This document shows positions 1 to 64,000 of a DNA stretch of 64,000 nt, in pieces (the first letter of the stretch is position 1; every line of letters starts with the position of its first letter). The stretch spans positions 1 to 64,000 of the forward strand of contig JAQSYO010000020.1 in assembly GCA_029256105.1 (NCBI GenBank), in the 5' to 3' direction. This DNA is from Herbinix sp. (GTDB lineage Bacteria; Bacillota; Clostridia; Lachnospirales; Lachnospiraceae). The translations under genes and the position numbers were made by a program. Below the pieces are notes generated by a model that saw only the letters and a program-made list of their open reading frames with translations, was not told the origin of the DNA and did no database searches.

Positions 1-105
1 TGCATGAATTTCACCTTCTTCTACCTGAAGGTTGACATTATCTAATGCTTTGACTCCGGGGAAGCGTTTGGTAATATTTTTCATTTCTAACAATATTGCT
101 GCCAA
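1..105 (-). CDS. Sugar ABC transporter ATP-binding protein, N-terminal fragment
   Basis: Only the first 35 codons lie in the window; the gene continues past position 1. The translated start, with [15 protein letters not shown] and EEGEIHA, is the typical opening of the RbsA/XylG/MglA/GguA class of ATPases that energise pentose and hexose import. A TTG at 105 is chosen because a strong AGGAGGGG site (111-118) lies 5 nt upstream; the next ATG (84) is too far from it. It follows the ChvE-like binding-protein gene with a terminator-like hairpin between them, so the two are probably one operon with reduced read-through. The Walker motifs fall outside the window. Confidence 0.8.
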
Positions 106-133
106 TAGTACCCCTCCTATACTTTTTCTTTTA

Positions 134-185
134 CATGAGAAAATAGGGTGCTGCAGTATTTCTTTGCACTACAACACCCTAATTT
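134..185 (-). terminator. Terminator-like hairpin between binding-protein and ATPase genes
   Basis: On the minus strand a 14-bp stem (180-167 with 158-145, three G-U pairs) is followed by ATTTTCTC. It lies between the binding-protein stop and the ATPase start, a usual place for partial termination that keeps the binding protein in excess over the membrane parts. The U-tract is imperfect, which fits partial read-through. Confidence 0.7.
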
Positions 186-196
186 TTGTGTGTTGA

Positions 197-1297
197 TTAC
201 TTTAATTGATCCTCTGTATAGTACTTGGAGTCAATTAACAATTCTTTGTAATTTGCTGCATCTGCAAATACTGGTTCACAAAGGAATGTAGGGATGATGC
301 CTGTTCCGTTATCATATGTTTCTGTATCGTTTACTGGAACTGTTTCGCCCTTCATAAGTGCGTTAACCATCTCAACAACCTTAGCTGCTAAAGTACGAGT
401 ATCCTTGAAGATTGACATAGACTGTGTTCCTGCAAGAATGTTCTTTACAGAAGTGATGTCGCAATCTTGACCTGTTAAGATCGGGAAGTTGTCTTTAGTG
501 TAACCTGCATTAACTAATGCGTTAGTGATACCAATAGCACAGGAGTCATTGGAGGAAAGAACTACATCCAATTTTGTTCCATCTGCATAATGAGCTGTAA
601 TTAAGTTTTCCATTCTCTTCTGAGCTTCTTCTGTAGACCAGTTAAGTGTTGCAACTTCTTCAAATGCCTTCTGACCGGAAACAACATTTAATTTGCCGCT
701 TTCGATATAAGGTGTTAAGATGTCCATTGCGCCGCCAAAGAAGAAACGAGCATTGTTATCATCAGGTGAACCTGTGAATAATTCGATGTTGAAAGGACCA
801 GCTTGGTTTTCAAGATCTAATTTATCAACAATGTATTGGCCTTGAATTGTACCTACCATGTAGTTATCAAATGTTGCATAATAAGAAACTGCATCGGTTT
901 CCATAATCAAACGATCATAAGCAATTACAGGGATTTTAGCAGTCTTTGCATCAGCTAATACTGTTCCTAAAGAACCACCATCGATGGAAGCAATAACTAA
1001 TGCATCACATCCGCCAGTAATCATGTTCTCGATTTGAGAAACTTGAGTAGCAATATCGTTGTTAGCATACTGTAAATCAACAGTATAACCAGCATCTTCT
1101 AATGATTTCTTCATGTTTTCACCATCTTGGTTCCAACGTTGTAAATCTTTTGTAGGCATTGCTACACCAATTTTTTTAGCGTCGTCTTTGCCAGTTGATG
1201 CGCCATCTGTTGCTGCGCCGTCTTTTGTACCACATCCTACTAGTAAAGATGAGATAACAGCTACACACAACACAATACTAAGTAACTTTTTCTTCAT
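197..1297 (-). CDS. ChvE-like sugar-binding lipoprotein of an ABC importer
   Basis: A 366-aa extracellular solute-binding protein. The N terminus has a lipoprotein signal (MKKKLLSIVLCVAVI then LLVGC), so it should be anchored to the outer face of the membrane. The body is a Peripla_BP_4 fold; KKIGVAMPTKDLQRW, AYDRLIM and TGQDCD resemble ChvE/XylF proteins that bind pentoses and related sugars. The start at 1297 has a GGGAGG site 7 nt upstream; a longer reading frame to 1351 has no such site. The ATPase follows and the sensor/XylF genes precede it. The ChvE-GguAB assignment is by resemblance; the exact sugar is unknown. Confidence 0.85.
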   Translation of the reverse strand: MKKKLLSIVLCVAVISSLLVGCGTKDGAATDGASTGKDDAKKIGVAMPTKDLQRWNQDGENMKKSLEDAGYTVDLQYANNDIATQVSQIENMITGGCDALVIASIDGGSLGTVLADAKTAKIPVIAYDRLIMETDAVSYYATFDNYMVGTIQGQYIVDKLDLENQAGPFNIELFTGSPDDNNARFFFGGAMDILTPYIESGKLNVVSGQKAFEEVATLNWSTEEAQKRMENLITAHYADGTKLDVVLSSNDSCAIGITNALVNAGYTKDNFPILTGQDCDITSVKNILAGTQSMSIFKDTRTLAAKVVEMVNALMKGETVPVNDTETYDNGTGIIPTFLCEPVFADAANYKELLIDSKYYTEDQLK

Positions 1298-1502
1298 AAT
1301 AAATCCTCCCAATAAATATTGTTTAATAACTACTCCTAGATAATAACACATAAGAAATAGGACTTACTTGCGATGTACTGTACATTTTTACGTAAATTAT
1401 AGTAATCGTAATAAATTATTCGACTGTATAGCAATAAAATGCTACCAATAAAACAATTCTGTCCTATTGTTAGAATTTCCTTCATCTGTTTCTTTTATAC
1501 TT

Positions 1503-1540
1503 CTAGATTATCCGACAAATTCAGATATATCTCATCAATC
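1503..1540 (-). pseudogene. Short remnant resembling the 3' end of the upstream xylF-like gene
   Basis: Read on the minus strand this stretch gives IDEIYLNLSDN, nearly the same as EDEVYLNVSDK near the C terminus of the XylF-like protein ending at 1685 (DNA copy at about 1713-1745). It has no start codon or remaining body. It looks like a partial duplication or the scar of a deleted second copy. The rest of 1298-1545 shows only AT-rich DNA and the ribosome-binding site of the ChvE-like gene. Confidence 0.45.
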
Positions 1541-1545
1541 ACAAG

Positions 1546-1594
1546 AAAATGCTAACAATACAATATAACATTTTTATTGTATTGTTAGCATTTT
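1546..1594. terminator. Perfect 20-bp bidirectional terminator hairpin
   Basis: Positions 1546-1565 pair perfectly with 1575-1594 around a 9-nt loop. The stem ends in four A/T on each side, giving a U-run in either direction. On the minus strand it would end the transcript of the xylF-like gene before the ChvE-like gene, so the latter may have its own promoter. Confidence 0.75.
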
Positions 1595-1628
1595 AAACTT
1601 TAAAATCTTATATCATCCTTAGTACCTT

Positions 1629-1704
1629 TAATCATCTTTATTAGAGTTAATCATCTTCAGCATCGTTAATCATCTTCCGCCTCGTTAATCATCTTCTGTA
1701 TCGT
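1629..1704. repeat. Four tandem 19-bp repeats across a stop codon
   Basis: Four imperfect 19-bp units (1629-1647, 1648-1666, 1667-1685, 1686-1704) share TAATCATCTT at their left end. The stop codon of the xylF-like gene (1685-1687) lies in the unit nearest the gene; the other copies are downstream. Because 19 is not a multiple of 3, gain or loss of units changes only untranslated sequence beyond the stop. Confidence 0.8.
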
Positions 1705-2749
1705 TAATTTCCTGTTTATCCGACACATTCAGATATACCTCATCTTCTTGCTGAAACCCACCTTCTATAATAACCTCTTTAATATTATCTTTAGTTACGG
1801 CAATTGGCTCAAGCTTCACATATGGCACTTCGTAATTACCATCATTAATGGTAGTTTCTACCCCTATATCTTCACCCTTGGCTAATTTCACTGCATATTC
1901 AGCTGCTGCCTTTGCCAATTTATCCACTGGCTTATATACAGTCATTGTTTGGGTTCCTTCTACAATCCTTTGGCAGGCAACTAAATCAGCATCCTGTCCG
2001 GTAACTACTACCTTTCCAGCTAACCTACTCTCTGATAGCGCCCGTACCGCTTGGCTGGCTAGATTATCATTCCCACATAAAACACCATCAATCTCAGGAG
2101 TAATTTCGAGCGCAGCATTCACTGCATTAAAAGCTTCTTCTGCCAACCACTCCTTTGCGTAGACGGTATATACGATATTTAGATCACTATCCTCCATAAC
2201 GTCCTTAAACCCCTGTTCCACCAAAGTAACATTATGATCTGTTGTAGGACCAAATATCGTAACAATATTTCCATCCTTAGGAACTTCACTAGTTAGGGTT
2301 TCCGCCATCAATCGTCCGACTTCCTCATTATCAAAGGAAATATACAAATCCGCATTCGCATTACGTACCAATCGATCATATGCCACAACAATAATCCCAG
2401 CTTCTTCTGCTTTCTTTAATACGTCGCTACAAGCCTCTGAGTCGACTGCAATTACTACGATAACATCCATTTTTTTATCTATGAAGTAATCAATCTGAGA
2501 AATTTGTTCTTCTACATCACCATTGGCATTCTGTACATTAACCTCTGCTCCAAGATCCTGCGCTGTAGATACAAACACTTCACGATCTCTTTGCCATCGC
2601 TCGATGACAAAGGAATCAAACGATAATCCAATCTGGATCTTCTTCTCTATTACATCAGTATCCTTCGTATCTTCATTACCGTCACTACACCCTGTTAATG
2701 TAAAAATAAGTATTAACAGCATTGCTAATATTGCACTGATTTTTTTCAT
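1685..2749 (-). CDS. XylF-like D-xylose-binding lipoprotein
   Basis: A 354-aa solute-binding protein with a lipoprotein signal (MKKISAILAMLLILIF then LTGC). The mature part is close to XylF in layout: IGLSFDSFVIERWQRDR, QNANGDVEEQISQID, AYDRLV, YISFDNEEVG, VVTGQDAD and GTQTMTVYKP. The family binds D-xylose or similar pentoses outside the cell and hands them to an ABC permease or, in some clostridia, to a sensor. Its ATG overlaps the stop of the YesN-like regulator gene (TAATG), so it is translationally coupled to the sensory genes. The C-terminal tail is acidic and ends inside a 19-bp tandem repeat. Confidence 0.85.
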   Translation of the reverse strand: MKKISAILAMLLILIFTLTGCSDGNEDTKDTDVIEKKIQIGLSFDSFVIERWQRDREVFVSTAQDLGAEVNVQNANGDVEEQISQIDYFIDKKMDVIVVIAVDSEACSDVLKKAEEAGIIVVAYDRLVRNANADLYISFDNEEVGRLMAETLTSEVPKDGNIVTIFGPTTDHNVTLVEQGFKDVMEDSDLNIVYTVYAKEWLAEEAFNAVNAALEITPEIDGVLCGNDNLASQAVRALSESRLAGKVVVTGQDADLVACQRIVEGTQTMTVYKPVDKLAKAAAEYAVKLAKGEDIGVETTINDGNYEVPYVKLEPIAVTKDNIKEVIIEGGFQQEDEVYLNVSDKQEINDTEDD

Positions 2750-4341
2750 TACGCCCTCTCCCTATATTCCGTAGGTGTTACACCTACTTGTTTTTTAAAT
2801 ATACGGCTGAAATAATTCGGGTCACTATAGCCAGTGTCAACACAGATGTTTTTAATGCTCACGTCACGATTTTGTAATAACTTCTTTGCCTCTTCAATCC
2901 TGATATTTGTGAGATATTCAATAAAATTTTCTCCTGTCACTTCTTTGAAAAGTTTACTGAAATAATATGGACTAATATCTACAATTCTGGATACATCATC
3001 TAAGGAGATATCCTTGCTGTAATTTCCCTCGATAAAAGCTTTCGCTTTTTCAATAATTCCGCTAGTCTGTTCCTCTCTTTTCGAAAGAATATTACGGCAG
3101 GCTTCAGTCACCTTATCAATAAACCATTTTCGCAGTTGTTCATAATTATCCGTTTGAATTACCGTCTTTAAATAATCCTTGCGATATTTAAAGTAATAGG
3201 TCATACCTCCGCTAAGAAACGCTTTTTGTTCAGCAAACAAAATAAATTCTATTACCTTTAATTTAATGTCCATCTCACAGTCCGGATATTGCTGAATCAT
3301 CCAATCAAAAAAGCGATTTGCTTCTATCTTTGTGCCTTCCAAGTTTCCTTTTTCAATCATGTCAAATAATAATCGTTCCGTTTCAATCGGATAATCATCC
3401 TCGTATCCACATCCAATGGGAATATCATTTGCATGAACAACGCGTCCTTTGCTGTTGTGTGTTGCATTTAGTGCTTCTTTATAAGATTCACTTAAACGAT
3501 CCACCGGTGTTACCGAACCGATACCTACCTTGAATTGAACATCGATACGTTTTGTCAGTTCTCGTATTAATCTCCTGACCTTATCGATTAAACCGGTACG
3601 ATCATCATATTCTAGTTGTTGTTTTGAGCAAGGAAGAAAAACAACAATTTTATTCACCATAATCGGTCCAACTACACAGAAGAATTCCTCCTTCAAATAA
3701 TCTCTAATGGTTGGATAAAAAGTCTGGGCCTTTACACTGACACCGACCGGATTCGTTAGCATTCCATCCTCCAAGGAATCTCCAAATTCCATAACCATCA
3801 TCATACCATATTCTTCTCGAATGCCAAGTAGATTACGATAATCAACTTCTACCCTACCATAATCATCCCCAGACAAAACGGCATAAATAAAATCACTTTC
3901 TATAATTGGTACGACAATTTCTAACTTTTCTCGAATCATTAGGTCATTACTTCTTTTTCTGCGGTCTTCTTCAATAATATCCATCGCCTTCTGTAAAACC
4001 TTCACAATGATGGTATGATTCACTGGCTTCGTCAAATACTCTAGTACTCCAAGATTAATCGCTTCCTTCGCATAATTAAACTTATCATAAGCAGTCATAA
4101 CGATAAAGATAATCGAACTATTCGTTTTTCTAATTTCTTTCATTGCTTCAATGCCATTAATACCAGGCATTTGAATATCCATAATTGCAATGTCCGGCAT
4201 GAATTTCTCTGCTAATTCAATTACACTTCTTCCTGTAGTTGCATGCTCAATAATGCAGCTGTCACTAAAATTTTTTTCAATAATAAATCGCAACGAATCG
4301 ATTACAATTCCTTCATCATCGGCCAACATTATCTTATACAT
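2749..4341 (-). CDS. YesN-like response regulator with AraC DNA-binding domain
   Basis: A 530-aa regulator. Residues 1-120 form a receiver domain with acidic DDE near residue 7, phospho-acceptor Asp in AIMDIQMPG near 55, and the conserved Lys in YLTKPV near 105. The middle (about 130-400) is a poorly conserved linker. The last 100 residues form a two-helix-turn-helix AraC domain (DISPYYFSKLFKEVTG, GYSDPNYFSRIFKK). It should activate the neighbouring sugar-uptake genes when phosphorylated by the kinase upstream. The ATG at 4341 is chosen for its GGAGG site 5 nt upstream; earlier in-frame starts lack one. Confidence 0.9.
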   Translation of the reverse strand: MYKIMLADDEGIVIDSLRFIIEKNFSDSCIIEHATTGRSVIELAEKFMPDIAIMDIQMPGINGIEAMKEIRKTNSSIIFIVMTAYDKFNYAKEAINLGVLEYLTKPVNHTIIVKVLQKAMDIIEEDRRKRSNDLMIREKLEIVVPIIESDFIYAVLSGDDYGRVEVDYRNLLGIREEYGMMMVMEFGDSLEDGMLTNPVGVSVKAQTFYPTIRDYLKEEFFCVVGPIMVNKIVVFLPCSKQQLEYDDRTGLIDKVRRLIRELTKRIDVQFKVGIGSVTPVDRLSESYKEALNATHNSKGRVVHANDIPIGCGYEDDYPIETERLLFDMIEKGNLEGTKIEANRFFDWMIQQYPDCEMDIKLKVIEFILFAEQKAFLSGGMTYYFKYRKDYLKTVIQTDNYEQLRKWFIDKVTEACRNILSKREEQTSGIIEKAKAFIEGNYSKDISLDDVSRIVDISPYYFSKLFKEVTGENFIEYLTNIRIEEAKKLLQNRDVSIKNICVDTGYSDPNYFSRIFKKQVGVTPTEYRERA

Positions 4342-4425
4342 TGTTACCTCCATTACGCCGCTTCTGGCAGCACAAACTATTTTAAGCGAGTTATTCACCT
4401 TTTATCTTATCTGCTAATATTGAGA

Positions 4426-5937
4426 CTATAATAAAATGGCTTTTCCCGAATTTTTCGGTATATGAATGGTCACTTTTGTTCCTTTGTTTTGTCCTTCACT
4501 TTCGATTTCAAAAACATTTTCTTTATCATAATAAAGACGTAATCGGTTAATTACATTCCCTAGACCAATTCCATTAGAATCCTTTGAAACAGTTCGTTCT
4601 TTAATGGATGCTCGATCCTCTAATTTGGAGGTCATAATTCTTTCGATCGTACTTTGTTCCATACCCGAACCATTATCTACTATAGTAATGTTGATATTTT
4701 CATCATCCAGATAAACTTTCATTCGAATTTCGCCTTCGTAATCAATGTCACGAATTCCATAGTTTACAGCATTTTCTACCACCGGCTGTAAAATCATGCT
4801 AGGTACACGAACATTCAGTAAGCTTTCATCGAGATCCTTATAAAAATGTATCCCTCCGGAAAATCTCACGTTTAAGATGTAAATATAACTATCTACCAGC
4901 TTGATTTCATCCCGGATAGTAGAATCTTGATCGAAGCTTTTCATATTAAAGCGGAAAAAGTCCGCCATATTCTCGATAAACAAACAGGTCTTGTCTGCTC
5001 CCTCCATCATCGCAAGCTGCGCTCCAGCATTTAGGGTATTAAAGAGAAAATGTGGATTAATCTGTGCTTGTAAATACTTTAGTTGAGCATCCTTAAGATG
5101 ATTTGTCATCATTAAGTCTTTCTCCATCATTCTATTTTCAAGCTCCATACTTTCCGTCGTTTTAATTATATATTGATGAATATTAACAATCATTGTATTA
5201 AAAGCTTTCGTTACGATTTCTACTTCATCCGAGGAATCTACATGGATTAAATCTACTTCAAAATTACCACCTGCCACCTCATAGGCTGCCCGAGTCAATT
5301 TCATCAATGGCCCGGTAATACTTCGAGTAACAATAATTATCAATACTACATTAAAGGTTGTGATTACCAGTAGTACAACGGTACTGATGATTTCTAATAC
5401 CCGTAAGGACATCTGGAGCAGTTCATAGTTGTCCGAATTATACTTGAACTGTTCGTTGTTGAGACTATTAATATAAGTACTAATGTAGTCATACATAACA
5501 GTAGCTTTTTCATAATTATTCTTATATTTTTCTATATTACGTCCACGCTTTGCGTCAACTGTGTCATCAACAATCTTTAAGTAGGTTTCCGACATATTTC
5601 TTATATTCTTCTGCATCAAGATCATATCATTGTCAATAATTTTTCCATTCAACTCACTAATCAAATTACTATAATCCTGCTCACTTCGATAATAATTTTC
5701 CAGGGATTCGGAGCTTTTTGTATTCAAATATTCATAAAGATTATCCTGTACGCCAGTAAGTGTATCAATAAGATCATTCAGCCCAACATTGCTTTTATAT
5801 ACTTCATCGATTGTACCGATTGACTTATTGATATTGTAATACATGAACATATTTGCGAAGAAAACTACCGTGGAGGAAAATGCAAACACTAATACCAACC
5901 TCCTACGGATGGATCCCTTTTTCTTTTTTGATTTCAT
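4426..5937 (-). CDS. LytS/YesM-type sensor histidine kinase
   Basis: A 503-aa membrane kinase. TM1 is at about 13-34, an extracytoplasmic helical region at 35-178, TM2 at about 180-204, then HAMP (205-255). The His_kinase domain has the acceptor His in QINPHFLFNTLNAG near 296, and the ATPase domain has PVVENAVNYG and DNGSGM. It lies between a membrane-anchored sugar-binding protein and a YesN-type regulator. That layout matches the clostridial XylFII-LytS-YesN system, in which the anchored binding protein reports xylose to the kinase. The sensory ectodomain lacks a recognisable Cache or binding fold, consistent with a partner protein doing the sensing. Confidence 0.9.
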   Translation of the reverse strand: MKSKKKKGSIRRRLVLVFAFSSTVVFFANMFMYYNINKSIGTIDEVYKSNVGLNDLIDTLTGVQDNLYEYLNTKSSESLENYYRSEQDYSNLISELNGKIIDNDMILMQKNIRNMSETYLKIVDDTVDAKRGRNIEKYKNNYEKATVMYDYISTYINSLNNEQFKYNSDNYELLQMSLRVLEIISTVVLLVITTFNVVLIIIVTRSITGPLMKLTRAAYEVAGGNFEVDLIHVDSSDEVEIVTKAFNTMIVNIHQYIIKTTESMELENRMMEKDLMMTNHLKDAQLKYLQAQINPHFLFNTLNAGAQLAMMEGADKTCLFIENMADFFRFNMKSFDQDSTIRDEIKLVDSYIYILNVRFSGGIHFYKDLDESLLNVRVPSMILQPVVENAVNYGIRDIDYEGEIRMKVYLDDENINITIVDNGSGMEQSTIERIMTSKLEDRASIKERTVSKDSNGIGLGNVINRLRLYYDKENVFEIESEGQNKGTKVTIHIPKNSGKAILL

Positions 5938-6001
5938 CTATTTGCCCTCGCTAAAACAGATCTATAATTTTTAAATAAGAAAGAGTTGATGCTCAACAAG
6001 A

Positions 6002-7045
6002 TCACTTACTCTCCACCTCATCGCTAGTTTCGCTCTTAATATAATCTTCTACATTATCATAGGTTATAACACCTGAGATATCCACGGAATAATAATCACT
6101 AACACGGCCTGTTGCACGGTATTCCGTTAAAGCCTCCACACAATATGCTCCCATTTTATTTGCATCAATCGTCATTGTGGAATGTATGATATTTTTCTCA
6201 ATCGCTCTTAATATAATATCCGAATCATAATAACCTATGATGTCAATCTCTCCAACTTTATTATAGTCTACTACAGCCTGAGAAGCACTCTCCGTATCTA
6301 CAGCAGTAAGACACACAAGAACATCCGGGGGATTTTCTTGATCCATAATAATATTACGGATATCCTCCTCCGAACTAAAGGTACTTTGCGTATTAACAAT
6401 TGCAGAATTTACTTCCACATTTCTTTGTCCTACTGACTCAAGAATGCTGGAATATATAACATTCTGACTGGTATTCGAAATATCAGAATTTAATAGCACT
6501 GTGATTTTACGCTTCCCTTCGCCCACGATTTGAGCTACCTGTTTGGCGTAAGCTTGACCTTCGTTATAACTATTAATACCTACGAAGCTCTTCCGTTTGC
6601 TTGCTGCATCCTTAATTACGGTAATAACCGGAATGCCAACATCATCCGCTTCATTTATTAGATCCTTAATATCTTCCTCCCCATTTGGCTCCAGAATGAT
6701 ACCATCGACTTTGGAGGCAATCGCTATTTTCATTAAATCATGCAAGGAATAATTAATGGAAAGATTATCACCGATCTTTTCAATATACGCATTTTTCTCT
6801 TTCCCTTTTTCCAGTGCTCCCTGATAAATTGCATCCCAAAAAGGAGCGTCTGCTTCCTCTGAAATTATTACGTAATGGGATTCATATTGCTTATAGTCTG
6901 AGGTGTCGATAACTCCAAACTCTGAAATAGCATATTTATAGTACGTCATTCCTATAAGAATAATGATAATTCCTACTGCAATACTGCTAATTGTGGCAAT
7001 AGAAATGACACGATTTTTTTTCATTTCATGTGGTTTCCTATTCAT
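6002..7045 (-). CDS. Membrane-anchored sugar-binding protein, probable sensor partner (XylFII-like)
   Basis: A 347-aa protein with a single N-terminal transmembrane anchor (about 13-36) and no lipobox Cys, followed by a Peripla_BP_4 domain (about 50-330; PFWDAIYQGALEKGK, VDGIILEP, GIPVITVI, GINSYNEG). Unlike the lipoprotein binding proteins downstream, it is fixed by an uncleaved helix, as expected for a sensor rather than a shuttle. It is first in the operon, 64 bp before the kinase. The start at 7045 has an AGAGG site. The family link is from architecture and gene order; the ligand is inferred, not shown. Confidence 0.75.
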   Translation of the reverse strand: MNRKPHEMKKNRVISIATISSIAVGIIIILIGMTYYKYAISEFGVIDTSDYKQYESHYVIISEEADAPFWDAIYQGALEKGKEKNAYIEKIGDNLSINYSLHDLMKIAIASKVDGIILEPNGEEDIKDLINEADDVGIPVITVIKDAASKRKSFVGINSYNEGQAYAKQVAQIVGEGKRKITVLLNSDISNTSQNVIYSSILESVGQRNVEVNSAIVNTQSTFSSEEDIRNIIMDQENPPDVLVCLTAVDTESASQAVVDYNKVGEIDIIGYYDSDIILRAIEKNIIHSTMTIDANKMGAYCVEALTEYRATGRVSDYYSVDISGVITYDNVEDYIKSETSDEVESK

Positions 7046-7207
7046 GTTATCATACCTCTTCTATTGGTGCTTTTGCCTATCATGTACATTATAGCATGTC
7101 CTACCCTTGAATTCTATATGAATGTTTCATCCATTGGTCTTGTATATGTAACAACTTTATTAGGGTGGAATATGATAATAATAGTAAAATGGAAAGGAAG
7201 TGTTTCT

Positions 7208-7777
7208 TTGGCTATTAAAATTTTTATAGATCAAGGTCACAATCCTACCGGATATCACAATACCGGTGCAACAGGTAACGGACTGCTAGAGCAGGATATT
7301 ACTTACCAAGTAGGAGTATATTTGGCGAATTTATTAAATAATGATCCACGTTTTGATGCGCGATTATCAAGACCGACTCCTACCACAGTACTAGGAACTA
7401 CTAACGCTACCAGTTTAGCAGAGAGAGTTCGCATGGCAAATGAATGGCCTGCCGATTACTTTATAAGTATTCATTGTAATTCTAATCCGAATCCATCGAT
7501 TAATGGAACGGAAATCTATTTGTATCAATTCAATACACAAGCACAATGGTTGGCTCAGCGAATTATGACTGGTATCGTTGAAATGGTAGGTACCAAAAAT
7601 AATGGTATTCGTTTAAATCCCTCCCTTTATGTATTACGCAGGACAAATATGCCCTCTTTACTAATAGAACTAGGTTACCTCACCAACAGTTCAGATGCGC
7701 AAAAGCTTCGTGATGATCAATATCAATTTGCCTATGGTATTTATTTGGGTATCATGCGATATTTTGGATTTGCTTAA
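7208..7777 (+). CDS. N-acetylmuramoyl-L-alanine amidase (Amidase_3)
   Basis: A 189-aa zinc amidase domain that cleaves the lactyl-Ala bond of peptidoglycan. Visible family motifs are IFIDQGHNP (zinc His), the Glu in LLEQDITYQ, SIHCNSN (second zinc His) and the catalytic Glu in LLIELGYLTN. The TTG at 7208 is chosen because AGGAAGTG lies just upstream and the Amidase_3 domain begins directly after it; the longer upstream reading frame overlaps the divergent gene. No signal peptide or cell-wall-binding domain is visible, so its export route is unclear; CwlD-like spore enzymes are the nearest comparison. Confidence 0.85.
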   Translation: MAIKIFIDQGHNPTGYHNTGATGNGLLEQDITYQVGVYLANLLNNDPRFDARLSRPTPTTVLGTTNATSLAERVRMANEWPADYFISIHCNSNPNPSINGTEIYLYQFNTQAQWLAQRIMTGIVEMVGTKNNGIRLNPSLYVLRRTNMPSLLIELGYLTNSSDAQKLRDDQYQFAYGIYLGIMRYFGFA

Positions 7778-7786
7778 TTAATATTG

Positions 7787-7843
7787 AGCCGGCGGTTGTG
7801 AAATTGATAAATAATGCGACTATATCATCATCTACCGGCTCTA
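7787..7843 (+). terminator. Probable terminator after the amidase gene
   Basis: GAGCCGG near 7787 and CCGGCTC near 7837 form a 7-bp GC-rich stem with a large loop, followed by a T-rich stretch. It lies directly after the amidase stop. Confidence 0.45.
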
Positions 7844-7897
7844 TTGTTTGAATTTAATAAATTCAATATTTATTTTTACAAAATTTAAAAAGAATGC

Positions 7898-7926
7898 TTT
7901 ACAAATCCATTTTATTATGTTATGAT
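7898..7926 (+). promoter_or_regulatory. Sigma-A-type promoter of the cold-shock gene
   Basis: TTTACA (7898-7903) and TATGAT (7921-7926) are separated by 17 bp. The start of transcription would be near 7933, which gives the cold-shock mRNA a leader of about 125 nt. Confidence 0.7.
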
Positions 7927-7957
7927 TTAGAAAGTATTTTAATTGTCATGTAAGACC

Positions 7958-8014
7958 TCACATATTTTTGTAAGTCATTACAGGTTAATGATTTACAAAA
8001 ATATGTGATTTTTT
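7958..8014 (+). promoter_or_regulatory. Long leader hairpin with U-run (attenuator-like)
   Basis: A 22-bp stem (7958-7979 with 7987-8008, at most a few mismatches) with a 7-nt loop is followed directly by six T residues. It therefore has the form of an intrinsic terminator, yet it lies between the promoter at 7898 and the cold-shock start at 8059. It should stop most transcripts unless the hairpin is prevented from forming. Confidence 0.7.
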
Positions 8015-8058
8015 ATTAGTAATAAAATACAATAATATTATTTTAGGAGGTATCTTTC

Positions 8059-8262
8059 ATGAACAAAGGTACAGTTAAATGGTTTAACGCACAAAAGGGT
8101 TTTGGATTTATCACTAACGATAACGGTGGAGAAGATGTATTTGTACATTTCTCAGGTATCGCTTCCACAGGCTTCAAGTCTTTAGAAGAAGGCCAAAAAG
8201 TTATGTTTGACTTAGAAAAAGGTCAACGTGGTATGCAAGCAGTTAACGTTACAGTTGCATAA
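8059..8262 (+). CDS. Cold-shock protein, CspA family
   Basis: A 67-aa OB-fold RNA chaperone of standard length. It has the RNP1 motif KGFGFI and the RNP2 motif VFVHF, plus KWFNAQ at the N terminus. The family binds single-stranded RNA and DNA and melts mRNA structure. The ATG follows an AGGAGG site. The long structured leader is in keeping with csp genes, whose own products can act on the leader. Confidence 0.95.
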
Positions 8263-8283
8263 TTTGTAAACAAACGTGAAATC

Positions 8284-8328
8284 AAAGCCTTTCTTAAGGA
8301 GTAACACTCTTTAAGAAAGGCTTTTTTT
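8284..8328 (+). terminator. Terminator of the cold-shock gene
   Basis: A 14-bp stem (8284-8297 with 8311-8324) ends in a run of seven T. It lies 22 bp after the stop codon. Confidence 0.9.
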
Positions 8329-8460
8329 AAAAAACTAAATATATTATTTGTATAAATACTGGAAATTGTATGAAATTTATGATAAAATCATTAAAATAGT
8401 ATCTACCGTTTATTGGAGCTTTCATTGGAAGTGGTTTTTAAGAAAGGAGTATTTTTTTAT

Positions 8461-8530
8461 ATGAGAAAATTAGTTATTAATGCGTAGCAAAGGCTATCGC
8501 ATTATGTAAATAATATGAAGTAGCCTTTGC
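8461..8530 (+). promoter_or_regulatory. Eight-codon mini-ORF with overlapping stem-loop in a gene leader
   Basis: ATG at 8461 after an AAAGGAG site opens a reading frame of only eight codons (MRKLVINA, stop 8485-8487). The last base of its stop begins a stem-loop: 8487-8496 pairs with 8521-8530 over 10 bp, with a further inner stem. No U-run follows, so it is not a simple terminator. It lies 35 bp before the CD3324-type gene, so translation of the mini-ORF could affect folding and the next start. Confidence 0.5.
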
Positions 8531-8564
8531 ATAATCCTGAGAACATTATTTTAGGAGGAGCAAA

Positions 8565-8864
8565 ATGAGCTATATAAGAGCAGAAATAATTCTACCTCAG
8601 GAACTCTTGGAATTAATTCAAGAATATGCCGGTGGACAATATCTCTATATTCCCAAAAAAGCAGATAATCGCAAGGTCTGGGGAGAAAATACAGATTCAA
8701 AATATAAAGTAAGATTACGCGATGCAGAAATCTACAGCAAATATAAAAATGGTACTTCTGCTTCCGATTTGGCAGAGGAATACTTTCTATCTTTAAAAAG
8801 CATCCAACGTATTATTTTAAAAGAGAAAAACATTAAAGCAATAGAAGTTACACAATATATATGA
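8565..8864 (+). CDS. CD3324-family small HTH protein
   Basis: A 99-aa protein that I recognise as CD3324-type from MSYIRAEIILPQELLELIQEY, YLYIPKK and the C-terminal YKNGTSASDLAEEYFLSLKSIQRII, which reads as a Mor/sigma-4-like helix-turn-helix. It is probably a small DNA-binding regulator; no target is known. The start has an excellent AGGAGG site 6 nt upstream. It stands alone, with a mini-ORF and hairpin in front and a terminator behind. Confidence 0.7.
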   Translation: MSYIRAEIILPQELLELIQEYAGGQYLYIPKKADNRKVWGENTDSKYKVRLRDAEIYSKYKNGTSASDLAEEYFLSLKSIQRIILKEKNIKAIEVTQYI

Positions 8865-8934
8865 CTTCATACTATGAGGGGATCGTTTTTCATAGTCTCA
8901 TTTATATAGTTATATTGACGTATATAAGAAAATT

Positions 8935-8997
8935 GATGCTGTTTACTATAGCGACTTTACAGATAAGTCCTAATAGGTAATAGCATCTATTTTTTAT
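8935..8997 (+). terminator. Probable terminator after the CD3324-type gene
   Basis: GATGCT...ACTAT (from 8935) pairs imperfectly with ATAGGTAATAGCATC (to 8987), with a small inner stem, and is followed by TATTTTTTATT. Confidence 0.6.
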
Positions 8998-9291
8998 TAC
9001 TAACACTTTTTCATTTGTTAATTCTTTTTTAATTGCGATTACAAATACATTTAATCTCAATTTTTAGCTCAATTTTGATTTCAATAAGCAATTCCATATC
9101 TTCTCAATGATTAATGCGATATTGGTTTCATTTTACTATTCCATATCATCTTATTTGATAGTGAACTTTTTTCTATGTACTTTCAGCTATATTCTCCCAA
9201 CCTCATACTCTTTTCTGAATTAAAATTAAGGTATTCGTCCTAGCTCTCTCCATGTTATGATAAGTTCATACTGATATGGAGGAACTTAAAA

Positions 9292-9427
9292 ATGACTACA
9301 CCTGATCACAACTAATTTTCAATTAATTAATAACATGAATACTACCATGCTCATGACCATGCTCAAAACCCAATTTCTAACCGGTAAAAAAGTAATTGGA
9401 TCTCGAGCTTTTTATGATGCCAATTAG
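9292..9427 (+). other. Two tiny reading frames inside an inverted repeat; nothing else in 8998-9656
   Basis: A near-ideal GGAGGAACTT site precedes ATG at 9292, but that frame stops after seven codons (MTTPDHN). A second frame of 30 codons runs 9335-9427 (begins MNTTMLMTML) without a clear ribosome-binding site. Both lie between imperfect inverted repeats at about 9306-9326 and 9420-9438. This may be a remnant of a lost gene or element. The rest of the gap is AT-rich and shows no gene I can support. Confidence 0.3.
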
Positions 9428-9438
9428 AAAATTAGTGT

Positions 9439-9637
9439 GAGCTGTATAGAACTATTGTGTAATTATATCCGATCTCATTACTTGCAGTTAGAACTGTATT
9501 TTGACAAAAGAATATTATGTAAAAATGTAAATACCCTAAATATTAGAACAAGTAATAGACTTTTCAATCATCGGACTAACTATTTAATCTAATATAATAT
9601 TGTAAGCAATATAACCAATCATAATTCTATACAGCTC
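9439..9637. repeat. 13-bp perfect inverted repeat bounding about 200 bp
   Basis: GAGCTGTATAGAA (9439-9451) recurs as its exact complement at 9625-9637, with weaker similarity outside. The bounded DNA holds no gene and ends 20 bp before the DUF1062 start, so it probably contains that gene's promoter. A MITE-like remnant is possible. Confidence 0.4.
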
Positions 9638-9656
9638 TGATTAGGAGCGTATAGAT

Positions 9657-10229
9657 ATGCAAAACACTTATATATGGAGGTTAATTCCTTCAAACCAACC
9701 GGTAGTTATTAGAAGTTGTCCAAAATGTGGCAACCACAGTGAATATGAAAGCACCGGAAATTTTAGAATCAACGCAAATCAAAATAATATTGATGTTTGG
9801 TTAATATATCAATGCTGCAAATGCAAAAGCACTTGGAATATGGAAATTCTATCTAGAATCAAATCCAAATCCATCAATAAAGAATTATATAATAAATTCC
9901 TGAAAAATGACCAAGAATTAGCCAGATTTTATGCCTTCGACTTAGTGACACATAGCCGGAATAAATCCAACCTAAGCTATGAGAATATCACGTTTGAGAT
10001 ACTAGCTGATCGTTTTACACTGTCACACCAACAGGAAAATATCTGGATTGAACTTATTTGTGATTATCCATTAGATATACGCCTCGATAAAATACTTAGC
10101 AAACAACTGGGTATCTCACGAGAACTTATTAAAAAAATGGGAAATAACGGTCAAATTAACGGAATTGGTATTAGAGATATCACAAAAGTAAAGGTCAACA
10201 ATGGAATGCTTATCAACATACTGTTATAA
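9657..10229 (+). CDS. DUF1062 family protein
   Basis: A 190-aa cytoplasmic protein. The N-terminal half has a zinc-ribbon pattern: SCPKCGN (Cys 21 and 24) and CCKCKSTWNM (about 53-56). The opening IWRLIPSNQPVVIRSCPKCG and VWLIYQCCKC are characteristic of DUF1062. The C-terminal part (about 120-190) looks like a small RNA-binding or HTH-like fold (LDKILSKQLGISRELIKKM resembles an S4-type helix pair; tentative). No function is known for the family. The AGGAG site at 9642-9646 sets the start. Confidence 0.75.
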   Translation: MQNTYIWRLIPSNQPVVIRSCPKCGNHSEYESTGNFRINANQNNIDVWLIYQCCKCKSTWNMEILSRIKSKSINKELYNKFLKNDQELARFYAFDLVTHSRNKSNLSYENITFEILADRFTLSHQQENIWIELICDYPLDIRLDKILSKQLGISRELIKKMGNNGQINGIGIRDITKVKVNNGMLINILL

Positions 10230-10256
10230 GTAGAAAAATATAAGCAATAAAAACAA

Positions 10257-10297
10257 AATAGGCTATGATGGGTTTCGCTGTCCCCTCATAGCCTATT
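10257..10297. terminator. Bidirectional terminator between convergent genes
   Basis: AATAGGCTATGATGGG (10257-10272) pairs with the complementary run ending at 10297. It lies between the convergent DUF1062 and ferritin-like genes and can serve both. Confidence 0.8.
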
Positions 10298-10315
10298 AAT
10301 AAATTACCTTAATAA

Positions 10316-10795
10316 TTAATAATCTTCCCTAACACCAAATTCAGCGGATTCAACCCACTCCTCAGGCCTAAGTAGCATAATTACCAAATCCTCGAATAAG
10401 TTAAGGTGTTCCTTCTCTTGTCCAATTAAAAACTCAAATACTTCTTTGTCGGAAGGTTCAACTGCTTCGTTTAGCATTTCCTGATACAATTCTATACTTT
10501 TTTCCTCTTGGATTGACGCCAACCGGTAAGCATCTAATTGTTTTTCTGTATGCTCCTTTTGAAAACTCTTCAAATCTCGAAAAACAGGCTTAATATCAGG
10601 ACGTATAAAATGTCTAGATAAATATAATGCTTCTCTCATTTTATACCTCTGCAATAACTCTGCATGCTCCATTTCAGATGCTGCCAACATAGCAAATACC
10701 GTATGAAGTTCATTATCTTTATTAATCTCTGACTGCTCCAAATAATACTTTTGCCCCTCTAATTCCATTTTAATTGCAAAATCAATTGTATTCAT
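10316..10795 (-). CDS. Ferritin-like (rubrerythrin-type) di-iron protein without rubredoxin domain
   Basis: A 159-aa four-helix protein. Each half carries a di-iron pattern: MELEGQKYY with SEMEHAELL in the first, and EEKSIELYQEM with GQEKEHLNLFEDL in the second (ExxH pairs). This matches the rubrerythrin/DUF2202-like ferritin superfamily used in peroxide reduction or iron handling in anaerobes. The rubredoxin-type Cys4 C terminus of full rubrerythrins is missing. An AGGAGG site sets the start at 10795. A stand-alone gene. Confidence 0.8.
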   Translation of the reverse strand: MNTIDFAIKMELEGQKYYLEQSEINKDNELHTVFAMLAASEMEHAELLQRYKMREALYLSRHFIRPDIKPVFRDLKSFQKEHTEKQLDAYRLASIQEEKSIELYQEMLNEAVEPSDKEVFEFLIGQEKEHLNLFEDLVIMLLRPEEWVESAEFGVREDY

Positions 10796-10890
10796 TCGTA
10801 TTACCTCCTCTTTAAAGCTATTTTTTATAAGATATTTAAATTTATAACTTATTACTATACTTTTTTAAATACAATTATTACTAATGTGCT

Positions 10891-11370
10891 TTATTTATGA
10901 TACGGTTGATTACTAATAATCCGGTAGGATCGATAGATTTGTTCTAATAAAATCATTCTCATAAGTTGATGTGGGAATGTCATCTTGGAAAAGCTTAATT
11001 TAAAATCAGCTCGTTTTAAAACCTCATCAGATAACCCCAAAGAACCCCCAATTATAAAACTAATATGACTGGTTCCTGAAACACCAAGTAAATCAATCCT
11101 ACTTGCTAAATCCTCTGAGGATAGCATACTCCCATCAATTGCTAATGCGATACAGTAAGAATCTTCTTTCAAAGCTTTAAGAATACGTTCGCCTTCCTTT
11201 TTCTTAATAATATCCTCCAGGGCCTCTCCCGCATTATCCGGAGTTTTCTCATCCGTTAATTCAATGGTTTCAAGGTTACAATATCGACTTAACCGTTTTG
11301 TATACTCCTCAACGCCCTGTGATAGATACTTTTCTTTTAACTTACCCACACAAATCAGCGTTATTTTCAT
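10891..11370 (-). CDS. rlmH: 23S rRNA pseudouridine-1915 N3-methyltransferase
   Basis: A 159-aa SPOUT methyltransferase at full family length. Visible motifs are [15 protein letters not shown], the glycine-rich [14 protein letters not shown] (SAM-binding knot) and the C-terminal [14 protein letters not shown]. It methylates pseudouridine 1915 in helix 69 of the 23S rRNA on 70S ribosomes. Its start lies inside the end of the phosphatase gene (29-nt overlap), so the two are coupled. Confidence 0.97.
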
Positions 11371-11929
11371 TGTTCAATACTTCCTTTTGCTCTTCTTCTC
11401 TTACATATTCATATAATACGCCATTTTTCACAAGTTTCAGTTTTTCGCCTTCAAACCCACGCCTACGTAATTCCTTCTGGAAATTGTAGATCATAAACCC
11501 ATGAAATACAACTAGGATATTTTCTTTCGTCCAATCGATATGATCTAGAAAAATACTAATTCGTTTTCTCGTTTCTGTAACCGTTTCTGGCTGGCTCTTA
11601 GACTTAAAATACCAAGCCAAACGCCCACATATATGCCATATTTCAAAAGGCAGTTTAAAACGATCTGTATGTATAAAAGGTGCATTATCCACTTCTCTTA
11701 ATAATTTATCTATCTTAAGGTTACCGCTGTAGACTTCTTGTGCAGTAGTTATAGCTCTCGGTAAATCACTAACATAGCAGACATCCCATTCAATCCCATA
11801 CATCTCGACCTTTTTCTTAATAACTTTTGAAACCTCATATTTTTCTGACCATTCACGAAATTCACTGGAAGTCATCATTTTCTTATGAGGACAATTCACT
11901 TTAAAATGCCGTAATAATCCAATACGCAT
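11342..11929 (-). CDS. Histidine phosphatase superfamily protein
   Basis: A 195-aa protein with the branch-1 histidine phosphatase layout: LLRHFKV at residues 5-11 (catalytic His; the usual RHG is RHF here), [11 protein letters not shown] (conserved Arg), and the second His in VVFHGFMIY near 155. The substrate is unknown. The AGGAG site at 11937-11941 sets the start at 11929. It overlaps rlmH by 29 nt. Confidence 0.8.
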
Positions 11930-12315
11930 TGCTTTCTCCTGTCAATATGTCATAAGCTTGTACCCGCGTCTGTTTTCTGGAAAGATGAAAACTTCCAATT
12001 AATTGTAATAGATTAGGTGGTACCCTCTCACTTTATATTTTACATACTTTTCTGACATATTTCAAGTAAAAGGTATATGTTTCTATACACCATTATTCCC
12101 CATATAATCAATACAACATTAATATGAAACAAATAGAATTACAAAAGTATAAAAGCCACTCAAAATTAATCGTAATGATGCAATTTGCAATATCAAGGAT
12201 AAACCAGACATCATTTTTTAAGATTATCATGTTTGAATTGGAGATTTTAGATTTTAGTTTTTAGTTTTCAAATAATAAATATACTTATAATATTATACTC
12301 CACGTAATGTAAAAC

Positions 12316-12505
12316 GGCTGCTGCAAGCTCCACCAGCATGGTGTTCGGAACATGTTTTTCGTTACCTACTACAGGTAGCAACGAATTGTCCGAAGCAGGA
12401 AGACATACGTTTTCATGTCTTTCCTAATACGGATAATTCTTGCAGCCTGTAGTAGGTAACGAGAACACATGCCGGTACACCATGCTGGTGGGACTTGCAG
12501 CAGCC
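12316..12505. repeat. 190-bp near-perfect palindrome (giant hairpin, MITE-like)
   Basis: The left arm from 12316 (GGCTGCTGCAAG) and the right arm ending at 12505 are complementary along almost their whole length of about 92 nt, with scattered mismatches and 1-nt offsets. The best-conserved blocks are CCACCAGCATGGTGT and CGTTACCTACTACAGG. The loop is near 12410. It is richer in GC than its surroundings and has no reading frame. It lies 48 bp after the stop of the permease gene, so it would form the 3' end of that transcript. The rest of 11930-12553 shows nothing I can name. Confidence 0.85.
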
Positions 12506-12553
12506 TACACCCTAGCCTAATATAATATTAATCTTGCAAATGGGATCTACGCA

Positions 12554-13462
12554 TTACTCCTTCACACCACCGATGGTCAATCCAGCCACAAAATATCTTT
12601 GTAAGAACGGATAGAGACACACAATCGGAAATGCAGTAATAATGGTTGTCGCTGACCTGATGGATATCGGAGTAACCTGATTCGCAGCATTCTTCATCGT
12701 ACTAGCACTACCTGACTGTTGCGATACTGAGGTAAGCAGTTTCATCAGCTCATATTGCATCGTGGTTAAGTCTGGTCTATTCTGGTTATAGAGCATTGCA
12801 TCAAACCAAGAGTTCCACTGGTTTACCGCAATGAATAACGCTACGGTAGCCAATACAGGTTTACATAATGGAAGTATAATTCGTAAAAAGATCTTAAAAT
12901 GACCAGCTCCATCCATTTGTGCGGATTCTACGAAACTATCGGGAAGTCCATTCATATAGGTTCTTATAACAATCATATTAAATGCGCTGACTGCTCCCGG
13001 AATGATATACACCGCGAACGTGTTTGTGAGTGCTAAACCCTTAAGCAAAAGAAACCCAGGTACCAAACCTCCACTTACATACATTGTAAGAACATAAAAA
13101 AGAGAGATTTGATTTTTAAATATGAAATCTTTTCTGGATACCGTATAAGCAAGCATAGCGGTCACTAACATTTGGAAAATTGTTGCTATTACTGTCCTGG
13201 CAACCGATATTTTTACGGCTGTCGTTAAATTATCCATTTTAAATACAGTATAGAAATTTTGTAAGGTAAACTTTCTTGGTAAGAGATAAATACCTCCCTT
13301 AATCGCATCCATACCATCATTAAAAGAAATTGCTAAGGTATTTAAGATAGGATATAAAGTTACAATACATAATACTGCTAAAATTATTGTATTTACAATA
13401 ATGAATGTAATATCCGCTGCACTTTTTTTCATTTTACTTTTCTTAATAATATTTTTTTTCAT
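12554..13462 (-). CDS. Sugar ABC transporter permease, LplC/YtcP type
   Basis: A 302-aa inner-membrane permease with six predicted helices. The EAA loop near 195-220 reads VESAQMDGAGHFKIFLRIILPLCKP. The C terminus FLQRYFVAGLTIGGVKE is typical of LplC/YtcP proteins that import oligosaccharides. It is 15 bp after the LplB-like permease gene and forms a heterodimeric channel with it. No ATPase is in this cluster; such systems usually share an MsmX-type ATPase encoded elsewhere. Confidence 0.92.
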   Translation of the reverse strand: MKKNIIKKSKMKKSAADITFIIVNTIILAVLCIVTLYPILNTLAISFNDGMDAIKGGIYLLPRKFTLQNFYTVFKMDNLTTAVKISVARTVIATIFQMLVTAMLAYTVSRKDFIFKNQISLFYVLTMYVSGGLVPGFLLLKGLALTNTFAVYIIPGAVSAFNMIVIRTYMNGLPDSFVESAQMDGAGHFKIFLRIILPLCKPVLATVALFIAVNQWNSWFDAMLYNQNRPDLTTMQYELMKLLTSVSQQSGSASTMKNAANQVTPISIRSATTIITAFPIVCLYPFLQRYFVAGLTIGGVKE

Positions 13463-13477
13463 TATTTATCCCTCCCC

Positions 13478-15106
13478 TTAGAATAATCTCTCTTGGCCGG
13501 CAGCCTTAGATGCACGGTTAGCGAGGAATATCAATATGATACTTACTACACTTTTAAATATACCCGCTGCTGTACCAAGGGAGAAGTCAGTGCCAGCACC
13601 AAATGTATACTTAAGTACATAGATGTCTATTACCTGTGAGGTTGCCCTATTTAAATCGCCTCCTAACAGGTATTGTGCCTCAAATCCGGAATTCATGATC
13701 ATACCAAGATTAATAATCAATAATACGAATATGGTAGGTTTAATACTTGGCAAAGTAATATGTATCATTTTCTTTAATCTGCCTGCTCCATCAATGGAAG
13801 CAGCTTCATATAGATCAGGATTAATGGAGGTGATTGACGATAGATAGATGATGCTGTTCCACCCCGTCTCTTTCCATATTACAGAAAATGCAATAATCCA
13901 CCAGAAGTATTTCGGGTCGGCAAAGAAATTAACCGAGCTACCAATCAGATTTGTATTAACTAGTAACTCATTAACAATACCTGTTTCCATGGATAACACA
14001 TCTCTTACGATACCTGCTACTATAATCCAGGATAGAAAGTGGGGTAGATAGGACACTGTTTGGACAAATTTCTTGCCCTTTATGCTTCTCACTTCATTGA
14101 GAAGAAGAGCGAAGCCGATAGCAAATACAAAACTAAATACCAAATTTAATAAGCTCATTGCAACTGTATTTCTAAATACATTCAAGAATTCTTTACTGGA
14201 AAATAAAAATCTAAATTTCTCCCATGCTACCCACATCTGATCTTCGGCAGCCGGTTTATACTTTTGGAATGCCATTGTCCATCCTACTAATGGGCCATAA
14301 TAGAAAATTAGACCATAAATTAGAAATGGTACTGACATAATAATTAACTGTTTTTGCTTTACAATCATTTTCCAGGTAACAAAGCCTGCTACTTTTTCAT
14401 GATAAGAAGCAATCGTAGCTATAAGCCACACGGCTATATTAATACCAATGATTACAAAAAATCCTACTCCCCAATTCTTAGTATAGAATTTCTCTATCTG
14501 CAATGCTCTGACACTGATGGAATTTGAGCTAATCAAACCTAGCAAGGATAATAATACAGTAATAAAAGAAATTATTCTTACTACACGATATTGCTTTGAG
14601 CCTTTTGTTATCAACATATAGAAGCCTGCTATTACTGGCAGCAAAATTGTTATTATTGCACATAAGATTACTAATATTGAATCAATAATATCTTGTTTGA
14701 GATGAGTAATTACTGAGACAGATAACTTAATGATACCGGAGACGGAAAATTCTGTTTTGTTAAAGTAATCCACTTCCTCCAGTTCAGCTACCATTTTATC
14801 AATTTCAGAAGAAACCACGTCGACGATATAATAATCCTCTTCATTTAAGTCCTCTACTATTTTTTCAAAATCCTTATTCTTAATTATATTTTTCGCGATA
14901 TCGTAAATAACAGCCTTATCCATATCTTCACTTTTTGCAATCTGATCAATAATATGGCTTTCCAGTACCGCAACTTCTAAATTTAATACACTCCCATCGC
15001 TCGTAGGCTGTCTATCCGGAAGCTTTAGATAGGGAAGAAATATACTAAATATCGTTGCGAAGCATAGTACAGCTATAAAAATATAATAGGGTTTACGCTT
15101 TTTCAT
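13478..15106 (-). CDS. LplB-type sugar ABC permease with extra N-terminal membrane module
   Basis: A 542-aa protein, about 240 residues longer than the usual LplB permease (about 300). The C-terminal part from about 245 is a normal permease: PFLIYGLIFYYGPLVGW, the EAA loop LYEAASIDGAGRLKKMIHITLPSIKP, and the end ANRASKAAGQERLF. Ahead of it lie a transmembrane helix at about 8-26, an extracytoplasmic acidic region (about 27-135; IDQIAKSEDMDKAVIY, DKMVAELEEVDYF), and then three or four more helices (about 140-240). The start has a GGAGG site. A fused regulatory or substrate-docking module is inferred. Confidence 0.88.
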   Translation of the reverse strand: MKKRKPYYIFIAVLCFATIFSIFLPYLKLPDRQPTSDGSVLNLEVAVLESHIIDQIAKSEDMDKAVIYDIAKNIIKNKDFEKIVEDLNEEDYYIVDVVSSEIDKMVAELEEVDYFNKTEFSVSGIIKLSVSVITHLKQDIIDSILVILCAIITILLPVIAGFYMLITKGSKQYRVVRIISFITVLLSLLGLISSNSISVRALQIEKFYTKNWGVGFFVIIGINIAVWLIATIASYHEKVAGFVTWKMIVKQKQLIIMSVPFLIYGLIFYYGPLVGWTMAFQKYKPAAEDQMWVAWEKFRFLFSSKEFLNVFRNTVAMSLLNLVFSFVFAIGFALLLNEVRSIKGKKFVQTVSYLPHFLSWIIVAGIVRDVLSMETGIVNELLVNTNLIGSSVNFFADPKYFWWIIAFSVIWKETGWNSIIYLSSITSINPDLYEAASIDGAGRLKKMIHITLPSIKPTIFVLLIINLGMIMNSGFEAQYLLGGDLNRATSQVIDIYVLKYTFGAGTDFSLGTAAGIFKSVVSIILIFLANRASKAAGQERLF

Positions 15107-15244
15107 ACATGTGCCTCCAGTCTCACTTTTTCACAAATTTTATACCACTCAATACACATTTATAGTCAAACTATGTAAATCCACAAAATTTCCGTAATTC
15201 TACACCCCATACTTTTTGTATTTTACATAAATTTATGTTCGTCT

Positions 15245-15316
15245 TAATAATGGGGTGCCCTAAATGGTTTCCGGAACAGATATTAATTCCCTACGCCATT
15301 TTTAAGACACCCCTTT
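15245..15316 (-). terminator. Terminator-like hairpin between lipoprotein and permease genes
   Basis: On the minus strand GGGGTGTCTTAAAAATGG (from 15313) pairs imperfectly with CCATTTAGGGCACCCC (to 15252), followed by ATTATTAA. It lies in the 352-bp gap between the binding-protein stop and the permease start and probably limits read-through. The remainder of the gap shows no gene. Confidence 0.6.
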
Positions 15317-15458
15317 ATACATGATAGGTTGACCTATCTGAATGACCTTTTACTTTGCACAAAAGATTACAGGTTCTACTGTTTCTTTTGCTAAATTAAG
15401 TTTACTCGCTGTGCTAATACATGATTAGTTTCGCTAATTCTTAATTCTTTTTATAATA

Positions 15459-17201
15459 TTATTCACCACGTGCTACCGATGCTCTTCTTTGAATTTCTGT
15501 TGTTAATGCGTCTAGATAAGAATCAATATCAACTTCTTCTTTATAAGTAGCTTGGTATTCATCCCAGATTGCATCAAATTCAGCTTCCGATGCCATCATA
15601 GCTCTTGGTAACCAATCATGCTTAAGTTCACCAATCTTAGTCTTAGCCAAACCTTCCGGTGTATCATTGGTCCAGTTATTTGTATAAGACCACATCGGAT
15701 ACCATGGCTCATTTTCTTCATCAGAACTTAAGAAATCTAAGAAAGTCTTGTATCCATAACCATCAAGAAGTTGCTGCTCTACTGGATACAATGAATCATA
15801 GAATTCATTTGGCTGATTCTTAGGATCCTGTGCATTAACACCATCTGCAAGTTGACCTTCATAATGAGGGAAATAAGCATAAGCGGTATTAACGAAATTA
15901 TCTGTAATCCAATCTTGATTATTATAATTTGCAATCTGCTCAGCAGTTCTGCTAAATACGCCATCAGCGCCAACACTATAATCTACGCCTTCTTGACCCC
16001 AATATCTTAATGCCATAACTTCAGGAGAAAGAAGATCATTAACGAACTTCATAGCGCCTTCAATATCCTTACAGCTTGTTGTGATAGCTAAACCATTGGA
16101 TACGTCAAGTGCGGAAGGGCTGTGCCATCTGTCTTTGATATCCTCAGAGAAAGTAATTGGAAGCGGAACATATGTTTTTCCTACTAATCCCTGTGTTACT
16201 AAAGCATCGTTTGCTGTATTGAAGTTCCACAACTGATCAAGAGTACCTAATACTCTACCTGTGGATAATAACGCGATATATTGGTCATAGGACATTGTGA
16301 ATGTTTCAGGATGAACTAAACCATCATTAAATGCCTTATTAATTCTCTTGTAATAATCCTTAGCTTCCGGTATCGTATTATAGTCGATTGCGGTCTCTGT
16401 CTCCGGATCAACGATACAAGCACCATCATTCGGATATCCTGATAAGAATAACGGAGGATTTTCAATACCGAAGTATCTCCAGTCCTCAGAACTCATGGAG
16501 AAACCAACGGTCTCCTGACCATCATCTGTCTTAGGATGTGCTTCTTTATATCTTGCAATCAAATCAAAATATTGATCCATAGTTCTGATTTTAGGGAAGT
16601 TATCCCAGATAAGAACATCTTTCTGAATCCAGAATGCTTCGTCCCAATGATAGGTAGCCATATCTTTCCCTTGAATAATACCAAACTGAGGCATCAGGTA
16701 GATATGTCCGTCCTCTGCTCTAACCTTGTTCCATTCTTCTTCGGATAAATAGTTCTTTATGTTAGGGTAATTATCCCAGTATTCATCAATAGCAACTAAT
16801 GCACCTGCTTCAAGCAAAGCGGCAGTTCCGGTAGCGCCGGTGATAAAATCAGGATAATCTCCGCCTGCAATCATAACACCGATTCTCTCATCTGCTGTCT
16901 GACCGGTAAGCCAGGTTATCTTTGCCCATGCTCCAGTAATATCAGTGATAGCTTTCAGTATTCTGTTGTCATCCGGAATTTCTGTTCCAGGAACAGCATT
17001 GAACATTGTAAATTGTTTTATTTCTTTTGGAGCATCACTGTCTGCAGTAGGAGTATCGGTAACTTCATCTTTTGCACCAGTATCGCTAGTAACAGGATCT
17101 TTTGTGTCAGTTTCTTTTGTATCTTTGCTACATCCGACAAAAAGAGTTCCACACATTGTGATTACCATGATAACAGCTATCAAGGCTTTGATTTTTTTCA
17201 T
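15459..17201 (-). CDS. LplA-like extracellular sugar-binding lipoprotein
   Basis: A 580-aa solute-binding lipoprotein. The signal MKKIKALIAVIMVI ends at the lipobox LFVGC near residue 24, followed by an acidic Ser/Thr-rich linker to about 60. The large alpha-beta body (WLTGQTADERIGVMIAGGDYPDF, LDQLWNFNTANDAL, WYPMWSYTNNW) fits the long LplA/YtcQ group of family-1 binding proteins that take up oligosaccharides. It is followed by the two permease genes and preceded by a YesM/YesN pair. The start has an AGGGAGG site. The sugar is unknown. Confidence 0.9.
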   Translation of the reverse strand: MKKIKALIAVIMVITMCGTLFVGCSKDTKETDTKDPVTSDTGAKDEVTDTPTADSDAPKEIKQFTMFNAVPGTEIPDDNRILKAITDITGAWAKITWLTGQTADERIGVMIAGGDYPDFITGATGTAALLEAGALVAIDEYWDNYPNIKNYLSEEEWNKVRAEDGHIYLMPQFGIIQGKDMATYHWDEAFWIQKDVLIWDNFPKIRTMDQYFDLIARYKEAHPKTDDGQETVGFSMSSEDWRYFGIENPPLFLSGYPNDGACIVDPETETAIDYNTIPEAKDYYKRINKAFNDGLVHPETFTMSYDQYIALLSTGRVLGTLDQLWNFNTANDALVTQGLVGKTYVPLPITFSEDIKDRWHSPSALDVSNGLAITTSCKDIEGAMKFVNDLLSPEVMALRYWGQEGVDYSVGADGVFSRTAEQIANYNNQDWITDNFVNTAYAYFPHYEGQLADGVNAQDPKNQPNEFYDSLYPVEQQLLDGYGYKTFLDFLSSDEENEPWYPMWSYTNNWTNDTPEGLAKTKIGELKHDWLPRAMMASEAEFDAIWDEYQATYKEEVDIDSYLDALTTEIQRRASVARGE

Positions 17202-17418
17202 TTTATATCCTCCCTATAATTTTTTACTGTTACATCAATTATGTACCTCTTTTAACAATTTGCACAACATATTTGTAGCAGCTACGTATATAGTATCATT
17301 ACTGAACAAAATCATCAATGTAAAAACTATAGCTGAAATATAAATTATTATATTTTCGGCGATAAAAATTCAGATTATTAACTATATTGCATAATGTTAT
17401 TAACATTTTATTACTTAT

Positions 17419-19020
17419 TTATCTGCGATTAATAAATTGTTTCCTGTATTGAAGCGGAGTAATGCCTTTTATTTGTACAAATTTACTAATAAAATAATCT
17501 GTGTTATTAAAACCCACCTCATTTGCAATCACATAGATCTTCTCATCGGAACGAATCAGCAGTTCGGCTGAACGGTCAATTCTATAATTGTTTAGATAAT
17601 CTTTAAAGCAGTTACCGAATTGCTTTCGAAATATCTGACCTAAGTAAGCACTATTAATATAATATTTCTCACTTAAAGATTTCAAACTTAGATTATCCAT
17701 ATAATGCTCTGTTATTTCCTTTTCAATATCTGTAAGCACACCACCGAATGTATGTTGCCTCAGCATATTTAAGTAATTAGAAAATTCCTGAGCAAATTCT
17801 TTAAAATGCTTTACACTCCCTCTTACCGCAATCTGTTTATATCCACCTTGACTAATCATCTTATAAACTTCTTCCTGGTCAAACTCCGGATCTAAATCCT
17901 TAGCCAAACTAATTAAATTGAACAAGAGATAATCCAAGTTGATTTTAATGATATCAGGTTCTGTGGCAAGTTCTTTAAAGTGATCATATACAGTATCTAT
18001 TCTGCGAATAATTGCTTCCTCATTATTTTCTTCAATGGCACGTACAAGTTCATCCATCATTTCTTTATCAATCGGATATTTATTCGTACGCATTAAGCCA
18101 GCAATTTCATCATAATAAGCGATATCCTTTTCCTTCGAAAATAATTGGAAGGTCCTTGCAATGGCTGTGGACTTATAAGATTCCGAGATCTGGCTGATAT
18201 TGTCCATCTTCTGTCCAATGTGCAGTATAACCTTATTTGATAAGACACCACTAATTTTCAGATAAAGTTTATTGATATATTCCTTTTCGCTTAGCTTGAA
18301 TTCTTCTGCTAATTTTTTGACATAGATGAAGCCTACTCCATATACACCTTCATTTGTATTTGATTCAGCATAGGCATGATACCAATGATCACCCAGATAA
18401 TCTTTCAGTGAATCATAAAGCAAATTTCGAGCTTTCAATTTACCTTCCTTTGATAGTGCGTTGAAGTTTTCATCGGTTGGGTCATATTCCATACTAATAT
18501 ATCTAACATTAAAGGCATCCGTTATATACTTATTCACATATTCTAAGCTTTCATTATCATATTTATCTGCTATTAGATTAGAAAGGTAACTGTCAAAAAC
18601 TATCTTTTCAGAATATTCAAGTTTTTTTCGATCCTCTACCTGCTTAAAATGCTGCTCCTTATAATTCTCCAAAGCTCTAACAAGCTCCTCTTTTTGGACC
18701 GGTTTTAATACATAATCGACAGCTCCGACTTTTATTGCTTTTTTCGCATATTCAAATTCATAAAAGCCACTCAATATAATAAAACGGATCTGTTTCGATA
18801 AATTGGCCCAGGTGTACTCCATGAGTTCTATTCCGTTCATTTGTGGCATCTTAATGTCGGTAATAATTAAATCAATTTCTATACTTTTCATCAATTCAAG
18901 TGCTTCGTTTCCGTTCGCAGCCTCACCACATATAGTAAAACCATATTGCTCCCAACTTATCAGTATTTTCAATCCCTGCCGTATATAAGGTTCATCATCT
19001 ACTATCATTACTTTTATCAT
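17419..19020 (-). CDS. YesN-like AraC response regulator
   Basis: A 533-aa regulator. The receiver domain (1-120) has DDEPYIRQG, phospho-Asp in LIITDIKMPQMNG near 55, and YVLKPVQK. The AraC-type DNA-binding domain occupies the last 100 residues (INSAYLGQIFRKQFG, GFNNTDYFISKFVQ). The gene overlaps the kinase stop by 26 nt and precedes the lipoprotein gene by 218 bp, so it most likely switches on the adjacent oligosaccharide transporter. Confidence 0.92.
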   Translation of the reverse strand: MIKVMIVDDEPYIRQGLKILISWEQYGFTICGEAANGNEALELMKSIEIDLIITDIKMPQMNGIELMEYTWANLSKQIRFIILSGFYEFEYAKKAIKVGAVDYVLKPVQKEELVRALENYKEQHFKQVEDRKKLEYSEKIVFDSYLSNLIADKYDNESLEYVNKYITDAFNVRYISMEYDPTDENFNALSKEGKLKARNLLYDSLKDYLGDHWYHAYAESNTNEGVYGVGFIYVKKLAEEFKLSEKEYINKLYLKISGVLSNKVILHIGQKMDNISQISESYKSTAIARTFQLFSKEKDIAYYDEIAGLMRTNKYPIDKEMMDELVRAIEENNEEAIIRRIDTVYDHFKELATEPDIIKINLDYLLFNLISLAKDLDPEFDQEEVYKMISQGGYKQIAVRGSVKHFKEFAQEFSNYLNMLRQHTFGGVLTDIEKEITEHYMDNLSLKSLSEKYYINSAYLGQIFRKQFGNCFKDYLNNYRIDRSAELLIRSDEKIYVIANEVGFNNTDYFISKFVQIKGITPLQYRKQFINRR

Positions 19021-20824
19021 CTGAAGTTACCTCCTTATTAGAAATAATATTCGAGTCAATTTCATTATCAACAACAGATAAAGGTATCCGTATCATAATA
19101 TCTGTTCCATTCTCTAATTTACTATCAATATCAAAGGTGATCTGGCCATCGGAATACATCCTGAGTCTCAAGTATGCATTCAACATACCAGTACTTTTTG
19201 ATTCATTGAGCATTTTACTATCAGCATGCTCTAACATCCACCTGATTTCATTCAAACGTTTTTCTTCAAAGCCTTTTCCATTGTCGGAGATCTCTATAAA
19301 TAAATATTCCTCATTCCTCGTTATTGTCAACGAAATGACACCTTCTTCTGTCGTCGCTTCAATCCCATGAACGCATGCATTTTCTACAAAGCTGCTAATG
19401 GTAAGCTTTGGTATCCGATATTGATTGCAATTATCCATAATGTAATGATAAAACTTAATTTTATCTCCAAAACGATATTTCTGTATGTTAATATACTTTT
19501 CTATGAAGCTCATTTCTTCTTCGATGGTGATAAAATCAAAACCCCAGTTCATGCTCTTCCGAAATAATACGGCAAGTTCACCAATGATATTCGCAGTTTC
19601 ACTCTCACCTTTCAGTAAACTCCTCATGCGGATTGTCTCAAGTGTATTGAATAGGAAATGCGGATTAACCTGGCTTTGAATCGCTTTCAGTTCCGCCTGT
19701 TTCTTGGATAGCTCCAGCGTTTGCTTTTCAGCATTTCCCTTGAATACGACTTCAATCAAATCCTTAATTTTAATTACCATCATATTATAACTATGAATCA
19801 GCTTTCCTATCTCATCTTCTCCTTCTTTAATGCTGATAACTTCAAACTGTTCCTTTTCAACTTTTTTCATATATGCAGCTACGATTGATAATCTATGGCT
19901 AATGGATTTACCGACAAGATAAATCAACAAGGTAGGTATCAGAAGGTTCAAAAGAATTAGAAATAGCATCGCTTTATTTTGAAATAATACACTCCAAAAA
20001 GGAGCACTCTTTGCAAGTATTACGACCTCCCATTCCTGGTTTCCCTTACGAAATGACTTTTCCATCGTGCTTTCCTTCTCATCAAGAGAAACCGCTTCAG
20101 TAAATACCTTCATTCCACTTGTATTAGGTAGGTTAGAAAACAAGATATAATCGTTATTCCTAACATAAATTTCACCATTTATTTTCTCATTTAAAACATC
20201 CTTCAACATTGCATTATAGTCAATGTCAATCTTTAAGACTTTTTCAATCCCTTTATTCCCGAAATTATCCAATTTACGTATGATACTTATTGTTCTACAA
20301 GATCCACTTCCCGGTATAAATTTTTTTGTTTCATCGTAATAAACATAAAGGAAAATATCTTGCCCACTATCTATAAATGCTTGATACCACTGAGTATCTC
20401 TAGCCGTATCTAATGTTGAAATCTTACCTCCACCCAGTATCGTACCATTATCCGCAAAAATTTCTATTTTATAAAGCAAGCCGTAATTGTAATTGTAACT
20501 CAAACTGTTATTTTGTAACAATCGTGTATAATGATCATAATAATCTATATAACTTGTATATTTCTTATTCAGAAAACTGTTAAGTAAACTGTCAGTATAA
20601 AGATTATTGGTAAACAGAATACTCGCATCCACCTTCTCGCTTAAGTTATATTCAACTCTTTCCATTACATGAAGCAGATCTCTCATCTGGCTCTCTTTGG
20701 AATTGGCATTCACATTGTACATTATAAAAGCATCCGTCAGAATGATTGGTAATAGTACGCAGACGACGTAAATCAACAGTAGTTTATTCCTTATTGTTAA
20801 ATTATTAAAATATAATTTTTTCAT
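18995..20824 (-). CDS. YesM-like sensor histidine kinase
   Basis: A 609-aa kinase. TM1 is at about 13-35, a large extracytoplasmic Cache-type sensor region at 36-285, TM2 at about 290-315, then HAMP. The His_kinase domain has SQVNPHFLFNTLETIRM, and the HATPase has SFVENACVHG and DNGKGF. The ATG at 20824 is chosen because GAGGGAAGAG precedes it by about 6 nt; a TTG further up would place that site inside the gene. It pairs with the overlapping YesN-like gene. Confidence 0.92.
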   Translation of the reverse strand: MKKLYFNNLTIRNKLLLIYVVCVLLPIILTDAFIMYNVNANSKESQMRDLLHVMERVEYNLSEKVDASILFTNNLYTDSLLNSFLNKKYTSYIDYYDHYTRLLQNNSLSYNYNYGLLYKIEIFADNGTILGGGKISTLDTARDTQWYQAFIDSGQDIFLYVYYDETKKFIPGSGSCRTISIIRKLDNFGNKGIEKVLKIDIDYNAMLKDVLNEKINGEIYVRNNDYILFSNLPNTSGMKVFTEAVSLDEKESTMEKSFRKGNQEWEVVILAKSAPFWSVLFQNKAMLFLILLNLLIPTLLIYLVGKSISHRLSIVAAYMKKVEKEQFEVISIKEGEDEIGKLIHSYNMMVIKIKDLIEVVFKGNAEKQTLELSKKQAELKAIQSQVNPHFLFNTLETIRMRSLLKGESETANIIGELAVLFRKSMNWGFDFITIEEEMSFIEKYINIQKYRFGDKIKFYHYIMDNCNQYRIPKLTISSFVENACVHGIEATTEEGVISLTITRNEEYLFIEISDNGKGFEEKRLNEIRWMLEHADSKMLNESKSTGMLNAYLRLRMYSDGQITFDIDSKLENGTDIMIRIPLSVVDNEIDSNIISNKEVTSDDKSNDSR

Positions 20825-21045
20825 CGAATACTCTTCCCTCAATATAAGTATAGTAACTTAGTAAACGCACAAAACTATTGTCAGTATAATTTTACACAAA
20901 AAAATAGATTATATCAAGCTATTCATGTTTAGAAGGTAAATCCCCACTAACATTCTGATAAAATATCCCTTTTCTGACATAAAAATGTACCAATTTGTTA
21001 ACAAAAATTCTTTATTCTATCCATAATTTAATCATAAATACCATT

Positions 21046-21155
21046 TATACTAATAACTAGAAAGTGATTATTTTCACTCTCCTCCTCCCTACATTATAGA
21101 ATAAAAAGAGGGTGTCACATAGCTTAGAGCATGGACACCTTCTTTCTTGTTTTTA
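21046..21155 (+). ncRNA. Candidate small RNA A (tandem copy 1)
   Basis: A TATACT box (21046-21051) is followed by a short stem with the pattern GA-x-AGTG...CACT-x-TC, then a C-rich unpaired run (CTCCTCCTCCCTAC). It ends in an 11-bp hairpin (AAGAGGGTGTC with GACACCTTCTT) and a T-rich tail. The same order of parts recurs 211 bp downstream. C-rich loops that pair with ribosome-binding sites are usual in firmicute regulatory RNAs. No clear -35 box is seen, so transcription is not certain. Confidence 0.4.
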
Positions 21156-21256
21156 TTTATACATATGAAATAATTTTTTTTAGTTTTCTTTATAATTTCT
21201 TTTTCTTCTTCACTTTTATTTTATAAAATAGTCACATTATGTACACATTTTATTTA

Positions 21257-21376
21257 TATACTATAACCAGACAGTGATAAAACACTTTCTACTCCCACCC
21301 TATTATACGCTATAGTTATACAGCACCCCTGCTGTATAACAGAAGGGAACTCATTTTAAGATGAGTTCCCTTTTTC
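21257..21376 (+). ncRNA. Candidate small RNA B (tandem copy 2)
   Basis: A TATACT box (21257-21262) is followed by GACAGTG...CACTTTC, the C-rich run CTACTCCCACCCTA, a 9-bp palindromic hairpin (21318-21339), and a strong terminator (GGGAACTCAT with ATGAGTTCCC, then five T). The first 60 nt align with copy A at roughly 70 percent by eye. The final hairpin also serves as terminator for the convergent CBS-domain gene ending at 21384. Confidence 0.4.
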
Positions 21377-21383
21377 ATTTTCA

Positions 21384-22754
21384 CTATTCTTCAGGTTGTG
21401 AATTTTCATCTTTTGGGGGAAATTCCTCCGACTCCGAAACCTCAGGTTCTTTTGTTATCCGTACTCGCTGAGTCATCTTATTTTTCGTCTCTAATACATC
21501 GAAACGATATCCTTGAAAGTTTAACGTAGCATTTTCACCATCGCCTGGAATTCGATCCAACAGTGAAATAAGTAGTCCATTCAAGGTGTCATAGTCCTCA
21601 TTATATAGGGCGATATCCAATTCATCCTCAAGTTCTTCTAGACTAATGGAACCTTTCACAGTAACACTATCCTCATCAACAGAAAGAATCATGCTCTCCT
21701 CAACATCATATTCATCCTGTATATTTCCGACGATCTCCTCCAAGAAATCCTCCATTGCAACTAAACCCGCTGTTTGACCATATTCATCAATAACAATAGC
21801 CATATGAATGTTTTTCAATTGCATCTCATGAAAAAGAATATTGATATTTTGGGAATCCGGGACAAAGTAAGGTTCTCTTGCAATTTCGTTAAGTGTTTTA
21901 TGTTTTAACTCCTCTGATATGTATGCACCAATGACATCCTTCATGTGTAGAATGCCGATTACATTATCTCGGTTCCCTTCATATAAAGGGTATCTGGAAT
22001 AGTTTTCAGATAACATAAAACGAAGAGCATCTTCGATTGTCATCTCTGCATTTACTGCAATTATTTTCTTTTTATGAGTCATGATATCTTGTGCTTCTTT
22101 ATCGCCAAGTTCAATGATATTTGATATCATTTCAACCTCCCCGGCATCAAATACACCCTGTTCATGGCCTTCATTCACCATAGAGATTATTTCTTCTTCC
22201 GTCACATTGTCGGTAAGTTCAGAAGGCTTAATACCAAAAATAAAAAGTACCAAGTTCATCGCTTTTTCTATCACCCAAGCAAAGGGACCAAACAAAAAAC
22301 CAAATAGACGAATGAAACCAACCAACTGATAAATCATTACTCCTGAATACTTTATAGCAAATTTCTTAGGCAGGATTGTACCAAAGAGTACGGTACCGAG
22401 TGCGAGCACAACCGTGAATAAGATATAGTAGAACGGTCTGATGATATTTAAATCTGCTCTTATACCACTTTTAACTATGGTTGCTTCAATACGTGGCAGA
22501 AAATAAGAAAAAAAGGTCATACCAAGAATAACATGTGTAGAACTTAATAACAGTTCTAACACATTCAGATACCTGTTAGGCTTTTCCAATATTTTCAGAA
22601 TTGCCTGTGCACTTTTTAACCCATTTTCCGCTTTCTTTTTGACACTATTCTCATTTACATTAACCAGTGCTGCTTCCGCACTAGATATCATTGCATTAAA
22701 AAGTATCAAAAGCAAAATAATAACCATTCCCGATATGGGATTGCCCTCGTCCAT
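21384..22754 (-). CDS. CNNM/CorC-type membrane protein (DUF21, CBS pair, CorC_HlyC)
   Basis: A 456-aa protein. The DUF21 membrane domain (about 8-190) has four hydrophobic segments; the CBS pair (about 205-335) has DIMTHKKKI and HMKDVIGAY; the C-terminal CorC_HlyC domain is at about 345-430 (VKGSISLEELEDEL, DTLNGLLISLL). The family is linked to magnesium and cobalt efflux; the old name hemolysin-like is misleading. It is last in the rex-acpS-alr-mazF run, 31 bp after mazF, with a strong terminator at 21344-21376. Confidence 0.9.
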   Translation of the reverse strand: MDEGNPISGMVIILLLILFNAMISSAEAALVNVNENSVKKKAENGLKSAQAILKILEKPNRYLNVLELLLSSTHVILGMTFFSYFLPRIEATIVKSGIRADLNIIRPFYYILFTVVLALGTVLFGTILPKKFAIKYSGVMIYQLVGFIRLFGFLFGPFAWVIEKAMNLVLFIFGIKPSELTDNVTEEEIISMVNEGHEQGVFDAGEVEMISNIIELGDKEAQDIMTHKKKIIAVNAEMTIEDALRFMLSENYSRYPLYEGNRDNVIGILHMKDVIGAYISEELKHKTLNEIAREPYFVPDSQNINILFHEMQLKNIHMAIVIDEYGQTAGLVAMEDFLEEIVGNIQDEYDVEESMILSVDEDSVTVKGSISLEELEDELDIALYNEDYDTLNGLLISLLDRIPGDGENATLNFQGYRFDVLETKNKMTQRVRITKEPEVSESEEFPPKDENSQPEE

Positions 22755-22785
22755 TGTATGATATTACTCCTTTTTCCTATCGTAT

Positions 22786-23142
22786 TTATCTAAAATATGT
22801 ATCTAAAGAAAAACTAATGATAAGGGCCTTATCAATTTTCTTTAATACATCTCTGTCCAAATGACAAACTTTTTCTTTTAATCTTGATTTGTCAATCGTT
22901 CTGACTTGTTCTAATAAAATTACAGAATCCTTTACTATTCCATATTTTTCAGCATCCAATTCCACATGGGTAGGTAGCTTTGCTTTATTCATTTTCGATG
23001 TAATGGCCGCACATATTACGGTAGGACTATGTTTATTTCCTGTATCATTCTGAATTATCAGAACCGGCCTGACACCACCCTGTTCGGATCCGACCACAGG
23101 CCTTAAATCCGCATAGAAGATATCTCCTCTTTTAATTACCAC
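22786..23142 (-). CDS. MazF/EndoA-type mRNA endoribonuclease toxin
   Basis: A 118-aa PemK/MazF-fold ribonuclease close to B. subtilis EndoA ([51 protein letters not shown]). The family cuts single-stranded mRNA at short motifs. GTG at 23142 is chosen because GGAG lies 9 nt upstream; the GTG at 23151 is too close to it. In bacilli an antitoxin gene sits between alr and the toxin, but here only 85 bp separate them and no antitoxin is visible nearby. Confidence 0.92.
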
Positions 23143-23227
23143 TTTATTCACACTCCAATATTAGGCTTAACTTTATTATTGCCACTTTCTTCGTGTGTAT
23201 TCCATAAAGTGTATTCGTTTTTACAGA

Positions 23228-24379
23228 TTATTCTTGCTCCGGTCCGAAATATACCCGAGGAATTCTCTTCCCAACCGTACATAATAGCTCATAAGCAAAG
23301 GAATGGGACCACTCGGCTAACTCTTCAGCCGAAATAAATGAATCCGCATCTTTTCCTAAAAGTGTTACTGCATCCCCCTGTTGCACATCAGGTATATTGG
23401 TAACATCTACCATGAATTGATCCATACAGATTCTACCAACGATAGGTGCATATTGTCCATGGATAATAACTTTGCCTAGGTTAGTTAAATTTCTGGAATA
23501 ACCATCGGCATATCCGACTGGAATGGTTGCTATACGAGTTTTTTTCTTAGTGACATAAGCAGCGCCATAACTGACTCCGACTCCTGCTTCAACATCTTTT
23601 ACATAAATTACATGAGTTTTTAATTCCATAGCAGGTATCAGTTTAATATCTTGTTTGTTTACCTGATCTGATGGGTATATTCCATAGGTTACAATACCAC
23701 ATCGAACCATATTAAAATAAGCCTCAGGAAATTCAATAATCCCCGCACTGTTTGCAATATGCTTCATTGGTATTTGTATTTGTTCCTGTTCCAGTATATT
23801 AATAAATTTTATATATCGTTCTAATTGATTATTAGCACTGGTCTTATCTGCTTCGTCAGCACAAGCAAAATGTGAAAACAACCCTTCCATTGCTATATTT
23901 TCAAGTGCTGCAATTCGCTTAATTTCATCTATGCTTTCTAATGAATCTGTAAATCCAATCCGGTTCATACCAGTATCAATTTTTATATGTATTTTAGCTA
24001 TCTTTCCCTGCTTTTTTGCCTCCAAAGAAAGTGCTTCTGCCATTTCATATTGAAAAACTGTTTGTGCCACATCATATGCTACTACCAAATCATATTGCTC
24101 TATTGGTGTATAACCGAGAATTAATATCGGTTTATCAATTCCACTTTCCCGAAGCTCAACAGCCTCCTCGATAATTGCCACTCCGTAGTAATCAATCAAA
24201 TCACTTGTGCCAATGGATTTTGCCAATGGAACTGCACCGTGACCATAAGCATCTGCCTTTATAATTGCCATCAGTTTTGTATTTGAACTGATCTTACTTC
24301 TAATCTCTGAAAGATTATGCCAAATTGCATTTAAATCAACATTCGCCTGTACTCTATAATATTTTTCACGATTCTGCAT
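23228..24379 (-). CDS. alr: Alanine racemase
   Basis: A fold-III PLP enzyme of 383 aa that makes D-alanine for peptidoglycan. The PLP lysine is in MAIIKADAYGHG near 40, and the catalytic Tyr is in GVSYGAAYV on the partner subunit. GYADGYSR and RICMDQFMVDVT are further family marks. The ATG at 24379 has a GAGGA site 7 nt upstream; an ATG 18 nt earlier is possible. It lies between nnr and mazF, the usual firmicute order. Confidence 0.97.
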   Translation of the reverse strand: MQNREKYYRVQANVDLNAIWHNLSEIRSKISSNTKLMAIIKADAYGHGAVPLAKSIGTSDLIDYYGVAIIEEAVELRESGIDKPILILGYTPIEQYDLVVAYDVAQTVFQYEMAEALSLEAKKQGKIAKIHIKIDTGMNRIGFTDSLESIDEIKRIAALENIAMEGLFSHFACADEADKTSANNQLERYIKFINILEQEQIQIPMKHIANSAGIIEFPEAYFNMVRCGIVTYGIYPSDQVNKQDIKLIPAMELKTHVIYVKDVEAGVGVSYGAAYVTKKKTRIATIPVGYADGYSRNLTNLGKVIIHGQYAPIVGRICMDQFMVDVTNIPDVQQGDAVTLLGKDADSFISAEELAEWSHSFAYELLCTVGKRIPRVYFGPEQE

Positions 24380-24465
24380 ATTGTATTCCTCATTCATAAT
24401 ACGTATCTAACCTTTCTTCAAATTGGATCCTTACTTTTGAAACTGTACTGGTTATAGCTGCGAAA

Positions 24466-26019
24466 CTATTCTATATTATTTAATACCTTCTCAATTGAAT
24501 CAATGATGTCGCTTGCCATCATGGAATATGCTCCCTTTTGTTTTGCTGCGTAATCTCCAGCCAAGCCGTGTATATAAACTGCCAAACAGGTGGCATCGTA
24601 GGGTGTCATACCTTGAGCAATAAATGCAGCTATGATACCTGTCAGAACATCACCACTGCCTCCGGTAGCCATTCCATTGTTACCAGATATATTTATATAT
24701 CTACTCTGAGACTGTACGACCATTGTCCGCGCATCCTTGATTGCATATATTAACTTATTATTATAAGAACATTGACCAGCAGTGTCAATCAGATTATTGG
24801 CTATATCAGAAACTGAACCTCCAATAAGTCTTGCCAACTCCATCAAATGAGGTGTTAAAATAGTATGTTCCTTTAGTAATTTAGCTAAGTAATCCAAACG
24901 CTCTTGGATGTTTAAGTGCTGCTCTATTTGGCTCTGATTGTCTAGTTTTTTTGATAAGAGTGTAATACCATCCGCATCAATGATTACCGGTACGATTGCT
25001 TTTGTTATCACTGTCTCCAACAATTCCTGCGCCATTTGTGACTGACCCAGACCGGGACCGATGACGATTACCGATGCCCAGGATAAATTAACTAAAAGCT
25101 CTTGCTGTCTTTTGACTGAATCAAGTTCCTCATCATCATATGCTGCAAACAAAGCCTCTGGTAATAAAGTCTGTAGTATTACTCGGTTTACACTAGCAGT
25201 AAGTACCTTTACAAGTCCTGCACCACTTCGGTAAGCTGCCTTCGCTGAAAGATACGCTGCTCCGCTCATTCCTTTACTCCCGGCAATTACCAAAACCTTC
25301 CCGTAGCTTCCTTTATGGCTGTAATTTTTCCTGCTGGGTAATCGTTTTAGATCAAAAGGCTCATAATAAAAAGAGTCAATCTCATCCTGCATTGTTACCA
25401 TCTTAGGAAAACCGATGTCAACAACCGTTATCTCGCCAGCATATAAGGCACCTGGATAGAACAATAACCCAAGTTTGTTATAACCAAAGGTAATCGTATA
25501 ATCTGCCTTAACGGCAATATTCATAACACTGGCATTGTCAGTCGAAATTCCCGAGGGAATATCTACCGCATATATAATATTAGCATTCTGATTGATCTGT
25601 CTAATAACTTCTTCCTGCAATCCAATTACCGGTCTTGATAAGCCCACTCCAAAAATTGCATCAATTATTATATTATATTCATGAAGCTTGTTGTAGTTTT
25701 CTATCGGAATGCCTAAATTCCTTGCTATTTCTAATTGGGCTTTTAGTTGGATTGAGGCTTTATCTTCCTCTCCAATAAAAAGAATCGCAACCTGATAGCC
25801 CTGTAAATACAGAATTCTACCTGCTGCGATTCCATCTCCGCCATTATTACCAGAACCGCATACAGCTAATATCCGGTCCGATTTGTCTATCCGCTTTTTC
25901 ATAACTGCAACTACTTCCTTCGCTGCACGTTCCATTAAAACCATAGAAGGTATTTTAGCTACCTCCACAGAATAATCATCAATTTTCTTCATACGTTTCG
26001 AATCAACAGCGTATTTCAT
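24466..26019 (-). CDS. nnr: Bifunctional NAD(P)HX epimerase/dehydratase
   Basis: A 517-aa fusion for nicotinamide-nucleotide repair. The N-terminal epimerase domain (1-215) has AVCGSGNNGGDGIAAGR and AVDIPSGIS; the C-terminal ADP-dependent dehydratase domain (about 225-515) has VIGPGLGQS, VIIDADGI, ILTPHLMELARL and the nucleotide-binding MATGGSGDVLTG. It restores damaged hydrated NAD(P)H. Its ATG overlaps the stop of acpS (ATGA). Confidence 0.96.
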   Translation of the reverse strand: MKYAVDSKRMKKIDDYSVEVAKIPSMVLMERAAKEVVAVMKKRIDKSDRILAVCGSGNNGGDGIAAGRILYLQGYQVAILFIGEEDKASIQLKAQLEIARNLGIPIENYNKLHEYNIIIDAIFGVGLSRPVIGLQEEVIRQINQNANIIYAVDIPSGISTDNASVMNIAVKADYTITFGYNKLGLLFYPGALYAGEITVVDIGFPKMVTMQDEIDSFYYEPFDLKRLPSRKNYSHKGSYGKVLVIAGSKGMSGAAYLSAKAAYRSGAGLVKVLTASVNRVILQTLLPEALFAAYDDEELDSVKRQQELLVNLSWASVIVIGPGLGQSQMAQELLETVITKAIVPVIIDADGITLLSKKLDNQSQIEQHLNIQERLDYLAKLLKEHTILTPHLMELARLIGGSVSDIANNLIDTAGQCSYNNKLIYAIKDARTMVVQSQSRYINISGNNGMATGGSGDVLTGIIAAFIAQGMTPYDATCLAVYIHGLAGDYAAKQKGAYSMMASDIIDSIEKVLNNIE

Positions 26020-26381
26020 GCTCCTGCCTCCCCTACAACAAATGCATTGCTGTAGTCCTTCGTATTCGATATAGATACATGAATGAAAGTTGTTCCTTGT
26101 TGCTTTGCGAGTTCTGCCGCTTTTCCATATAATTCTACGTAAGGCTTTCCCTCTGAATTGCGAAGTACTTCGATATCAATTGGAGTAAATCCTCGAAATC
26201 CGGTTCCAAACATTTTTGCAACTGCTTCCTTCACAGCAAAATTATCTGCTGCTTTTTTTAAATCCGATTTAAATAGTTCTATCTCACGTTTTGTATAGCA
26301 TCTATTAAGAAAGCTATCTTTTTGACAGGCTCGAACCACACGATTTACTTCGATTAAGTCCACTCCAATTCCGGTAATCAT
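26016..26381 (-). CDS. acpS: Holo-[acyl-carrier-protein] synthase
   Basis: A 121-aa phosphopantetheinyl transferase of usual length. Magnesium-binding Asp is in GIGVDLIEV and Glu in FAVKEAVAK; the C terminus VSISNTKDYSNAFV is typical. It loads acyl carrier protein with phosphopantetheine from CoA. The start at 26381 follows GGAGG by 6 nt. It is coupled to nnr by a 4-nt overlap. Confidence 0.96.
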   Translation of the reverse strand: MITGIGVDLIEVNRVVRACQKDSFLNRCYTKREIELFKSDLKKAADNFAVKEAVAKMFGTGFRGFTPIDIEVLRNSEGKPYVELYGKAAELAKQQGTTFIHVSISNTKDYSNAFVVGEAGA

Positions 26382-26459
26382 CTTAACCTCCAATTACATG
26401 CTAAAAGTCCTGTATGCTTATATAAACTTTTTGCACGCATTCAAATAACATCTGCAGAT

Positions 26460-27071
26460 TTACTTCACATCATTCTCATTGTCAAATAGTTCCATTATCT
26501 CGGCGCCAAGTATATCATGCATATATGTATATATCAATGTATTTTTCGTTTCTAAATCTTGCTTTATTAGAATTTTATTCTTCAATTCTTCTCTGACACC
26601 GGCAATCCAGTCTGATATTTTCTTAATTTCATCCTTATTATCTTCCAAACGGCTGTAACAATTATCTATGCTTTCCACCATAAGTGCTTCATTTACTTCT
26701 TTAATTTGATAGGGGATATCAGCAAGCTCGTCCATCCATTCCGTAATTTTTACATTAATCTCATTAATATATTGCTTGTTTTTGTCTAATTTCTTTTCTT
26801 TTGCTTTTCCAAGTAAATCCGTACCGATATCCATGTTAACCATAATATCCTTCATCAGGCTGTTCTTTAACTTCTTTATATCCTTGATGTCATTAACTAA
26901 TTTACCCTGTTTTTTTAGAAGATTATTAACCTTTTGCTCCAGATCATTAATTTCTACGGTCTTCTGGTCATCGTTAAACAATTCATACCAACGTGTATCA
27001 AGGGTAAGAATTGGTAGTTTTTTGTTCTTTACAACTTTTTGAAAATCAGGTTTTCTTTCTTTTTTTGCCAT
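26460..27071 (-). CDS. Coiled-coil protein of unknown function
   Basis: A 203-aa, highly charged protein with no signal peptide or membrane helix. Heptad-like stretches (about 38-90 and 100-180: EINDLEQKVNNLLKKQ, DNKDEIKKISDWIAG) indicate long coiled coils. I do not recognise a family. It lies between rex and acpS in what looks like one operon (37 bp after rex), so it may be a conserved lineage gene, but the context does not reveal a job. Confidence 0.7.
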   Translation of the reverse strand: MAKKERKPDFQKVVKNKKLPILTLDTRWYELFNDDQKTVEINDLEQKVNNLLKKQGKLVNDIKDIKKLKNSLMKDIMVNMDIGTDLLGKAKEKKLDKNKQYINEINVKITEWMDELADIPYQIKEVNEALMVESIDNCYSRLEDNKDEIKKISDWIAGVREELKNKILIKQDLETKNTLIYTYMHDILGAEIMELFDNENDVK

Positions 27072-27107
27072 ACGTAGACATCCGATCCTTCCTAGATTAT
27101 TTCTACG

Positions 27108-27749
27108 TTATATGTTCACTTCATCTTTTCCAGACAATTTATAGGACAGCTTCATTAGACTTTCTGCTAAATGAACATTTTCCACTGTTACATCTTTTGG
27201 TAAATTTAAATCCGTAGGCGCAAAATTCCAGATACCTTTAATACCCCATTTGGCAAGGTCAGCTGCAAGTCCTGGTGCTTTCGTCTTCGGAACGGTAATA
27301 GCAGCAATATCCACTTTATTCGTCTTTAAATATTCTTCCAACTCCTCAGAATTCCGAACAACATTACCACGAATTTGAGTTCCAATCAGCTTAGGACTTA
27401 TATCAAAGATTCCCTTTACAAAAAAGCCTCTTCGTTCAAAATCTACATAATTGGCTAATGCTTGACCTAAATTACCAGCCCCAATAATAATGACATTGTA
27501 TTTGGTATCAAGTCCAAGTATTTTACCAATTTCAGAGTGGAGATATTCTACATTATATCCATATCCTTGCTGTCCAAAACCACCAAAATTATTCAAATCC
27601 TGTCTAATTTGTGACGCGGTTACTTTCATTTTTTCGCTCAATTCCTTAGAAGAGATACGAACTACATCTTTCTCTAACAAATCTCCCAAGTATCGATAGT
27701 ATCTTGGTAATCTATTGATAACTGCTTTAGAAATTTCTTTCTTATACAA
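27108..27749 (-). CDS. rex: Redox-sensing transcriptional repressor Rex
   Basis: A 213-aa NADH-sensing repressor. The N-terminal winged helix (about 1-80) has RLPRYYRYL and KVTASQIRQDLNNFGGFGQQGYGY; the Rossmann domain (about 85-210) has IIGAGNLGQALANY. Rex represses fermentation genes and lets go when NADH is high. Translation begins at TTG (27749) after a GGAGGAAA site. It heads the operon running to 21384. Confidence 0.96.
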   Translation of the reverse strand: MYKKEISKAVINRLPRYYRYLGDLLEKDVVRISSKELSEKMKVTASQIRQDLNNFGGFGQQGYGYNVEYLHSEIGKILGLDTKYNVIIIGAGNLGQALANYVDFERRGFFVKGIFDISPKLIGTQIRGNVVRNSEELEEYLKTNKVDIAAITVPKTKAPGLAADLAKWGIKGIWNFAPTDLNLPKDVTVENVHLAESLMKLSYKLSGKDEVNI

Positions 27750-27785
27750 TGATTTTCCTCCTTCTCTATATACAATGTTTCCTTA

Positions 27786-27814
27786 ATTATATAAAATTGT
27801 TAAGAATAAGTCAA
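27786..27814 (-). promoter_or_regulatory. Promoter of the rex operon
   Basis: On the minus strand TTGACT (27814-27809), a 17-bp spacer and TATAAT (27791-27786) form a near-consensus promoter. The spacer contains CTTAACAA, which matches one half of a Rex box (TTAACAA); the other half is poor. Weak self-control by Rex is possible. Confidence 0.75.
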
Positions 27815-27959
27815 TGTATTACTATAAGTATAGCCACATCGATGCAGTTTTGACACGAATAAGATATATTACTACTGATGTCTATCCTGTCTTTACTTGT
27901 GTGGACTCATATGCTAAAATATACAACAGTTACGAAATATAAATGAGGGATAATAAACC

Positions 27960-29942
27960 ATGATATTAGCGTGTAAGAATATTAATAAGGCTTTTGGAAC
28001 AACCCAGATTCTGCAATCCGTCTCCTTTCATGTAAATGATAAGGAGAAAGTTGCAATTGTAGGTATCAACGGTGCCGGAAAGTCTACATTATTAAAAATA
28101 ATAATGAAAGAATTAGCGGCAGATTCAGGTGAAGTGATTTTATCTAAGGGAAGTACCATTGGTTATCTTGCCCAACATCAGAACCTTTCATCCGAGAATT
28201 CTATACTTGCTGAAATGTTAACTGTTAAACAAGATATTATCAATCTGGATTCAAGTATAAGATCTCTTGAAAATGAAATGAAGCATGCGGAAGGTGCTAA
28301 GTTAGATCAAATGCTCAGCACCTATACAAGATTAATGCACGAATTCGAAGTAAAGAATGGTTATGCTTACCAAAGTGAGGTAACCGGTATCTTAAAAGGT
28401 CTTGGATTTTTTGAGGAAGAATTTGAAAAAAAGGTAAACACTTTATCCGGTGGTCAGAAGACCAGAATTGCGCTCGGTAAATTGTTATTATCTAAGCCGG
28501 ATATTATTCTTTTGGACGAGCCTACTAACCATTTAGATTTGATCTCCATCTCTTGGCTCGAAACCTTTTTACTTAACTACAATGGTGCAGTTATAGTTGT
28601 AGCCCATGACCGGTATTTCCTAGATAAGGTAGTATCAAAGGTGGTTGAGCTGGACAATAACAAATGCCAGAGCTTTGAAGGTAATTACTCCGACTATGCT
28701 TATAAAAAATCAATGCTTCAGAATGCAATGCTCAAACAATACTTAAACCAGCAACAGGAAATCAAACATCAGGAAGAGGTTATTGCTAAACTTCGATCCT
28801 TTAATCGTGAAAAGTCCATTAAACGAGCTGAGAGCCGTGAAAAAATGCTGGATAAAGTGGAACGAGTTGACCGTCCGGTTGAACATACTGAGATGCACTT
28901 TAATCTTGAGCCCCAAATCATAAGCGGTAATGATGTAATAACGGTTACCGGCCTCTCCAAGGCATATGACAATTTAAGATTATTTGCAGATTTAAACTTT
29001 GATATCAAACGTAGCGAAAAGGTGGCTATTATTGGTAATAACGGAACCGGTAAAACAACAATTCTTAAAATTATTAATGGGCAGGTTGATGCAGATGGTG
29101 GTGAGATAAAGCTTGGTTCGAAGGTGAGAGTTGGTTATTATGACCAGGAACATCAGGTTTTAGATCCCGCAAAAACGTTATTTGAAGAATTACAGGACAC
29201 TTATCCTCATCTCGACAATACAACCGTTCGTAATATATTAGCTGCTTTTTTATTTACTGAGGATGATGTATTTAAGCGAATTAAGGATATCAGCGGCGGG
29301 GAACGTGGTCGAGTATCCCTTGCAAAGTTAATGTTATCAGAAGCGAATCTATTAATTCTTGATGAGCCTACAAACCATTTGGACATTACTTCGAAGGAAA
29401 TTCTTGAGAATGCCATCAATCACTATAGCGGCACTGTATTATACGTATCCCATGATCGTTATTTTATCAATAAAACCGCTACAAGAATTTTAGATTTAAC
29501 AGAACAGACGTTACTTAATTATATTGGTAATTATGATTACTACTTAGAGAAAAAGCCGGAGGTAGAAGCTGCTTACTTAGGAAAAATCTCAAATAATACG
29601 AATTCAACACCAGCCGGTAAACCGGGAGCCTTTCCTGCTTCCTTTCCTAACAGTCTATCATCCTCCTCATCTCAAGACAGCGAAAGTGAGAACAAACAAA
29701 ACTGGCAACAGCAAAAGGAGGAGCAGGCTAGAACAAGAAAGCGGAAAAACGACCTCAAGAAAACAGAGGATGAAATTCATCAATTAGAGACTCGCAACGA
29801 AGAGATTGATGTTCTATTAACCAGGGAGGAAGTCTTTACGAATGTGTCTAAACTAATCGAACTAAACAATGAGAAGAAAGCAATCGAACGCAGCTTAGAA
29901 CAGCTAATGGAACAGTGGGAGCTCTTGGCAGCAGAAGAATAA
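27960..29942 (+). CDS. ABC-F family ATPase (YdiF/Uup-like)
   Basis: A 660-aa soluble protein with two ABC domains and no membrane segment. Domain 1 has GINGAGKST, LSGGQKTR and LLDEPTNHLD; domain 2 has GNNGTGKTT, ISGGERGR and ILDEPTNHLD, with the ABC-F linker between (about 240-315). A Ser/Gln-rich stretch and C-terminal coiled coil (about 580-655) follow. ABC-F proteins act on ribosomes in translation or antibiotic protection; which one applies here cannot be told. Confidence 0.92.
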   Translation: MILACKNINKAFGTTQILQSVSFHVNDKEKVAIVGINGAGKSTLLKIIMKELAADSGEVILSKGSTIGYLAQHQNLSSENSILAEMLTVKQDIINLDSSIRSLENEMKHAEGAKLDQMLSTYTRLMHEFEVKNGYAYQSEVTGILKGLGFFEEEFEKKVNTLSGGQKTRIALGKLLLSKPDIILLDEPTNHLDLISISWLETFLLNYNGAVIVVAHDRYFLDKVVSKVVELDNNKCQSFEGNYSDYAYKKSMLQNAMLKQYLNQQQEIKHQEEVIAKLRSFNREKSIKRAESREKMLDKVERVDRPVEHTEMHFNLEPQIISGNDVITVTGLSKAYDNLRLFADLNFDIKRSEKVAIIGNNGTGKTTILKIINGQVDADGGEIKLGSKVRVGYYDQEHQVLDPAKTLFEELQDTYPHLDNTTVRNILAAFLFTEDDVFKRIKDISGGERGRVSLAKLMLSEANLLILDEPTNHLDITSKEILENAINHYSGTVLYVSHDRYFINKTATRILDLTEQTLLNYIGNYDYYLEKKPEVEAAYLGKISNNTNSTPAGKPGAFPASFPNSLSSSSSQDSESENKQNWQQQKEEQARTRKRKNDLKKTEDEIHQLETRNEEIDVLLTREEVFTNVSKLIELNNEKKAIERSLEQLMEQWELLAAEE

Positions 29943-29950
29943 TGTAAATA

Positions 29951-29990
29951 AGAAGCACGCTCAAAGGATTATCCTTTTGAGCGTGCTTCT
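29951..29990. terminator. Bidirectional terminator between ABC-F gene and exopolysaccharide operon
   Basis: AGAAGCACGCTCAAAGGAT (29951-29969) pairs with its complement ending at 29990, with very few unpaired bases. It lies between convergent transcripts and can end both. Confidence 0.85.
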
Positions 29991-30053
29991 TACCTCTGCA
30001 CAATTGCTTTTTCCTTCTATATATCCAATACAAAATTAATTAATTATTCATTT

Positions 30054-32093
30054 TCACTTCAATCCAACCACATTATTCCTCAGTTGTTTTGTAAGAACTG
30101 CAAACCCCTCTAGTATACTCGTATTGTCATATTCTTTCTTATCAATTCTTGATAATTTATGAACCGCTTCTTCCAATTCACTACAATTTCTTATTATCAT
30201 AATATATCCTAATTTTGAGATCCATTCATAAACCCCATCAATTTTATAATTATGCTCGAATAGTGCGATACAAGGCGTCCGAGTAATAGCACAAAATAGC
30301 ATGCCATACAAACGATTGGTCACCACTAATTCAGTTTGTGCTAATTTACGAATAAAGGTATGAACGACCTCTTTTCTATCAAAAATACTGATATTTGAAA
30401 TCAATTGTATATCATTAAATTGAATGTTCCTCGTCTGTTGTTGAACGACCTTTTCAATAAATATTTTATCTTCTTTGGATAACACTCCTTCTATATCGTT
30501 TTGCAAAAGTAGTATTGCTCCCTTTCGTACAAATTGGAGGCTATTATAGTTTGAATATAAAACCATATCCGGTATTAAAACTACATTACAATCAAAATAC
30601 TGTTTTGCCAATTCATAGGAATGCTGCTCTCTAACACATACTGTTAAGTTTTTACATTTTTTTATAATCCTTTGGTCTTTTCCTAATTGATTTATTCCAT
30701 CTTTTGAAGAATCATAATTTATAACTTGCGGGAAAATTACTATTCTGTTGTTTCTATATTTCATCATAATATCTCTCTGTATTTTCACTGCGTGAGAATT
30801 TGCGTTTCCTCTATCTCCTCCACCCGGCATACAGATTAAATCTCTTCTTTTAATAATAAATGGGAGAATATGATGAACTACCGAATACTCCGAGGCAGTA
30901 ATTTCAGTAATTGCATATTCGGGAAATATAGTCTGTAAATATTCTATCTCTGAAATTGCGATATGATGTTCTCCAAGATTGCTAAAATCTTCACTCCCAA
31001 TTAAAAAAATACGTCTTTTCGAAAAAATCTTTGATTTATTATTGGTAAAAACCTCATTGATTTTCCATACTTTTCTATAAATACCAAGAATGCGAATATT
31101 TTGCTTTTCCATTTTTCTCTTCAAAAATATACAATGCAACAAAGCAACGATTCCTCTGATAACTCCATAATAATTGAACATTGCTCCAAATTTTTTTATC
31201 ACCCGATTAATCTGTTTATTAAAATAATCTTTATCACTAATCAAAGATATGGATTTTTTATAGTTATCTAGCGTAAGACCTCTGAGCTGTTCATAAATTA
31301 TACTATAAAATAGGACTGGAAAGTCCTTATATAGGTTAGAATTTTTGAACGAAGCTGCAATTTTTTCTTCCATCAGCTTACTTAAAGCAAGTGATGCGGA
31401 AAGCCTTGATTCATTGGCTGCCTGCGACATAATGGAATCTTTTCGGATAAGATAATGATATAACGCATCCGGTATGCAGGAGATTTTATTGGCATGTAAT
31501 GCAAAGTTTAAGGAAAACCCAAAATCTTCCGCAAATATTAATTTATTGTCCCAAAAGAATAAGTTATTTTTTCGTATCAGATCAGCTTTATATAGCCGAT
31601 TCCATGCTTCCCAGCCAGTTACATACTTGGATAGGGTATTAATAATATAATCGATTCTAGATTCTTCATTAATTTCATATATTCCTGTTCTAAAATTACT
31701 GGTTGACAATAAGTTGTCCGCTTCATCCACTCTTTCGTAATTAAATATGACCAACTCTGAAGCGGTTGCAACTGCATTCGCCAATGCGATTTCAATTAAA
31801 GTGTTTTTCACATAGTCGTCTCCATCCAGGAAATAAACATAATCCCCGGTAAAAACCTTTAATCCAGCATTTCTTGCATCCGAAAGTCCTCCGTTTATTT
31901 TATGAATTACTTTAATCCTAGAGTCGTTCTTTGCATATTCATCACAAATTTCCGGGCATTTGTCGGGAGAGCCATCATCCACCAATACAATTTCCAAATT
32001 ATGATATGTTTGAGCAGCGATTGATTCGATACAACGGCGAATATATTTTTCTACTTTATAAATCGGAATGATAACACTTACTTTTTCATTCAT
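30054..32093 (-). CDS. Glycosyltransferase family 2 - polysaccharide pyruvyl transferase fusion (copy 1)
   Basis: A 679-aa two-domain enzyme. Residues 1-230 are a GT-A family-2 glycosyltransferase (VSVIIPIYKVEKYIRRC, VDDGSPD, FLDGDDYV). From about 365 follows a PS_pyruv_trans domain (FLIGSEDFSNLGEHH, ICMPGGGDRGN, VCVREQHSYELAKQY, VTNRLYGMLF), the fold that adds pyruvate ketals to exopolysaccharide sugars. The fusion suggests one protein adds a sugar and caps it. It is last in the locus and closely parallels the upstream copy at 32321-34357. Confidence 0.85.
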   Translation of the reverse strand: MNEKVSVIIPIYKVEKYIRRCIESIAAQTYHNLEIVLVDDGSPDKCPEICDEYAKNDSRIKVIHKINGGLSDARNAGLKVFTGDYVYFLDGDDYVKNTLIEIALANAVATASELVIFNYERVDEADNLLSTSNFRTGIYEINEESRIDYIINTLSKYVTGWEAWNRLYKADLIRKNNLFFWDNKLIFAEDFGFSLNFALHANKISCIPDALYHYLIRKDSIMSQAANESRLSASLALSKLMEEKIAASFKNSNLYKDFPVLFYSIIYEQLRGLTLDNYKKSISLISDKDYFNKQINRVIKKFGAMFNYYGVIRGIVALLHCIFLKRKMEKQNIRILGIYRKVWKINEVFTNNKSKIFSKRRIFLIGSEDFSNLGEHHIAISEIEYLQTIFPEYAITEITASEYSVVHHILPFIIKRRDLICMPGGGDRGNANSHAVKIQRDIMMKYRNNRIVIFPQVINYDSSKDGINQLGKDQRIIKKCKNLTVCVREQHSYELAKQYFDCNVVLIPDMVLYSNYNSLQFVRKGAILLLQNDIEGVLSKEDKIFIEKVVQQQTRNIQFNDIQLISNISIFDRKEVVHTFIRKLAQTELVVTNRLYGMLFCAITRTPCIALFEHNYKIDGVYEWISKLGYIMIIRNCSELEEAVHKLSRIDKKEYDNTSILEGFAVLTKQLRNNVVGLK

Positions 32094-32190
32094 ATTCTTA
32101 CTCCTCTCCTTCGTATAATAAATTAGCCCAATCTCTAAAAATTTGACATGAAACCACGTGAAAATAATTTTGAAAAGGTCAAAATTCTTA

Positions 32191-32266
32191 GAAGGAACTC
32201 CAAAATGAGAATCCTCAAGTATTAAGAAAGTTCACCTTAACACTTGAGAATTTCAATTTGAACTTC
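32191..32266 (-). terminator. Long imperfect hairpin between the two fusion genes
   Basis: GAAGGAACTCC...CTCAAGTATTAAG (from 32191) pairs with CTTAACACTTGAG...GAACTTC (to 32266) over about 30 bp with mismatches. It lacks a good U-run, so it may act in mRNA processing or protection rather than strong termination. Confidence 0.4.
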
Positions 32267-32320
32267 TTTCAGCTATTGTTTGTGATGCTGATTTTCAGAT
32301 TAATGTTTCGAATAATCAAT

Positions 32321-34357
32321 TCAATTAATTTTACTTTTAAGTAGCTTCGTTAGAACATCAAATCCCACTAATATGTCCGAATTATCATATTCTAGCTTAT
32401 TTATTTTAAGTAGTTTTTCTATTGCTTCCTCTAACTCGCTCAAATTATTAATCATGATAATATAATCTAATTTTGAAATCCATTCATAGACTCCCTTTAC
32501 TTTATGATTATAATTTGGTAATACGATACAGGGGGTTTGTGTTATGGCGCAAAACACCATACCGTGCAAACGGTCAGTTATTACAAATTCTGCTTTGGCA
32601 ATTTTACTAATAAATTCTTCTACAACTTCTTTTCTATCAGAAACATTGATATCTATAATTAACTGAGTATCCATGACATGGATGCTCTTCCTATATTTCT
32701 GTACGACTTCTTCGATAAATCTATTATCTTCCCTCGATATTATGCCCTCCGAATCGGCCCGTAATAGAACTGTTGCACCCTTCCGCTCAAAGTTGAATTT
32801 ATTACTATAGTTTGAATATAGTACGATATCCGGTGTCAAAATCACATTACAGTTAAAATACTGTTTTCCCAATTCATAAGAATAACGTTCCCTAAGACAT
32901 AATGTCAAATTCTGGCTCTTTTTTATTATATCTTGATCTTTTTCCAGCTCAAGTTTCCCCTCCTCCGTGTTATCATAATGGATAGTCTGGGGAAATATAA
33001 CTTTTTCGTTCTTACGGAATTTATTCAAAAGATCTCTACGGATATATTCTGCAAGCATATAGACATTCCCAATATTTCCTCCGCCATGCATGCATATTAG
33101 ATCTTTTCTTTTAATAATGAAAGGTAGTGTGCGGTTAACAGCAAAATACTGAGAAGCTGGAACTTCAACAATTGCATATTCCGGTAATACATTCTGTAGA
33201 TATTCTATCTCAGAAATAGCGATATGATGGTCTCCCAGATTCCAAAAATCTTCACACCCGATTAAAAAAAGGCGTTTTTTTGAAAATAGTTTTGATTTAT
33301 TATATTGATATGTCACTGATATTTTTATAGTTTTGTTCAGCATCGTAATATTAAATATATTTAGTTTTTCTAATTTCCTAGATGTCATTAAAATACATTG
33401 CAATAATATTACTATTCCTCTTGCAATCCCATAGTACTTAACTAGGGGCAATATCTTAGTTAAAACTTTCCTCATCTGTAGATTGAAATATTTTTTATCA
33501 TGAATGGAAGATAACGCTTGTTTATAATTATAAAATGTCAATTTACGAAACTGCTCGTTCATTAGGCTATAAAATAATAATGGATATTCCTTATTTATTA
33601 TAGAGTTCTTTAATGATGAAGTTAAAATCTTATCTTCCAAGCACTTACATAAATCTATCGATGCTGAAAATGCAGGTTCTGTTGATGCCTGTGCCCTAAT
33701 GGAATCTTTTCGTATATAATAGTAATATAACGTATCGGTTATGCTGGTAATCTTCCTTGCATGTAACAAAAAATTCAGCACGAACCCAAAATCTTCTGTA
33801 CTTGATTTACTATCCCAAAAAATCAAATTATTTTTTTGTATTAAACCTACCTTAAATAGCCTGTTCCCAACTTCCCAACCAGCCTTGTAATGTAGCAGGT
33901 TATTAATAATATATTCCACCCTGTTATGATCATTAATTACAAATAACCCTTCGCTAAAGGAAACACGGGCTAATAAATTATCAAATTCGTCCACTTTATT
34001 ATAATTAAACATGACTAAGTCAGCTGATGTTGTTACAGCATTCGCTAATGTGACCTCAATTAGGTTTTTGTCCACACAGTCATCGCTATCAAGGAAATAA
34101 ACATACTCCCCAGTAACTACTTTCAATCCGGCATTCTTTGCATCAGATGGGCCTTTGTTTGTTTTATGTATCACTATGATTCTAGGATCATTCCTAGCAT
34201 AATCATCACAAATTACCGGGCAGTTGTCCGTTGAACCATGATCCACCAAGATTATTTCCAAATTATGATATGTTTGTGCAATGATTGATTCGATGCAACA
34301 ACGAATATAATTTTCCACGTTATAGATAGGAATAATAACACTTACTTTATTGTTCAT
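32321..34357 (-). CDS. Glycosyltransferase family 2 - polysaccharide pyruvyl transferase fusion (copy 2)
   Basis: A 678-aa paralogue of the next gene in the operon, with the same order: family-2 glycosyltransferase (VSVIIPIYNVENYIRCC; the usual DDGS reads DHGSTD here; FLDSDDCV) and a pyruvyl transferase domain from about 365 (FLIGCEDFWNLGDHH, ICMHGGGNIGN, LCLRERYSYELGKQY, ITDRLHGMVF). The catalytic-site reading RLHGM is the more canonical of the two copies. The changed DDG motif (VDHG) could weaken metal or nucleotide-sugar binding. The AGGAG site at 34366-34370 sets the start. Confidence 0.85.
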   Translation of the reverse strand: MNNKVSVIIPIYNVENYIRCCIESIIAQTYHNLEIILVDHGSTDNCPVICDDYARNDPRIIVIHKTNKGPSDAKNAGLKVVTGEYVYFLDSDDCVDKNLIEVTLANAVTTSADLVMFNYNKVDEFDNLLARVSFSEGLFVINDHNRVEYIINNLLHYKAGWEVGNRLFKVGLIQKNNLIFWDSKSSTEDFGFVLNFLLHARKITSITDTLYYYYIRKDSIRAQASTEPAFSASIDLCKCLEDKILTSSLKNSIINKEYPLLFYSLMNEQFRKLTFYNYKQALSSIHDKKYFNLQMRKVLTKILPLVKYYGIARGIVILLQCILMTSRKLEKLNIFNITMLNKTIKISVTYQYNKSKLFSKKRLFLIGCEDFWNLGDHHIAISEIEYLQNVLPEYAIVEVPASQYFAVNRTLPFIIKRKDLICMHGGGNIGNVYMLAEYIRRDLLNKFRKNEKVIFPQTIHYDNTEEGKLELEKDQDIIKKSQNLTLCLRERYSYELGKQYFNCNVILTPDIVLYSNYSNKFNFERKGATVLLRADSEGIISREDNRFIEEVVQKYRKSIHVMDTQLIIDINVSDRKEVVEEFISKIAKAEFVITDRLHGMVFCAITQTPCIVLPNYNHKVKGVYEWISKLDYIIMINNLSELEEAIEKLLKINKLEYDNSDILVGFDVLTKLLKSKIN

Positions 34358-34400
34358 AGTCTGACTCCTACTATTAAATTTATTTCTTAAAGATCTGATC

Positions 34401-35942
34401 TTAAATCGTATTTTTAAACTTAATTTTATCCGTTATTTTTTTGATAATCTGCTCATACAAATATACAACTTCTTTACTTCTAAAGAATAATGCCAATATA
34501 ATTATATTTGGTACAAGAATACAAATCATTAGTTTTAAAATCAAATTCACTATGGAAATGCCCTTAAAGATACTACACAATAAATAAGTACCTATACTAC
34601 ATATAATAAAAATAATCCAATATAATATCTGTCTTCTAAAGTATAATAAAGGAGATTTTTTAAAATAAGTTTTAAAAAGTATAAATGGCTCATACCACAT
34701 ATTCGTTAAAATTCTTGAAATAGCCGTAGCTAGTAATATACCAAAAAGTCCATAGATTTTACCTAATATAATAGAGAGTACCAGATTAATGAATGCTGTT
34801 AGTAGAAAAATATATTTTGTCTGCTTAAACATCCCAGTTGTATCACGATAAATTGATACGTCACTAATTGTACCCGGCATAAAAAAGTTAAGTACAATAA
34901 CACTAACGGTCAACATGCCAAATACATACTCTTCTCCGATCCATAACGTTATAAAATCATTTAATAATATTAAAAAACAAACAGAGCAAAAAGTCATAAT
35001 CCAGAAGGCAATAAAATTAATGACTCTAAAGATTTCAAACTGCTTCTCTTTATCATTGTTAGCATTTAAATTTCCGACACTATGCGTTAAGGAATTAAAA
35101 ATGATTATAACAAAGCTAGTTACCGCTGTAATAATTGTTAAATAGTTGGAGTAAAAACCCACATATACCGTCCCAACGATCATAGAAATGATAAAATTAT
35201 CTGTATTATTTAGTAAAACTCCACCTAATTTGTATAAGAACATTGATTTAACATTTTCGTTTATACTTTTTTTGGTTATTGAATCGAGTTCTTTTGTTTC
35301 TTTAATATAAGGATATAATTTTTTTGCTTTTTTCGTTTGGAACCAATTTACTAGAAAAGTTCTTAGAATCATAACAAATAAATAAAGCATAAAATTTTTA
35401 AATATAAGTAAAATCAGTATTTGTAAGATGGTTTGCAGGATAGATCCTATTAGTGAATAAATGGATAATAAATAATCTTTTTGATCTGCCGAAATGATGG
35501 TATATTTATAGGCCATGAAATAGGAGATAACCATATTGATAACATATAACAAGTAATATACACTTAAATGTGGTATATTTGTCTTTAGATTTACTACATA
35601 GGGCAGAAGCGGTATCATTCCTATTCCAATTGCAGCAACTAAAATAGCGATTTTATGATATATTTTTTTATAATAGGTCATTAATGCCACAACAGTATCC
35701 GTATCATTTTCTGCTAAGGGCTTATACATACTATAAATGATAGCTGTACCAAATCCAAGATCAGCCAATGAAAGTACGGTAAGAACATTAAAAAATATAG
35801 CATTAATTCCTAGATATTCAATCCCTAATGTATTAAGAAATATGGTTCTACTTATTAATTGTAACATTAAAGAAACAACTTGGCTGATAGAGCCTGCTAA
35901 AATATTCAATGATACATATTGTTTTCTGGTTCTATTTTCCAA
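34401..35942 (-). CDS. Wzx-type polysaccharide flippase
   Basis: A 513-aa integral membrane protein with about 12-14 hydrophobic segments, of the MOP/polysaccharide-synthase family (ILAGSISQVVSLMLQLISRTIFLNTLG at the N terminus, then ADLGFGTAIIYSMYKPLAE). It should flip lipid-linked repeat units to the outer face of the membrane. Translation starts at a TTG (35942) after a GGAG site. It lies between the pyruvyl transferase pair and the PP-loop pair. Confidence 0.9.
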   Translation of the reverse strand: MENRTRKQYVSLNILAGSISQVVSLMLQLISRTIFLNTLGIEYLGINAIFFNVLTVLSLADLGFGTAIIYSMYKPLAENDTDTVVALMTYYKKIYHKIAILVAAIGIGMIPLLPYVVNLKTNIPHLSVYYLLYVINMVISYFMAYKYTIISADQKDYLLSIYSLIGSILQTILQILILLIFKNFMLYLFVMILRTFLVNWFQTKKAKKLYPYIKETKELDSITKKSINENVKSMFLYKLGGVLLNNTDNFIISMIVGTVYVGFYSNYLTIITAVTSFVIIIFNSLTHSVGNLNANNDKEKQFEIFRVINFIAFWIMTFCSVCFLILLNDFITLWIGEEYVFGMLTVSVIVLNFFMPGTISDVSIYRDTTGMFKQTKYIFLLTAFINLVLSIILGKIYGLFGILLATAISRILTNMWYEPFILFKTYFKKSPLLYFRRQILYWIIFIICSIGTYLLCSIFKGISIVNLILKLMICILVPNIIILALFFRSKEVVYLYEQIIKKITDKIKFKNTI

Positions 35943-35973
35943 TTTTTCAAACTCCTTATCCTTAAGTTATATT

Positions 35974-37206
35974 TTATTTATTTAAAATTTTGTTTATTTT
36001 TCGTTTAACGCGATATAGGAGCCTTATCTTATAGGATAGCTCCTTCTCTAAATTAGTATTGTAATACCATCTTAAGCTATGATGCACTTGATTAAATTCG
36101 TAGTTTTTACGTAATTCACCTTGAATAATTTTATAAAGTACGATACAAGAAGGATGTACAAAATGCAACTCCATTCTAAATTCCTTCATCATATCAGCAA
36201 ATTCATCGTCCTTATAATTAAAACCGTATTCTCGTGGATCATTTTTCCCTGCTATTAAACATAATATGGTAAGATGACACTTTTCACAATGACAACAATT
36301 AGAACCACCCTCTGACTCCCAACATACTCTTAACTGTACTGGAGTTTTAGTTCTATTTACATATTCACTGATACGATTAACTTTATCCTGGCGGCTATCT
36401 TCAAAACCATCATGAAGCACATGACTGCCGCAAAATTTAACAAAGTTATCAATCGAAGGATCTGATGCACAAGTCGAATTATCTTCTTCTGTTAAAGATG
36501 AGGCTATGTAGGTAGTTTTTACTTTATATTGATAGGCAAATGGTGCAACATGTCCAATAATCCCTATACCATGCTGATATCCATACCACCAGTTATTACC
36601 AGTTCTTTTTATAACATATTCACTTAATGCACCTTCGTCTAAAAATTTGCGGAAGGAGGTTTTAATTGATACATAATCCAGTTTGTTGTTACCGGCTATA
36701 CTTCTTATATGATTATTAACAAGGTTCCAACCCGCTTGGTCTTCTAAGGTAATATCAGCTCCCCATAAAGTTACCAGTATCGGCTTTTCATCAATATGTG
36801 AGATCAACGTATTATAAGCATCAACCCCACCACTAAAAAAAGCTGCCGTTTTATTGAAATCTTCCTGTCTATTGTCAACCACTTTCGTAGGAGAAATCCT
36901 TCCTTTGAATGATAATCCCGGATACATAGTAACAAACCCACGTTTAAACTCTTCAATACTTTCAAAGAAATCTTTATCGATATCCTCCAAAATTACTTCG
37001 CCGTCAAATATCCATACCACCGGCAAAATATTACAAAGGAATGGAATAATCGCTACACTTTTGGGAACCATGTCAATATTTTTTGAGTATTCGGCAAAAA
37101 AAGTATTCGTAGCTTTAAAATACTTCTCCCATTCACCACTAACTGAATAAGTACATTCCAAGCGATTAGCAATTACCATTACACTCTTAATTATAATTTT
37201 ATTCAT
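35974..37206 (-). CDS. QueC-like PP-loop protein in exopolysaccharide locus (copy 1)
   Basis: A 410-aa soluble protein of unrecognised function. A PP-loop (FSGGVDAYNT, near 143-152) resembles the ATP-pyrophosphatase motif SGGxDS of the QueC/ExsB group, with Ala-Tyr in place of Ser-Thr. A cysteine cluster near 300-316 (CWESEGG then CCHCEKC) recalls the zinc site of QueC. The N-terminal 130 residues are a separate, unknown domain. A paralogue precedes it at 37330-38580. Such enzymes adenylate a carboxyl or carbonyl group; the substrate here is unknown. Confidence 0.6.
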   Translation of the reverse strand: MNKIIIKSVMVIANRLECTYSVSGEWEKYFKATNTFFAEYSKNIDMVPKSVAIIPFLCNILPVVWIFDGEVILEDIDKDFFESIEEFKRGFVTMYPGLSFKGRISPTKVVDNRQEDFNKTAAFFSGGVDAYNTLISHIDEKPILVTLWGADITLEDQAGWNLVNNHIRSIAGNNKLDYVSIKTSFRKFLDEGALSEYVIKRTGNNWWYGYQHGIGIIGHVAPFAYQYKVKTTYIASSLTEEDNSTCASDPSIDNFVKFCGSHVLHDGFEDSRQDKVNRISEYVNRTKTPVQLRVCWESEGGSNCCHCEKCHLTILCLIAGKNDPREYGFNYKDDEFADMMKEFRMELHFVHPSCIVLYKIIQGELRKNYEFNQVHHSLRWYYNTNLEKELSYKIRLLYRVKRKINKILNK

Positions 37207-37329
37207 TCCTCTTATCTCCTGTATTTATAGTTTCGAATAACGCCTCGTTATTATACAATTCAATTTTTGTTTAGAAACATCGGCTATGCCTAGCAGTTAA
37301 GGCCCTGGTTCTATTTTCCACTTTTTTGC

Positions 37330-38580
37330 TTATCTTTTTGGTATATTTAATTTTTGATAGATTTTTTTACCTTTACGTAATAAACGATAAATACTTCTGT
37401 TCTGAATGGATAACACTTTATCTAAATCTGCTTTATAAAACCATTTTAAATTTTGATTAACTTGATTTATGTTATAATTTTTACGCATTATATTTTGTAT
37501 ATTTTTATAAACAACTAAATAAGATTCATGCAGAAAATGAATCTTCATTCTAAAATCCTTCATCATATCAGCAAACTCATCATCCGTATAATTGAAGCCG
37601 TATTTTCTTGAATCACTTTTTACCGCTAATAGACATAATATGGTACGATAACACTTTTCACAGTGGCAGCAATTAGAGCCACCCTCTGACTCCCAACATA
37701 CTCTTAACTGTATCGGATTTTCAGTTCTTTTAACATATTCACTGATTCGATGAACTTTTTCCGGACGACTATACTCATAGCCATCATGAATAACTTGACT
37801 ACCGCAATATTTAATATAATTATCAATCGAAGGATCTGATGCGCATGTCGTCTTATCGTCATTTGTTAGGGAGGAAGCTATGTAGGTAGTTTTAATTTTA
37901 TATTGATATGCAAAGGGTGCCATATGACCAATTATCCCTATTCCATGCTGAAATCCGTACCACCAGTTATCACCCGTTATTTGAAACACATAATCACTTA
38001 ATGCTCCTTCGTTCAAGAATCTGCGGAAGGAGGTTTTTATAGATACATAATCCAGTTTATTTTTATCCGCTATACTACTTATATGATTATCCACTAGCTT
38101 CCAACCCACTTGATCTTCAAATGTAATATCAGCGCCCCATAGTGTTACTAATACCGGATTTTCATCTATATGTGATATCAAGGTATTATAAGCATCTACT
38201 CCACCACTAAATAAAGTTGCCGCTTGGTCTAAATTATCCTGTATATTATCCGTCAATTGCTTAGGAGTAACTCTCCCCTTGAAGGAAATTCCAGGATACA
38301 TTTGTACATATCCCTGTTTAAATACCTCAATACTTTCATAGAAATCTTTATCTAAATCGTCTAAAATTACTTCTGCATCAAATATCCAAACCAAAGGTAA
38401 AATATTACAAAGAAAAGGAATGACTGCTACGCTTTTGGGAACTTCGTCAATTTTTTTAGAATATTCGGCAAAAAAAGCTTCCTCTGTTATAAAATACTTT
38501 TTCCATTCACCACAAATTGTAAAAGTACATTCTATGTGATTAGCTATTACAATTACTTTTTCTATTACAATACTATTCAT
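37330..38580 (-). CDS. QueC-like PP-loop protein in exopolysaccharide locus (copy 2)
   Basis: A 416-aa paralogue of the following gene, alike along its whole length. It keeps the PP-loop FSGGVDAYNTLISH, the block VTLWGADITFEDQ, the block NWWYGFQHGIGIIGH, and the cysteine cluster CWESEGG...CCHCEKC. Strict conservation of these blocks between the copies, against a variable C terminus, points to an active site. An AAGGAG site precedes the start. The position between a GH16 hydrolase and a flippase suggests a role in sugar activation or modification (inference). Confidence 0.6.
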   Translation of the reverse strand: MNSIVIEKVIVIANHIECTFTICGEWKKYFITEEAFFAEYSKKIDEVPKSVAVIPFLCNILPLVWIFDAEVILDDLDKDFYESIEVFKQGYVQMYPGISFKGRVTPKQLTDNIQDNLDQAATLFSGGVDAYNTLISHIDENPVLVTLWGADITFEDQVGWKLVDNHISSIADKNKLDYVSIKTSFRRFLNEGALSDYVFQITGDNWWYGFQHGIGIIGHMAPFAYQYKIKTTYIASSLTNDDKTTCASDPSIDNYIKYCGSQVIHDGYEYSRPEKVHRISEYVKRTENPIQLRVCWESEGGSNCCHCEKCYRTILCLLAVKSDSRKYGFNYTDDEFADMMKDFRMKIHFLHESYLVVYKNIQNIMRKNYNINQVNQNLKWFYKADLDKVLSIQNRSIYRLLRKGKKIYQKLNIPKR

Positions 38581-38692
38581 AAATTATTTTCTCCTTAAAT
38601 TAATTGTCGCAAACTAATCCATATTACTGTATATTGCAAGCTATTTGAGATAATTTTTTCATATTCTATTTATTATCAAACGAATAACGTAA

Positions 38693-40219
38693 TTAATTAC
38701 ATATAACTTTACAGGTTGCCGAAACTCCATTATAAGTCGTTGCTGTAATGATACATGAACCTCGATTTTTCATATGAACATTACCACCATATACGGTAGC
38801 TACATTTGGATCTGATGATTTCCAGATTACCGTTCTATTTTGTACGTCTATAGGTAATAATTTATCATTAATTTTCTTAATCTCGTTGACTTTTCCATAT
38901 ATAGTATCCTTATCGAGCGTAATCACCTCAGGCTTTGTTACTGGATCACCCTCTAGCACAGTCACTCTAACATAATCAACCACCATTTCCATCTCTGAAA
39001 TATTTTGATTCGGTATCCCACCTGATGCTCCCACCGCCAGATTCAGTAATAGAAAAAATGGTTCCTTCAAGCCGTCATCCATGATTACATTCGAATAATA
39101 TAAGTTGTTGTCACAATAAAAATTAATTGTTTTATCACTTTTTTCAATCGCATAAGTATGAAATTGAGTTATATCAATATCCTGAGATCTACCAGAATTA
39201 TGACTTAACGAGGTGGCACTTGAAGATGCTTTATAAAATACGCCTCCTTGAACATTCACAACATCGCCAAAGGCTTCTATAATATCAATCTCTCTTGCAT
39301 CTGGCCAGGAATCACCTAAATACCAAAGTTTGCTATAATCTTCTTCAAAATCGGCACCTAACATCCAGAATGCAGGAAAAGCCCCACTTTCTTTTGGTAG
39401 TTTTATTCTTGCCTCAATTCTTGCATTACCAATCTCCAGTTTATTATTCGTATGGAGACTGGCAGATGTCCAATTCCCATTCGCATCTTTTAATGCCTTT
39501 ATTATCAGATTCCCATCCTGTATGAATGCATTATCTATTCTGTTTGTATATTTTTGTAATTCCGAGTTACGTACATACCCATATTCATAGTCCCATTTTG
39601 TACTATCGATAACTGCTGCATTGAAATCATCCTCCCAGATGATATTATTTTCAGCTACATTTATCAAGCAGTTCAGAACAAAGATATATTTATCCGGAGC
39701 AGTAATCGTACAGGTAACCTTTGCATCTCCTTTACCTACAGCAGTCACAGCCCCATTGGAGGCATTGATTTTTATAACTGCTTCATTCGATGTAATCCAT
39801 CTATAGTTAGATTTTGCTATTTTCTTCGCTATATTAATATCAAACTGCTCGTCAACCTTCAAACTCAGCGCAGTTTTTTTTAATTGTGGCCCTTCTTTAT
39901 TTTCACCAACAACAATCTTACATGTCAGTTTTATTTTTTTTAATGCTGCTCCGGTAATCGTGCAGGTTACTGATGCTTCGCCTTCATTTAGCGCTATAAT
40001 TTTCCCATTCTTATCATTTACATGCACAACATTGCTATTAGAAGTTGTCCAATAATATGTTAGTCCTGACCTTTTACCTATAATATTAATGTCATAGGTG
40101 GATGCCTTCTCCAGCTGTATCGTATTTGCAGTAAGTGATATTGTACTACCATAAGCACAGCCTGTGGTTAGAAATATTGCCATTGCAGCAAATAGAAATA
40201 TAAAATAAGAACGCTTCAT
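38693..40219 (-). CDS. Secreted GH16 endo-glucanase-like protein with Big_2 domains
   Basis: A 508-aa exported protein. The N-terminal signal runs to about residue 25, with a possible lipobox (LTTGC). Two Big_2 immunoglobulin-like domains (about 27-105 and 110-190; VHVNDKNGKIIALNEGEASV, VTAVGKGDAKVTCTI) precede the GH16 catalytic domain (about 195-425), whose motif EIDIIEAFG supplies nucleophile and acid/base Glu. A third Big_2 domain is C-terminal (VATVYGG). GH16 enzymes cut beta-1,3 or beta-1,3/1,4 glucans and related polymers. In this locus it probably trims or releases the exopolysaccharide. Confidence 0.88.
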   Translation of the reverse strand: MKRSYFIFLFAAMAIFLTTGCAYGSTISLTANTIQLEKASTYDINIIGKRSGLTYYWTTSNSNVVHVNDKNGKIIALNEGEASVTCTITGAALKKIKLTCKIVVGENKEGPQLKKTALSLKVDEQFDINIAKKIAKSNYRWITSNEAVIKINASNGAVTAVGKGDAKVTCTITAPDKYIFVLNCLINVAENNIIWEDDFNAAVIDSTKWDYEYGYVRNSELQKYTNRIDNAFIQDGNLIIKALKDANGNWTSASLHTNNKLEIGNARIEARIKLPKESGAFPAFWMLGADFEEDYSKLWYLGDSWPDAREIDIIEAFGDVVNVQGGVFYKASSSATSLSHNSGRSQDIDITQFHTYAIEKSDKTINFYCDNNLYYSNVIMDDGLKEPFFLLLNLAVGASGGIPNQNISEMEMVVDYVRVTVLEGDPVTKPEVITLDKDTIYGKVNEIKKINDKLLPIDVQNRTVIWKSSDPNVATVYGGNVHMKNRGSCIITATTYNGVSATCKVICN

Positions 40220-40236
40220 AATATGCCTCCAATTAT

Positions 40237-41403
40237 TTATTTAGAATGAGCTCTGATTCTGAGGGTTCCATCATCCCGGTATATCATCTCACTTAAATTG
40301 CTACTAGAAATTTCACTGCGATTAAATTCCTCCATGGATAAAAATACAACAAACCAACCAAGAAATCCATCAATAACAGTTGATGTAAACATAATCATAA
40401 ATATAAAAATCATCAATATCAATGAATATATGTTTTTCTTCGCTACACTAAAATAACCGTAGACAAATACTATTAATCCAATGATTGACGTTTCAATTAA
40501 GATACGCATGATGTCACAATGTAATCTATTAATATAAGCACCTTGATTATCAAAATAATATTTTATACTTCCCAACCCGTAATTTGTAATATCTGTTGTT
40601 ATCACTTCTCTTAACTGGTCGAACCTTCCCATAGTGAATTGACCAAAATCGATGTTGAACGTTGCTTGGAACCAGAATGCAAATTGATCGGTCAATATCG
40701 CATAAAGTGCCAACGGTGAACTAATAAATACTAATTTTATCGTATTTTCCAGATACTTGTTCACTTTTACCTTCCGAACACTCCAGCCTAACAATAACAC
40801 TGCTATCACAAACACGACATGCAGACGTTTATAAGATAATATTCCGAAAAACAGAGCGAGTAAGCATCTAACTTTTTTGTTTTTTACATAGTAATAATAG
40901 AACAAGAGGGTATAGATATGAGCAGTTACTGATTCATACGGAGAGAAAGAATTTACAAAAGATATCTTCTTTATATGTTCTATATCCAAGATATTTGCAA
41001 ATTGATAAAAAAATAATACGATATGTCCGATCAATAGACTATCAAAATAAAAATCTCGATTCTCATTTCGATCAACATTTACTATTACAAACACCATAAT
41101 ATAAGGAACAATCAAATAAAACATATCCCACATCAACAAAAACTTCATACCATTCATCACAGAATATAGTAATGTAATAATTCCTAAGATTATCGGAACC
41201 GACATAATATGTATCAAATCATCGATATTATAGATTGGATTATGTAAATTGCCAATTATTATGACAATACCTATCGCAACTACGATAAACATGAAAATAT
41301 ATTTAAAGTCGTCATTGATATTATTACGCATATCCCCTATGATCCAAGCTATAACAAAAATTAAATATGCTATTCTAATCCATCTATAATCGACTTTTAT
41401 CAT
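40237..41403 (-). CDS. Wzy-like polysaccharide polymerase
   Basis: A 388-aa membrane protein with about ten hydrophobic segments and a longer outside loop (about 240-285; TDQFAFWFQATFNIDFGQFTMGRFDQLREV). The layout and its place beside glycosyltransferases and a flippase fit an O-antigen-type polymerase that joins repeat units. Sequence motifs in this family are weak, so the call leans on topology and context. It is 17 bp upstream of the GH16 gene. Confidence 0.7.
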   Translation of the reverse strand: MIKVDYRWIRIAYLIFVIAWIIGDMRNNINDDFKYIFMFIVVAIGIVIIIGNLHNPIYNIDDLIHIMSVPIILGIITLLYSVMNGMKFLLMWDMFYLIVPYIMVFVIVNVDRNENRDFYFDSLLIGHIVLFFYQFANILDIEHIKKISFVNSFSPYESVTAHIYTLLFYYYYVKNKKVRCLLALFFGILSYKRLHVVFVIAVLLLGWSVRKVKVNKYLENTIKLVFISSPLALYAILTDQFAFWFQATFNIDFGQFTMGRFDQLREVITTDITNYGLGSIKYYFDNQGAYINRLHCDIMRILIETSIIGLIVFVYGYFSVAKKNIYSLILMIFIFMIMFTSTVIDGFLGWFVVFLSMEEFNRSEISSSNLSEMIYRDDGTLRIRAHSK

Positions 41404-41422
41404 GCTTTACCCTGCTTTTCAT

Positions 41423-42319
41423 TTATTTTTCATTTATATTTCTATGTATCATTTCAATAATTTCATTATCTACGTTAGGGTCAACCTTTCTGGCATAAAA
41501 CATATTTGAGTTAGCCAAAATATCAAAGTCTTCTTTTCTCCAGGTATATGGTTTTCCCCTAGTCCAATCTATCAGTCTCATATTTGGATTTTTATTCAAA
41601 TATTTTGATTGGTATAGATGCTCCCTATATTGAGAATTAATTAAAACAGTCTGAAGAAATAATTCATCCCCACTTAAGCTATATTGAAATATTTTACCAA
41701 TCCAATCCTCTTGCTGTATTACATATAAGGCAAAATCATGTGTTATACTAAACCAATTTGTCCCCTTTTGGAATATGACTTTTACCCCTTTAATTCTGTC
41801 AATTTTAAGAAGCTTTTGTATGAAAAGTAATATTTTATCAACTGCGTAAAGTCCCAACAATAATAAATTCTTACGATTTCTTCCATATACATCTTGAAAT
41901 AAATAGTAATATTTAATACGTTCCAAATATTGACTGTCAACAATTTGCTCATCAAAGGCTAAAAATTCGCATCCTTTGTTTTGATCAAAAAACTGATGTA
42001 TTTCATTTTGCGTTTTGATAACCAAATCGCTTCCAGACAAAAGATGGTAATAATCATATTGATGCCTCGATGTTGCTTCTTTTAGTAAATCCAATTCACA
42101 TAATATTCCACTATAGGCCGCCCATTTGACATCACGCTGCCTTATAAAAAAAACGGAGGAAAAACGAATCTCTGATTTCAACTTAGCATAGTCAGTAAAG
42201 TTTGCTTTTTTATCTATATGGACATAGATGTCATTACGAGGGTCATCCAGTGATTCTATTAATTGTTTCAAATATTGAAACTGGCTATGTGCCATGATGA
42301 GATATGCATGTTTTCCCAT
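41423..42319 (-). CDS. Core-2/I-branching type glycosyltransferase (GT14-like)
   Basis: A 298-aa cytoplasmic enzyme. KHAYLIMAHSQFQYLKQLIESLDDPRNDIYVHIDKK and YYHLLSGSDLVIKTQNEI are characteristic of bacterial PF02485 proteins, which transfer GlcNAc or xylose residues. I place the start at 42319 (MGKHAYL), where the domain begins after a GGGGGG site, rather than at a distant upstream start that would overlap the preceding GT4 gene. Confidence 0.82.
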   Translation of the reverse strand: MGKHAYLIMAHSQFQYLKQLIESLDDPRNDIYVHIDKKANFTDYAKLKSEIRFSSVFFIRQRDVKWAAYSGILCELDLLKEATSRHQYDYYHLLSGSDLVIKTQNEIHQFFDQNKGCEFLAFDEQIVDSQYLERIKYYYLFQDVYGRNRKNLLLLGLYAVDKILLFIQKLLKIDRIKGVKVIFQKGTNWFSITHDFALYVIQQEDWIGKIFQYSLSGDELFLQTVLINSQYREHLYQSKYLNKNPNMRLIDWTRGKPYTWRKEDFDILANSNMFYARKVDPNVDNEIIEMIHRNINEK

Positions 42320-42356
42320 ATAACCCCCCATTCCGAATAAATCCCAATCTTCTTTA

Positions 42357-43469
42357 CTAATATTTTGTATATAATTGCAAATGTCTTTTCGCAATACTAT
42401 CCCAATTAAAATTTGACAAATCATAATCTGGACAATGTCCCGGATCAACACTATCTTCTTCGCTTAATAATTCGTTCAACTGATCAAGAAGGCTATTAAT
42501 ATTACCTTTTTCGAAAACCTTACCACTATTTTGAATTACTTCTACATTTTCTGCGATATTACTTACCAAACACTTTCTTTCATAACTCATTGCTTCCAAC
42601 AAACTTAAGGGCATACCCTCTATATCACTAGGCAGAATATAGGCCAAACAATTACTATATAACTCCTCACGTTCCACCCCATCTACAAAACCTGTCATTA
42701 TGATTCTGTTGTCTTTCTCTGCCAAGGATTTTATCTTCTCCATATATTCATCTGAATGACTGCTTCCGCCAGCTACTACCAACTTAATATTGGTGTCTAG
42801 ATTTTGATAAGCTTCTATTAGATAATGAAGTCCCTTTTCAGGTACTATTCTTGCTAAAAACAGAAAATAGTTATTTCGTTTTAAGCCGTATTTGTTCTTT
42901 ATAACTTCTGCTTCAATCGAGTATGGAACATTGATACCATTTGGAATATAGTGCGTCTCACGGTTATAGGTTTCAAGAAAATACTCTTGTGCATTTTTAG
43001 ATAATACGATTACTTCATCCGCATATTTCGCTGCAATTTTTTCACCCAGCAAAAGATATTTTTTTGCTAACCCTCCCCATTTTACTCTTTGCCAATCTAG
43101 TCCATGGATCGTAGCAATTGTTCTGATTTTAAATATATGGGGAATAATCAACATAACGCAAGGACCCATCGAATGGTAGTGGATCAAATCATATTTTCCA
43201 AATAATGCTCTCAATGTCGCTAAAAACGAATAAATTAATGCATCAAAACTTTTCTTATTGATTGTTGGGATACTTATTATTTTAATTCCTTCATAGTATC
43301 GTTTGCTGTATTGTGGATGGTTTTTATTTGCTATATGCTTTCCTCTTCGGTTATAAACCTCAACCTCATGCCCACTATTGATGAGGCATTTTGATAATTC
43401 TTCCACTACAACCTCTACCCCACCCTCTCTCGATGGGATACGTTTATGACCAATCATTGCTATTTTCAT
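42357..43469 (-). CDS. Glycosyltransferase family 4
   Basis: A 370-aa GT-B enzyme. The N-terminal MKIAMIGHKRIPSREGGVEVVVEEL and C-terminal FLARIVPEKGLHYLIEAY, with the Glu-rich EGMPLSLLEAMSY (EX7E), are typical of retaining family-4 transferases such as rhamnosyl or galactosyl transferases. The ribosome-binding site is weak, and an in-frame stop just upstream fixes the start at 43469. Confidence 0.9.
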   Translation of the reverse strand: MKIAMIGHKRIPSREGGVEVVVEELSKCLINSGHEVEVYNRRGKHIANKNHPQYSKRYYEGIKIISIPTINKKSFDALIYSFLATLRALFGKYDLIHYHSMGPCVMLIIPHIFKIRTIATIHGLDWQRVKWGGLAKKYLLLGEKIAAKYADEVIVLSKNAQEYFLETYNRETHYIPNGINVPYSIEAEVIKNKYGLKRNNYFLFLARIVPEKGLHYLIEAYQNLDTNIKLVVAGGSSHSDEYMEKIKSLAEKDNRIIMTGFVDGVEREELYSNCLAYILPSDIEGMPLSLLEAMSYERKCLVSNIAENVEVIQNSGKVFEKGNINSLLDQLNELLSEEDSVDPGHCPDYDLSNFNWDSIAKRHLQLYTKY

Positions 43470-43586
43470 ATCTTATATAGCTATCTATTTCATAGCTTTC
43501 TCCTTTCAATTTCAAGAGCAAGCCCAATTATTCATGTTTGATTTCATCAATGAAAAAATATTCAATGCCTTTTCAATCAAGCATTA

Positions 43587-44627
43587 TTAATACGAAAAAA
43601 ATTTGCCTCTAAGTGCTGTTTTATTTTTATAATAAATTCCTAATATAAAAAATCTTCTTAGTTGCAAACTGGCTGCCAAAGTGTATAGTTGCAGTTTTGC
43701 ATAACGTAAACGGGTAATCCTAACATTCTTATGTGCTGTTTTAAATGGTTCCTTCTTTAATAATTCGTAAAATTCTTTCAACTTTTCTTTATCATGACTG
43801 TAATACATGTAGAGCTGTTCAAAAATATTTTCGATACAATATGCGTTTAACGCTTCGTAAAACACCGCTTCTTTTTTTCTCACCTTAATAAATTCTTCAA
43901 GATATCCACGTACTTGGTATGACATCTCCGTGATTTGTGGGGTAAGCGACTGACTCTCTGATAATTCGTTAATTCGATAAAAATAACCCGCATTCGCGAA
44001 GAAACGAACATCTTTTGCGTATTCAAGAACATTTAGGTTAAAGAGCATATCTTCTGCTCTCTTTAACCCTTTCATAAAGAAAATCTCATTTTGTTTAATC
44101 ATCTCGGTTTTATATAATTTACACCACGGTGTGCAAAGATTAATCCCATTATATTGCTTTGAATACCGCAATATAATTAGTTGTAATTCTTTCATCTCAC
44201 TTGGTTTAAAGGAATAATTCGTTAGGTTAACCGGGCTCGGTATGATTATATCCCCGATTACCTTTGAATAATTAAAAACTATCACATCCGGTGTATTATT
44301 GTTCAAATATTCTACCAGATTACTGCATAAATTCACATCCAGCCAATCATCAGCATCCAGGAACATCAAATATTCCCCCGAAGCTTCCTTTATTCCAATG
44401 TTCCTTGCATTCGAAACCCCTTGATTTTCAATATGTAATAATTTAATGATAGGGAACTGTTGTGCATATTCATCGCATATTTTCCGCGCTTCATTTTTTG
44501 ATCCATCATCCACGATAATTACTTGTATATCTTGATATGATTGTTCAACGACACTATTAAGGCATTTTCGCAAATACTTATCTTCTGTATTATATACAGG
44601 TATAATAATTGATATTATGGCTATCAT
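43587..44627 (-). CDS. Glycosyltransferase family 2
   Basis: A 346-aa family-2 transferase: ISIIIPVYNTEDKYLRKCLNSV, VDDGSKNEARKICDEY, NARNIGIKEASGEYLMFLDADDWL. The C-terminal third is basic and poorly conserved. The AGGAG site directly abuts the ATG, so initiation may be weak or re-initiation from the gene 12 bp upstream may be used. It adds one sugar of the repeat unit; donor unknown. Confidence 0.88.
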   Translation of the reverse strand: MIAIISIIIPVYNTEDKYLRKCLNSVVEQSYQDIQVIIVDDGSKNEARKICDEYAQQFPIIKLLHIENQGVSNARNIGIKEASGEYLMFLDADDWLDVNLCSNLVEYLNNNTPDVIVFNYSKVIGDIIIPSPVNLTNYSFKPSEMKELQLIILRYSKQYNGINLCTPWCKLYKTEMIKQNEIFFMKGLKRAEDMLFNLNVLEYAKDVRFFANAGYFYRINELSESQSLTPQITEMSYQVRGYLEEFIKVRKKEAVFYEALNAYCIENIFEQLYMYYSHDKEKLKEFYELLKKEPFKTAHKNVRITRLRYAKLQLYTLAASLQLRRFFILGIYYKNKTALRGKFFSY

Positions 44628-44639
44628 CTCCTGAGCTAC

Positions 44640-45857
44640 TTAGTTTAAGTTTGAATCCTTATCAACAAATTGCTGATAAATTTCAACCATCTTATGTGCA
44701 TATGCTTCTAAAGAAATCATTTTTTCTCTTTTTTCAATACAATTTTTTGACATCACTATAATTCTCTCGTTGTCTTGATATAAGGTATTAATTTCAATGG
44801 CTAACTTATCTTCGTTAATGTCTTCAATTATAATACCGGTTTCATTATCTTCGATTAATTCAGGAATACCTCCCATCTTGGATGCAATTACAGGCGTCCC
44901 TAAAGACTTTGATTCAAGAACTGCCAGTGGGCTATTCTCATACCAAATGGAAGGGTATACGGAAAACTTTGCTCTTCTAATTAATGTGTCCAGTTCTTCA
45001 CCCGATTTGAAGCCTACAAATTCTACATTGGGAATGTCCTTACATTTATCAGCAAGTGGGCCTGTCCCTGCAATCTTAAAATTAATATGCGACAGTTTCC
45101 TGCAGCAATCAAGAAACATTTCAAGTCCCTTTTCTTCCGACAATCTTCCAAAATAAAGAACATAATCACCTTTTGTGCTGTAATCTTCTATTTCTTTCAA
45201 TTCAATAAAATTATGTATTGTTATCGTTTTTCCATAGAATTGATTTGATTGATGTAATTTATCTTCTATGAAATGACTTGGGCAAATATATAAATCAACC
45301 AATTGATAGGTCTTACGCTTCCTGTATAATATCGCTTCAATGGAACCAATTGCACTTTTTATTTTTGAGGAGGCAATACAATTCTTTTTTGTACAATTCC
45401 ACTTACTTCCATTTAAACACAATTCGCATGTCTTTTTCGTATGAATATCAAACATCAGATGATTCGGGCAAAGCATTTGATAATCGTGAACCGTTTGTAC
45501 CATTGGAATATGATGTTTATGTATCTCTTCTATAATGGACGGCGTTAATTGAAAATTTATATTATTCAAATGTACGATATCCGGTTTAAATTTCTGAATC
45601 ACATTTCTTACTTTTCTTTTCGCTTCAAATGAATATATAATCCGGAAGGGATAGAATAATTTTTCGATACCCTTTGTATGAAAATCCATTTCGGTCGTGT
45701 ATTCGTTTGCACTGTTTTTTACAAGATTTTTCTCATCATACATTCCAAAATATTCAACCTGATGTCCAGCTTGTTCCAAGAAATTCCCAATTTTCAGGAA
45801 ATAGGTTTCTGCTCCACCCCTTGCATATAAAAATTTATTTATCATCAAAATCTTCAT
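44640..45857 (-). CDS. Glycosyltransferase family 4
   Basis: A 405-aa GT-B enzyme: MKILMINKFLYARGGAETYFLKIGNFLEQAGH at the N terminus, LYFGRLSEEKGLEMFLDCC in the middle and ENSPLAVLESKSLGTPVIASKMGGIPELI at the donor site (EX7E). A Cys-rich insert (CELCLNGSKWNCTKKNC, near 140-160) is seen in a subset of GT4 proteins of capsule loci and may bind a metal. A GAGAGG site precedes the start. Confidence 0.9.
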   Translation of the reverse strand: MKILMINKFLYARGGAETYFLKIGNFLEQAGHQVEYFGMYDEKNLVKNSANEYTTEMDFHTKGIEKLFYPFRIIYSFEAKRKVRNVIQKFKPDIVHLNNINFQLTPSIIEEIHKHHIPMVQTVHDYQMLCPNHLMFDIHTKKTCELCLNGSKWNCTKKNCIASSKIKSAIGSIEAILYRKRKTYQLVDLYICPSHFIEDKLHQSNQFYGKTITIHNFIELKEIEDYSTKGDYVLYFGRLSEEKGLEMFLDCCRKLSHINFKIAGTGPLADKCKDIPNVEFVGFKSGEELDTLIRRAKFSVYPSIWYENSPLAVLESKSLGTPVIASKMGGIPELIEDNETGIIIEDINEDKLAIEINTLYQDNERIIVMSKNCIEKREKMISLEAYAHKMVEIYQQFVDKDSNLN

Positions 45858-45938
45858 GATAGTTCCTCTCTAAGTAGTTATAATCTTGTCTATTACAGTA
45901 GATAGCCAGCTAACCCACGCTCTCTTTACTGGCTAATT

Positions 45939-46673
45939 TTACTTATTAATTTTACTTACTAATTTTGCTTTCGATTTTGTACGTTTGCTTACATATCTCT
46001 GATTTTTATAATAATCAAAGTTCTTCATAATATGTCCAAATTCAGATGTGTCAATTTTGTTCAATATGATTCCTATTATATTGCCTCCTGATTTATATAA
46101 AACATCCCTTGATTCTCTGACACTTCTTCTCTCAGTTTTTGCATATTCTGATACTAAAATGATACCATCCATTTTATTTGCCATAACATTAGGATCCACC
46201 GATGTTGTAATGGAGGGCATATCTAAAATTATATAATCATATTCCTTATAAAGCTGATCCATTAGCTCGTCCATGTTACTGGAGCACAATAGACTAATGG
46301 GATTCACTGCTCTTCCTCCGCTCGGTATATAGAACAGATTCTTATAATTCGTATCATATACCGCCTGATGATATAAACATTCCCCTAATAAAAAATCAGA
46401 TAAACCGATCTCAACTTCCTGATTTAATCTTTTATATCTTGAAATCTTACGTAAATCTCCGTCAATTAGGATTGTTTTCCATCCGGCATTTGCCATAGAA
46501 ATTGCTATACTGATTGCAAGTGTTGTTGTACCCACTCCCGGTTCGCACCCACTCAGCATAAACTTTTTATACCCATCCTTTTGCTTTTTTAGATGAATTT
46601 CTACGATAATTCGATCGATTGCATCATTAATAAATTGATTTGTATTACTATAAAAATCGATTAGTTTTTTCAT
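45939..46673 (-). CDS. CpsD-like capsular regulator with altered Walker A
   Basis: A 244-aa MinD-like ATPase of the CpsD/BY-kinase family. Walker A' (ILIDGDLRK) and Walker B (YIILDMPS) are intact. The Walker A position reads EPGVGTTTLA, so Thr replaces the nucleotide-binding Lys of EPGxGKST. The C-terminal tail has only a small tyrosine group (FDYYKNQRY). It partners the Wzz-like protein encoded just upstream (2-bp gap) to control chain length. The start at 46673 is used because the longer frame overlaps the wzz-like gene. Confidence 0.85.
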   Translation of the reverse strand: MKKLIDFYSNTNQFINDAIDRIIVEIHLKKQKDGYKKFMLSGCEPGVGTTTLAISIAISMANAGWKTILIDGDLRKISRYKRLNQEVEIGLSDFLLGECLYHQAVYDTNYKNLFYIPSGGRAVNPISLLCSSNMDELMDQLYKEYDYIILDMPSITTSVDPNVMANKMDGIILVSEYAKTERRSVRESRDVLYKSGGNIIGIILNKIDTSEFGHIMKNFDYYKNQRYVSKRTKSKAKLVSKINK

Positions 46674-46674
46674 G

Positions 46675-47340
46675 TCATTTTTTATCTCCTTCCATTTTAT
46701 TATTAAACAATGGAATAATACCAATAATATCAATCTCCCCGTCTAATCCTATATCAGATAAATTATGTACTTTACTGGTAAATACCTCTCGCATTATAAA
46801 CCATACACACAATAAAACAATGCCGGCCAATGTAAAGATAATCCTGAATTTCAACTGTTCTGTCTGTTTATTATAGGATAAATCAGCCGCAATCGCTTCA
46901 TCTAACAAACGTACCGAATCGTTGGATGTAATATTATTTACCTCTTCAATAAAAACCTCAGCGACAGCATTTGCAACCTTAATAGCTAGATTAATATCGG
47001 AGGAAGTGGCGCTTATCCCTAATACCAGTGTTGTTGAATAAGATTTAACAGAAATCATTTCTTTGATGCTATCCGCGTCCATATTGAAAATATTTAACGA
47101 TGTAGCTGCCCGTTCACTAACCTTTGAACTGGTAATAATCTCTGAATATAAGGTTAGCGCCGAATGATCCATTAAGGAATAAACCGTAGTTTCCGCTGTA
47201 TACTCATCTTCCCGTGAATTATTATTGGTAATCAGATAAGCTAATATATAACATACTGTTCCAATTATTATTATCAGCCACCATTTTTTTAAAATTGCTT
47301 TTAAGCATCTTCTTAAATCTATATTTATTTCTTTGTTCAT
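46675..47340 (-). CDS. Wzz/CpsC-like chain-length determinant protein
   Basis: A 221-aa membrane protein with TM1 at about 20-37, a coiled outside domain (about 40-165) and TM2 at about 167-187, then a short cytoplasmic tail (about 190-221). This is the CpsC/CapA form, which activates a separate CpsD-type ATPase through its tail. It sits directly ahead of the CpsD-like gene. Confidence 0.87.
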   Translation of the reverse strand: MNKEINIDLRRCLKAILKKWWLIIIIGTVCYILAYLITNNNSREDEYTAETTVYSLMDHSALTLYSEIITSSKVSERAATSLNIFNMDADSIKEMISVKSYSTTLVLGISATSSDINLAIKVANAVAEVFIEEVNNITSNDSVRLLDEAIAADLSYNKQTEQLKFRIIFTLAGIVLLCVWFIMREVFTSKVHNLSDIGLDGEIDIIGIIPLFNNKMEGDKK

Positions 47341-47541
47341 ATCTTCCTCCTTACATAATCACTGATTAATGCTGTCACAAAACAAATTTCCATTCCACTA
47401 TCTAGAACCAGCATTATTAATCTCTTCATGAATTTATTTTTGTCGATTTTTCTTTAATTTTGCAATACAACTCCACTGTTGTCAATTAATTTATTCAATA
47501 TTTTTGTATTAATATTTTAATGATTCAGATACTACAAATAA

Positions 47542-48642
47542 TTAGTCCTCATATACTTTTTTGTGTAAATTATTTATATTTTTATTAAAATTAATTCCGA
47601 TCACAGACATACGATTTATTGTTAAAAAAGAATAGGTATCTTCCATAGGAATACTCCACTGTACTATTTCATAATTTTTATATGTAGGTAAAGACATAAA
47701 TAAAGATATAATTTTTTTCTCACTCAGATTTGTGGTAACCTGGGGCAAGACCTGGTCCGACATTTTTTTAATTTTAATAAGATTCAAATCCTTTATTTTA
47801 TCAAAGATTTTTTGTAATACCTCTCGTTGTCTGGCTGTTCTTTCAAAATCGGTACCAATATAACGATTTCGTACATATCCCAGTGTTTGTTTGCCATTAA
47901 GAACATAATTTCCTGTTTTTGTTAGGTGATCGTTGCTCTCTTTAACTCCGTTTTGTCGATTTATTTCACTTATATAATTGTTGATTATAGGAATATATTT
48001 CTCTTTCACCTCCAGAGAAACACCGCCAATAAAATCAACAACATCTATGAAAGTATAAAAGTCTATTGATATATATTTATCTATATCAATTTGAAAGTTT
48101 TCTTCAATAGTATCAATCAACAGCTCCGCCCCTCCATAAGCATAAGCAGCATTAAGACGGTTATTATTATGTGAAGGAATCTTGAGATAAATATCTCTTA
48201 ATAGTGATGTAAGGATTATTTTTTTGGTTTTTGAATTAATCGAAACAATAATCATAGCATCGGAACGACCCGAACCACCGGCTTCCCTGGAATCACAACC
48301 AATAAGTAGTATATTATAAACATCGTTACTACTAATCTCTTGTTTATTTTCCTTCGTATTCTCGCGTATAACATTTTCTATATTATCGATATCTTCTTGT
48401 GGTGAATTTGTAATGTCCATTTGTTGTCCTTCAATTGCGGTTTCCCCTATATCCTCCTCTGTATTGATATTCCCTGTTACTTCATTCATTGTTACTTCAC
48501 TCTCTGAATTATCCTTAATAAGATTCATTTTATTAATATACATATGAATTATTATATATCCAGCGATGCATACAACAACCATAATACTAAGCATCGTAAT
48601 AATGCTAATTTTAACAATTTTTAAGACTTTGTCTTTTTTCAA
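47542..48642 (-). CDS. LytR-CpsA-Psr family protein
   Basis: A 366-aa protein with one N-terminal membrane helix (about 10-33), an acidic Asn/Glu linker (40-105) and an extracellular LCP domain. Conserved pieces are NILLIGCDSREAGGSGRSDAMIIV, SLLRDIYLKIP, RLNAAYAYGG and YVRNRYIGTDFERTARQREVL, including the catalytic Arg residues. LCP enzymes attach lipid-linked glycopolymers to peptidoglycan. Translation begins at TTG after GGAGGTGG. This is the anchoring step for at least part of the exopolysaccharide. Confidence 0.92.
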   Translation of the reverse strand: MKKDKVLKIVKISIITMLSIMVVVCIAGYIIIHMYINKMNLIKDNSESEVTMNEVTGNINTEEDIGETAIEGQQMDITNSPQEDIDNIENVIRENTKENKQEISSNDVYNILLIGCDSREAGGSGRSDAMIIVSINSKTKKIILTSLLRDIYLKIPSHNNNRLNAAYAYGGAELLIDTIEENFQIDIDKYISIDFYTFIDVVDFIGGVSLEVKEKYIPIINNYISEINRQNGVKESNDHLTKTGNYVLNGKQTLGYVRNRYIGTDFERTARQREVLQKIFDKIKDLNLIKIKKMSDQVLPQVTTNLSEKKIISLFMSLPTYKNYEIVQWSIPMEDTYSFLTINRMSVIGINFNKNINNLHKKVYED

Positions 48643-48816
48643 TAAAAATCCACCTCCTAATTCTATAGTTAATCATGGAATTATACTTTTATTGAAGTTA
48701 TAACATCCCGTGGTTAATTATTTTAGTTAATTGTTGCTTTTCGTTATTACCCTGGAATCTACATTTTTCACAGAAACAAAACGCCAAGCAACATCTTCAA
48801 ATTTTTTTAATAATTC

Positions 48817-48845
48817 ATTATACTATATTGTATGCCAATTTGAAA
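48817..48845 (-). promoter_or_regulatory. Probable promoter of the lcp-wzz-cpsD segment
   Basis: On the minus strand TTTCAA (48845-48840), a 17-bp spacer and TATAAT (48822-48817) precede the LCP gene. The leader would be about 170 nt and can fold a GTTGCTT...AAGCAAC stem, with no terminator in it. The -35 is weak. Confidence 0.5.
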
Positions 48846-48920
48846 GATTAATTTTAATTAAATGTAAATTAATTTTCAAACCATAAATTATCAGAATTCA
48901 TGGCTGCATTTTATATATTT

Positions 48921-48964
48921 TAATAAAATAGGGTTTTAGACACCTCCGTATCCAAAACCCTTTT
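48921..48964 (-). terminator. Terminator after the priming transferase gene
   Basis: A 14-bp stem (48930-48943 with 48948-48961, one or two mismatches) with a 4-nt loop is followed on the minus strand by ATTTTATT. It separates the priming transferase from the rest of the locus, so the locus has at least two transcripts. The rest of 48643-49099 shows only the promoter noted above. Confidence 0.75.
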
Positions 48965-49099
48965 CAAATTATTTACAACTCTCATAATAAAGCAGAAACT
49001 AATCAAATTGTGAGTATAGAAGTTATGATTTGAAAGAAGAAAGACAACCTTATTATCGATATTATTAAGTACCTTACCATTGCCTTTTACGGGATCAAT

Positions 49100-50488
49100 T
49101 TAATAAGCATCGTCATTTTTACTGATCAGTTTTATGACAGTCTTAAATATAATCTTAAAGTCCAATAATATATCCCACTTGTCTATGTATATCGTATCTA
49201 ACTCAACAACTTTTTCAAAATTTGTTATTTTACTTCTACCACTAACTTGCCACATTCCAGTGAGTCCTGGCTTGATACTAACTCGCCTCCAATAATGTCT
49301 CTTATATTTTTCTACTTCATCGAGTGTCGGAGGTCTTGTACCAACTAGGCTCATATCACCCTTTAATACATTAAAAAACTGTGGTAGTTCATCTATATTA
49401 TTTTTGCGAAGAAACTTGCCAACTTTCGTTATACGGGGATCATCTTTTATCTTAAACATGAACCCATCATTCATCTCATTTAAACTCATAAGATCTTTCT
49501 TTTTATCTTCTGCATTCGCACTCATACTTCGAAATTTATAGATATAAAATTGGCGACCATTCCGACCAATTCGTAACTGTTTAAAAATTATCGGTCCTTT
49601 CGCATCTTCGATTTTTATAGCAATTGCAGCTAGTAGCATAAAAGGTGAGAAACCAATAATACCAACGATACTTCCAATAATATCCATAGATCTTTTAATG
49701 GCTCTGGATACACTGTTTAAGACTACAGTATGATAGGTTACCACCGGATAATTTCCCATGCTGCCAATATAGCTATGTGCTTCAATTGGATAATTGAAAT
49801 CCATAATTAAACCAACTGTAACACCCATATCTAAACAAACCCCAATATGCGGATTAAAATCCATTGTGTTACTTCTTTGATCCATTATATAGACATAATC
49901 AATTCCATTATCATGCAATATTTTTTCTAAGTCTTCTATATTTCCCAGATTTCCCTCTTGCTCTCCCTCTCCATCAAGCGCTACATAGCCTACGATATTT
50001 AAGTTTAAATTACTCTTTTTAACATAATTGATAAATCGATCGTACTTTTTAATGTCCCCCAGTAGTAGGGTACGTGGACTACTTTTAATATTATTTTTTA
50101 CAATCACTCGTTGGAATAATGCGCTTAACATTAATAAAACATATTCACTAACTAAAAATTCTAGATAAAATTTAGGCTCTATATTAGCTCTGCCCACATA
50201 AAATAATAAAATTGATACGATTACTGTAGCAAATAGAATTGACTTTGTTATATATTTAATTATTCGATCTGGATAAAAAAATAAATTTATATTATACAGT
50301 GATCCGCCCTTATTCAATAAAATACATAATACGTTAAAACTTATACATAGAACAAAATAATGTCCATAATCCGCAAATATATCTATTCCTGTGATAATTC
50401 CTGTAAGAAGAGCTGCGACTATTCCAACCAAGAAATCACTTACCATATAATAAAAATTAGTTTTTACATGTCGATAAAATTTCCCCAT
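49100..50488 (-). CDS. Undecaprenyl-phosphate sugar phosphotransferase (WcaJ/WbaP-like)
   Basis: A 462-aa polyprenyl-phosphate sugar-1-phosphate transferase that starts repeat-unit synthesis on the membrane lipid. The N-terminal half has four hydrophobic helices (about 12-125) and a CoA-binding-like domain (130-245). The C-terminal catalytic domain has [59 protein letters not shown] and [14 protein letters not shown]. The start has an AGGTGA site. It is first in the locus and divergent from the riboswitch-controlled gene. Confidence 0.93.
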
Positions 50489-50568
50489 TTAATCACCTAA
50501 TCTTCCTCTTTACTGTATCAATAATACAGATTGTTACTTCGTATTATTTTTTTAATTTGATATATAAT

Positions 50569-50597
50569 ATTGTATCTTATATTTTACCTTTCATCAA
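50569..50597 (-). promoter_or_regulatory. Promoter of the priming transferase gene
   Basis: On the minus strand TTGATG (50597-50592), a 17-bp spacer and TACAAT (50574-50569). The leader is about 75 nt, with no riboswitch seen in it. Confidence 0.65.
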
Positions 50598-50706
50598 GAA
50601 ATATTTGACACAAAAAGTCGTTTTTGCACATAATTGTTAAACAAAATAGATAAGCTTTCATAAATTTGCGGATATTTTTCATATTTTAATTATTAAAAAC
50701 AATTTA

Positions 50707-50735
50707 GTGACAAATTTTACACTATATGCTATAAT
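50707..50735 (+). promoter_or_regulatory. Promoter of the tandem-riboswitch transcript
   Basis: GTGACA (50707-50712), a 17-bp spacer and a perfect TATAAT (50730-50735). Transcription would start near 50742, about 30 nt before the first riboswitch. Confidence 0.75.
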
Positions 50736-50769
50736 AACCATGTTAAAACTTAATAATAAAATTAAAAAG

Positions 50770-50850
50770 ATAATAGCAAACTTATCGAAAGGTAAGGACG
50801 CAAAGCTAAGGGTCTTAGGTCCTCGTGACTATGATTGCCAGTTGCCTAAT
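50770..50850 (+). promoter_or_regulatory. c-di-GMP-I (GEMM-I) riboswitch, first of two
   Basis: The sequence shows the conserved GEMM-I core: AGCAAAC, a stem closed by a CGAAAG tetraloop, GGACGCAAAGC, the second stem, then GATTGCCAGTTGCC. In this family the GGACGCAAAG segment and tetraloop form the ligand pocket that binds cyclic di-GMP. It is followed 18 nt later by a terminator hairpin, so it probably acts on transcription. Confidence 0.92.
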
Positions 50851-50867
50851 TAATAAATGGTTACCGG

Positions 50868-50898
50868 CTCCTTGCATATCTTTGCAAAGGAGTTTTTT
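50868..50898 (+). terminator. Intrinsic terminator of the first riboswitch
   Basis: CTCCTTGCA (50868-50876) pairs with TGCAAAGGAG (50883-50892; one bulge) and is followed by six T. It is the likely expression platform of the first GEMM-I element. Just after it AAGGAGG and a nine-codon frame (50915-50944, MISNSKKRP) are found before the second riboswitch. Confidence 0.85.
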
Positions 50899-50956
50899 GC
50901 ATATATAAGGAGGAATGATTTCTAATAGCAAAAAACGTCCATAAAATATGATACAT

Positions 50957-51040
50957 GTTAATAGCAAACTCACTGAAAAGTGAGGACGCAAAACTTAGGG
51001 TCTAAAGTCCGAAGGACTACGATCGCCAGTTGCCACGGTT
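50957..51040 (+). promoter_or_regulatory. c-di-GMP-I (GEMM-I) riboswitch, second of two
   Basis: It again has AGCAAAC, a GAAA-capped stem (CTCACT/AGTGAG), GGACGCAAAAC, a second stem (AGTCC/GGACT) and GATCGCCAGTTGCC. One base of the usual GCAAAGC is changed to GCAAAAC. No strong terminator follows; the ribosome-binding site is about 65 nt downstream, so translational control or a weak CTCAT/ATGAG hairpin could be the output. Confidence 0.88.
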
Positions 51041-51116
51041 ATGATATTGATTTTTATCTCATACTAACGTAAATGAGAGTATTTAAAGTCAATGCCTATA
51101 TTTTAAGGAGATGTAT

Positions 51117-52940
51117 ATGTTTAATTTAAAGTCAATTATGAAACACGTAATTCCTGTTGCGTTAAGTACAATATTAATAATATTGTTATTGAGTTCTTCC
51201 AGTGTAGTTTTTGCAAGATCAAAATCTTATAATAATGCATATAGTTATAAGAAACATGGCCCAACAACGATTACTCCTACCGTCACTCCTAAGATTACTC
51301 CTACCATCACTCCTAAGATCACTCCTACAGTCACTCCTAAGATCACTCCTACTGTAACTCCTACCGTCACTCCTAAAATCACCCCTACAATCACTCCTAC
51401 TGTAACTCCTACTGTAACTCCTACGATTGCACCTACTGATGTTCCAATAGATCCTTCTTTATCCGGCTTTAATAAAGCAGTTTATGTTAAAAATTTTGGT
51501 GCCTATGGTGATGGCATTCACGATGACACAAAAGCGATTAATCAAGCACTTAACAGTGGAGCTGATGCTGTGGTCTTTGAAGCAAACGCTTCTTATAAAG
51601 CAAATGATTATATCTCAATGGATACACCCGGTGTTACAGTAATAGGTAATAACGCTACCTTGTTCACCGATAATGATTATAGAAGCAGAACAAACTTTTA
51701 TGAATGGTTCTTTAATGTAGTTGCAAGTAATATTACAATCAATGAACTTAACCTCGAAGCGAAGGAAAGTATATTGGTTGGATATAAGACTCAGTTTGTA
51801 ATCATGAATGCATCAAACGTAACGGTAAATAAATGCGATTTCACCATTCCCTCAACAGTATTATCTGGTGGCGCATCCCACGCGATTGAATATAGTAATC
51901 TCGATCTATTTACCGGATGGCACAATATTATAATACAAAATTCTACTTTTACAAACTTAGCTGATACGAATGCAGGTGTATGTGCAGAATTTCGTGATAT
52001 TTATAACAAAGGTGCTAGTGGATTATCTTTTACCAACAATACCAGCACCTCAAATTGCCATGATGAAATTATTGCAATGTTCACAGGATCAACTACTACT
52101 CTTTCCGACATAAGCGTTACTAATAACTATATTAATGCTATAGCTGGAAACGTATCTATTCCCAGAACACTTGGAATAAGTTTAGGATATGATGGATTTG
52201 GTTTGAGTAATATAACCTTTACAGGTAATACAGTAAACCTTTTTGCTTCCTATGCTGGAATCGCAGTTGGTGATTCAGACAATGTTACTGTAAGTGATAA
52301 TACTATTAATTTTACTGCTCTTACTAATACGGATAGAGCAAGTGTATTTAAAGGCTCAACAGTCGATAACAATATTAATGTCACAAATAACACCATAACA
52401 ATCGCTAGTAATACCACAGGAAATTTCGGTGGCATTTCAGATGGATATATCAACTTTACCTCCAATGAAATAACCTGTAATTCTGTTGTGACTGATGCAT
52501 TATTTTCAAATAACTCAGTAGTAAAAGGTAATACCATTATTGTTAATTCGGAAGCTTCACGCTTAGGTAATTCTTTAATCACCTTCGAAGGTAATAATGT
52601 AACTTTTAACAGTACGATTTCAACAATGTTTGAATTTTACAATAAAACACTTACGAGTGACGTTAATATTAATAATAATACTATAGTTTGTAGAAAAGAC
52701 TCTCCTTCAAATAGTACAATCTTTATGTTAAATGGAACAACCATTAACGGAAATGTATTTTCATTTTCAAATAATAAAGTAACTACTCCTAATTCGAGTA
52801 CTGCTAAATCATTTTATTATATGGCAATAACCGATACGACAACACAAAAAATTGTATTAACCAATAATTTGCTTTCAAACTATTCCAACACCTATGTGGA
52901 AGGTGGAATAACACCTATCTATAATATAATTTATGCTTAA
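51117..52940 (+). CDS. Secreted beta-helix protein with Thr/Pro repeat linker, under c-di-GMP riboswitches
   Basis: A 607-aa exported protein. A signal peptide (about 1-33, ending near VVFARS) is followed by a rod-like linker of TPTVTPKI-type repeats (about 48-108). A parallel beta-helix of the pectate-lyase-3 kind follows (VYVKNFGAYGDGIHDDTKAINQAL, then repeated ITFTGNTV-like coils to the end). Such folds bind or cleave polysaccharides. No sortase motif, SLH or dockerin domain is seen. The ATG at 51117 sits 6 nt after AAGGAG. Regulation by two c-di-GMP riboswitches and the position next to the exopolysaccharide genes suggest a matrix function. Confidence 0.85.
   Translation: MFNLKSIMKHVIPVALSTILIILLLSSSSVVFARSKSYNNAYSYKKHGPTTITPTVTPKITPTITPKITPTVTPKITPTVTPTVTPKITPTITPTVTPTVTPTIAPTDVPIDPSLSGFNKAVYVKNFGAYGDGIHDDTKAINQALNSGADAVVFEANASYKANDYISMDTPGVTVIGNNATLFTDNDYRSRTNFYEWFFNVVASNITINELNLEAKESILVGYKTQFVIMNASNVTVNKCDFTIPSTVLSGGASHAIEYSNLDLFTGWHNIIIQNSTFTNLADTNAGVCAEFRDIYNKGASGLSFTNNTSTSNCHDEIIAMFTGSTTTLSDISVTNNYINAIAGNVSIPRTLGISLGYDGFGLSNITFTGNTVNLFASYAGIAVGDSDNVTVSDNTINFTALTNTDRASVFKGSTVDNNINVTNNTITIASNTTGNFGGISDGYINFTSNEITCNSVVTDALFSNNSVVKGNTIIVNSEASRLGNSLITFEGNNVTFNSTISTMFEFYNKTLTSDVNINNNTIVCRKDSPSNSTIFMLNGTTINGNVFSFSNNKVTTPNSSTAKSFYYMAITDTTTQKIVLTNNLLSNYSNTYVEGGITPIYNIIYA
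51270..51430 (+). repeat. Tandem repeat coding for the Thr/Pro linker
   Basis: Repeats built from ACTCCTA(C/A)(C/G)(G/A)T(C/A) units of 12 and 24 bp encode the ITPTVTPK linker. Being multiples of 3, length changes keep the frame and would alter only linker length. Confidence 0.85.
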
Positions 52941-53016
52941 CTCTAATTAAACTTAATGATTACAAGATTGATAATATACCATAATTATGGTAGACACTTT
53001 GTATCATGAAATAATT

Positions 53017-53069
53017 AAAAACTGGCACACAGTTAACTAGATTTATTAGTTTACTGTGTGCCAGTTTTA
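53017..53069. terminator. Bidirectional terminator between convergent genes
   Basis: AAAACTGGCACACAGTTAACTAG (53017-53039) pairs with its near-complement ending at 53069, giving U-runs both ways. It separates the beta-helix gene from the GntR gene. Confidence 0.88.
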
Positions 53070-53106
53070 TACCATAAGGTAATAGAAATAAAGCATATGA
53101 ATGTTA

Positions 53107-53775
53107 TTACAACCCTTGTTCGCTGATATTTTTAATTGTATTAATAATATGCTCATGAGCTAAGATTTCTGCCAAATCTCCATCCCTTTTTCTGATTGCA
53201 TCAAGGATTGCTTCATGTTCTTGACTTGATTTCGTGGCTCTGCCGGGTTTAGATAACGTTATCTTACGGACTCTTTCTACATAATGATGGAAATCAGAGA
53301 GTACATGGTCAAGTATCTTACTTCCTGAAGCCTCGTAAATCAATTCGTGAAATTTATTATCGAGCTCCACTAGTTGTTCATGATGACCTCTTCTTGAATG
53401 AAAATCAGATAAATACAAAATCTCATCCAGTGCTTCAATCTGAGCATCTGTGATGTTTTCACACGCCCATTTTGCACATAGACCCTCCAAATAGGATCGG
53501 ATCATGTAGATATCATGAATATCCTTCTGCGTAATTCCGGTTACATAAGCTCCTTTATTCGGTATCATAGTAACCAACCCTTCCAGTTCCAGCTGCCTTA
53601 ATGCTTCTCTGACCGGAGTGCGGCTCACACCGAGTTCTAAACCAATGGTATTCTCCTTCAGCTCCTCATTTTCTTGATAAACTCCAGATAGGATGTCCTC
53701 CCTAAGTTTATTGAATACTCGGCCTCTCAAGGAATATTTGTCTGTCACCTCTTTGTGAAGGTCAAAATCTTCCAA
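53107..53775 (-). CDS. GntR/FadR-family (FCD) transcriptional regulator
   Basis: A 222-aa regulator. The winged helix (about 12-80) contains VFNKLREDILSG, ELKENTIGLELGVSRTPVREALRQLELEGLV and PNKGAYV; the FCD ligand domain (about 85-215) has metal-type His residues (DFHSRRGHHEQLVELDNKFHELI). FCD domains often bind organic acids. It is the third gene after Re-citrate synthase and isocitrate dehydrogenase, so a tricarboxylate is a reasonable guess. Translation starts at TTG after AGGAGGG. Confidence 0.9.
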   Translation of the reverse strand: MEDFDLHKEVTDKYSLRGRVFNKLREDILSGVYQENEELKENTIGLELGVSRTPVREALRQLELEGLVTMIPNKGAYVTGITQKDIHDIYMIRSYLEGLCAKWACENITDAQIEALDEILYLSDFHSRRGHHEQLVELDNKFHELIYEASGSKILDHVLSDFHHYVERVRKITLSKPGRATKSSQEHEAILDAIRKRDGDLAEILAHEHIINTIKNISEQGL

Positions 53776-53895
53776 GGAATTCCCTCCTTAATTATAGTAC
53801 TTTCAGGAATTATTATCAAACTACTCATACTCACAATTCATACTGTTTCACTGAAGAAAATGAGTAATCATCGTAAAAAACAGCACTTATTATAC

Positions 53896-55065
53896 TTATT
53901 TTATACGCTCGATTGTTTCCATTAAGTAGTCTGCAAACTGTGCCCCCGTCGCACCGGTATCTCTGCCTGTAGTCATTACTTTCTTCTCTGTTATGGTACA
54001 GATGTCAAGTGCCTGGTAAAGCTTATCTGCTTCGTTCGTGTATCCAATGTGAGCAAGTAACATTGCACCGGCACGTATCATGCTACAAGGATCTGCATAG
54101 ATATCTCTGCCTTCCTGAACCATACGAGGAGCTGATCCATGAATTGCTTCGAACATGGAATATTTCTTACCAATATTCGCACTGCCTGCTGTACCGACAC
54201 CACCTTGGAACTCCGCTGCCTCATCGGTTAGGATATCGCCGTAAAGATTAGGCAGAACAACCACTTGGAAGTCCTTTCTTCTCTTCTCGTCTACAAGTTT
54301 TGCTGTCATAATATCGATATACCAATCATCTACCGTAATGTTCGGATATTCCTTTGCAATTTCACGGAAGATATCTAAGAATTTACCATCGGTTGTCTTT
54401 ATAATGTTCGCCTTTGTTACTGCGGTTACTCTTGTCTTACCATTTGCTTTTGCAAACTCAAAGGCTGCTCTTATAATACGCTCCGTTCCTTGTGAGGTAG
54501 CGATCGTAAAGTCAACACCCAAATCATCTGTAACATGGACTCCCTTGCTCCCGACTGCGTATGCGCCTTCGGTATTCTCACGATAGAAGGTCCAATCAAT
54601 GCCTTGTTCGGGGATACGAACCGGTCTAACATTAGCAAAAAGATCGAGTTCCTTTCTCATTGCTACATTGGCACTTTCAACATTCGGCCATGGGTCACCT
54701 TTTCTTGGTGTGGTTGTAGGCCCTTTCAAAATAACATGACATTTCTTGAGTTCATCCAAAACTGCCGGAGGAATAGCTGCATTTTCTGCTGCTCTTCTTT
54801 CAATTGTTAAACCGTCGATTATTTGAAATATAACTTTACCTGCATCTATATCTTCTTTTAACAGAAATTCTAAAATTCTCTGAGCCTGAGCAGTAATTGC
54901 AGGTCCAATACCATCACCGCCGCAAACACCAATGATAATTTGATCCAGGGATTTATAGTCAACAAAATCGCCCTGTGCTTTCATTTCTTCAACTCTTTGT
55001 AATTGTTCCTTCAGTAATTGCCCAAATCGTTCTTTTGCTGCTTCAATTTTTTCTAATGAGTTCAT
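53896..55065 (-). CDS. NAD-type isocitrate/isopropylmalate-family dehydrogenase, probable isocitrate dehydrogenase
   Basis: A 389-aa decarboxylating dehydrogenase. GVCGGDGIGPAI, KGPTTTPRKGD, the substrate Arg residues in ANVAMRKELDLFANVRPVR, FYRENTEGAYAVGSKG and LPNLYGDILTDEAAEFQGGVG follow the family order; AIHGSAP is near the cofactor site. A preceding Re-citrate synthase makes isocitrate the likely substrate, leading to 2-oxoglutarate for glutamate. About 35 extra residues extend the N terminus. The second of two adjacent ATGs (55065) has better spacing to GGAGG. Confidence 0.85.
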   Translation of the reverse strand: MNSLEKIEAAKERFGQLLKEQLQRVEEMKAQGDFVDYKSLDQIIIGVCGGDGIGPAITAQAQRILEFLLKEDIDAGKVIFQIIDGLTIERRAAENAAIPPAVLDELKKCHVILKGPTTTPRKGDPWPNVESANVAMRKELDLFANVRPVRIPEQGIDWTFYRENTEGAYAVGSKGVHVTDDLGVDFTIATSQGTERIIRAAFEFAKANGKTRVTAVTKANIIKTTDGKFLDIFREIAKEYPNITVDDWYIDIMTAKLVDEKRRKDFQVVVLPNLYGDILTDEAAEFQGGVGTAGSANIGKKYSMFEAIHGSAPRMVQEGRDIYADPCSMIRAGAMLLAHIGYTNEADKLYQALDICTITEKKVMTTGRDTGATGAQFADYLMETIERIK

Positions 55066-55167
55066 CATTATCCTCCAAATATAATTACCTATGATCTAGG
55101 TATTTTTATATACAGGCCATTTTGTTACCTCATATTATTGTATGATGTTTGGATTGGCTTGTCAATT

Positions 55168-56574
55168 CTATTGTACATTGTTTATAAGGTTGATTCCTAA
55201 TTCTAGCTCTGTCTTATGGATAATACTAATCAATTCATCATCCGTTATTACTGTGACACGACCAGTTTCATATTCTTCATCCACCCAATTTTTAATATTA
55301 TGAACAATGGGATGCGCTTTATCAACTGCCTTATTACCCTTTAATTTATAATTGGAATTAATCCAATGTGCAATTCCAGCTAATCCCGAGGTATTGGATA
55401 CAGCAACAACAACTGGTCTATTTAAAAATTTATCAGTATCGAATATATTATAAATTTCTTCATTCTTCAAAAGTCCATCCGCATGGATTCCTGCACGAGT
55501 AACATTAAAGTTCTTTCCAACAAATGGTGTTCTGGAGGGTACGCGGTATCCGATTTCCTTCTCAAAATACTCTGCAAGCTCTGTTATAACAGTAGTGTCC
55601 ATTCCATCTAAGGTACCTTTTAGTTGCGCATATTCAAATACCATTGCTTCTAGTGGTGTATTACCTGTTCTCTCTCCGATACCGAACAAGGAACAGTTCA
55701 CCCCACCTGCGCCGTAAAGCCATGCTGTGGTAGAGTTCGAAACTGCTTTATAAAAGTCGTTATGTCCATGCCATTCCAACCATTCAGATGGCACATTCGC
55801 ATGATTCATAATTCCATAGATAATTCCTTGAACCGACCTCGGAATAACTGCACCTGAGAAATTCACACCATAACCCATTGTATCACAGGCTCTAATTTTA
55901 ACCGGGATGTTATATTCCTTACTTAGTTTCATCAGCTCATGGCAAAATGGAATTACAAATCCATGGATGTCGGAACGAGTAATATCTTCTAGATGACATC
56001 TTGCAGCAATACCAGTGTCAAGACATTCTCTGACAACACTTAAGTAGTGATTCATTGCTTCTTTTCTAGTCATTTTCATTTTATAGAAAATATGATAGTC
56101 GGAACAGCTAACTAAGATACCCGTTTCCTTCATACCGATTTCCTTCACCAATTCAAAATCCTTCTTGCTGGCTCTGATCCAAGAGGTTATCTCTGGAAAT
56201 TTGTATCCTTTTTCCATGCAACGGTAAACTGCATCACGATCTTTTTTACTGTATAAAAAGAATTCACTTTGACGGATTAATCCCTTTGGTCCGCCCAAAC
56301 GATGGAAATAATCATAGATTGTAACAATCTGCTCTGTTGTATAGGGTGCTCTGGACTGCTGTCCGTCACGAAAGGTTGTATCAGTAATAAATATTTCCTC
56401 CGGAAGATTATGAGGTACAATTCGGTCATTGAACGCTATCTTCGGTATCTCGTTATAAGGAAATAGATTACGAAATGTGTTGGGTTGATCCACATCTACC
56501 AGAGGATAAATCGGTTCCTCCAACTGTAGTAGATTGTTATGTGGGTTAATAAATACCTTTCTTTGATCATCCAT
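55168..56574 (-). CDS. Re-citrate synthase (homocitrate/isopropylmalate-synthase-like)
   Basis: A 468-aa HMGL-like TIM-barrel enzyme. ITDTTFRDGQQSRAPYTTEQIV holds the catalytic Arg-Asp and metal Asp; WLEWHGHNDFYKA supplies the metal His pair; GERTGNTPLEAMV follows. The N-terminal 65 residues (EEPIYPLVDVDQPNTFRN) are characteristic of clostridial Re-citrate synthases rather than LeuA. With the dehydrogenase downstream it would carry oxaloacetate and acetyl-CoA to 2-oxoglutarate. Homocitrate synthase is the main alternative. The start at 56574 (MDDQRK) has a GGAG site; the earlier ATG at 56589 has none. Confidence 0.8.
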   Translation of the reverse strand: MDDQRKVFINPHNNLLQLEEPIYPLVDVDQPNTFRNLFPYNEIPKIAFNDRIVPHNLPEEIFITDTTFRDGQQSRAPYTTEQIVTIYDYFHRLGGPKGLIRQSEFFLYSKKDRDAVYRCMEKGYKFPEITSWIRASKKDFELVKEIGMKETGILVSCSDYHIFYKMKMTRKEAMNHYLSVVRECLDTGIAARCHLEDITRSDIHGFVIPFCHELMKLSKEYNIPVKIRACDTMGYGVNFSGAVIPRSVQGIIYGIMNHANVPSEWLEWHGHNDFYKAVSNSTTAWLYGAGGVNCSLFGIGERTGNTPLEAMVFEYAQLKGTLDGMDTTVITELAEYFEKEIGYRVPSRTPFVGKNFNVTRAGIHADGLLKNEEIYNIFDTDKFLNRPVVVAVSNTSGLAGIAHWINSNYKLKGNKAVDKAHPIVHNIKNWVDEEYETGRVTVITDDELISIIHKTELELGINLINNVQ

Positions 56575-56615
56575 ATTTACGTTCTCCATTCTATCATGAA
56601 TTTTAAATTTGTTTT

Positions 56616-56652
56616 ATTGTATACAATTATACTTGTATTGTCAAGTATAATT
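56616..56652 (-). promoter_or_regulatory. Consensus promoter with two palindromes, probable GntR operator
   Basis: On the minus strand TTGACA (56644-56639), a 17-bp spacer and TACAAT (56621-56616). ATTGTATACAAT (56616-56627), which fits the GTATAC-centred sites of FCD-type GntR proteins, covers the -10. A perfect 11-6-11 inverted repeat (56625-56652) covers the -35. The GntR gene closing this operon is the natural candidate to bind here. Confidence 0.75.
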
Positions 56653-56871
56653 ATTCACTTTTTTTCTTTCAAATTTTACCATGCGAATTGATGCTCCTAA
56701 ACCAATTGAAATAAGGAGGGAGGATTTTAAATTCAGCTCTTGTTGCCCGTAATTTGGTGAGGATAGCGAACCATTAAGAATAACGAAAGAAACGACTGTA
56801 CAGATTAATCCCATTTTAATTATATTTATAAATTTATGAACATAATGCATAAAATACCCTAGCCCTTTCAT
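56641..56871 (-). CDS. Small hydrophobic protein, uncertain
   Basis: A 76-aa frame with two possible membrane helices (about 14-33 and 48-63) and a basic end (RMVKFERKKVNN). An AAAGGA site lies 8 nt before the ATG. No family is recognised. Its stop lies inside the promoter of the citrate synthase gene, so read-through could join them. It may be a real small membrane protein or chance. Confidence 0.4.
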   Translation of the reverse strand: MKGLGYFMHYVHKFINIIKMGLICTVVSFVILNGSLSSPNYGQQELNLKSSLLISIGLGASIRMVKFERKKVNNYT

Positions 56872-57330
56872 TATAATTTCCTTTTTTTAACATTTTTATT
56901 ATATCAACACGAACGAGAAAAGTGAATGTGGTTGTAATATATTTACATGTAGTTATGATAAAGCCAACGCATATTGCTACAAAATATTGCAACAAAAAAG
57001 GACTTCCCTTAAAATATTCGGAAAATCCCTAAAAAATTTACGTGTTAAAATATTTAATTAATTTTGTATTTAAAATTATTGATTTTCAATGCTTCAGATT
57101 GCCCAATCTTGAGCCCATAACATATATTGTCAATTGGTCATAGAAATTTAAATTTGTTTGCTTTATAATAGGATTGTGATTACATCTCTGATCAATATTG
57201 GGAAAACTATTTGTTTGAATCTCATTATGTTTAAGCAGAGGAAGTTTAAAATAATATAGAATATCATATTGGATTAACAAAAAACACTAGGCTTAATCGT
57301 AATTGAAAAAGAATTTATGGAGGTAAGAGT
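56872..57330. other. Gene-free AT-rich gap with one hairpin
   Basis: A minus-strand hairpin (GGATTTTCC...GGAAGTCC, about 56998-57035) followed by six T could terminate a leftward transcript. I see no supported gene here. A 64-codon frame at 57086-57280 would begin at TTG with no ribosome-binding site and was not accepted. Confidence 0.5.
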
Positions 57331-57570
57331 ATGATTTGTCCATTTTGTGGAAGAGAAATGAAAGAAGGAACATTGGATACACCTTCGCAACCTGTGAACA
57401 TTCAATGGTACCCTGAGACAGGGAAGAATTATTTAGATAAAGCAAGTAATAGTGTTACGATTCGAAGTATTTCTAAATTCGAATTCCCAACTGCATTCCT
57501 TTGCTTTCATTGTCATAAACTGATTATGGATATACCGGAAAGAGCTAATTTTAAATTTAATGAAGAATAA
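57331..57570 (+). CDS. Small PF20097-like zinc-ribbon protein
   Basis: A 79-aa protein with Cys pairs at ICPFCGREM (near 3-6) and FLCFHCHKL (near 57-60), forming a zinc-ribbon-like site. The opening MICPFCGREMKEG is typical of DUF6487-type proteins of clostridia. Function unknown. A GGAGG site lies 7 nt upstream. Confidence 0.75.
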   Translation: MICPFCGREMKEGTLDTPSQPVNIQWYPETGKNYLDKASNSVTIRSISKFEFPTAFLCFHCHKLIMDIPERANFKFNEE

Positions 57571-57580
57571 CTTTAATTAA

Positions 57581-58312
57581 CTAGAACAACTTCATAAGAA
57601 ATTCATACGCAACCGGAACAAGTACCGCCGGGAGCAAATTTCCGCATTTAATCTTCTTCCCAAATATCATATTAATTCCAATACCGAAGATCAGAATAGA
57701 GCCGATAAAGGAAATATTCGCAATCAACTGGTCACTTAAATAAGGCTCGATGTATTTGGCGGATAAGGTGATTCCCCCTTGGTAAATTCCAAGTGGTATG
57801 ATGGAAAAGATCACTCCGACTCCAAGAGTGGAAGCAAAGAATAGTGCTACTGTTCCATCGATAAGGGCTTTCGCATAAAGCATAGACGCATCCCCGGATA
57901 ATCCATCCCGTAAGGATCCGATAATTGCCATTGCACCGATACAAAATAATAAAGAGCTAGTAACAAAACCTTCAACGAAATTCTGTCCCTTCACGCCTTT
58001 AACCTTCAATGAGTTCTTAATAAGCTCACCCATTCTTTCTAGGCGTGCTTCCACATCAATAATTTCACCAATCAGCGCACCGACAGCCAGGGAGATAATC
58101 ATCAGCATTAGATTCTTCGTCTCAAGTCCGTTTACATTAACAATAAATAAACCCTGGAGAGCACCACTGATACCAATAAACATTACCGCTAGTCCCAGTG
58201 CATTCATTATCGTATCTTGAAACCTCTGCTTGAGACCTCCTTTAATTATTATTCCAATGGTTGCACCTATCACAATTGCAGCCATATTAGCTAATGTACC
58301 TAATCCGACCAT
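57581..58312 (-). CDS. DUF554 membrane protein
   Basis: A 243-aa protein with about seven membrane helices. LGTLANMAAIVIGATIGIIIKGGLKQRFQ and the second-half echo GVIFSIIPLGIYQGGITL are DUF554 marks. The family is widespread and uncharacterised, sometimes called a possible transporter. The start at 58312 is the second of two ATGs after AGGAG and has the better spacing. Confidence 0.85.
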   Translation of the reverse strand: MVGLGTLANMAAIVIGATIGIIIKGGLKQRFQDTIMNALGLAVMFIGISGALQGLFIVNVNGLETKNLMLMIISLAVGALIGEIIDVEARLERMGELIKNSLKVKGVKGQNFVEGFVTSSLLFCIGAMAIIGSLRDGLSGDASMLYAKALIDGTVALFFASTLGVGVIFSIIPLGIYQGGITLSAKYIEPYLSDQLIANISFIGSILIFGIGINMIFGKKIKCGNLLPAVLVPVAYEFLMKLF

Positions 58313-58388
58313 CATTTTCTCCTGACTAATCAATATGGGGGGCTTACAATTAATACGTCTGTTTCGCCTATCTCAGCATGTATAAGAA

Positions 58389-58961
58389 CTACACAATGCC
58401 TGTCGTCTGTTCCACATCCCGTAACGCATTAATTGTCCTTTGCAGCAAATCGTCTAACTCCCAATCTAGCATTTTTGCCCCATTTTCAATAACCTCTCTA
58501 GAACAACCTGCAGCAAATTTAGAATTTTTAAACTTTTTCTTTACGGAGCTTAATTCTAAATCTAAAGTACTCTTAGACGGACGCATAATTGCTACTGCAC
58601 CAATTAAACCGGTCAATTCATCTACTGCATACAATACCTTTTCCATCTCATGCTCCGGTTTAATATCAACCGTAAGATTGTAACCATGGCTGGCGGTAGC
58701 TCGATTGATGCGTTCATCAATCCCTCTTTCGCGCATAATTTCCTGACTCTTGATGCAGTGCTCATTCGGATACTTTTCGAAATCTAAGTCATGCAATAAT
58801 CCGACAATTCCCCAGAAATCAACCTCATCAGTATATCCTAGCTCCTTTGCATAATATCTCATAGCACCTTCCACAATCTGCGCATGCTTCAGGTGGAATT
58901 CATCCTGATTAAATTCATTCAGAAGCTCCCACGCTTCTGCTCTTGTCGGTATTTTACCCAT
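58389..58961 (-). CDS. HD-domain hydrolase
   Basis: A 190-aa protein with the HD metal site: H in FHLKHAQIVEGAMRYYA near 24, the HD pair in VGLLHDLDFEKYP near 57, and the distal D in LYAVDELTGLIGA near 114. It resembles YedJ/YqeK-like hydrolases acting on small phosphate esters, with substrate unknown. The start at 58961 follows AAAGG with 9-nt spacing; the nearer ATG at 58970 abuts it. Confidence 0.82.
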   Translation of the reverse strand: MGKIPTRAEAWELLNEFNQDEFHLKHAQIVEGAMRYYAKELGYTDEVDFWGIVGLLHDLDFEKYPNEHCIKSQEIMRERGIDERINRATASHGYNLTVDIKPEHEMEKVLYAVDELTGLIGAVAIMRPSKSTLDLELSSVKKKFKNSKFAAGCSREVIENGAKMLDWELDDLLQRTINALRDVEQTTGIV

Positions 58962-59044
58962 ACTTTTCATCCTTTCTAATAACCTTATCCACTTACTGTT
59001 ATTATTTGTTACTTATTTAATTACTTCTCGATAATTAAATCTGT

Positions 59045-59803
59045 TTATTTTACTTCACCTAAATCTTTAATTACTTCTCCTGCAATAATTAATCCGGCCA
59101 CAGACGGAACAAAAGAGGTACTTCCTGGTATTTGACGTTTCATGGTACATTTACTAGCAGCTCCCGGAGGGCAGATACAGTTTGTTTTACAACTAAGAGA
59201 CATATCTTCCAGGGGTTTTCTCGCTGGCTCCTGTGAATAGACTACCTTCAGCTTCTTCACTCCTCGAACTTTTAATTCCTTACGCATTACTTTTGCTAGT
59301 GGGCATACCGAAGTTTTATAGATATCGGTAACTTCAAATCTGGTTGGATCCAGTTTATTACCAGCACCCATGCAACTAATAATAGGTACCTTTGCATTTT
59401 GCGCTCGGAGTATCATTTCTATTTTAGCTGATACCGTATCTATGGCATCAACTATATAATCATATTGGGTAAAATCAAATTGATCCGCCGTCTCAGCGGA
59501 GTAAAAGCATTGGTGAGTTGTAACAATTGCCTTCGGATTAATATCCAAGACACGTTCCTTCATAACTTCCACTTTATATTTACCTACTGTTTTTCTGGTT
59601 GCTATAATCTGACGATTGATATTCGTAAGGCATACCTTATCATCATCAACTAAATCAATACTGCCGACTCCACTACGTGCCAGGGCTTCCACCGTATAAC
59701 CACCAACACCTCCGATACCAAATACAGCAACTCTTGCATTCTGTAATTTTTCCATTGCAGAATTCCCAAGCAAAAGCTCGGTTCTTGAAAATTGGTTTAG
59801 CAT
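59045..59803 (-). CDS. TcdA-like tRNA threonylcarbamoyladenosine dehydratase
   Basis: A 252-aa E1-like enzyme (ThiF/MoeB superfamily). ATP site: VFGIGGVGGYTVEALARSGVGSIDLVDDD, with NINRQ after it. Catalytic-type Cys and C-terminal cysteines (SCKTNCICPPGAASKC) follow the CsdL/TcdA pattern. TcdA cyclises t6A in tRNA to ct6A. It overlaps the TtcA-like gene by 7 nt, downstream of a cysteine desulfurase, whose E. coli counterpart CsdA also works with TcdA. Confidence 0.88.
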   Translation of the reverse strand: MLNQFSRTELLLGNSAMEKLQNARVAVFGIGGVGGYTVEALARSGVGSIDLVDDDKVCLTNINRQIIATRKTVGKYKVEVMKERVLDINPKAIVTTHQCFYSAETADQFDFTQYDYIVDAIDTVSAKIEMILRAQNAKVPIISCMGAGNKLDPTRFEVTDIYKTSVCPLAKVMRKELKVRGVKKLKVVYSQEPARKPLEDMSLSCKTNCICPPGAASKCTMKRQIPGSTSFVPSVAGLIIAGEVIKDLGEVK

Positions 59804-60645
59804 ACTGGTCCCCCTTTCGTATCGTAATCGTCCAAAAAGTTATATTCTTGTTCCTTATCATGGTATCCTATAATCGTAGTCAAATTAATGTCATGGATAC
59901 TTCGGAAAATATTCATATCAATACTCGAATTGGTCTGTCTGAACTTCTTAATTAACCCCTTCATTTCCTGACGTTTGGAACCGCCGCCACCATTATCACA
60001 TAGCGTGCAATTCTCAGTAAATCGGCAGGCACATTGGATAAACTGTAAGTCATTGTATTGTTTCCAATCAAGGATATCCGCTTCTTTGACCAAATACATA
60101 GGGCGAATTAGTTGCATACCCGGATGGTTCGTACTATGAAGCTTCGGCATCATGGTCTGTATCTGCCCGGCATAAAGCATTCCCATCAAAATTGTCTCGA
60201 TCACATCGTCAAAATGATGTCCTAAGGCAATCTTGTTACAACCCAAGGCTCTCGCCTCCTTATAAAGGTAACCCCTTCTCATTCTAGCACACAGATAACA
60301 GGGCGATTCATCCACTTCTGCTACTATATCAAAAATCTGAGTTTCAAACATTTTAATCGGGATATCTAAAAGCTTTGCATTGTTAATTATGGTCTGCTTA
60401 TTAATCTCATTATAGCCTGGATTCATAACTAAGAATTCTAGTTCAAAGGGAATTTTACCGTGTCTTTGAACCTCCTGCATTAATTTTGCAAGAAGCATAG
60501 AATCCTTACCACCTGATATACATACTGCTATTTTATCACCCTCTTGGATGAGTTTATAATCATTCACACCATTGATGAATTTCTTCCAAAGGGGTTTCCT
60601 GAATTTCTTTATTATACTTCTTTCTATTTCCTGAAAACGTTCCAT
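59797..60645 (-). CDS. TtcA-family PP-loop tRNA sulfur transferase
   Basis: A 282-aa protein. PP-loop AVCISGGKDSMLLA near 42-54; the CYLCARMRRG pair (CxxC) near 115 fits the TtcA cluster ligands; GHHFDDVIET follows. Near the C terminus three more cysteines (QCACRFTENCTLC) could bind a metal. TtcA makes 2-thiocytidine in tRNA, with sulfur from a cysteine desulfurase, which is encoded next to it. In clostridia the exact target is untested. The ATG at 60645 is chosen because MERFQEIERSI opens the family domain. Confidence 0.85.
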   Translation of the reverse strand: MERFQEIERSIIKKFRKPLWKKFINGVNDYKLIQEGDKIAVCISGGKDSMLLAKLMQEVQRHGKIPFELEFLVMNPGYNEINKQTIINNAKLLDIPIKMFETQIFDIVAEVDESPCYLCARMRRGYLYKEARALGCNKIALGHHFDDVIETILMGMLYAGQIQTMMPKLHSTNHPGMQLIRPMYLVKEADILDWKQYNDLQFIQCACRFTENCTLCDNGGGGSKRQEMKGLIKKFRQTNSSIDMNIFRSIHDINLTTIIGYHDKEQEYNFLDDYDTKGGPVC

Positions 60646-60734
60646 ATTATTATACCACTTTCTAATCATCTGTCTATTTGTTACTATTTCTATTGTAATA
60701 AAATATCATCTATAAAAGTAAAAAGGATAAATTT

Positions 60735-61865
60735 CTATACCAATTCATTAGTTAGCTTAGCATAACATCTAGCAAAGGCTTCCATAAAAAAATTCAATTC
60801 TTCCTTCGTTGTTAAATGACTTATACTGATTCTCCAGGAACACAAAGCATTCTTTTTATCCTTTGAAACAGCATAAACAGGCCTGGAGGGTGAACCGGCA
60901 ACCGAACAGGCAGATTTGACCGATACACAGATGCCTTCCTGCTCCAATGCCTCTTGAAATAACCCAGCCTTTACCCCTTGTATACTGATATTAAGAATAT
61001 GGGGTACGGAAGAATTGGTACTATTGATTCTAACCTTCTTATACAGTGACAAGTTCTTACGAAGCTCTTCATTTATATTCTTTACATATTGATATCGCTC
61101 TTCCAAAAGAGACAAAGCAATATGCAGTGCTTTCTCAATTGAAGCAGCCAACCCCAGTGCCGGAGTTCCACTTCGATAAATGGTGGTGCTTGTGCCTCCA
61201 TGGATGAGTGGGTCAAGAACTACATTTTCCCGCTTAAGTAAAATACCGCAACCATTTAAACCAAAGAACTTATGGGGTGTAAATGACATACAGTCCACAT
61301 GTTCAAAAGAAACCGGTATCTTACCAACTGCCTGCGTCGCATCTGTATGGAAATAACAATTCGGATAATCTTCAAGTAACTTTCCAATCTCCGAAATTGA
61401 CTGTTTTACCCCTAATTCGCTATCAACATAGCAAATGGTTACCAGAACTGTATCCTTTCTTAGTAGTTCCTTTAGATGTTGAATATCCACTAAGCCTTCC
61501 TTTGTAATATCCACCAAATCAATCTCATAACCCTGGGTCTGAAGGTAGGTCAATGCTCCGCTAACGGAAGGATGTTCAAGGCAGGTAGATATAATGTGTT
61601 TTCCGTTATGACGATATGCTTGTACCAACCCCTTGATTGCCAAATTATTAGCTTCACTAGCTCCTGAGGTAAATATTATCTCCGAGGCTTTAACACCCAT
61701 AAGAACTGCTATATGCTCCGTTATCTCATCTAATCTTGCCTTAGCTTCTCTACCTAATAAATGAGAGGAATTCGGATTAGCAATGTAACGGTTATTTTCT
61801 TCTAAAAAACAGCTCATTACCTCATTATTCACTGGGGTATTGGCTGCATAATCAAAATATATCAT
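60735..61865 (-). CDS. Cysteine desulfurase (NifS/IscS-like)
   Basis: A 376-aa PLP enzyme. YFDYAANTP and ASEANNLAIKG lead; the PLP lysine is in SFTPHKFFGLNGCG near 200; the active-site Cys lies in SVKSACSVAGSPSRP. It takes sulfur from cysteine and passes it to acceptors, here probably the TtcA-like protein 89 bp downstream. The ATG at 61865 has an AGAGGTGA site 4-5 nt upstream. Confidence 0.9.
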   Translation of the reverse strand: MIYFDYAANTPVNNEVMSCFLEENNRYIANPNSSHLLGREAKARLDEITEHIAVLMGVKASEIIFTSGASEANNLAIKGLVQAYRHNGKHIISTCLEHPSVSGALTYLQTQGYEIDLVDITKEGLVDIQHLKELLRKDTVLVTICYVDSELGVKQSISEIGKLLEDYPNCYFHTDATQAVGKIPVSFEHVDCMSFTPHKFFGLNGCGILLKRENVVLDPLIHGGTSTTIYRSGTPALGLAASIEKALHIALSLLEERYQYVKNINEELRKNLSLYKKVRINSTNSSVPHILNISIQGVKAGLFQEALEQEGICVSVKSACSVAGSPSRPVYAVSKDKKNALCSWRISISHLTTKEELNFFMEAFARCYAKLTNELV

Positions 61866-61957
61866 CAAATCACCTCTATTTATGACCAAATCAATGCAAC
61901 AATAGTTCTATAATAATTCCTTATTCCTACTATGTCAATGGAATATGTATAATACAA

Positions 61958-62012
61958 AAAAAAGCTGTCTCTCCATTCCCTTATTTTTAAGAGCTTTGGT
62001 TGAGACAGCCTT
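61958..62012 (-). terminator. Terminator of the rubredoxin gene
   Basis: On the minus strand AAGGCTGTCTC (62012-62002) pairs with GAGACAGCTT (61971-61962; one bulge) and is followed by eight T. It lies 12 bp after the rubredoxin stop. Confidence 0.85.
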
Positions 62013-62024
62013 ATGTTCAATTAT

Positions 62025-62183
62025 TTACAGTGCTTCAAATTCATCCTTACCAACTCCACAAACTGGACATACCCAATCATCAGGAATATCTTCCCATTTC
62101 GTTCCAGGTGCAATACCACCATCAGGATCTCCTAATGCTTCATCATAAATATAACCGCAAGCTGTACATTCAAACTTATTCAT
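62025..62183 (-). CDS. Rubredoxin
   Basis: A complete 52-aa rubredoxin. The two iron ligands pairs are CTACG (6 and 9) and CPVCG (39 and 42), with the family blocks YIYDE, GDPDGG, PDDW and a GKDEFE end. It carries single electrons to oxygen- and peroxide-reducing enzymes in anaerobes. A GGAGG site precedes the ATG at 62183. It is divergent from the ferredoxin gene. Confidence 0.97.
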
Positions 62184-62283
62184 ATAATAACCTCCATTCA
62201 TTTTAGTATTGTAAACATGTCCTTACTATAATATGTATACCATATATTTGTATAAATCTCAATAAGAAGAACAAATATTTCTA

Positions 62284-62311
62284 TTACAAACTAAAAATAG
62301 TATGTTATAAT
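62284..62311 (+). promoter_or_regulatory. Promoter of the ferredoxin gene
   Basis: TTACAA (62284-62289), a 16-bp spacer and a perfect TATAAT (62306-62311). The leader is about 80 nt. Confidence 0.6.
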
Positions 62312-62399
62312 AAAACTGTAAAAAGGAATCAACTGCCAAGTTATTTTCCTTATTTTACATATTAATTATCAATTAGTAATTTAATGGAGGTATTTACTT

Positions 62400-62588
62400 A
62401 TGAATGCATTAATTGAACGTGATGGTTGTATAGGTTGTGGTTTATGTGCAGACACTTGTCCTACAGTATTTCGTATGGATGAGGAAGGATTGGCTGAAGT
62501 ATATACCAATCCTGTTCCCTCCGACTCAGAAGATGCAGCTTTAGAAGCTGCTGATAGCTGTCCTGTTTCTGTTATTTCGGTAGAGTAA
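62400..62588 (+). CDS. Single-cluster [4Fe-4S] ferredoxin
   Basis: A 62-aa ferredoxin. The cluster ligands are CIGCGLC (10, 13, 16) and the Cys of DSCPVSV near 54; ADTCP adds a further Cys. The short acidic protein belongs to the one-cluster type, not the 2[4Fe-4S] clostridial type. It carries low-potential electrons. Start by GGAGG. It precedes ferritin by 40 bp on the same strand, so they may share a transcript. Confidence 0.93.
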   Translation: MNALIERDGCIGCGLCADTCPTVFRMDEEGLAEVYTNPVPSDSEDAALEAADSCPVSVISVE

Positions 62589-62628
62589 AAATTGAATTAC
62601 AATAATTTATAAGAAGGGATGATACAAT

Positions 62629-63141
62629 ATGTTAAATCAAGAAGTATCAAAATTATTAAATGAACAGATAAACAAAGAGTTTTATTCAGCTTATCTCTAT
62701 ATGGATATGGCAAATTATTATTCCGATCAAAGTTTAAATGGATTTGAGCATTGGTTTTTTGTTCAACTACAGGAGGAAAGGGATCATGCTTTATTGTTCC
62801 GTCAATATCTACTTAACAATGCCGAGGTCGTAACATTGGATGCTATCGCGGCACCTGATAAGCAATATACAAGCTTCCGTGATCCTCTCATCCTTGCTTT
62901 AGAGCACGAACAATTCGTAACCGCTTCCATTAATACAATTTATGAAGCTGCCTACAAACACAAAGATTTCCGTACGATGCAATTCTTAGATTGGTTTATT
63001 AAGGAGCAAGGCGAAGAAGAAAAGAACGCTGATGATAACATAAAGAAATTTGATTTATTTGCTAGTGATCCGAAGGGCTTATATATGCTAGATAATGAAA
63101 TGAAGGCACGTGTTTATACGGCTCCGTCATTGGTATTGTAG
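62629..63141 (+). CDS. Ferritin
   Basis: A 170-aa non-haem ferritin of standard length. Ferroxidase ligands are in LNEQINKEFYSAYLYMDMANYY (Glu 17), QEERDHALLF (Glu and His near 50-53), EHEQFVTASI (Glu near 94) and FIKEQGEEEKNADD (Glu and Gln near 127-130). It forms a 24-mer shell storing iron and lowering oxidative stress. AGAAGGGA precedes the ATG. Confidence 0.96.
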   Translation: MLNQEVSKLLNEQINKEFYSAYLYMDMANYYSDQSLNGFEHWFFVQLQEERDHALLFRQYLLNNAEVVTLDAIAAPDKQYTSFRDPLILALEHEQFVTASINTIYEAAYKHKDFRTMQFLDWFIKEQGEEEKNADDNIKKFDLFASDPKGLYMLDNEMKARVYTAPSLVL

Positions 63142-63159
63142 AATAAGAGTGTTAGTGAA

Positions 63160-63208
63160 GGGTGTTGCAAAACATTGAAGTCTTTGTGATTTCAGGGGAG
63201 CAACACCC
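63160..63208 (+). terminator. Hairpin after ferritin gene
   Basis: GGGTGTTGC (63160-63168) pairs perfectly with GCAACACCC (63200-63208), with an inner TTGAA/TTTCA stem. The following bases are not T-rich, so termination strength is uncertain. Confidence 0.5.
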
Positions 63209-63300
63209 ATCTACGTTATCGCTTTGTTATATGTAGGAAACCATGTGTAATGTTACACGGAGTTCAAATACTAATTTGATTGTTGACGAAAAGTCATAAT

Positions 63301-63373
63301 GAAAGAGACTGCTCTTGTTCGATTAAAGAATGTACGAAAATACATTTTTATTCGAATTAGAACAGCCTCTTTC
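63301..63373. terminator. Large bidirectional hairpin between ferritin and xylA
   Basis: GAAAGAGACTG...TTCGAT (from 63301) pairs with ATTCGAATTAGAACAGCCTCTTTC (to 63373) with mismatches, plus an inner TGTA...TACA stem. It lies between convergent genes. The rest of 63142-63551 is AT-rich and shows no gene. Confidence 0.6.
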
Positions 63374-63551
63374 TTATTGTATCAATTGTAATATTAAGTT
63401 AATGTAATAAGAGAATTAGTTTTATATTTTTTATATTAGTAATACTATTCACTTATACGTTATTAGGTATTTATTAACACGTATTAGCTATTTTATATTC
63501 ATTAATATTAATTCGTTATTACACACTTAATAGTTCTATCCTTTGAAACTA

Positions 63552-64000
63552 TTATTTGGTTTCGAGGATGTATTGGTTTAAGATGCTCTCGAGTAATTCT
63601 TGACGGCCGGAAGTATTAGGTGTAGTGCCGTTCTTTAATGCATACGCTTCTAATTCTTTGAAGCCGACTTTACCTTCTACGATATCCTTACCAAGGCCTT
63701 GTGTATAGCTTGCATAACGCTCTGCTTTGAAGTTTTCGAGAACGCCATCTTCGATTAATTTGGCAGCAACTTTAAAGCCTTTCGCAAATGCATCCATACC
63801 TGCAATGTAAGAATAGAATAAATCGTCATCCTGGAAGGAAGCACGACGTACCTTGGAGTCAAAGTTTAAACCACCCTTTGTTAATCCACCATCTAACATG
63901 ATTTCATACATAGCTAATGTGGTATCATATAAATTGGTCGGGAATTGATCTGTATCCCATCCAAGCATCGGGTCACCGGTATTAGCATCAACACTACCTA
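63552..64000 (-). CDS. xylA: Xylose isomerase, C-terminal part
   Basis: The last 149 or so residues of the enzyme; the gene enters from beyond 64000. Family blocks are [21 protein letters not shown] (metal-binding Asp residues), [32 protein letters not shown] and SGRQELLES near the end. It converts D-xylose to D-xylulose. It is 60 kb from the sugar-uptake operon in this window, so it may be controlled separately. Confidence 0.96.

Follow-up and report, generated by a model that had tools for sequence, protein, structure and literature searches.

A tandem c-di-GMP-I leader with a predicted terminator after its first aptamer only, upstream of a putative secreted beta-helix protein gene in Herbinix sp.

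Introduction

When two aptamers of the same class share one leader, the question arises of what the second contributes to the control of the gene that the first does not. Such a leader is found in a 64,000-nucleotide stretch of a Herbinix sp. genome (GCA_029256105.1, contig JAQSYO010000020.1, positions 1 to 64,000; hereafter the window), where it precedes a gene for a putative secreted beta-helix protein. A preliminary description of this DNA, made from the sequence without database searches, proposed that the gene is controlled twice, once by termination and once near translation, and that its product acts on the polysaccharide made by a nearby locus. The genome (G000) is a draft in 101 contigs that is 98.5% complete; the contig carrying the window is referred to here as C60.

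Tandem c-di-GMP-I riboswitches are well known. A survey that recorded 347 doublets and 12 triplets found more tandem arrangements in this class than in any other class surveyed and classed them as pseudo-cooperative, its authors stating that not all tandems had been evaluated (PMC9481103). Bi-mechanism tandems are defined in the same source, and for this type the table given there contains SAM classes only. Dual control of transcription and translation has been described for Bc1, a GEMM-I riboswitch, through a long expression platform (PMC11218506). In a literature search with most subscription journals outside its coverage, no title was found that names a bi-mechanism tandem of the c-di-GMP-I class.

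The tandem leader and its relatives

Both aptamers were recovered by an Rfam covariance-model search of the window, in which the gathering score of RF01051 is 35. Copy 1 occupies 50765-50849 on the forward strand (73.4 bits, E 1.6e-12) and copy 2 occupies 50953-51037 on the same strand (74.1 bits, E 1.1e-12); each is full length, spanning model positions 1-87 of 87, and the window contains no other Rfam match over gathering score. The earlier assignment of tandem GEMM-I cores, the coordinates of which agree with the Rfam ends to about 5 nt, is on this covariance-model evidence confirmed, both segments scoring far over 35 bits, and the leader comprises two c-di-GMP-I (GEMM-I) aptamers in tandem.

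Six GEMM-I aptamers are present in the genome, namely the window pair, a second pair on contig C93, and single copies on C21 and C97. The C93 tandem also precedes a beta-helix gene, the product of which is 65% identical to the window protein and which is divergent from a gene for a protein similar, by eye, to the sugar transferase of the window. A search of 195 genomes revealed relatives of the window protein in nine, six of which belong to the genus and together hold seven genes; a scan of genome contigs for relatives returned one only. Tandem GEMM-I aptamers lie upstream of four genus genes (C60, C93, G005 contig C31, and G016 contig C146). The genes of G026 and G029 begin at a contig edge, with their leaders outside the available sequence, and the stretch read upstream of the G024 gene, the match to which holds a stop, contained no GEMM-I. 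The four leaders compared below are related rather than independent, C60 and C93 coming from one genome and G005 and G016 being relatives; all eight of their aptamers score between 67.6 and 76.0 bits against RF01051. A more distant relative of the protein (30% identity), in a genome of another genus (G042), stands behind a single GEMM-I that is followed, by eye, by a hairpin with a T run.

A single good promoter had been proposed for the leader. A consensus scan yielded the promoter-like GTGACA-17-TATAAT, with TG before the -10 element and 11 of 12 consensus positions, at 50707-50735 (forward strand), and a counterpart in the corresponding position can be recognized in the C93 and G016 leaders but not in that of G005. 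It is not the only such site: TTGACA-18-CATAAT at 50605-50634 is equally good in the same scan (11 of 12), and promoter-like sites are not in excess across the region (20 found, against a mean of 17.0 and standard deviation of 4.5 in shuffles). At the other end of the leader, the Shine-Dalgarno (SD) sequence AAGGAG at 51105-51110 (forward strand), conserved as AAGGAGG or AAGGGGG among the leaders, touches the ATG at 51111 that had been listed as the start of the beta-helix gene, and the gene therefore probably begins at the ATG at 51117. A possible leader peptide between the aptamers (ATG 50915 to TAA 50944) was discarded, as it is not conserved among homologous leaders.

The first aptamer and direction of switching

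The preliminary description gave copy 1 a terminator of its own, and this has been substantiated. The predicted intrinsic terminator lies at 50867-50898 on the forward strand, with a stem at 50867-50893, a T run at 50893-50898, and an energy of -12.4 kcal/mol; it was detected by a script allowing odd hairpin lengths, the consensus scan and a stricter script having not listed it. A hairpin with a T run between the two copies is retained in all four leaders even as the stems differ, with energies of -12.4, -10.9, -13.6, and -13.2 kcal/mol and starts 17, 16, 16, and 15 nt past aptamer 1 in C60, C93, G005, and G016, respectively.

The position of this hairpin bears on the direction of switching. 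The terminator strands of the OFF switch Cd1 lie outside the aptamer, and the terminator of the ON switch pilM uses an aptamer strand (PMC9262584); that of another ON switch, Bc4, involves P1 and P3 nucleotides (PMC4759541). In all four leaders the predicted terminator makes no use of the 3' strand of aptamer 1. Since its terminator is separate from the aptamer strands, as in Cd1, copy 1 is placed with the OFF kind, a direction favored by layout and not proven by pairing. Pairing between the 5' arm of the terminator and the aptamer region, before the 3' arm has been made, falls from 0.81 to 0.46, 0.77 to 0.26, 0.65 to 0.32, and 0.79 to 0.30 in the four leaders when the aptamer is forced to fold; as a sign of an antiterminator for copy 1 this is not significant, since shuffled linkers drop as much in 97, 28, 45, and 53 of 300 cases.

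The second aptamer and the ribosome-binding site

Downstream of copy 2, the terminator script listed no hairpin carrying a T run in C60, G005, or G016, and the hairpin that follows copy 2 in C93 has a poor tail, GTTATTTT. A terminator-type switch at copy 2 was rejected for these reasons, in keeping with the earlier remark that the second copy has no clear terminator. At the level of sequence, the leader thus has a terminator after aptamer 1 and no convincing one after aptamer 2. The same scan for hairpins was extended to nine other GEMM-I doublets, picked by eye among the matches listed. In four of these (L144, where it is weak, L145, L146, and L150) a hairpin separates the two copies and copy 2 is followed by none, three have both (L142, L143, and L148), one has neither (L149), and in the remaining doublet, L147, the second hairpin includes the SD; a layout of terminator followed by no terminator may be wider than the beta-helix gene.

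A hairpin lacking a T run, the lower stem of which is recognizable in all four leaders, separates aptamer 2 from the SD at 51046-51093 (forward strand). Around aptamer 2, we propose a long-range helix, P0, in which 12 nt of the 5' flank of copy 2 at 50938-50949 (UCC A UAAAAUAU) pair with 51098-51109 (AUAUUUUA A GGA), both on the forward strand, with one A.A mismatch; the 3' strand overlaps the SD and the helix covers its GGA. The flank pairs with the SD region in the local minimum free energy (MFE) structure of all four leaders. When the 30-nt flank was shuffled, the observed pairing of the SD and eight upstream bases was matched in 0, 6, 37, and 3 of 300 shuffles for C60, C93, G005, and G016, and the result for the SD bases alone was weaker (9, 9, 49, and 20 of 300). 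The SD of G005, AAGGGGG, faces CCC, and GGA faces UCC in the other leaders, a change that is read as compensatory from the sequences and folds, the MAFFT columns of the P0 flank not being in register.

Folding of the full leader presents a less favorable picture. Without constraints, P0 reached 0.01, 0.17, 0.45, and 0.35 in C60, C93, G005, and G016, and with aptamer 1 forced it reached 0.42, 0.32, 0.45, and 0.75. The weakening is greatest in the window copy, partly because its two similar aptamers cross-pair. Forcing aptamer 2 left P0 equal or slightly lower in local and full-leader folds alike, so that an effect of ligand on P0 is not predicted by the fold energies; that such an effect exists we infer. 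Control near translation by copy 2, as first proposed, therefore keeps the local P0 of all four leaders and the lack of a convincing terminator in its favor, and is qualified by the weakness of P0 in full-leader folds and its failure to strengthen when aptamer 2 is forced.

The ligand

The preliminary description regarded GCAAAAC in copy 2, in place of GCAAAGC, as a hint that the two aptamers differ in affinity or ligand. This has been abandoned, since the change affects a pair of the P3 stem and no ligand contact: model column 41 pairs with column 80, as G.U in copy 1 and A-U in copy 2. Copy 2 of C93 also carries an A-U pair of the GCAAAAC type. The deviation that the description had missed is an A in place of G at the ligand-contact base of both window copies, a base which we take to be that named G20 by Vc2 numbering. 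It corresponds to model column 11, directly before the first P2 pair, and bears on choice of ligand, not on membership of RF01051. The A14 of a cGAMP riboswitch likewise precedes the first P2 pair (PMC6274999), and at one contact position binders of c-di-GMP have been described as carrying G, and those of c-AMP-GMP as carrying A (PMC9481103).

The G typical of c-di-GMP-selective members is thus absent from both window copies. Elsewhere in the genome the contact base is A in copy 1 and C in copy 2 of C93, A on C97, and G on C21, and the relative in G042 also has A. Across the genus, 17 G, 16 A, and 1 C were counted in 34 of the 45 listed GEMM-I matches; in the wider family the count is 26 G and 3 A among the best 29 loci by score, a sample biased to the consensus.

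A search for enzymes that would supply cGAMP was negative within its scope. The serine of Hypr cyclases was not found in 53 GGDEF loci from three genomes, comprising 23 of 23 in the genome itself and 30 of 31 in G005 and G016 (one G005 match being left out); the residues present were Asp in 48, Glu in three, Gln in one, and Asn in one, the last (L125 of G016) in a noncanonical domain with an intact GGEEF. A search of the draft genome for SMODS synthases gave no match, 3 of 14 control genomes giving one. Because no cGAMP enzyme was found, c-di-GMP is taken as the likelier ligand of the window aptamers. The c-di-GMP-II-GCG family, also sought in the genome, had zero matches there and in the controls alike, a result that carries no weight as evidence.

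The beta-helix protein and its neighborhood

The gene at 51117-52940 (forward strand) encodes a protein of 607 amino acids with a signal-peptide-like N-terminus, a Thr/Pro linker, and a long, repetitive, beta-rich C-terminal part, features in line with the secreted, Thr/Pro-linked beta-helix product first proposed. In the G005 relative the linker is reduced in length or absent. A conserved His-Asp-Glu cluster occupies residues 315-317. The window protein exceeds no Pfam cut-off, matching PF12218 below cut-off and leaving PF12708 (pectate-lyase-like beta-helix) unmatched at E 0.01; its C93 paralog passes the PF12708 cut-off (29.8 against 27 bits), the G016 and G024 relatives fall below it (21.9 and 16.4), and that of G005 is unlisted. 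NCBIfam and PHROGs returned weak low-complexity or tail-spike matches. An AlphaFold2 model, built from two sequences, is beta-rich (pLDDT 67.6, pTM 0.79). Foldseek returned 327 matches at E up to 10; the four at or below 0.001 are all GH110-type galactosidases, and lower matches include RbmB (2.0e-3), a mannuronan epimerase, the adhesin PfbA, and the HK620 tailspike, with TMq values of 0.25-0.48 for the matches named. A profile search yielded a beta-1,3-glucanase (2.6e-6, over 32 positions), a glucan 1,3-beta-glucosidase (4e-4), and a cell wall surface anchor protein (6.5e-4); PfbA is among the sequence as well as the fold matches. Judged by these predicted similarities, the protein likely acts on a glycan, as enzyme or binder.

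The divergent locus at 38693-50488 on the reverse strand, annotated from sequence and Pfam, encodes a sugar transferase, a LytR/CpsA/Psr protein, Wzz, a ParA-like ATPase, glycosyltransferases, and a GH16-Big_2 protein. The exopolysaccharide locus that had been noted beside the gene is therefore well founded, with sugar transferase, Wzz, and glycosyltransferases on the opposite strand, and from fold and neighborhood together an action of the protein on this polysaccharide is plausible.

A bi-mechanism reading and its rivals

The explanation that we favor, at a probability of roughly 0.4, is a bi-mechanism c-di-GMP-I tandem that acts by termination first and translation second, gating a secreted protein that modifies polysaccharide. 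The ligand would be c-di-GMP, read by A20-type pockets. Its binding to aptamer 1 would hold the 3' strand of that aptamer, so that no antiterminator could form and transcription would stop, making copy 1 an OFF switch like Cd1. In mRNA that had been read through, aptamer 2 would be enclosed by P0, formed from its 5' flank and the SD, and its ligand-stabilized folding would help to keep the start site closed. Released when c-di-GMP falls, the beta-helix protein would cut or modify the exopolysaccharide of the adjoining locus. If true, a conserved tandem of this order would provide a further tier of regulation and a means to silence mRNA already made, and riboswitches may here govern a matrix enzyme resembling RbmB.

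One rival concerns copy 2, which could instead be a passive duplicate with a lost or weak platform, the copy-1 terminator alone regulating and P0 amounting to constitutive attenuation or chance pairing in A+T-rich sequence. This is possible if rather doubtful. P0 is disfavored in full-leader folds, most of all in the window copy, flank shuffles do as well in 37 of 300 for G005, copy 2 of C93 bears C at its contact base, and Bc1 shows that a GEMM-I can bind c-di-GMP without effect on its genes (PMC11218506). Against passivity, the scores of all eight aptamers imply that copy 2 is under constraint, and the flank pairs with the SD in four of four local folds. The direction of switching could also be reversed, ligand promoting read-through of the first terminator and opening of the SD, with the product a matrix adhesin or matrix-building enzyme of the sessile state. 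The tandem GEMM-I Bc3-5 is indeed ON (PMC4759541), PfbA recurs in sequence and fold matches, and the antiterminator test was not significant; we nevertheless consider an ON switch unlikely, given that the terminator spares the aptamer 3' strand in four of four leaders, unlike those of pilM and Bc4.

Two further alternatives concern the ligand. Were both aptamers GEMM-Ib type sensors of 3',3'-cGAMP, the A in both copies, where c-AMP-GMP binders have A and c-di-GMP binders G (PMC9481103), would be accounted for, and a Geobacter GEMM-Ib aptamer offers a precedent, being ~1200-fold selective for cGAMP (PMC6456294). That reading is nonetheless distinctly improbable: none of the 53 GGDEF loci has the Hypr serine, the draft genome has no SMODS match, and an aptamer bearing A gained affinity for c-AMP-GMP while losing at most slightly in affinity for c-di-GMP (PMC9481103). 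It is conceivable, though unlikely, that the A20 GEMM-I aptamers of the genus form a separate sensory branch in cells whose diguanylate cyclases, as far as found, are ordinary ones. They would respond either to c-di-GMP, at a threshold differing from that of the genome's G20 aptamer, or to a different cyclic dinucleotide, and would be joined to a terminator-plus-RBS double lock on a polysaccharide-modifying enzyme. If so, G, A, and C at one contact base would set different thresholds or ligands within one genome. With all three bases present and no Hypr cyclase found, this genome is well suited to the study of which ligands natural A20 and C20 aptamers recognize.

Comparison with known systems

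Several known systems share features with the favored bi-mechanism reading. The Geobacter GEMM-Ib cGAMP riboswitches (PMC6456294, PMC8835794) share A at the ligand-contact base; unlike in those systems, no Hypr cyclase was found among the GGDEF loci read here. The secreted polysaccharide lyase RbmB, needed for proper dispersal of V. cholerae, acts on that organism's own exopolysaccharide (PMC7768729), and this secreted beta-helix (9ozl) is among the fold matches of the window protein at E 2.0e-3 to 3.4e-3. At 13-15% identity and TMq 0.32-0.33 over the 9ozl matches, the likeness drawn here is one of predicted fold.

Copy 1 of the window and Cd1 of C. difficile are both GEMM-I aptamers with a terminator outside the aptamer strands (PMC9262584), but Cd1 is single, precedes flagellar genes, and has a measured direction, whereas that of the window tandem is predicted from its layout. 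The Bc3-5 triple, like the window tandem, carries copies of this same aptamer class on one leader; it differs in having a transcriptional, ON platform for every copy (PMC4759541), whereas copy 2 of the window has no convincing terminator. In the SAM-II/SAM-V bi-mechanism tandems (PMC9481103), as in the window, a terminator follows the first aptamer and control at the RBS is proposed for the second; these differ in ligand and aptamer classes, and RBS control in the window is inferred only. The window leader looks like a variant within the known tandem GEMM-I riboswitches.

Additional features of the window and related loci

Between the two window aptamers, at 50908-50944 (+ strand), a second Shine-Dalgarno-like sequence, AAGGAGGA, is followed by a nine-codon frame (ATG 50915 to TAA 50944), the 3' end of which overlaps the 5' strand of P0, the helix proposed between the 5' flank of aptamer 2 and the Shine-Dalgarno region. 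Comparison of the leaders showed that neither this sequence nor the frame is conserved in those of the relatives.

Among the six GEMM-I aptamers of the source genome, that on contig C21 (1501-1585, - strand), which precedes a 3-oxoacyl-ACP synthase III-like gene, is the sole one with G at the ligand-contact base (column 11 of the RF01051 model, which we take to be Vc2 position 20). The aptamer on contig C97 (1501-1602) has A at this base and lies immediately 5' of an open frame (4-1398, - strand) in which an RVT_1 reverse-transcriptase domain (E 3.6e-14) is fused with a 6-pyruvoyl tetrahydropterin synthase (PTPS) domain (E 4.8e-6); a CotH gene adjoins this frame. Copy 2 of the C93 pair (2033-2117, + strand) carries C at the ligand-contact base and otherwise has a full GEMM-I score (70.9 bits); C is likewise found in copy 1 of L143, a locus from another genus.

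In genome G016, a GGDEF domain (L125, contig C198) retains an intact GGEEF motif but carries Asn at the position of the Asp that contacts the base.

Elsewhere in the window, two long glycosyltransferase-like proteins (30054-32093 and 32321-34357, both - strand) appear by eye to be alike, and both resemble, again by eye, the GT2 and polysaccharide pyruvyl transferase protein adjoining the paralogous C93 beta-helix gene.
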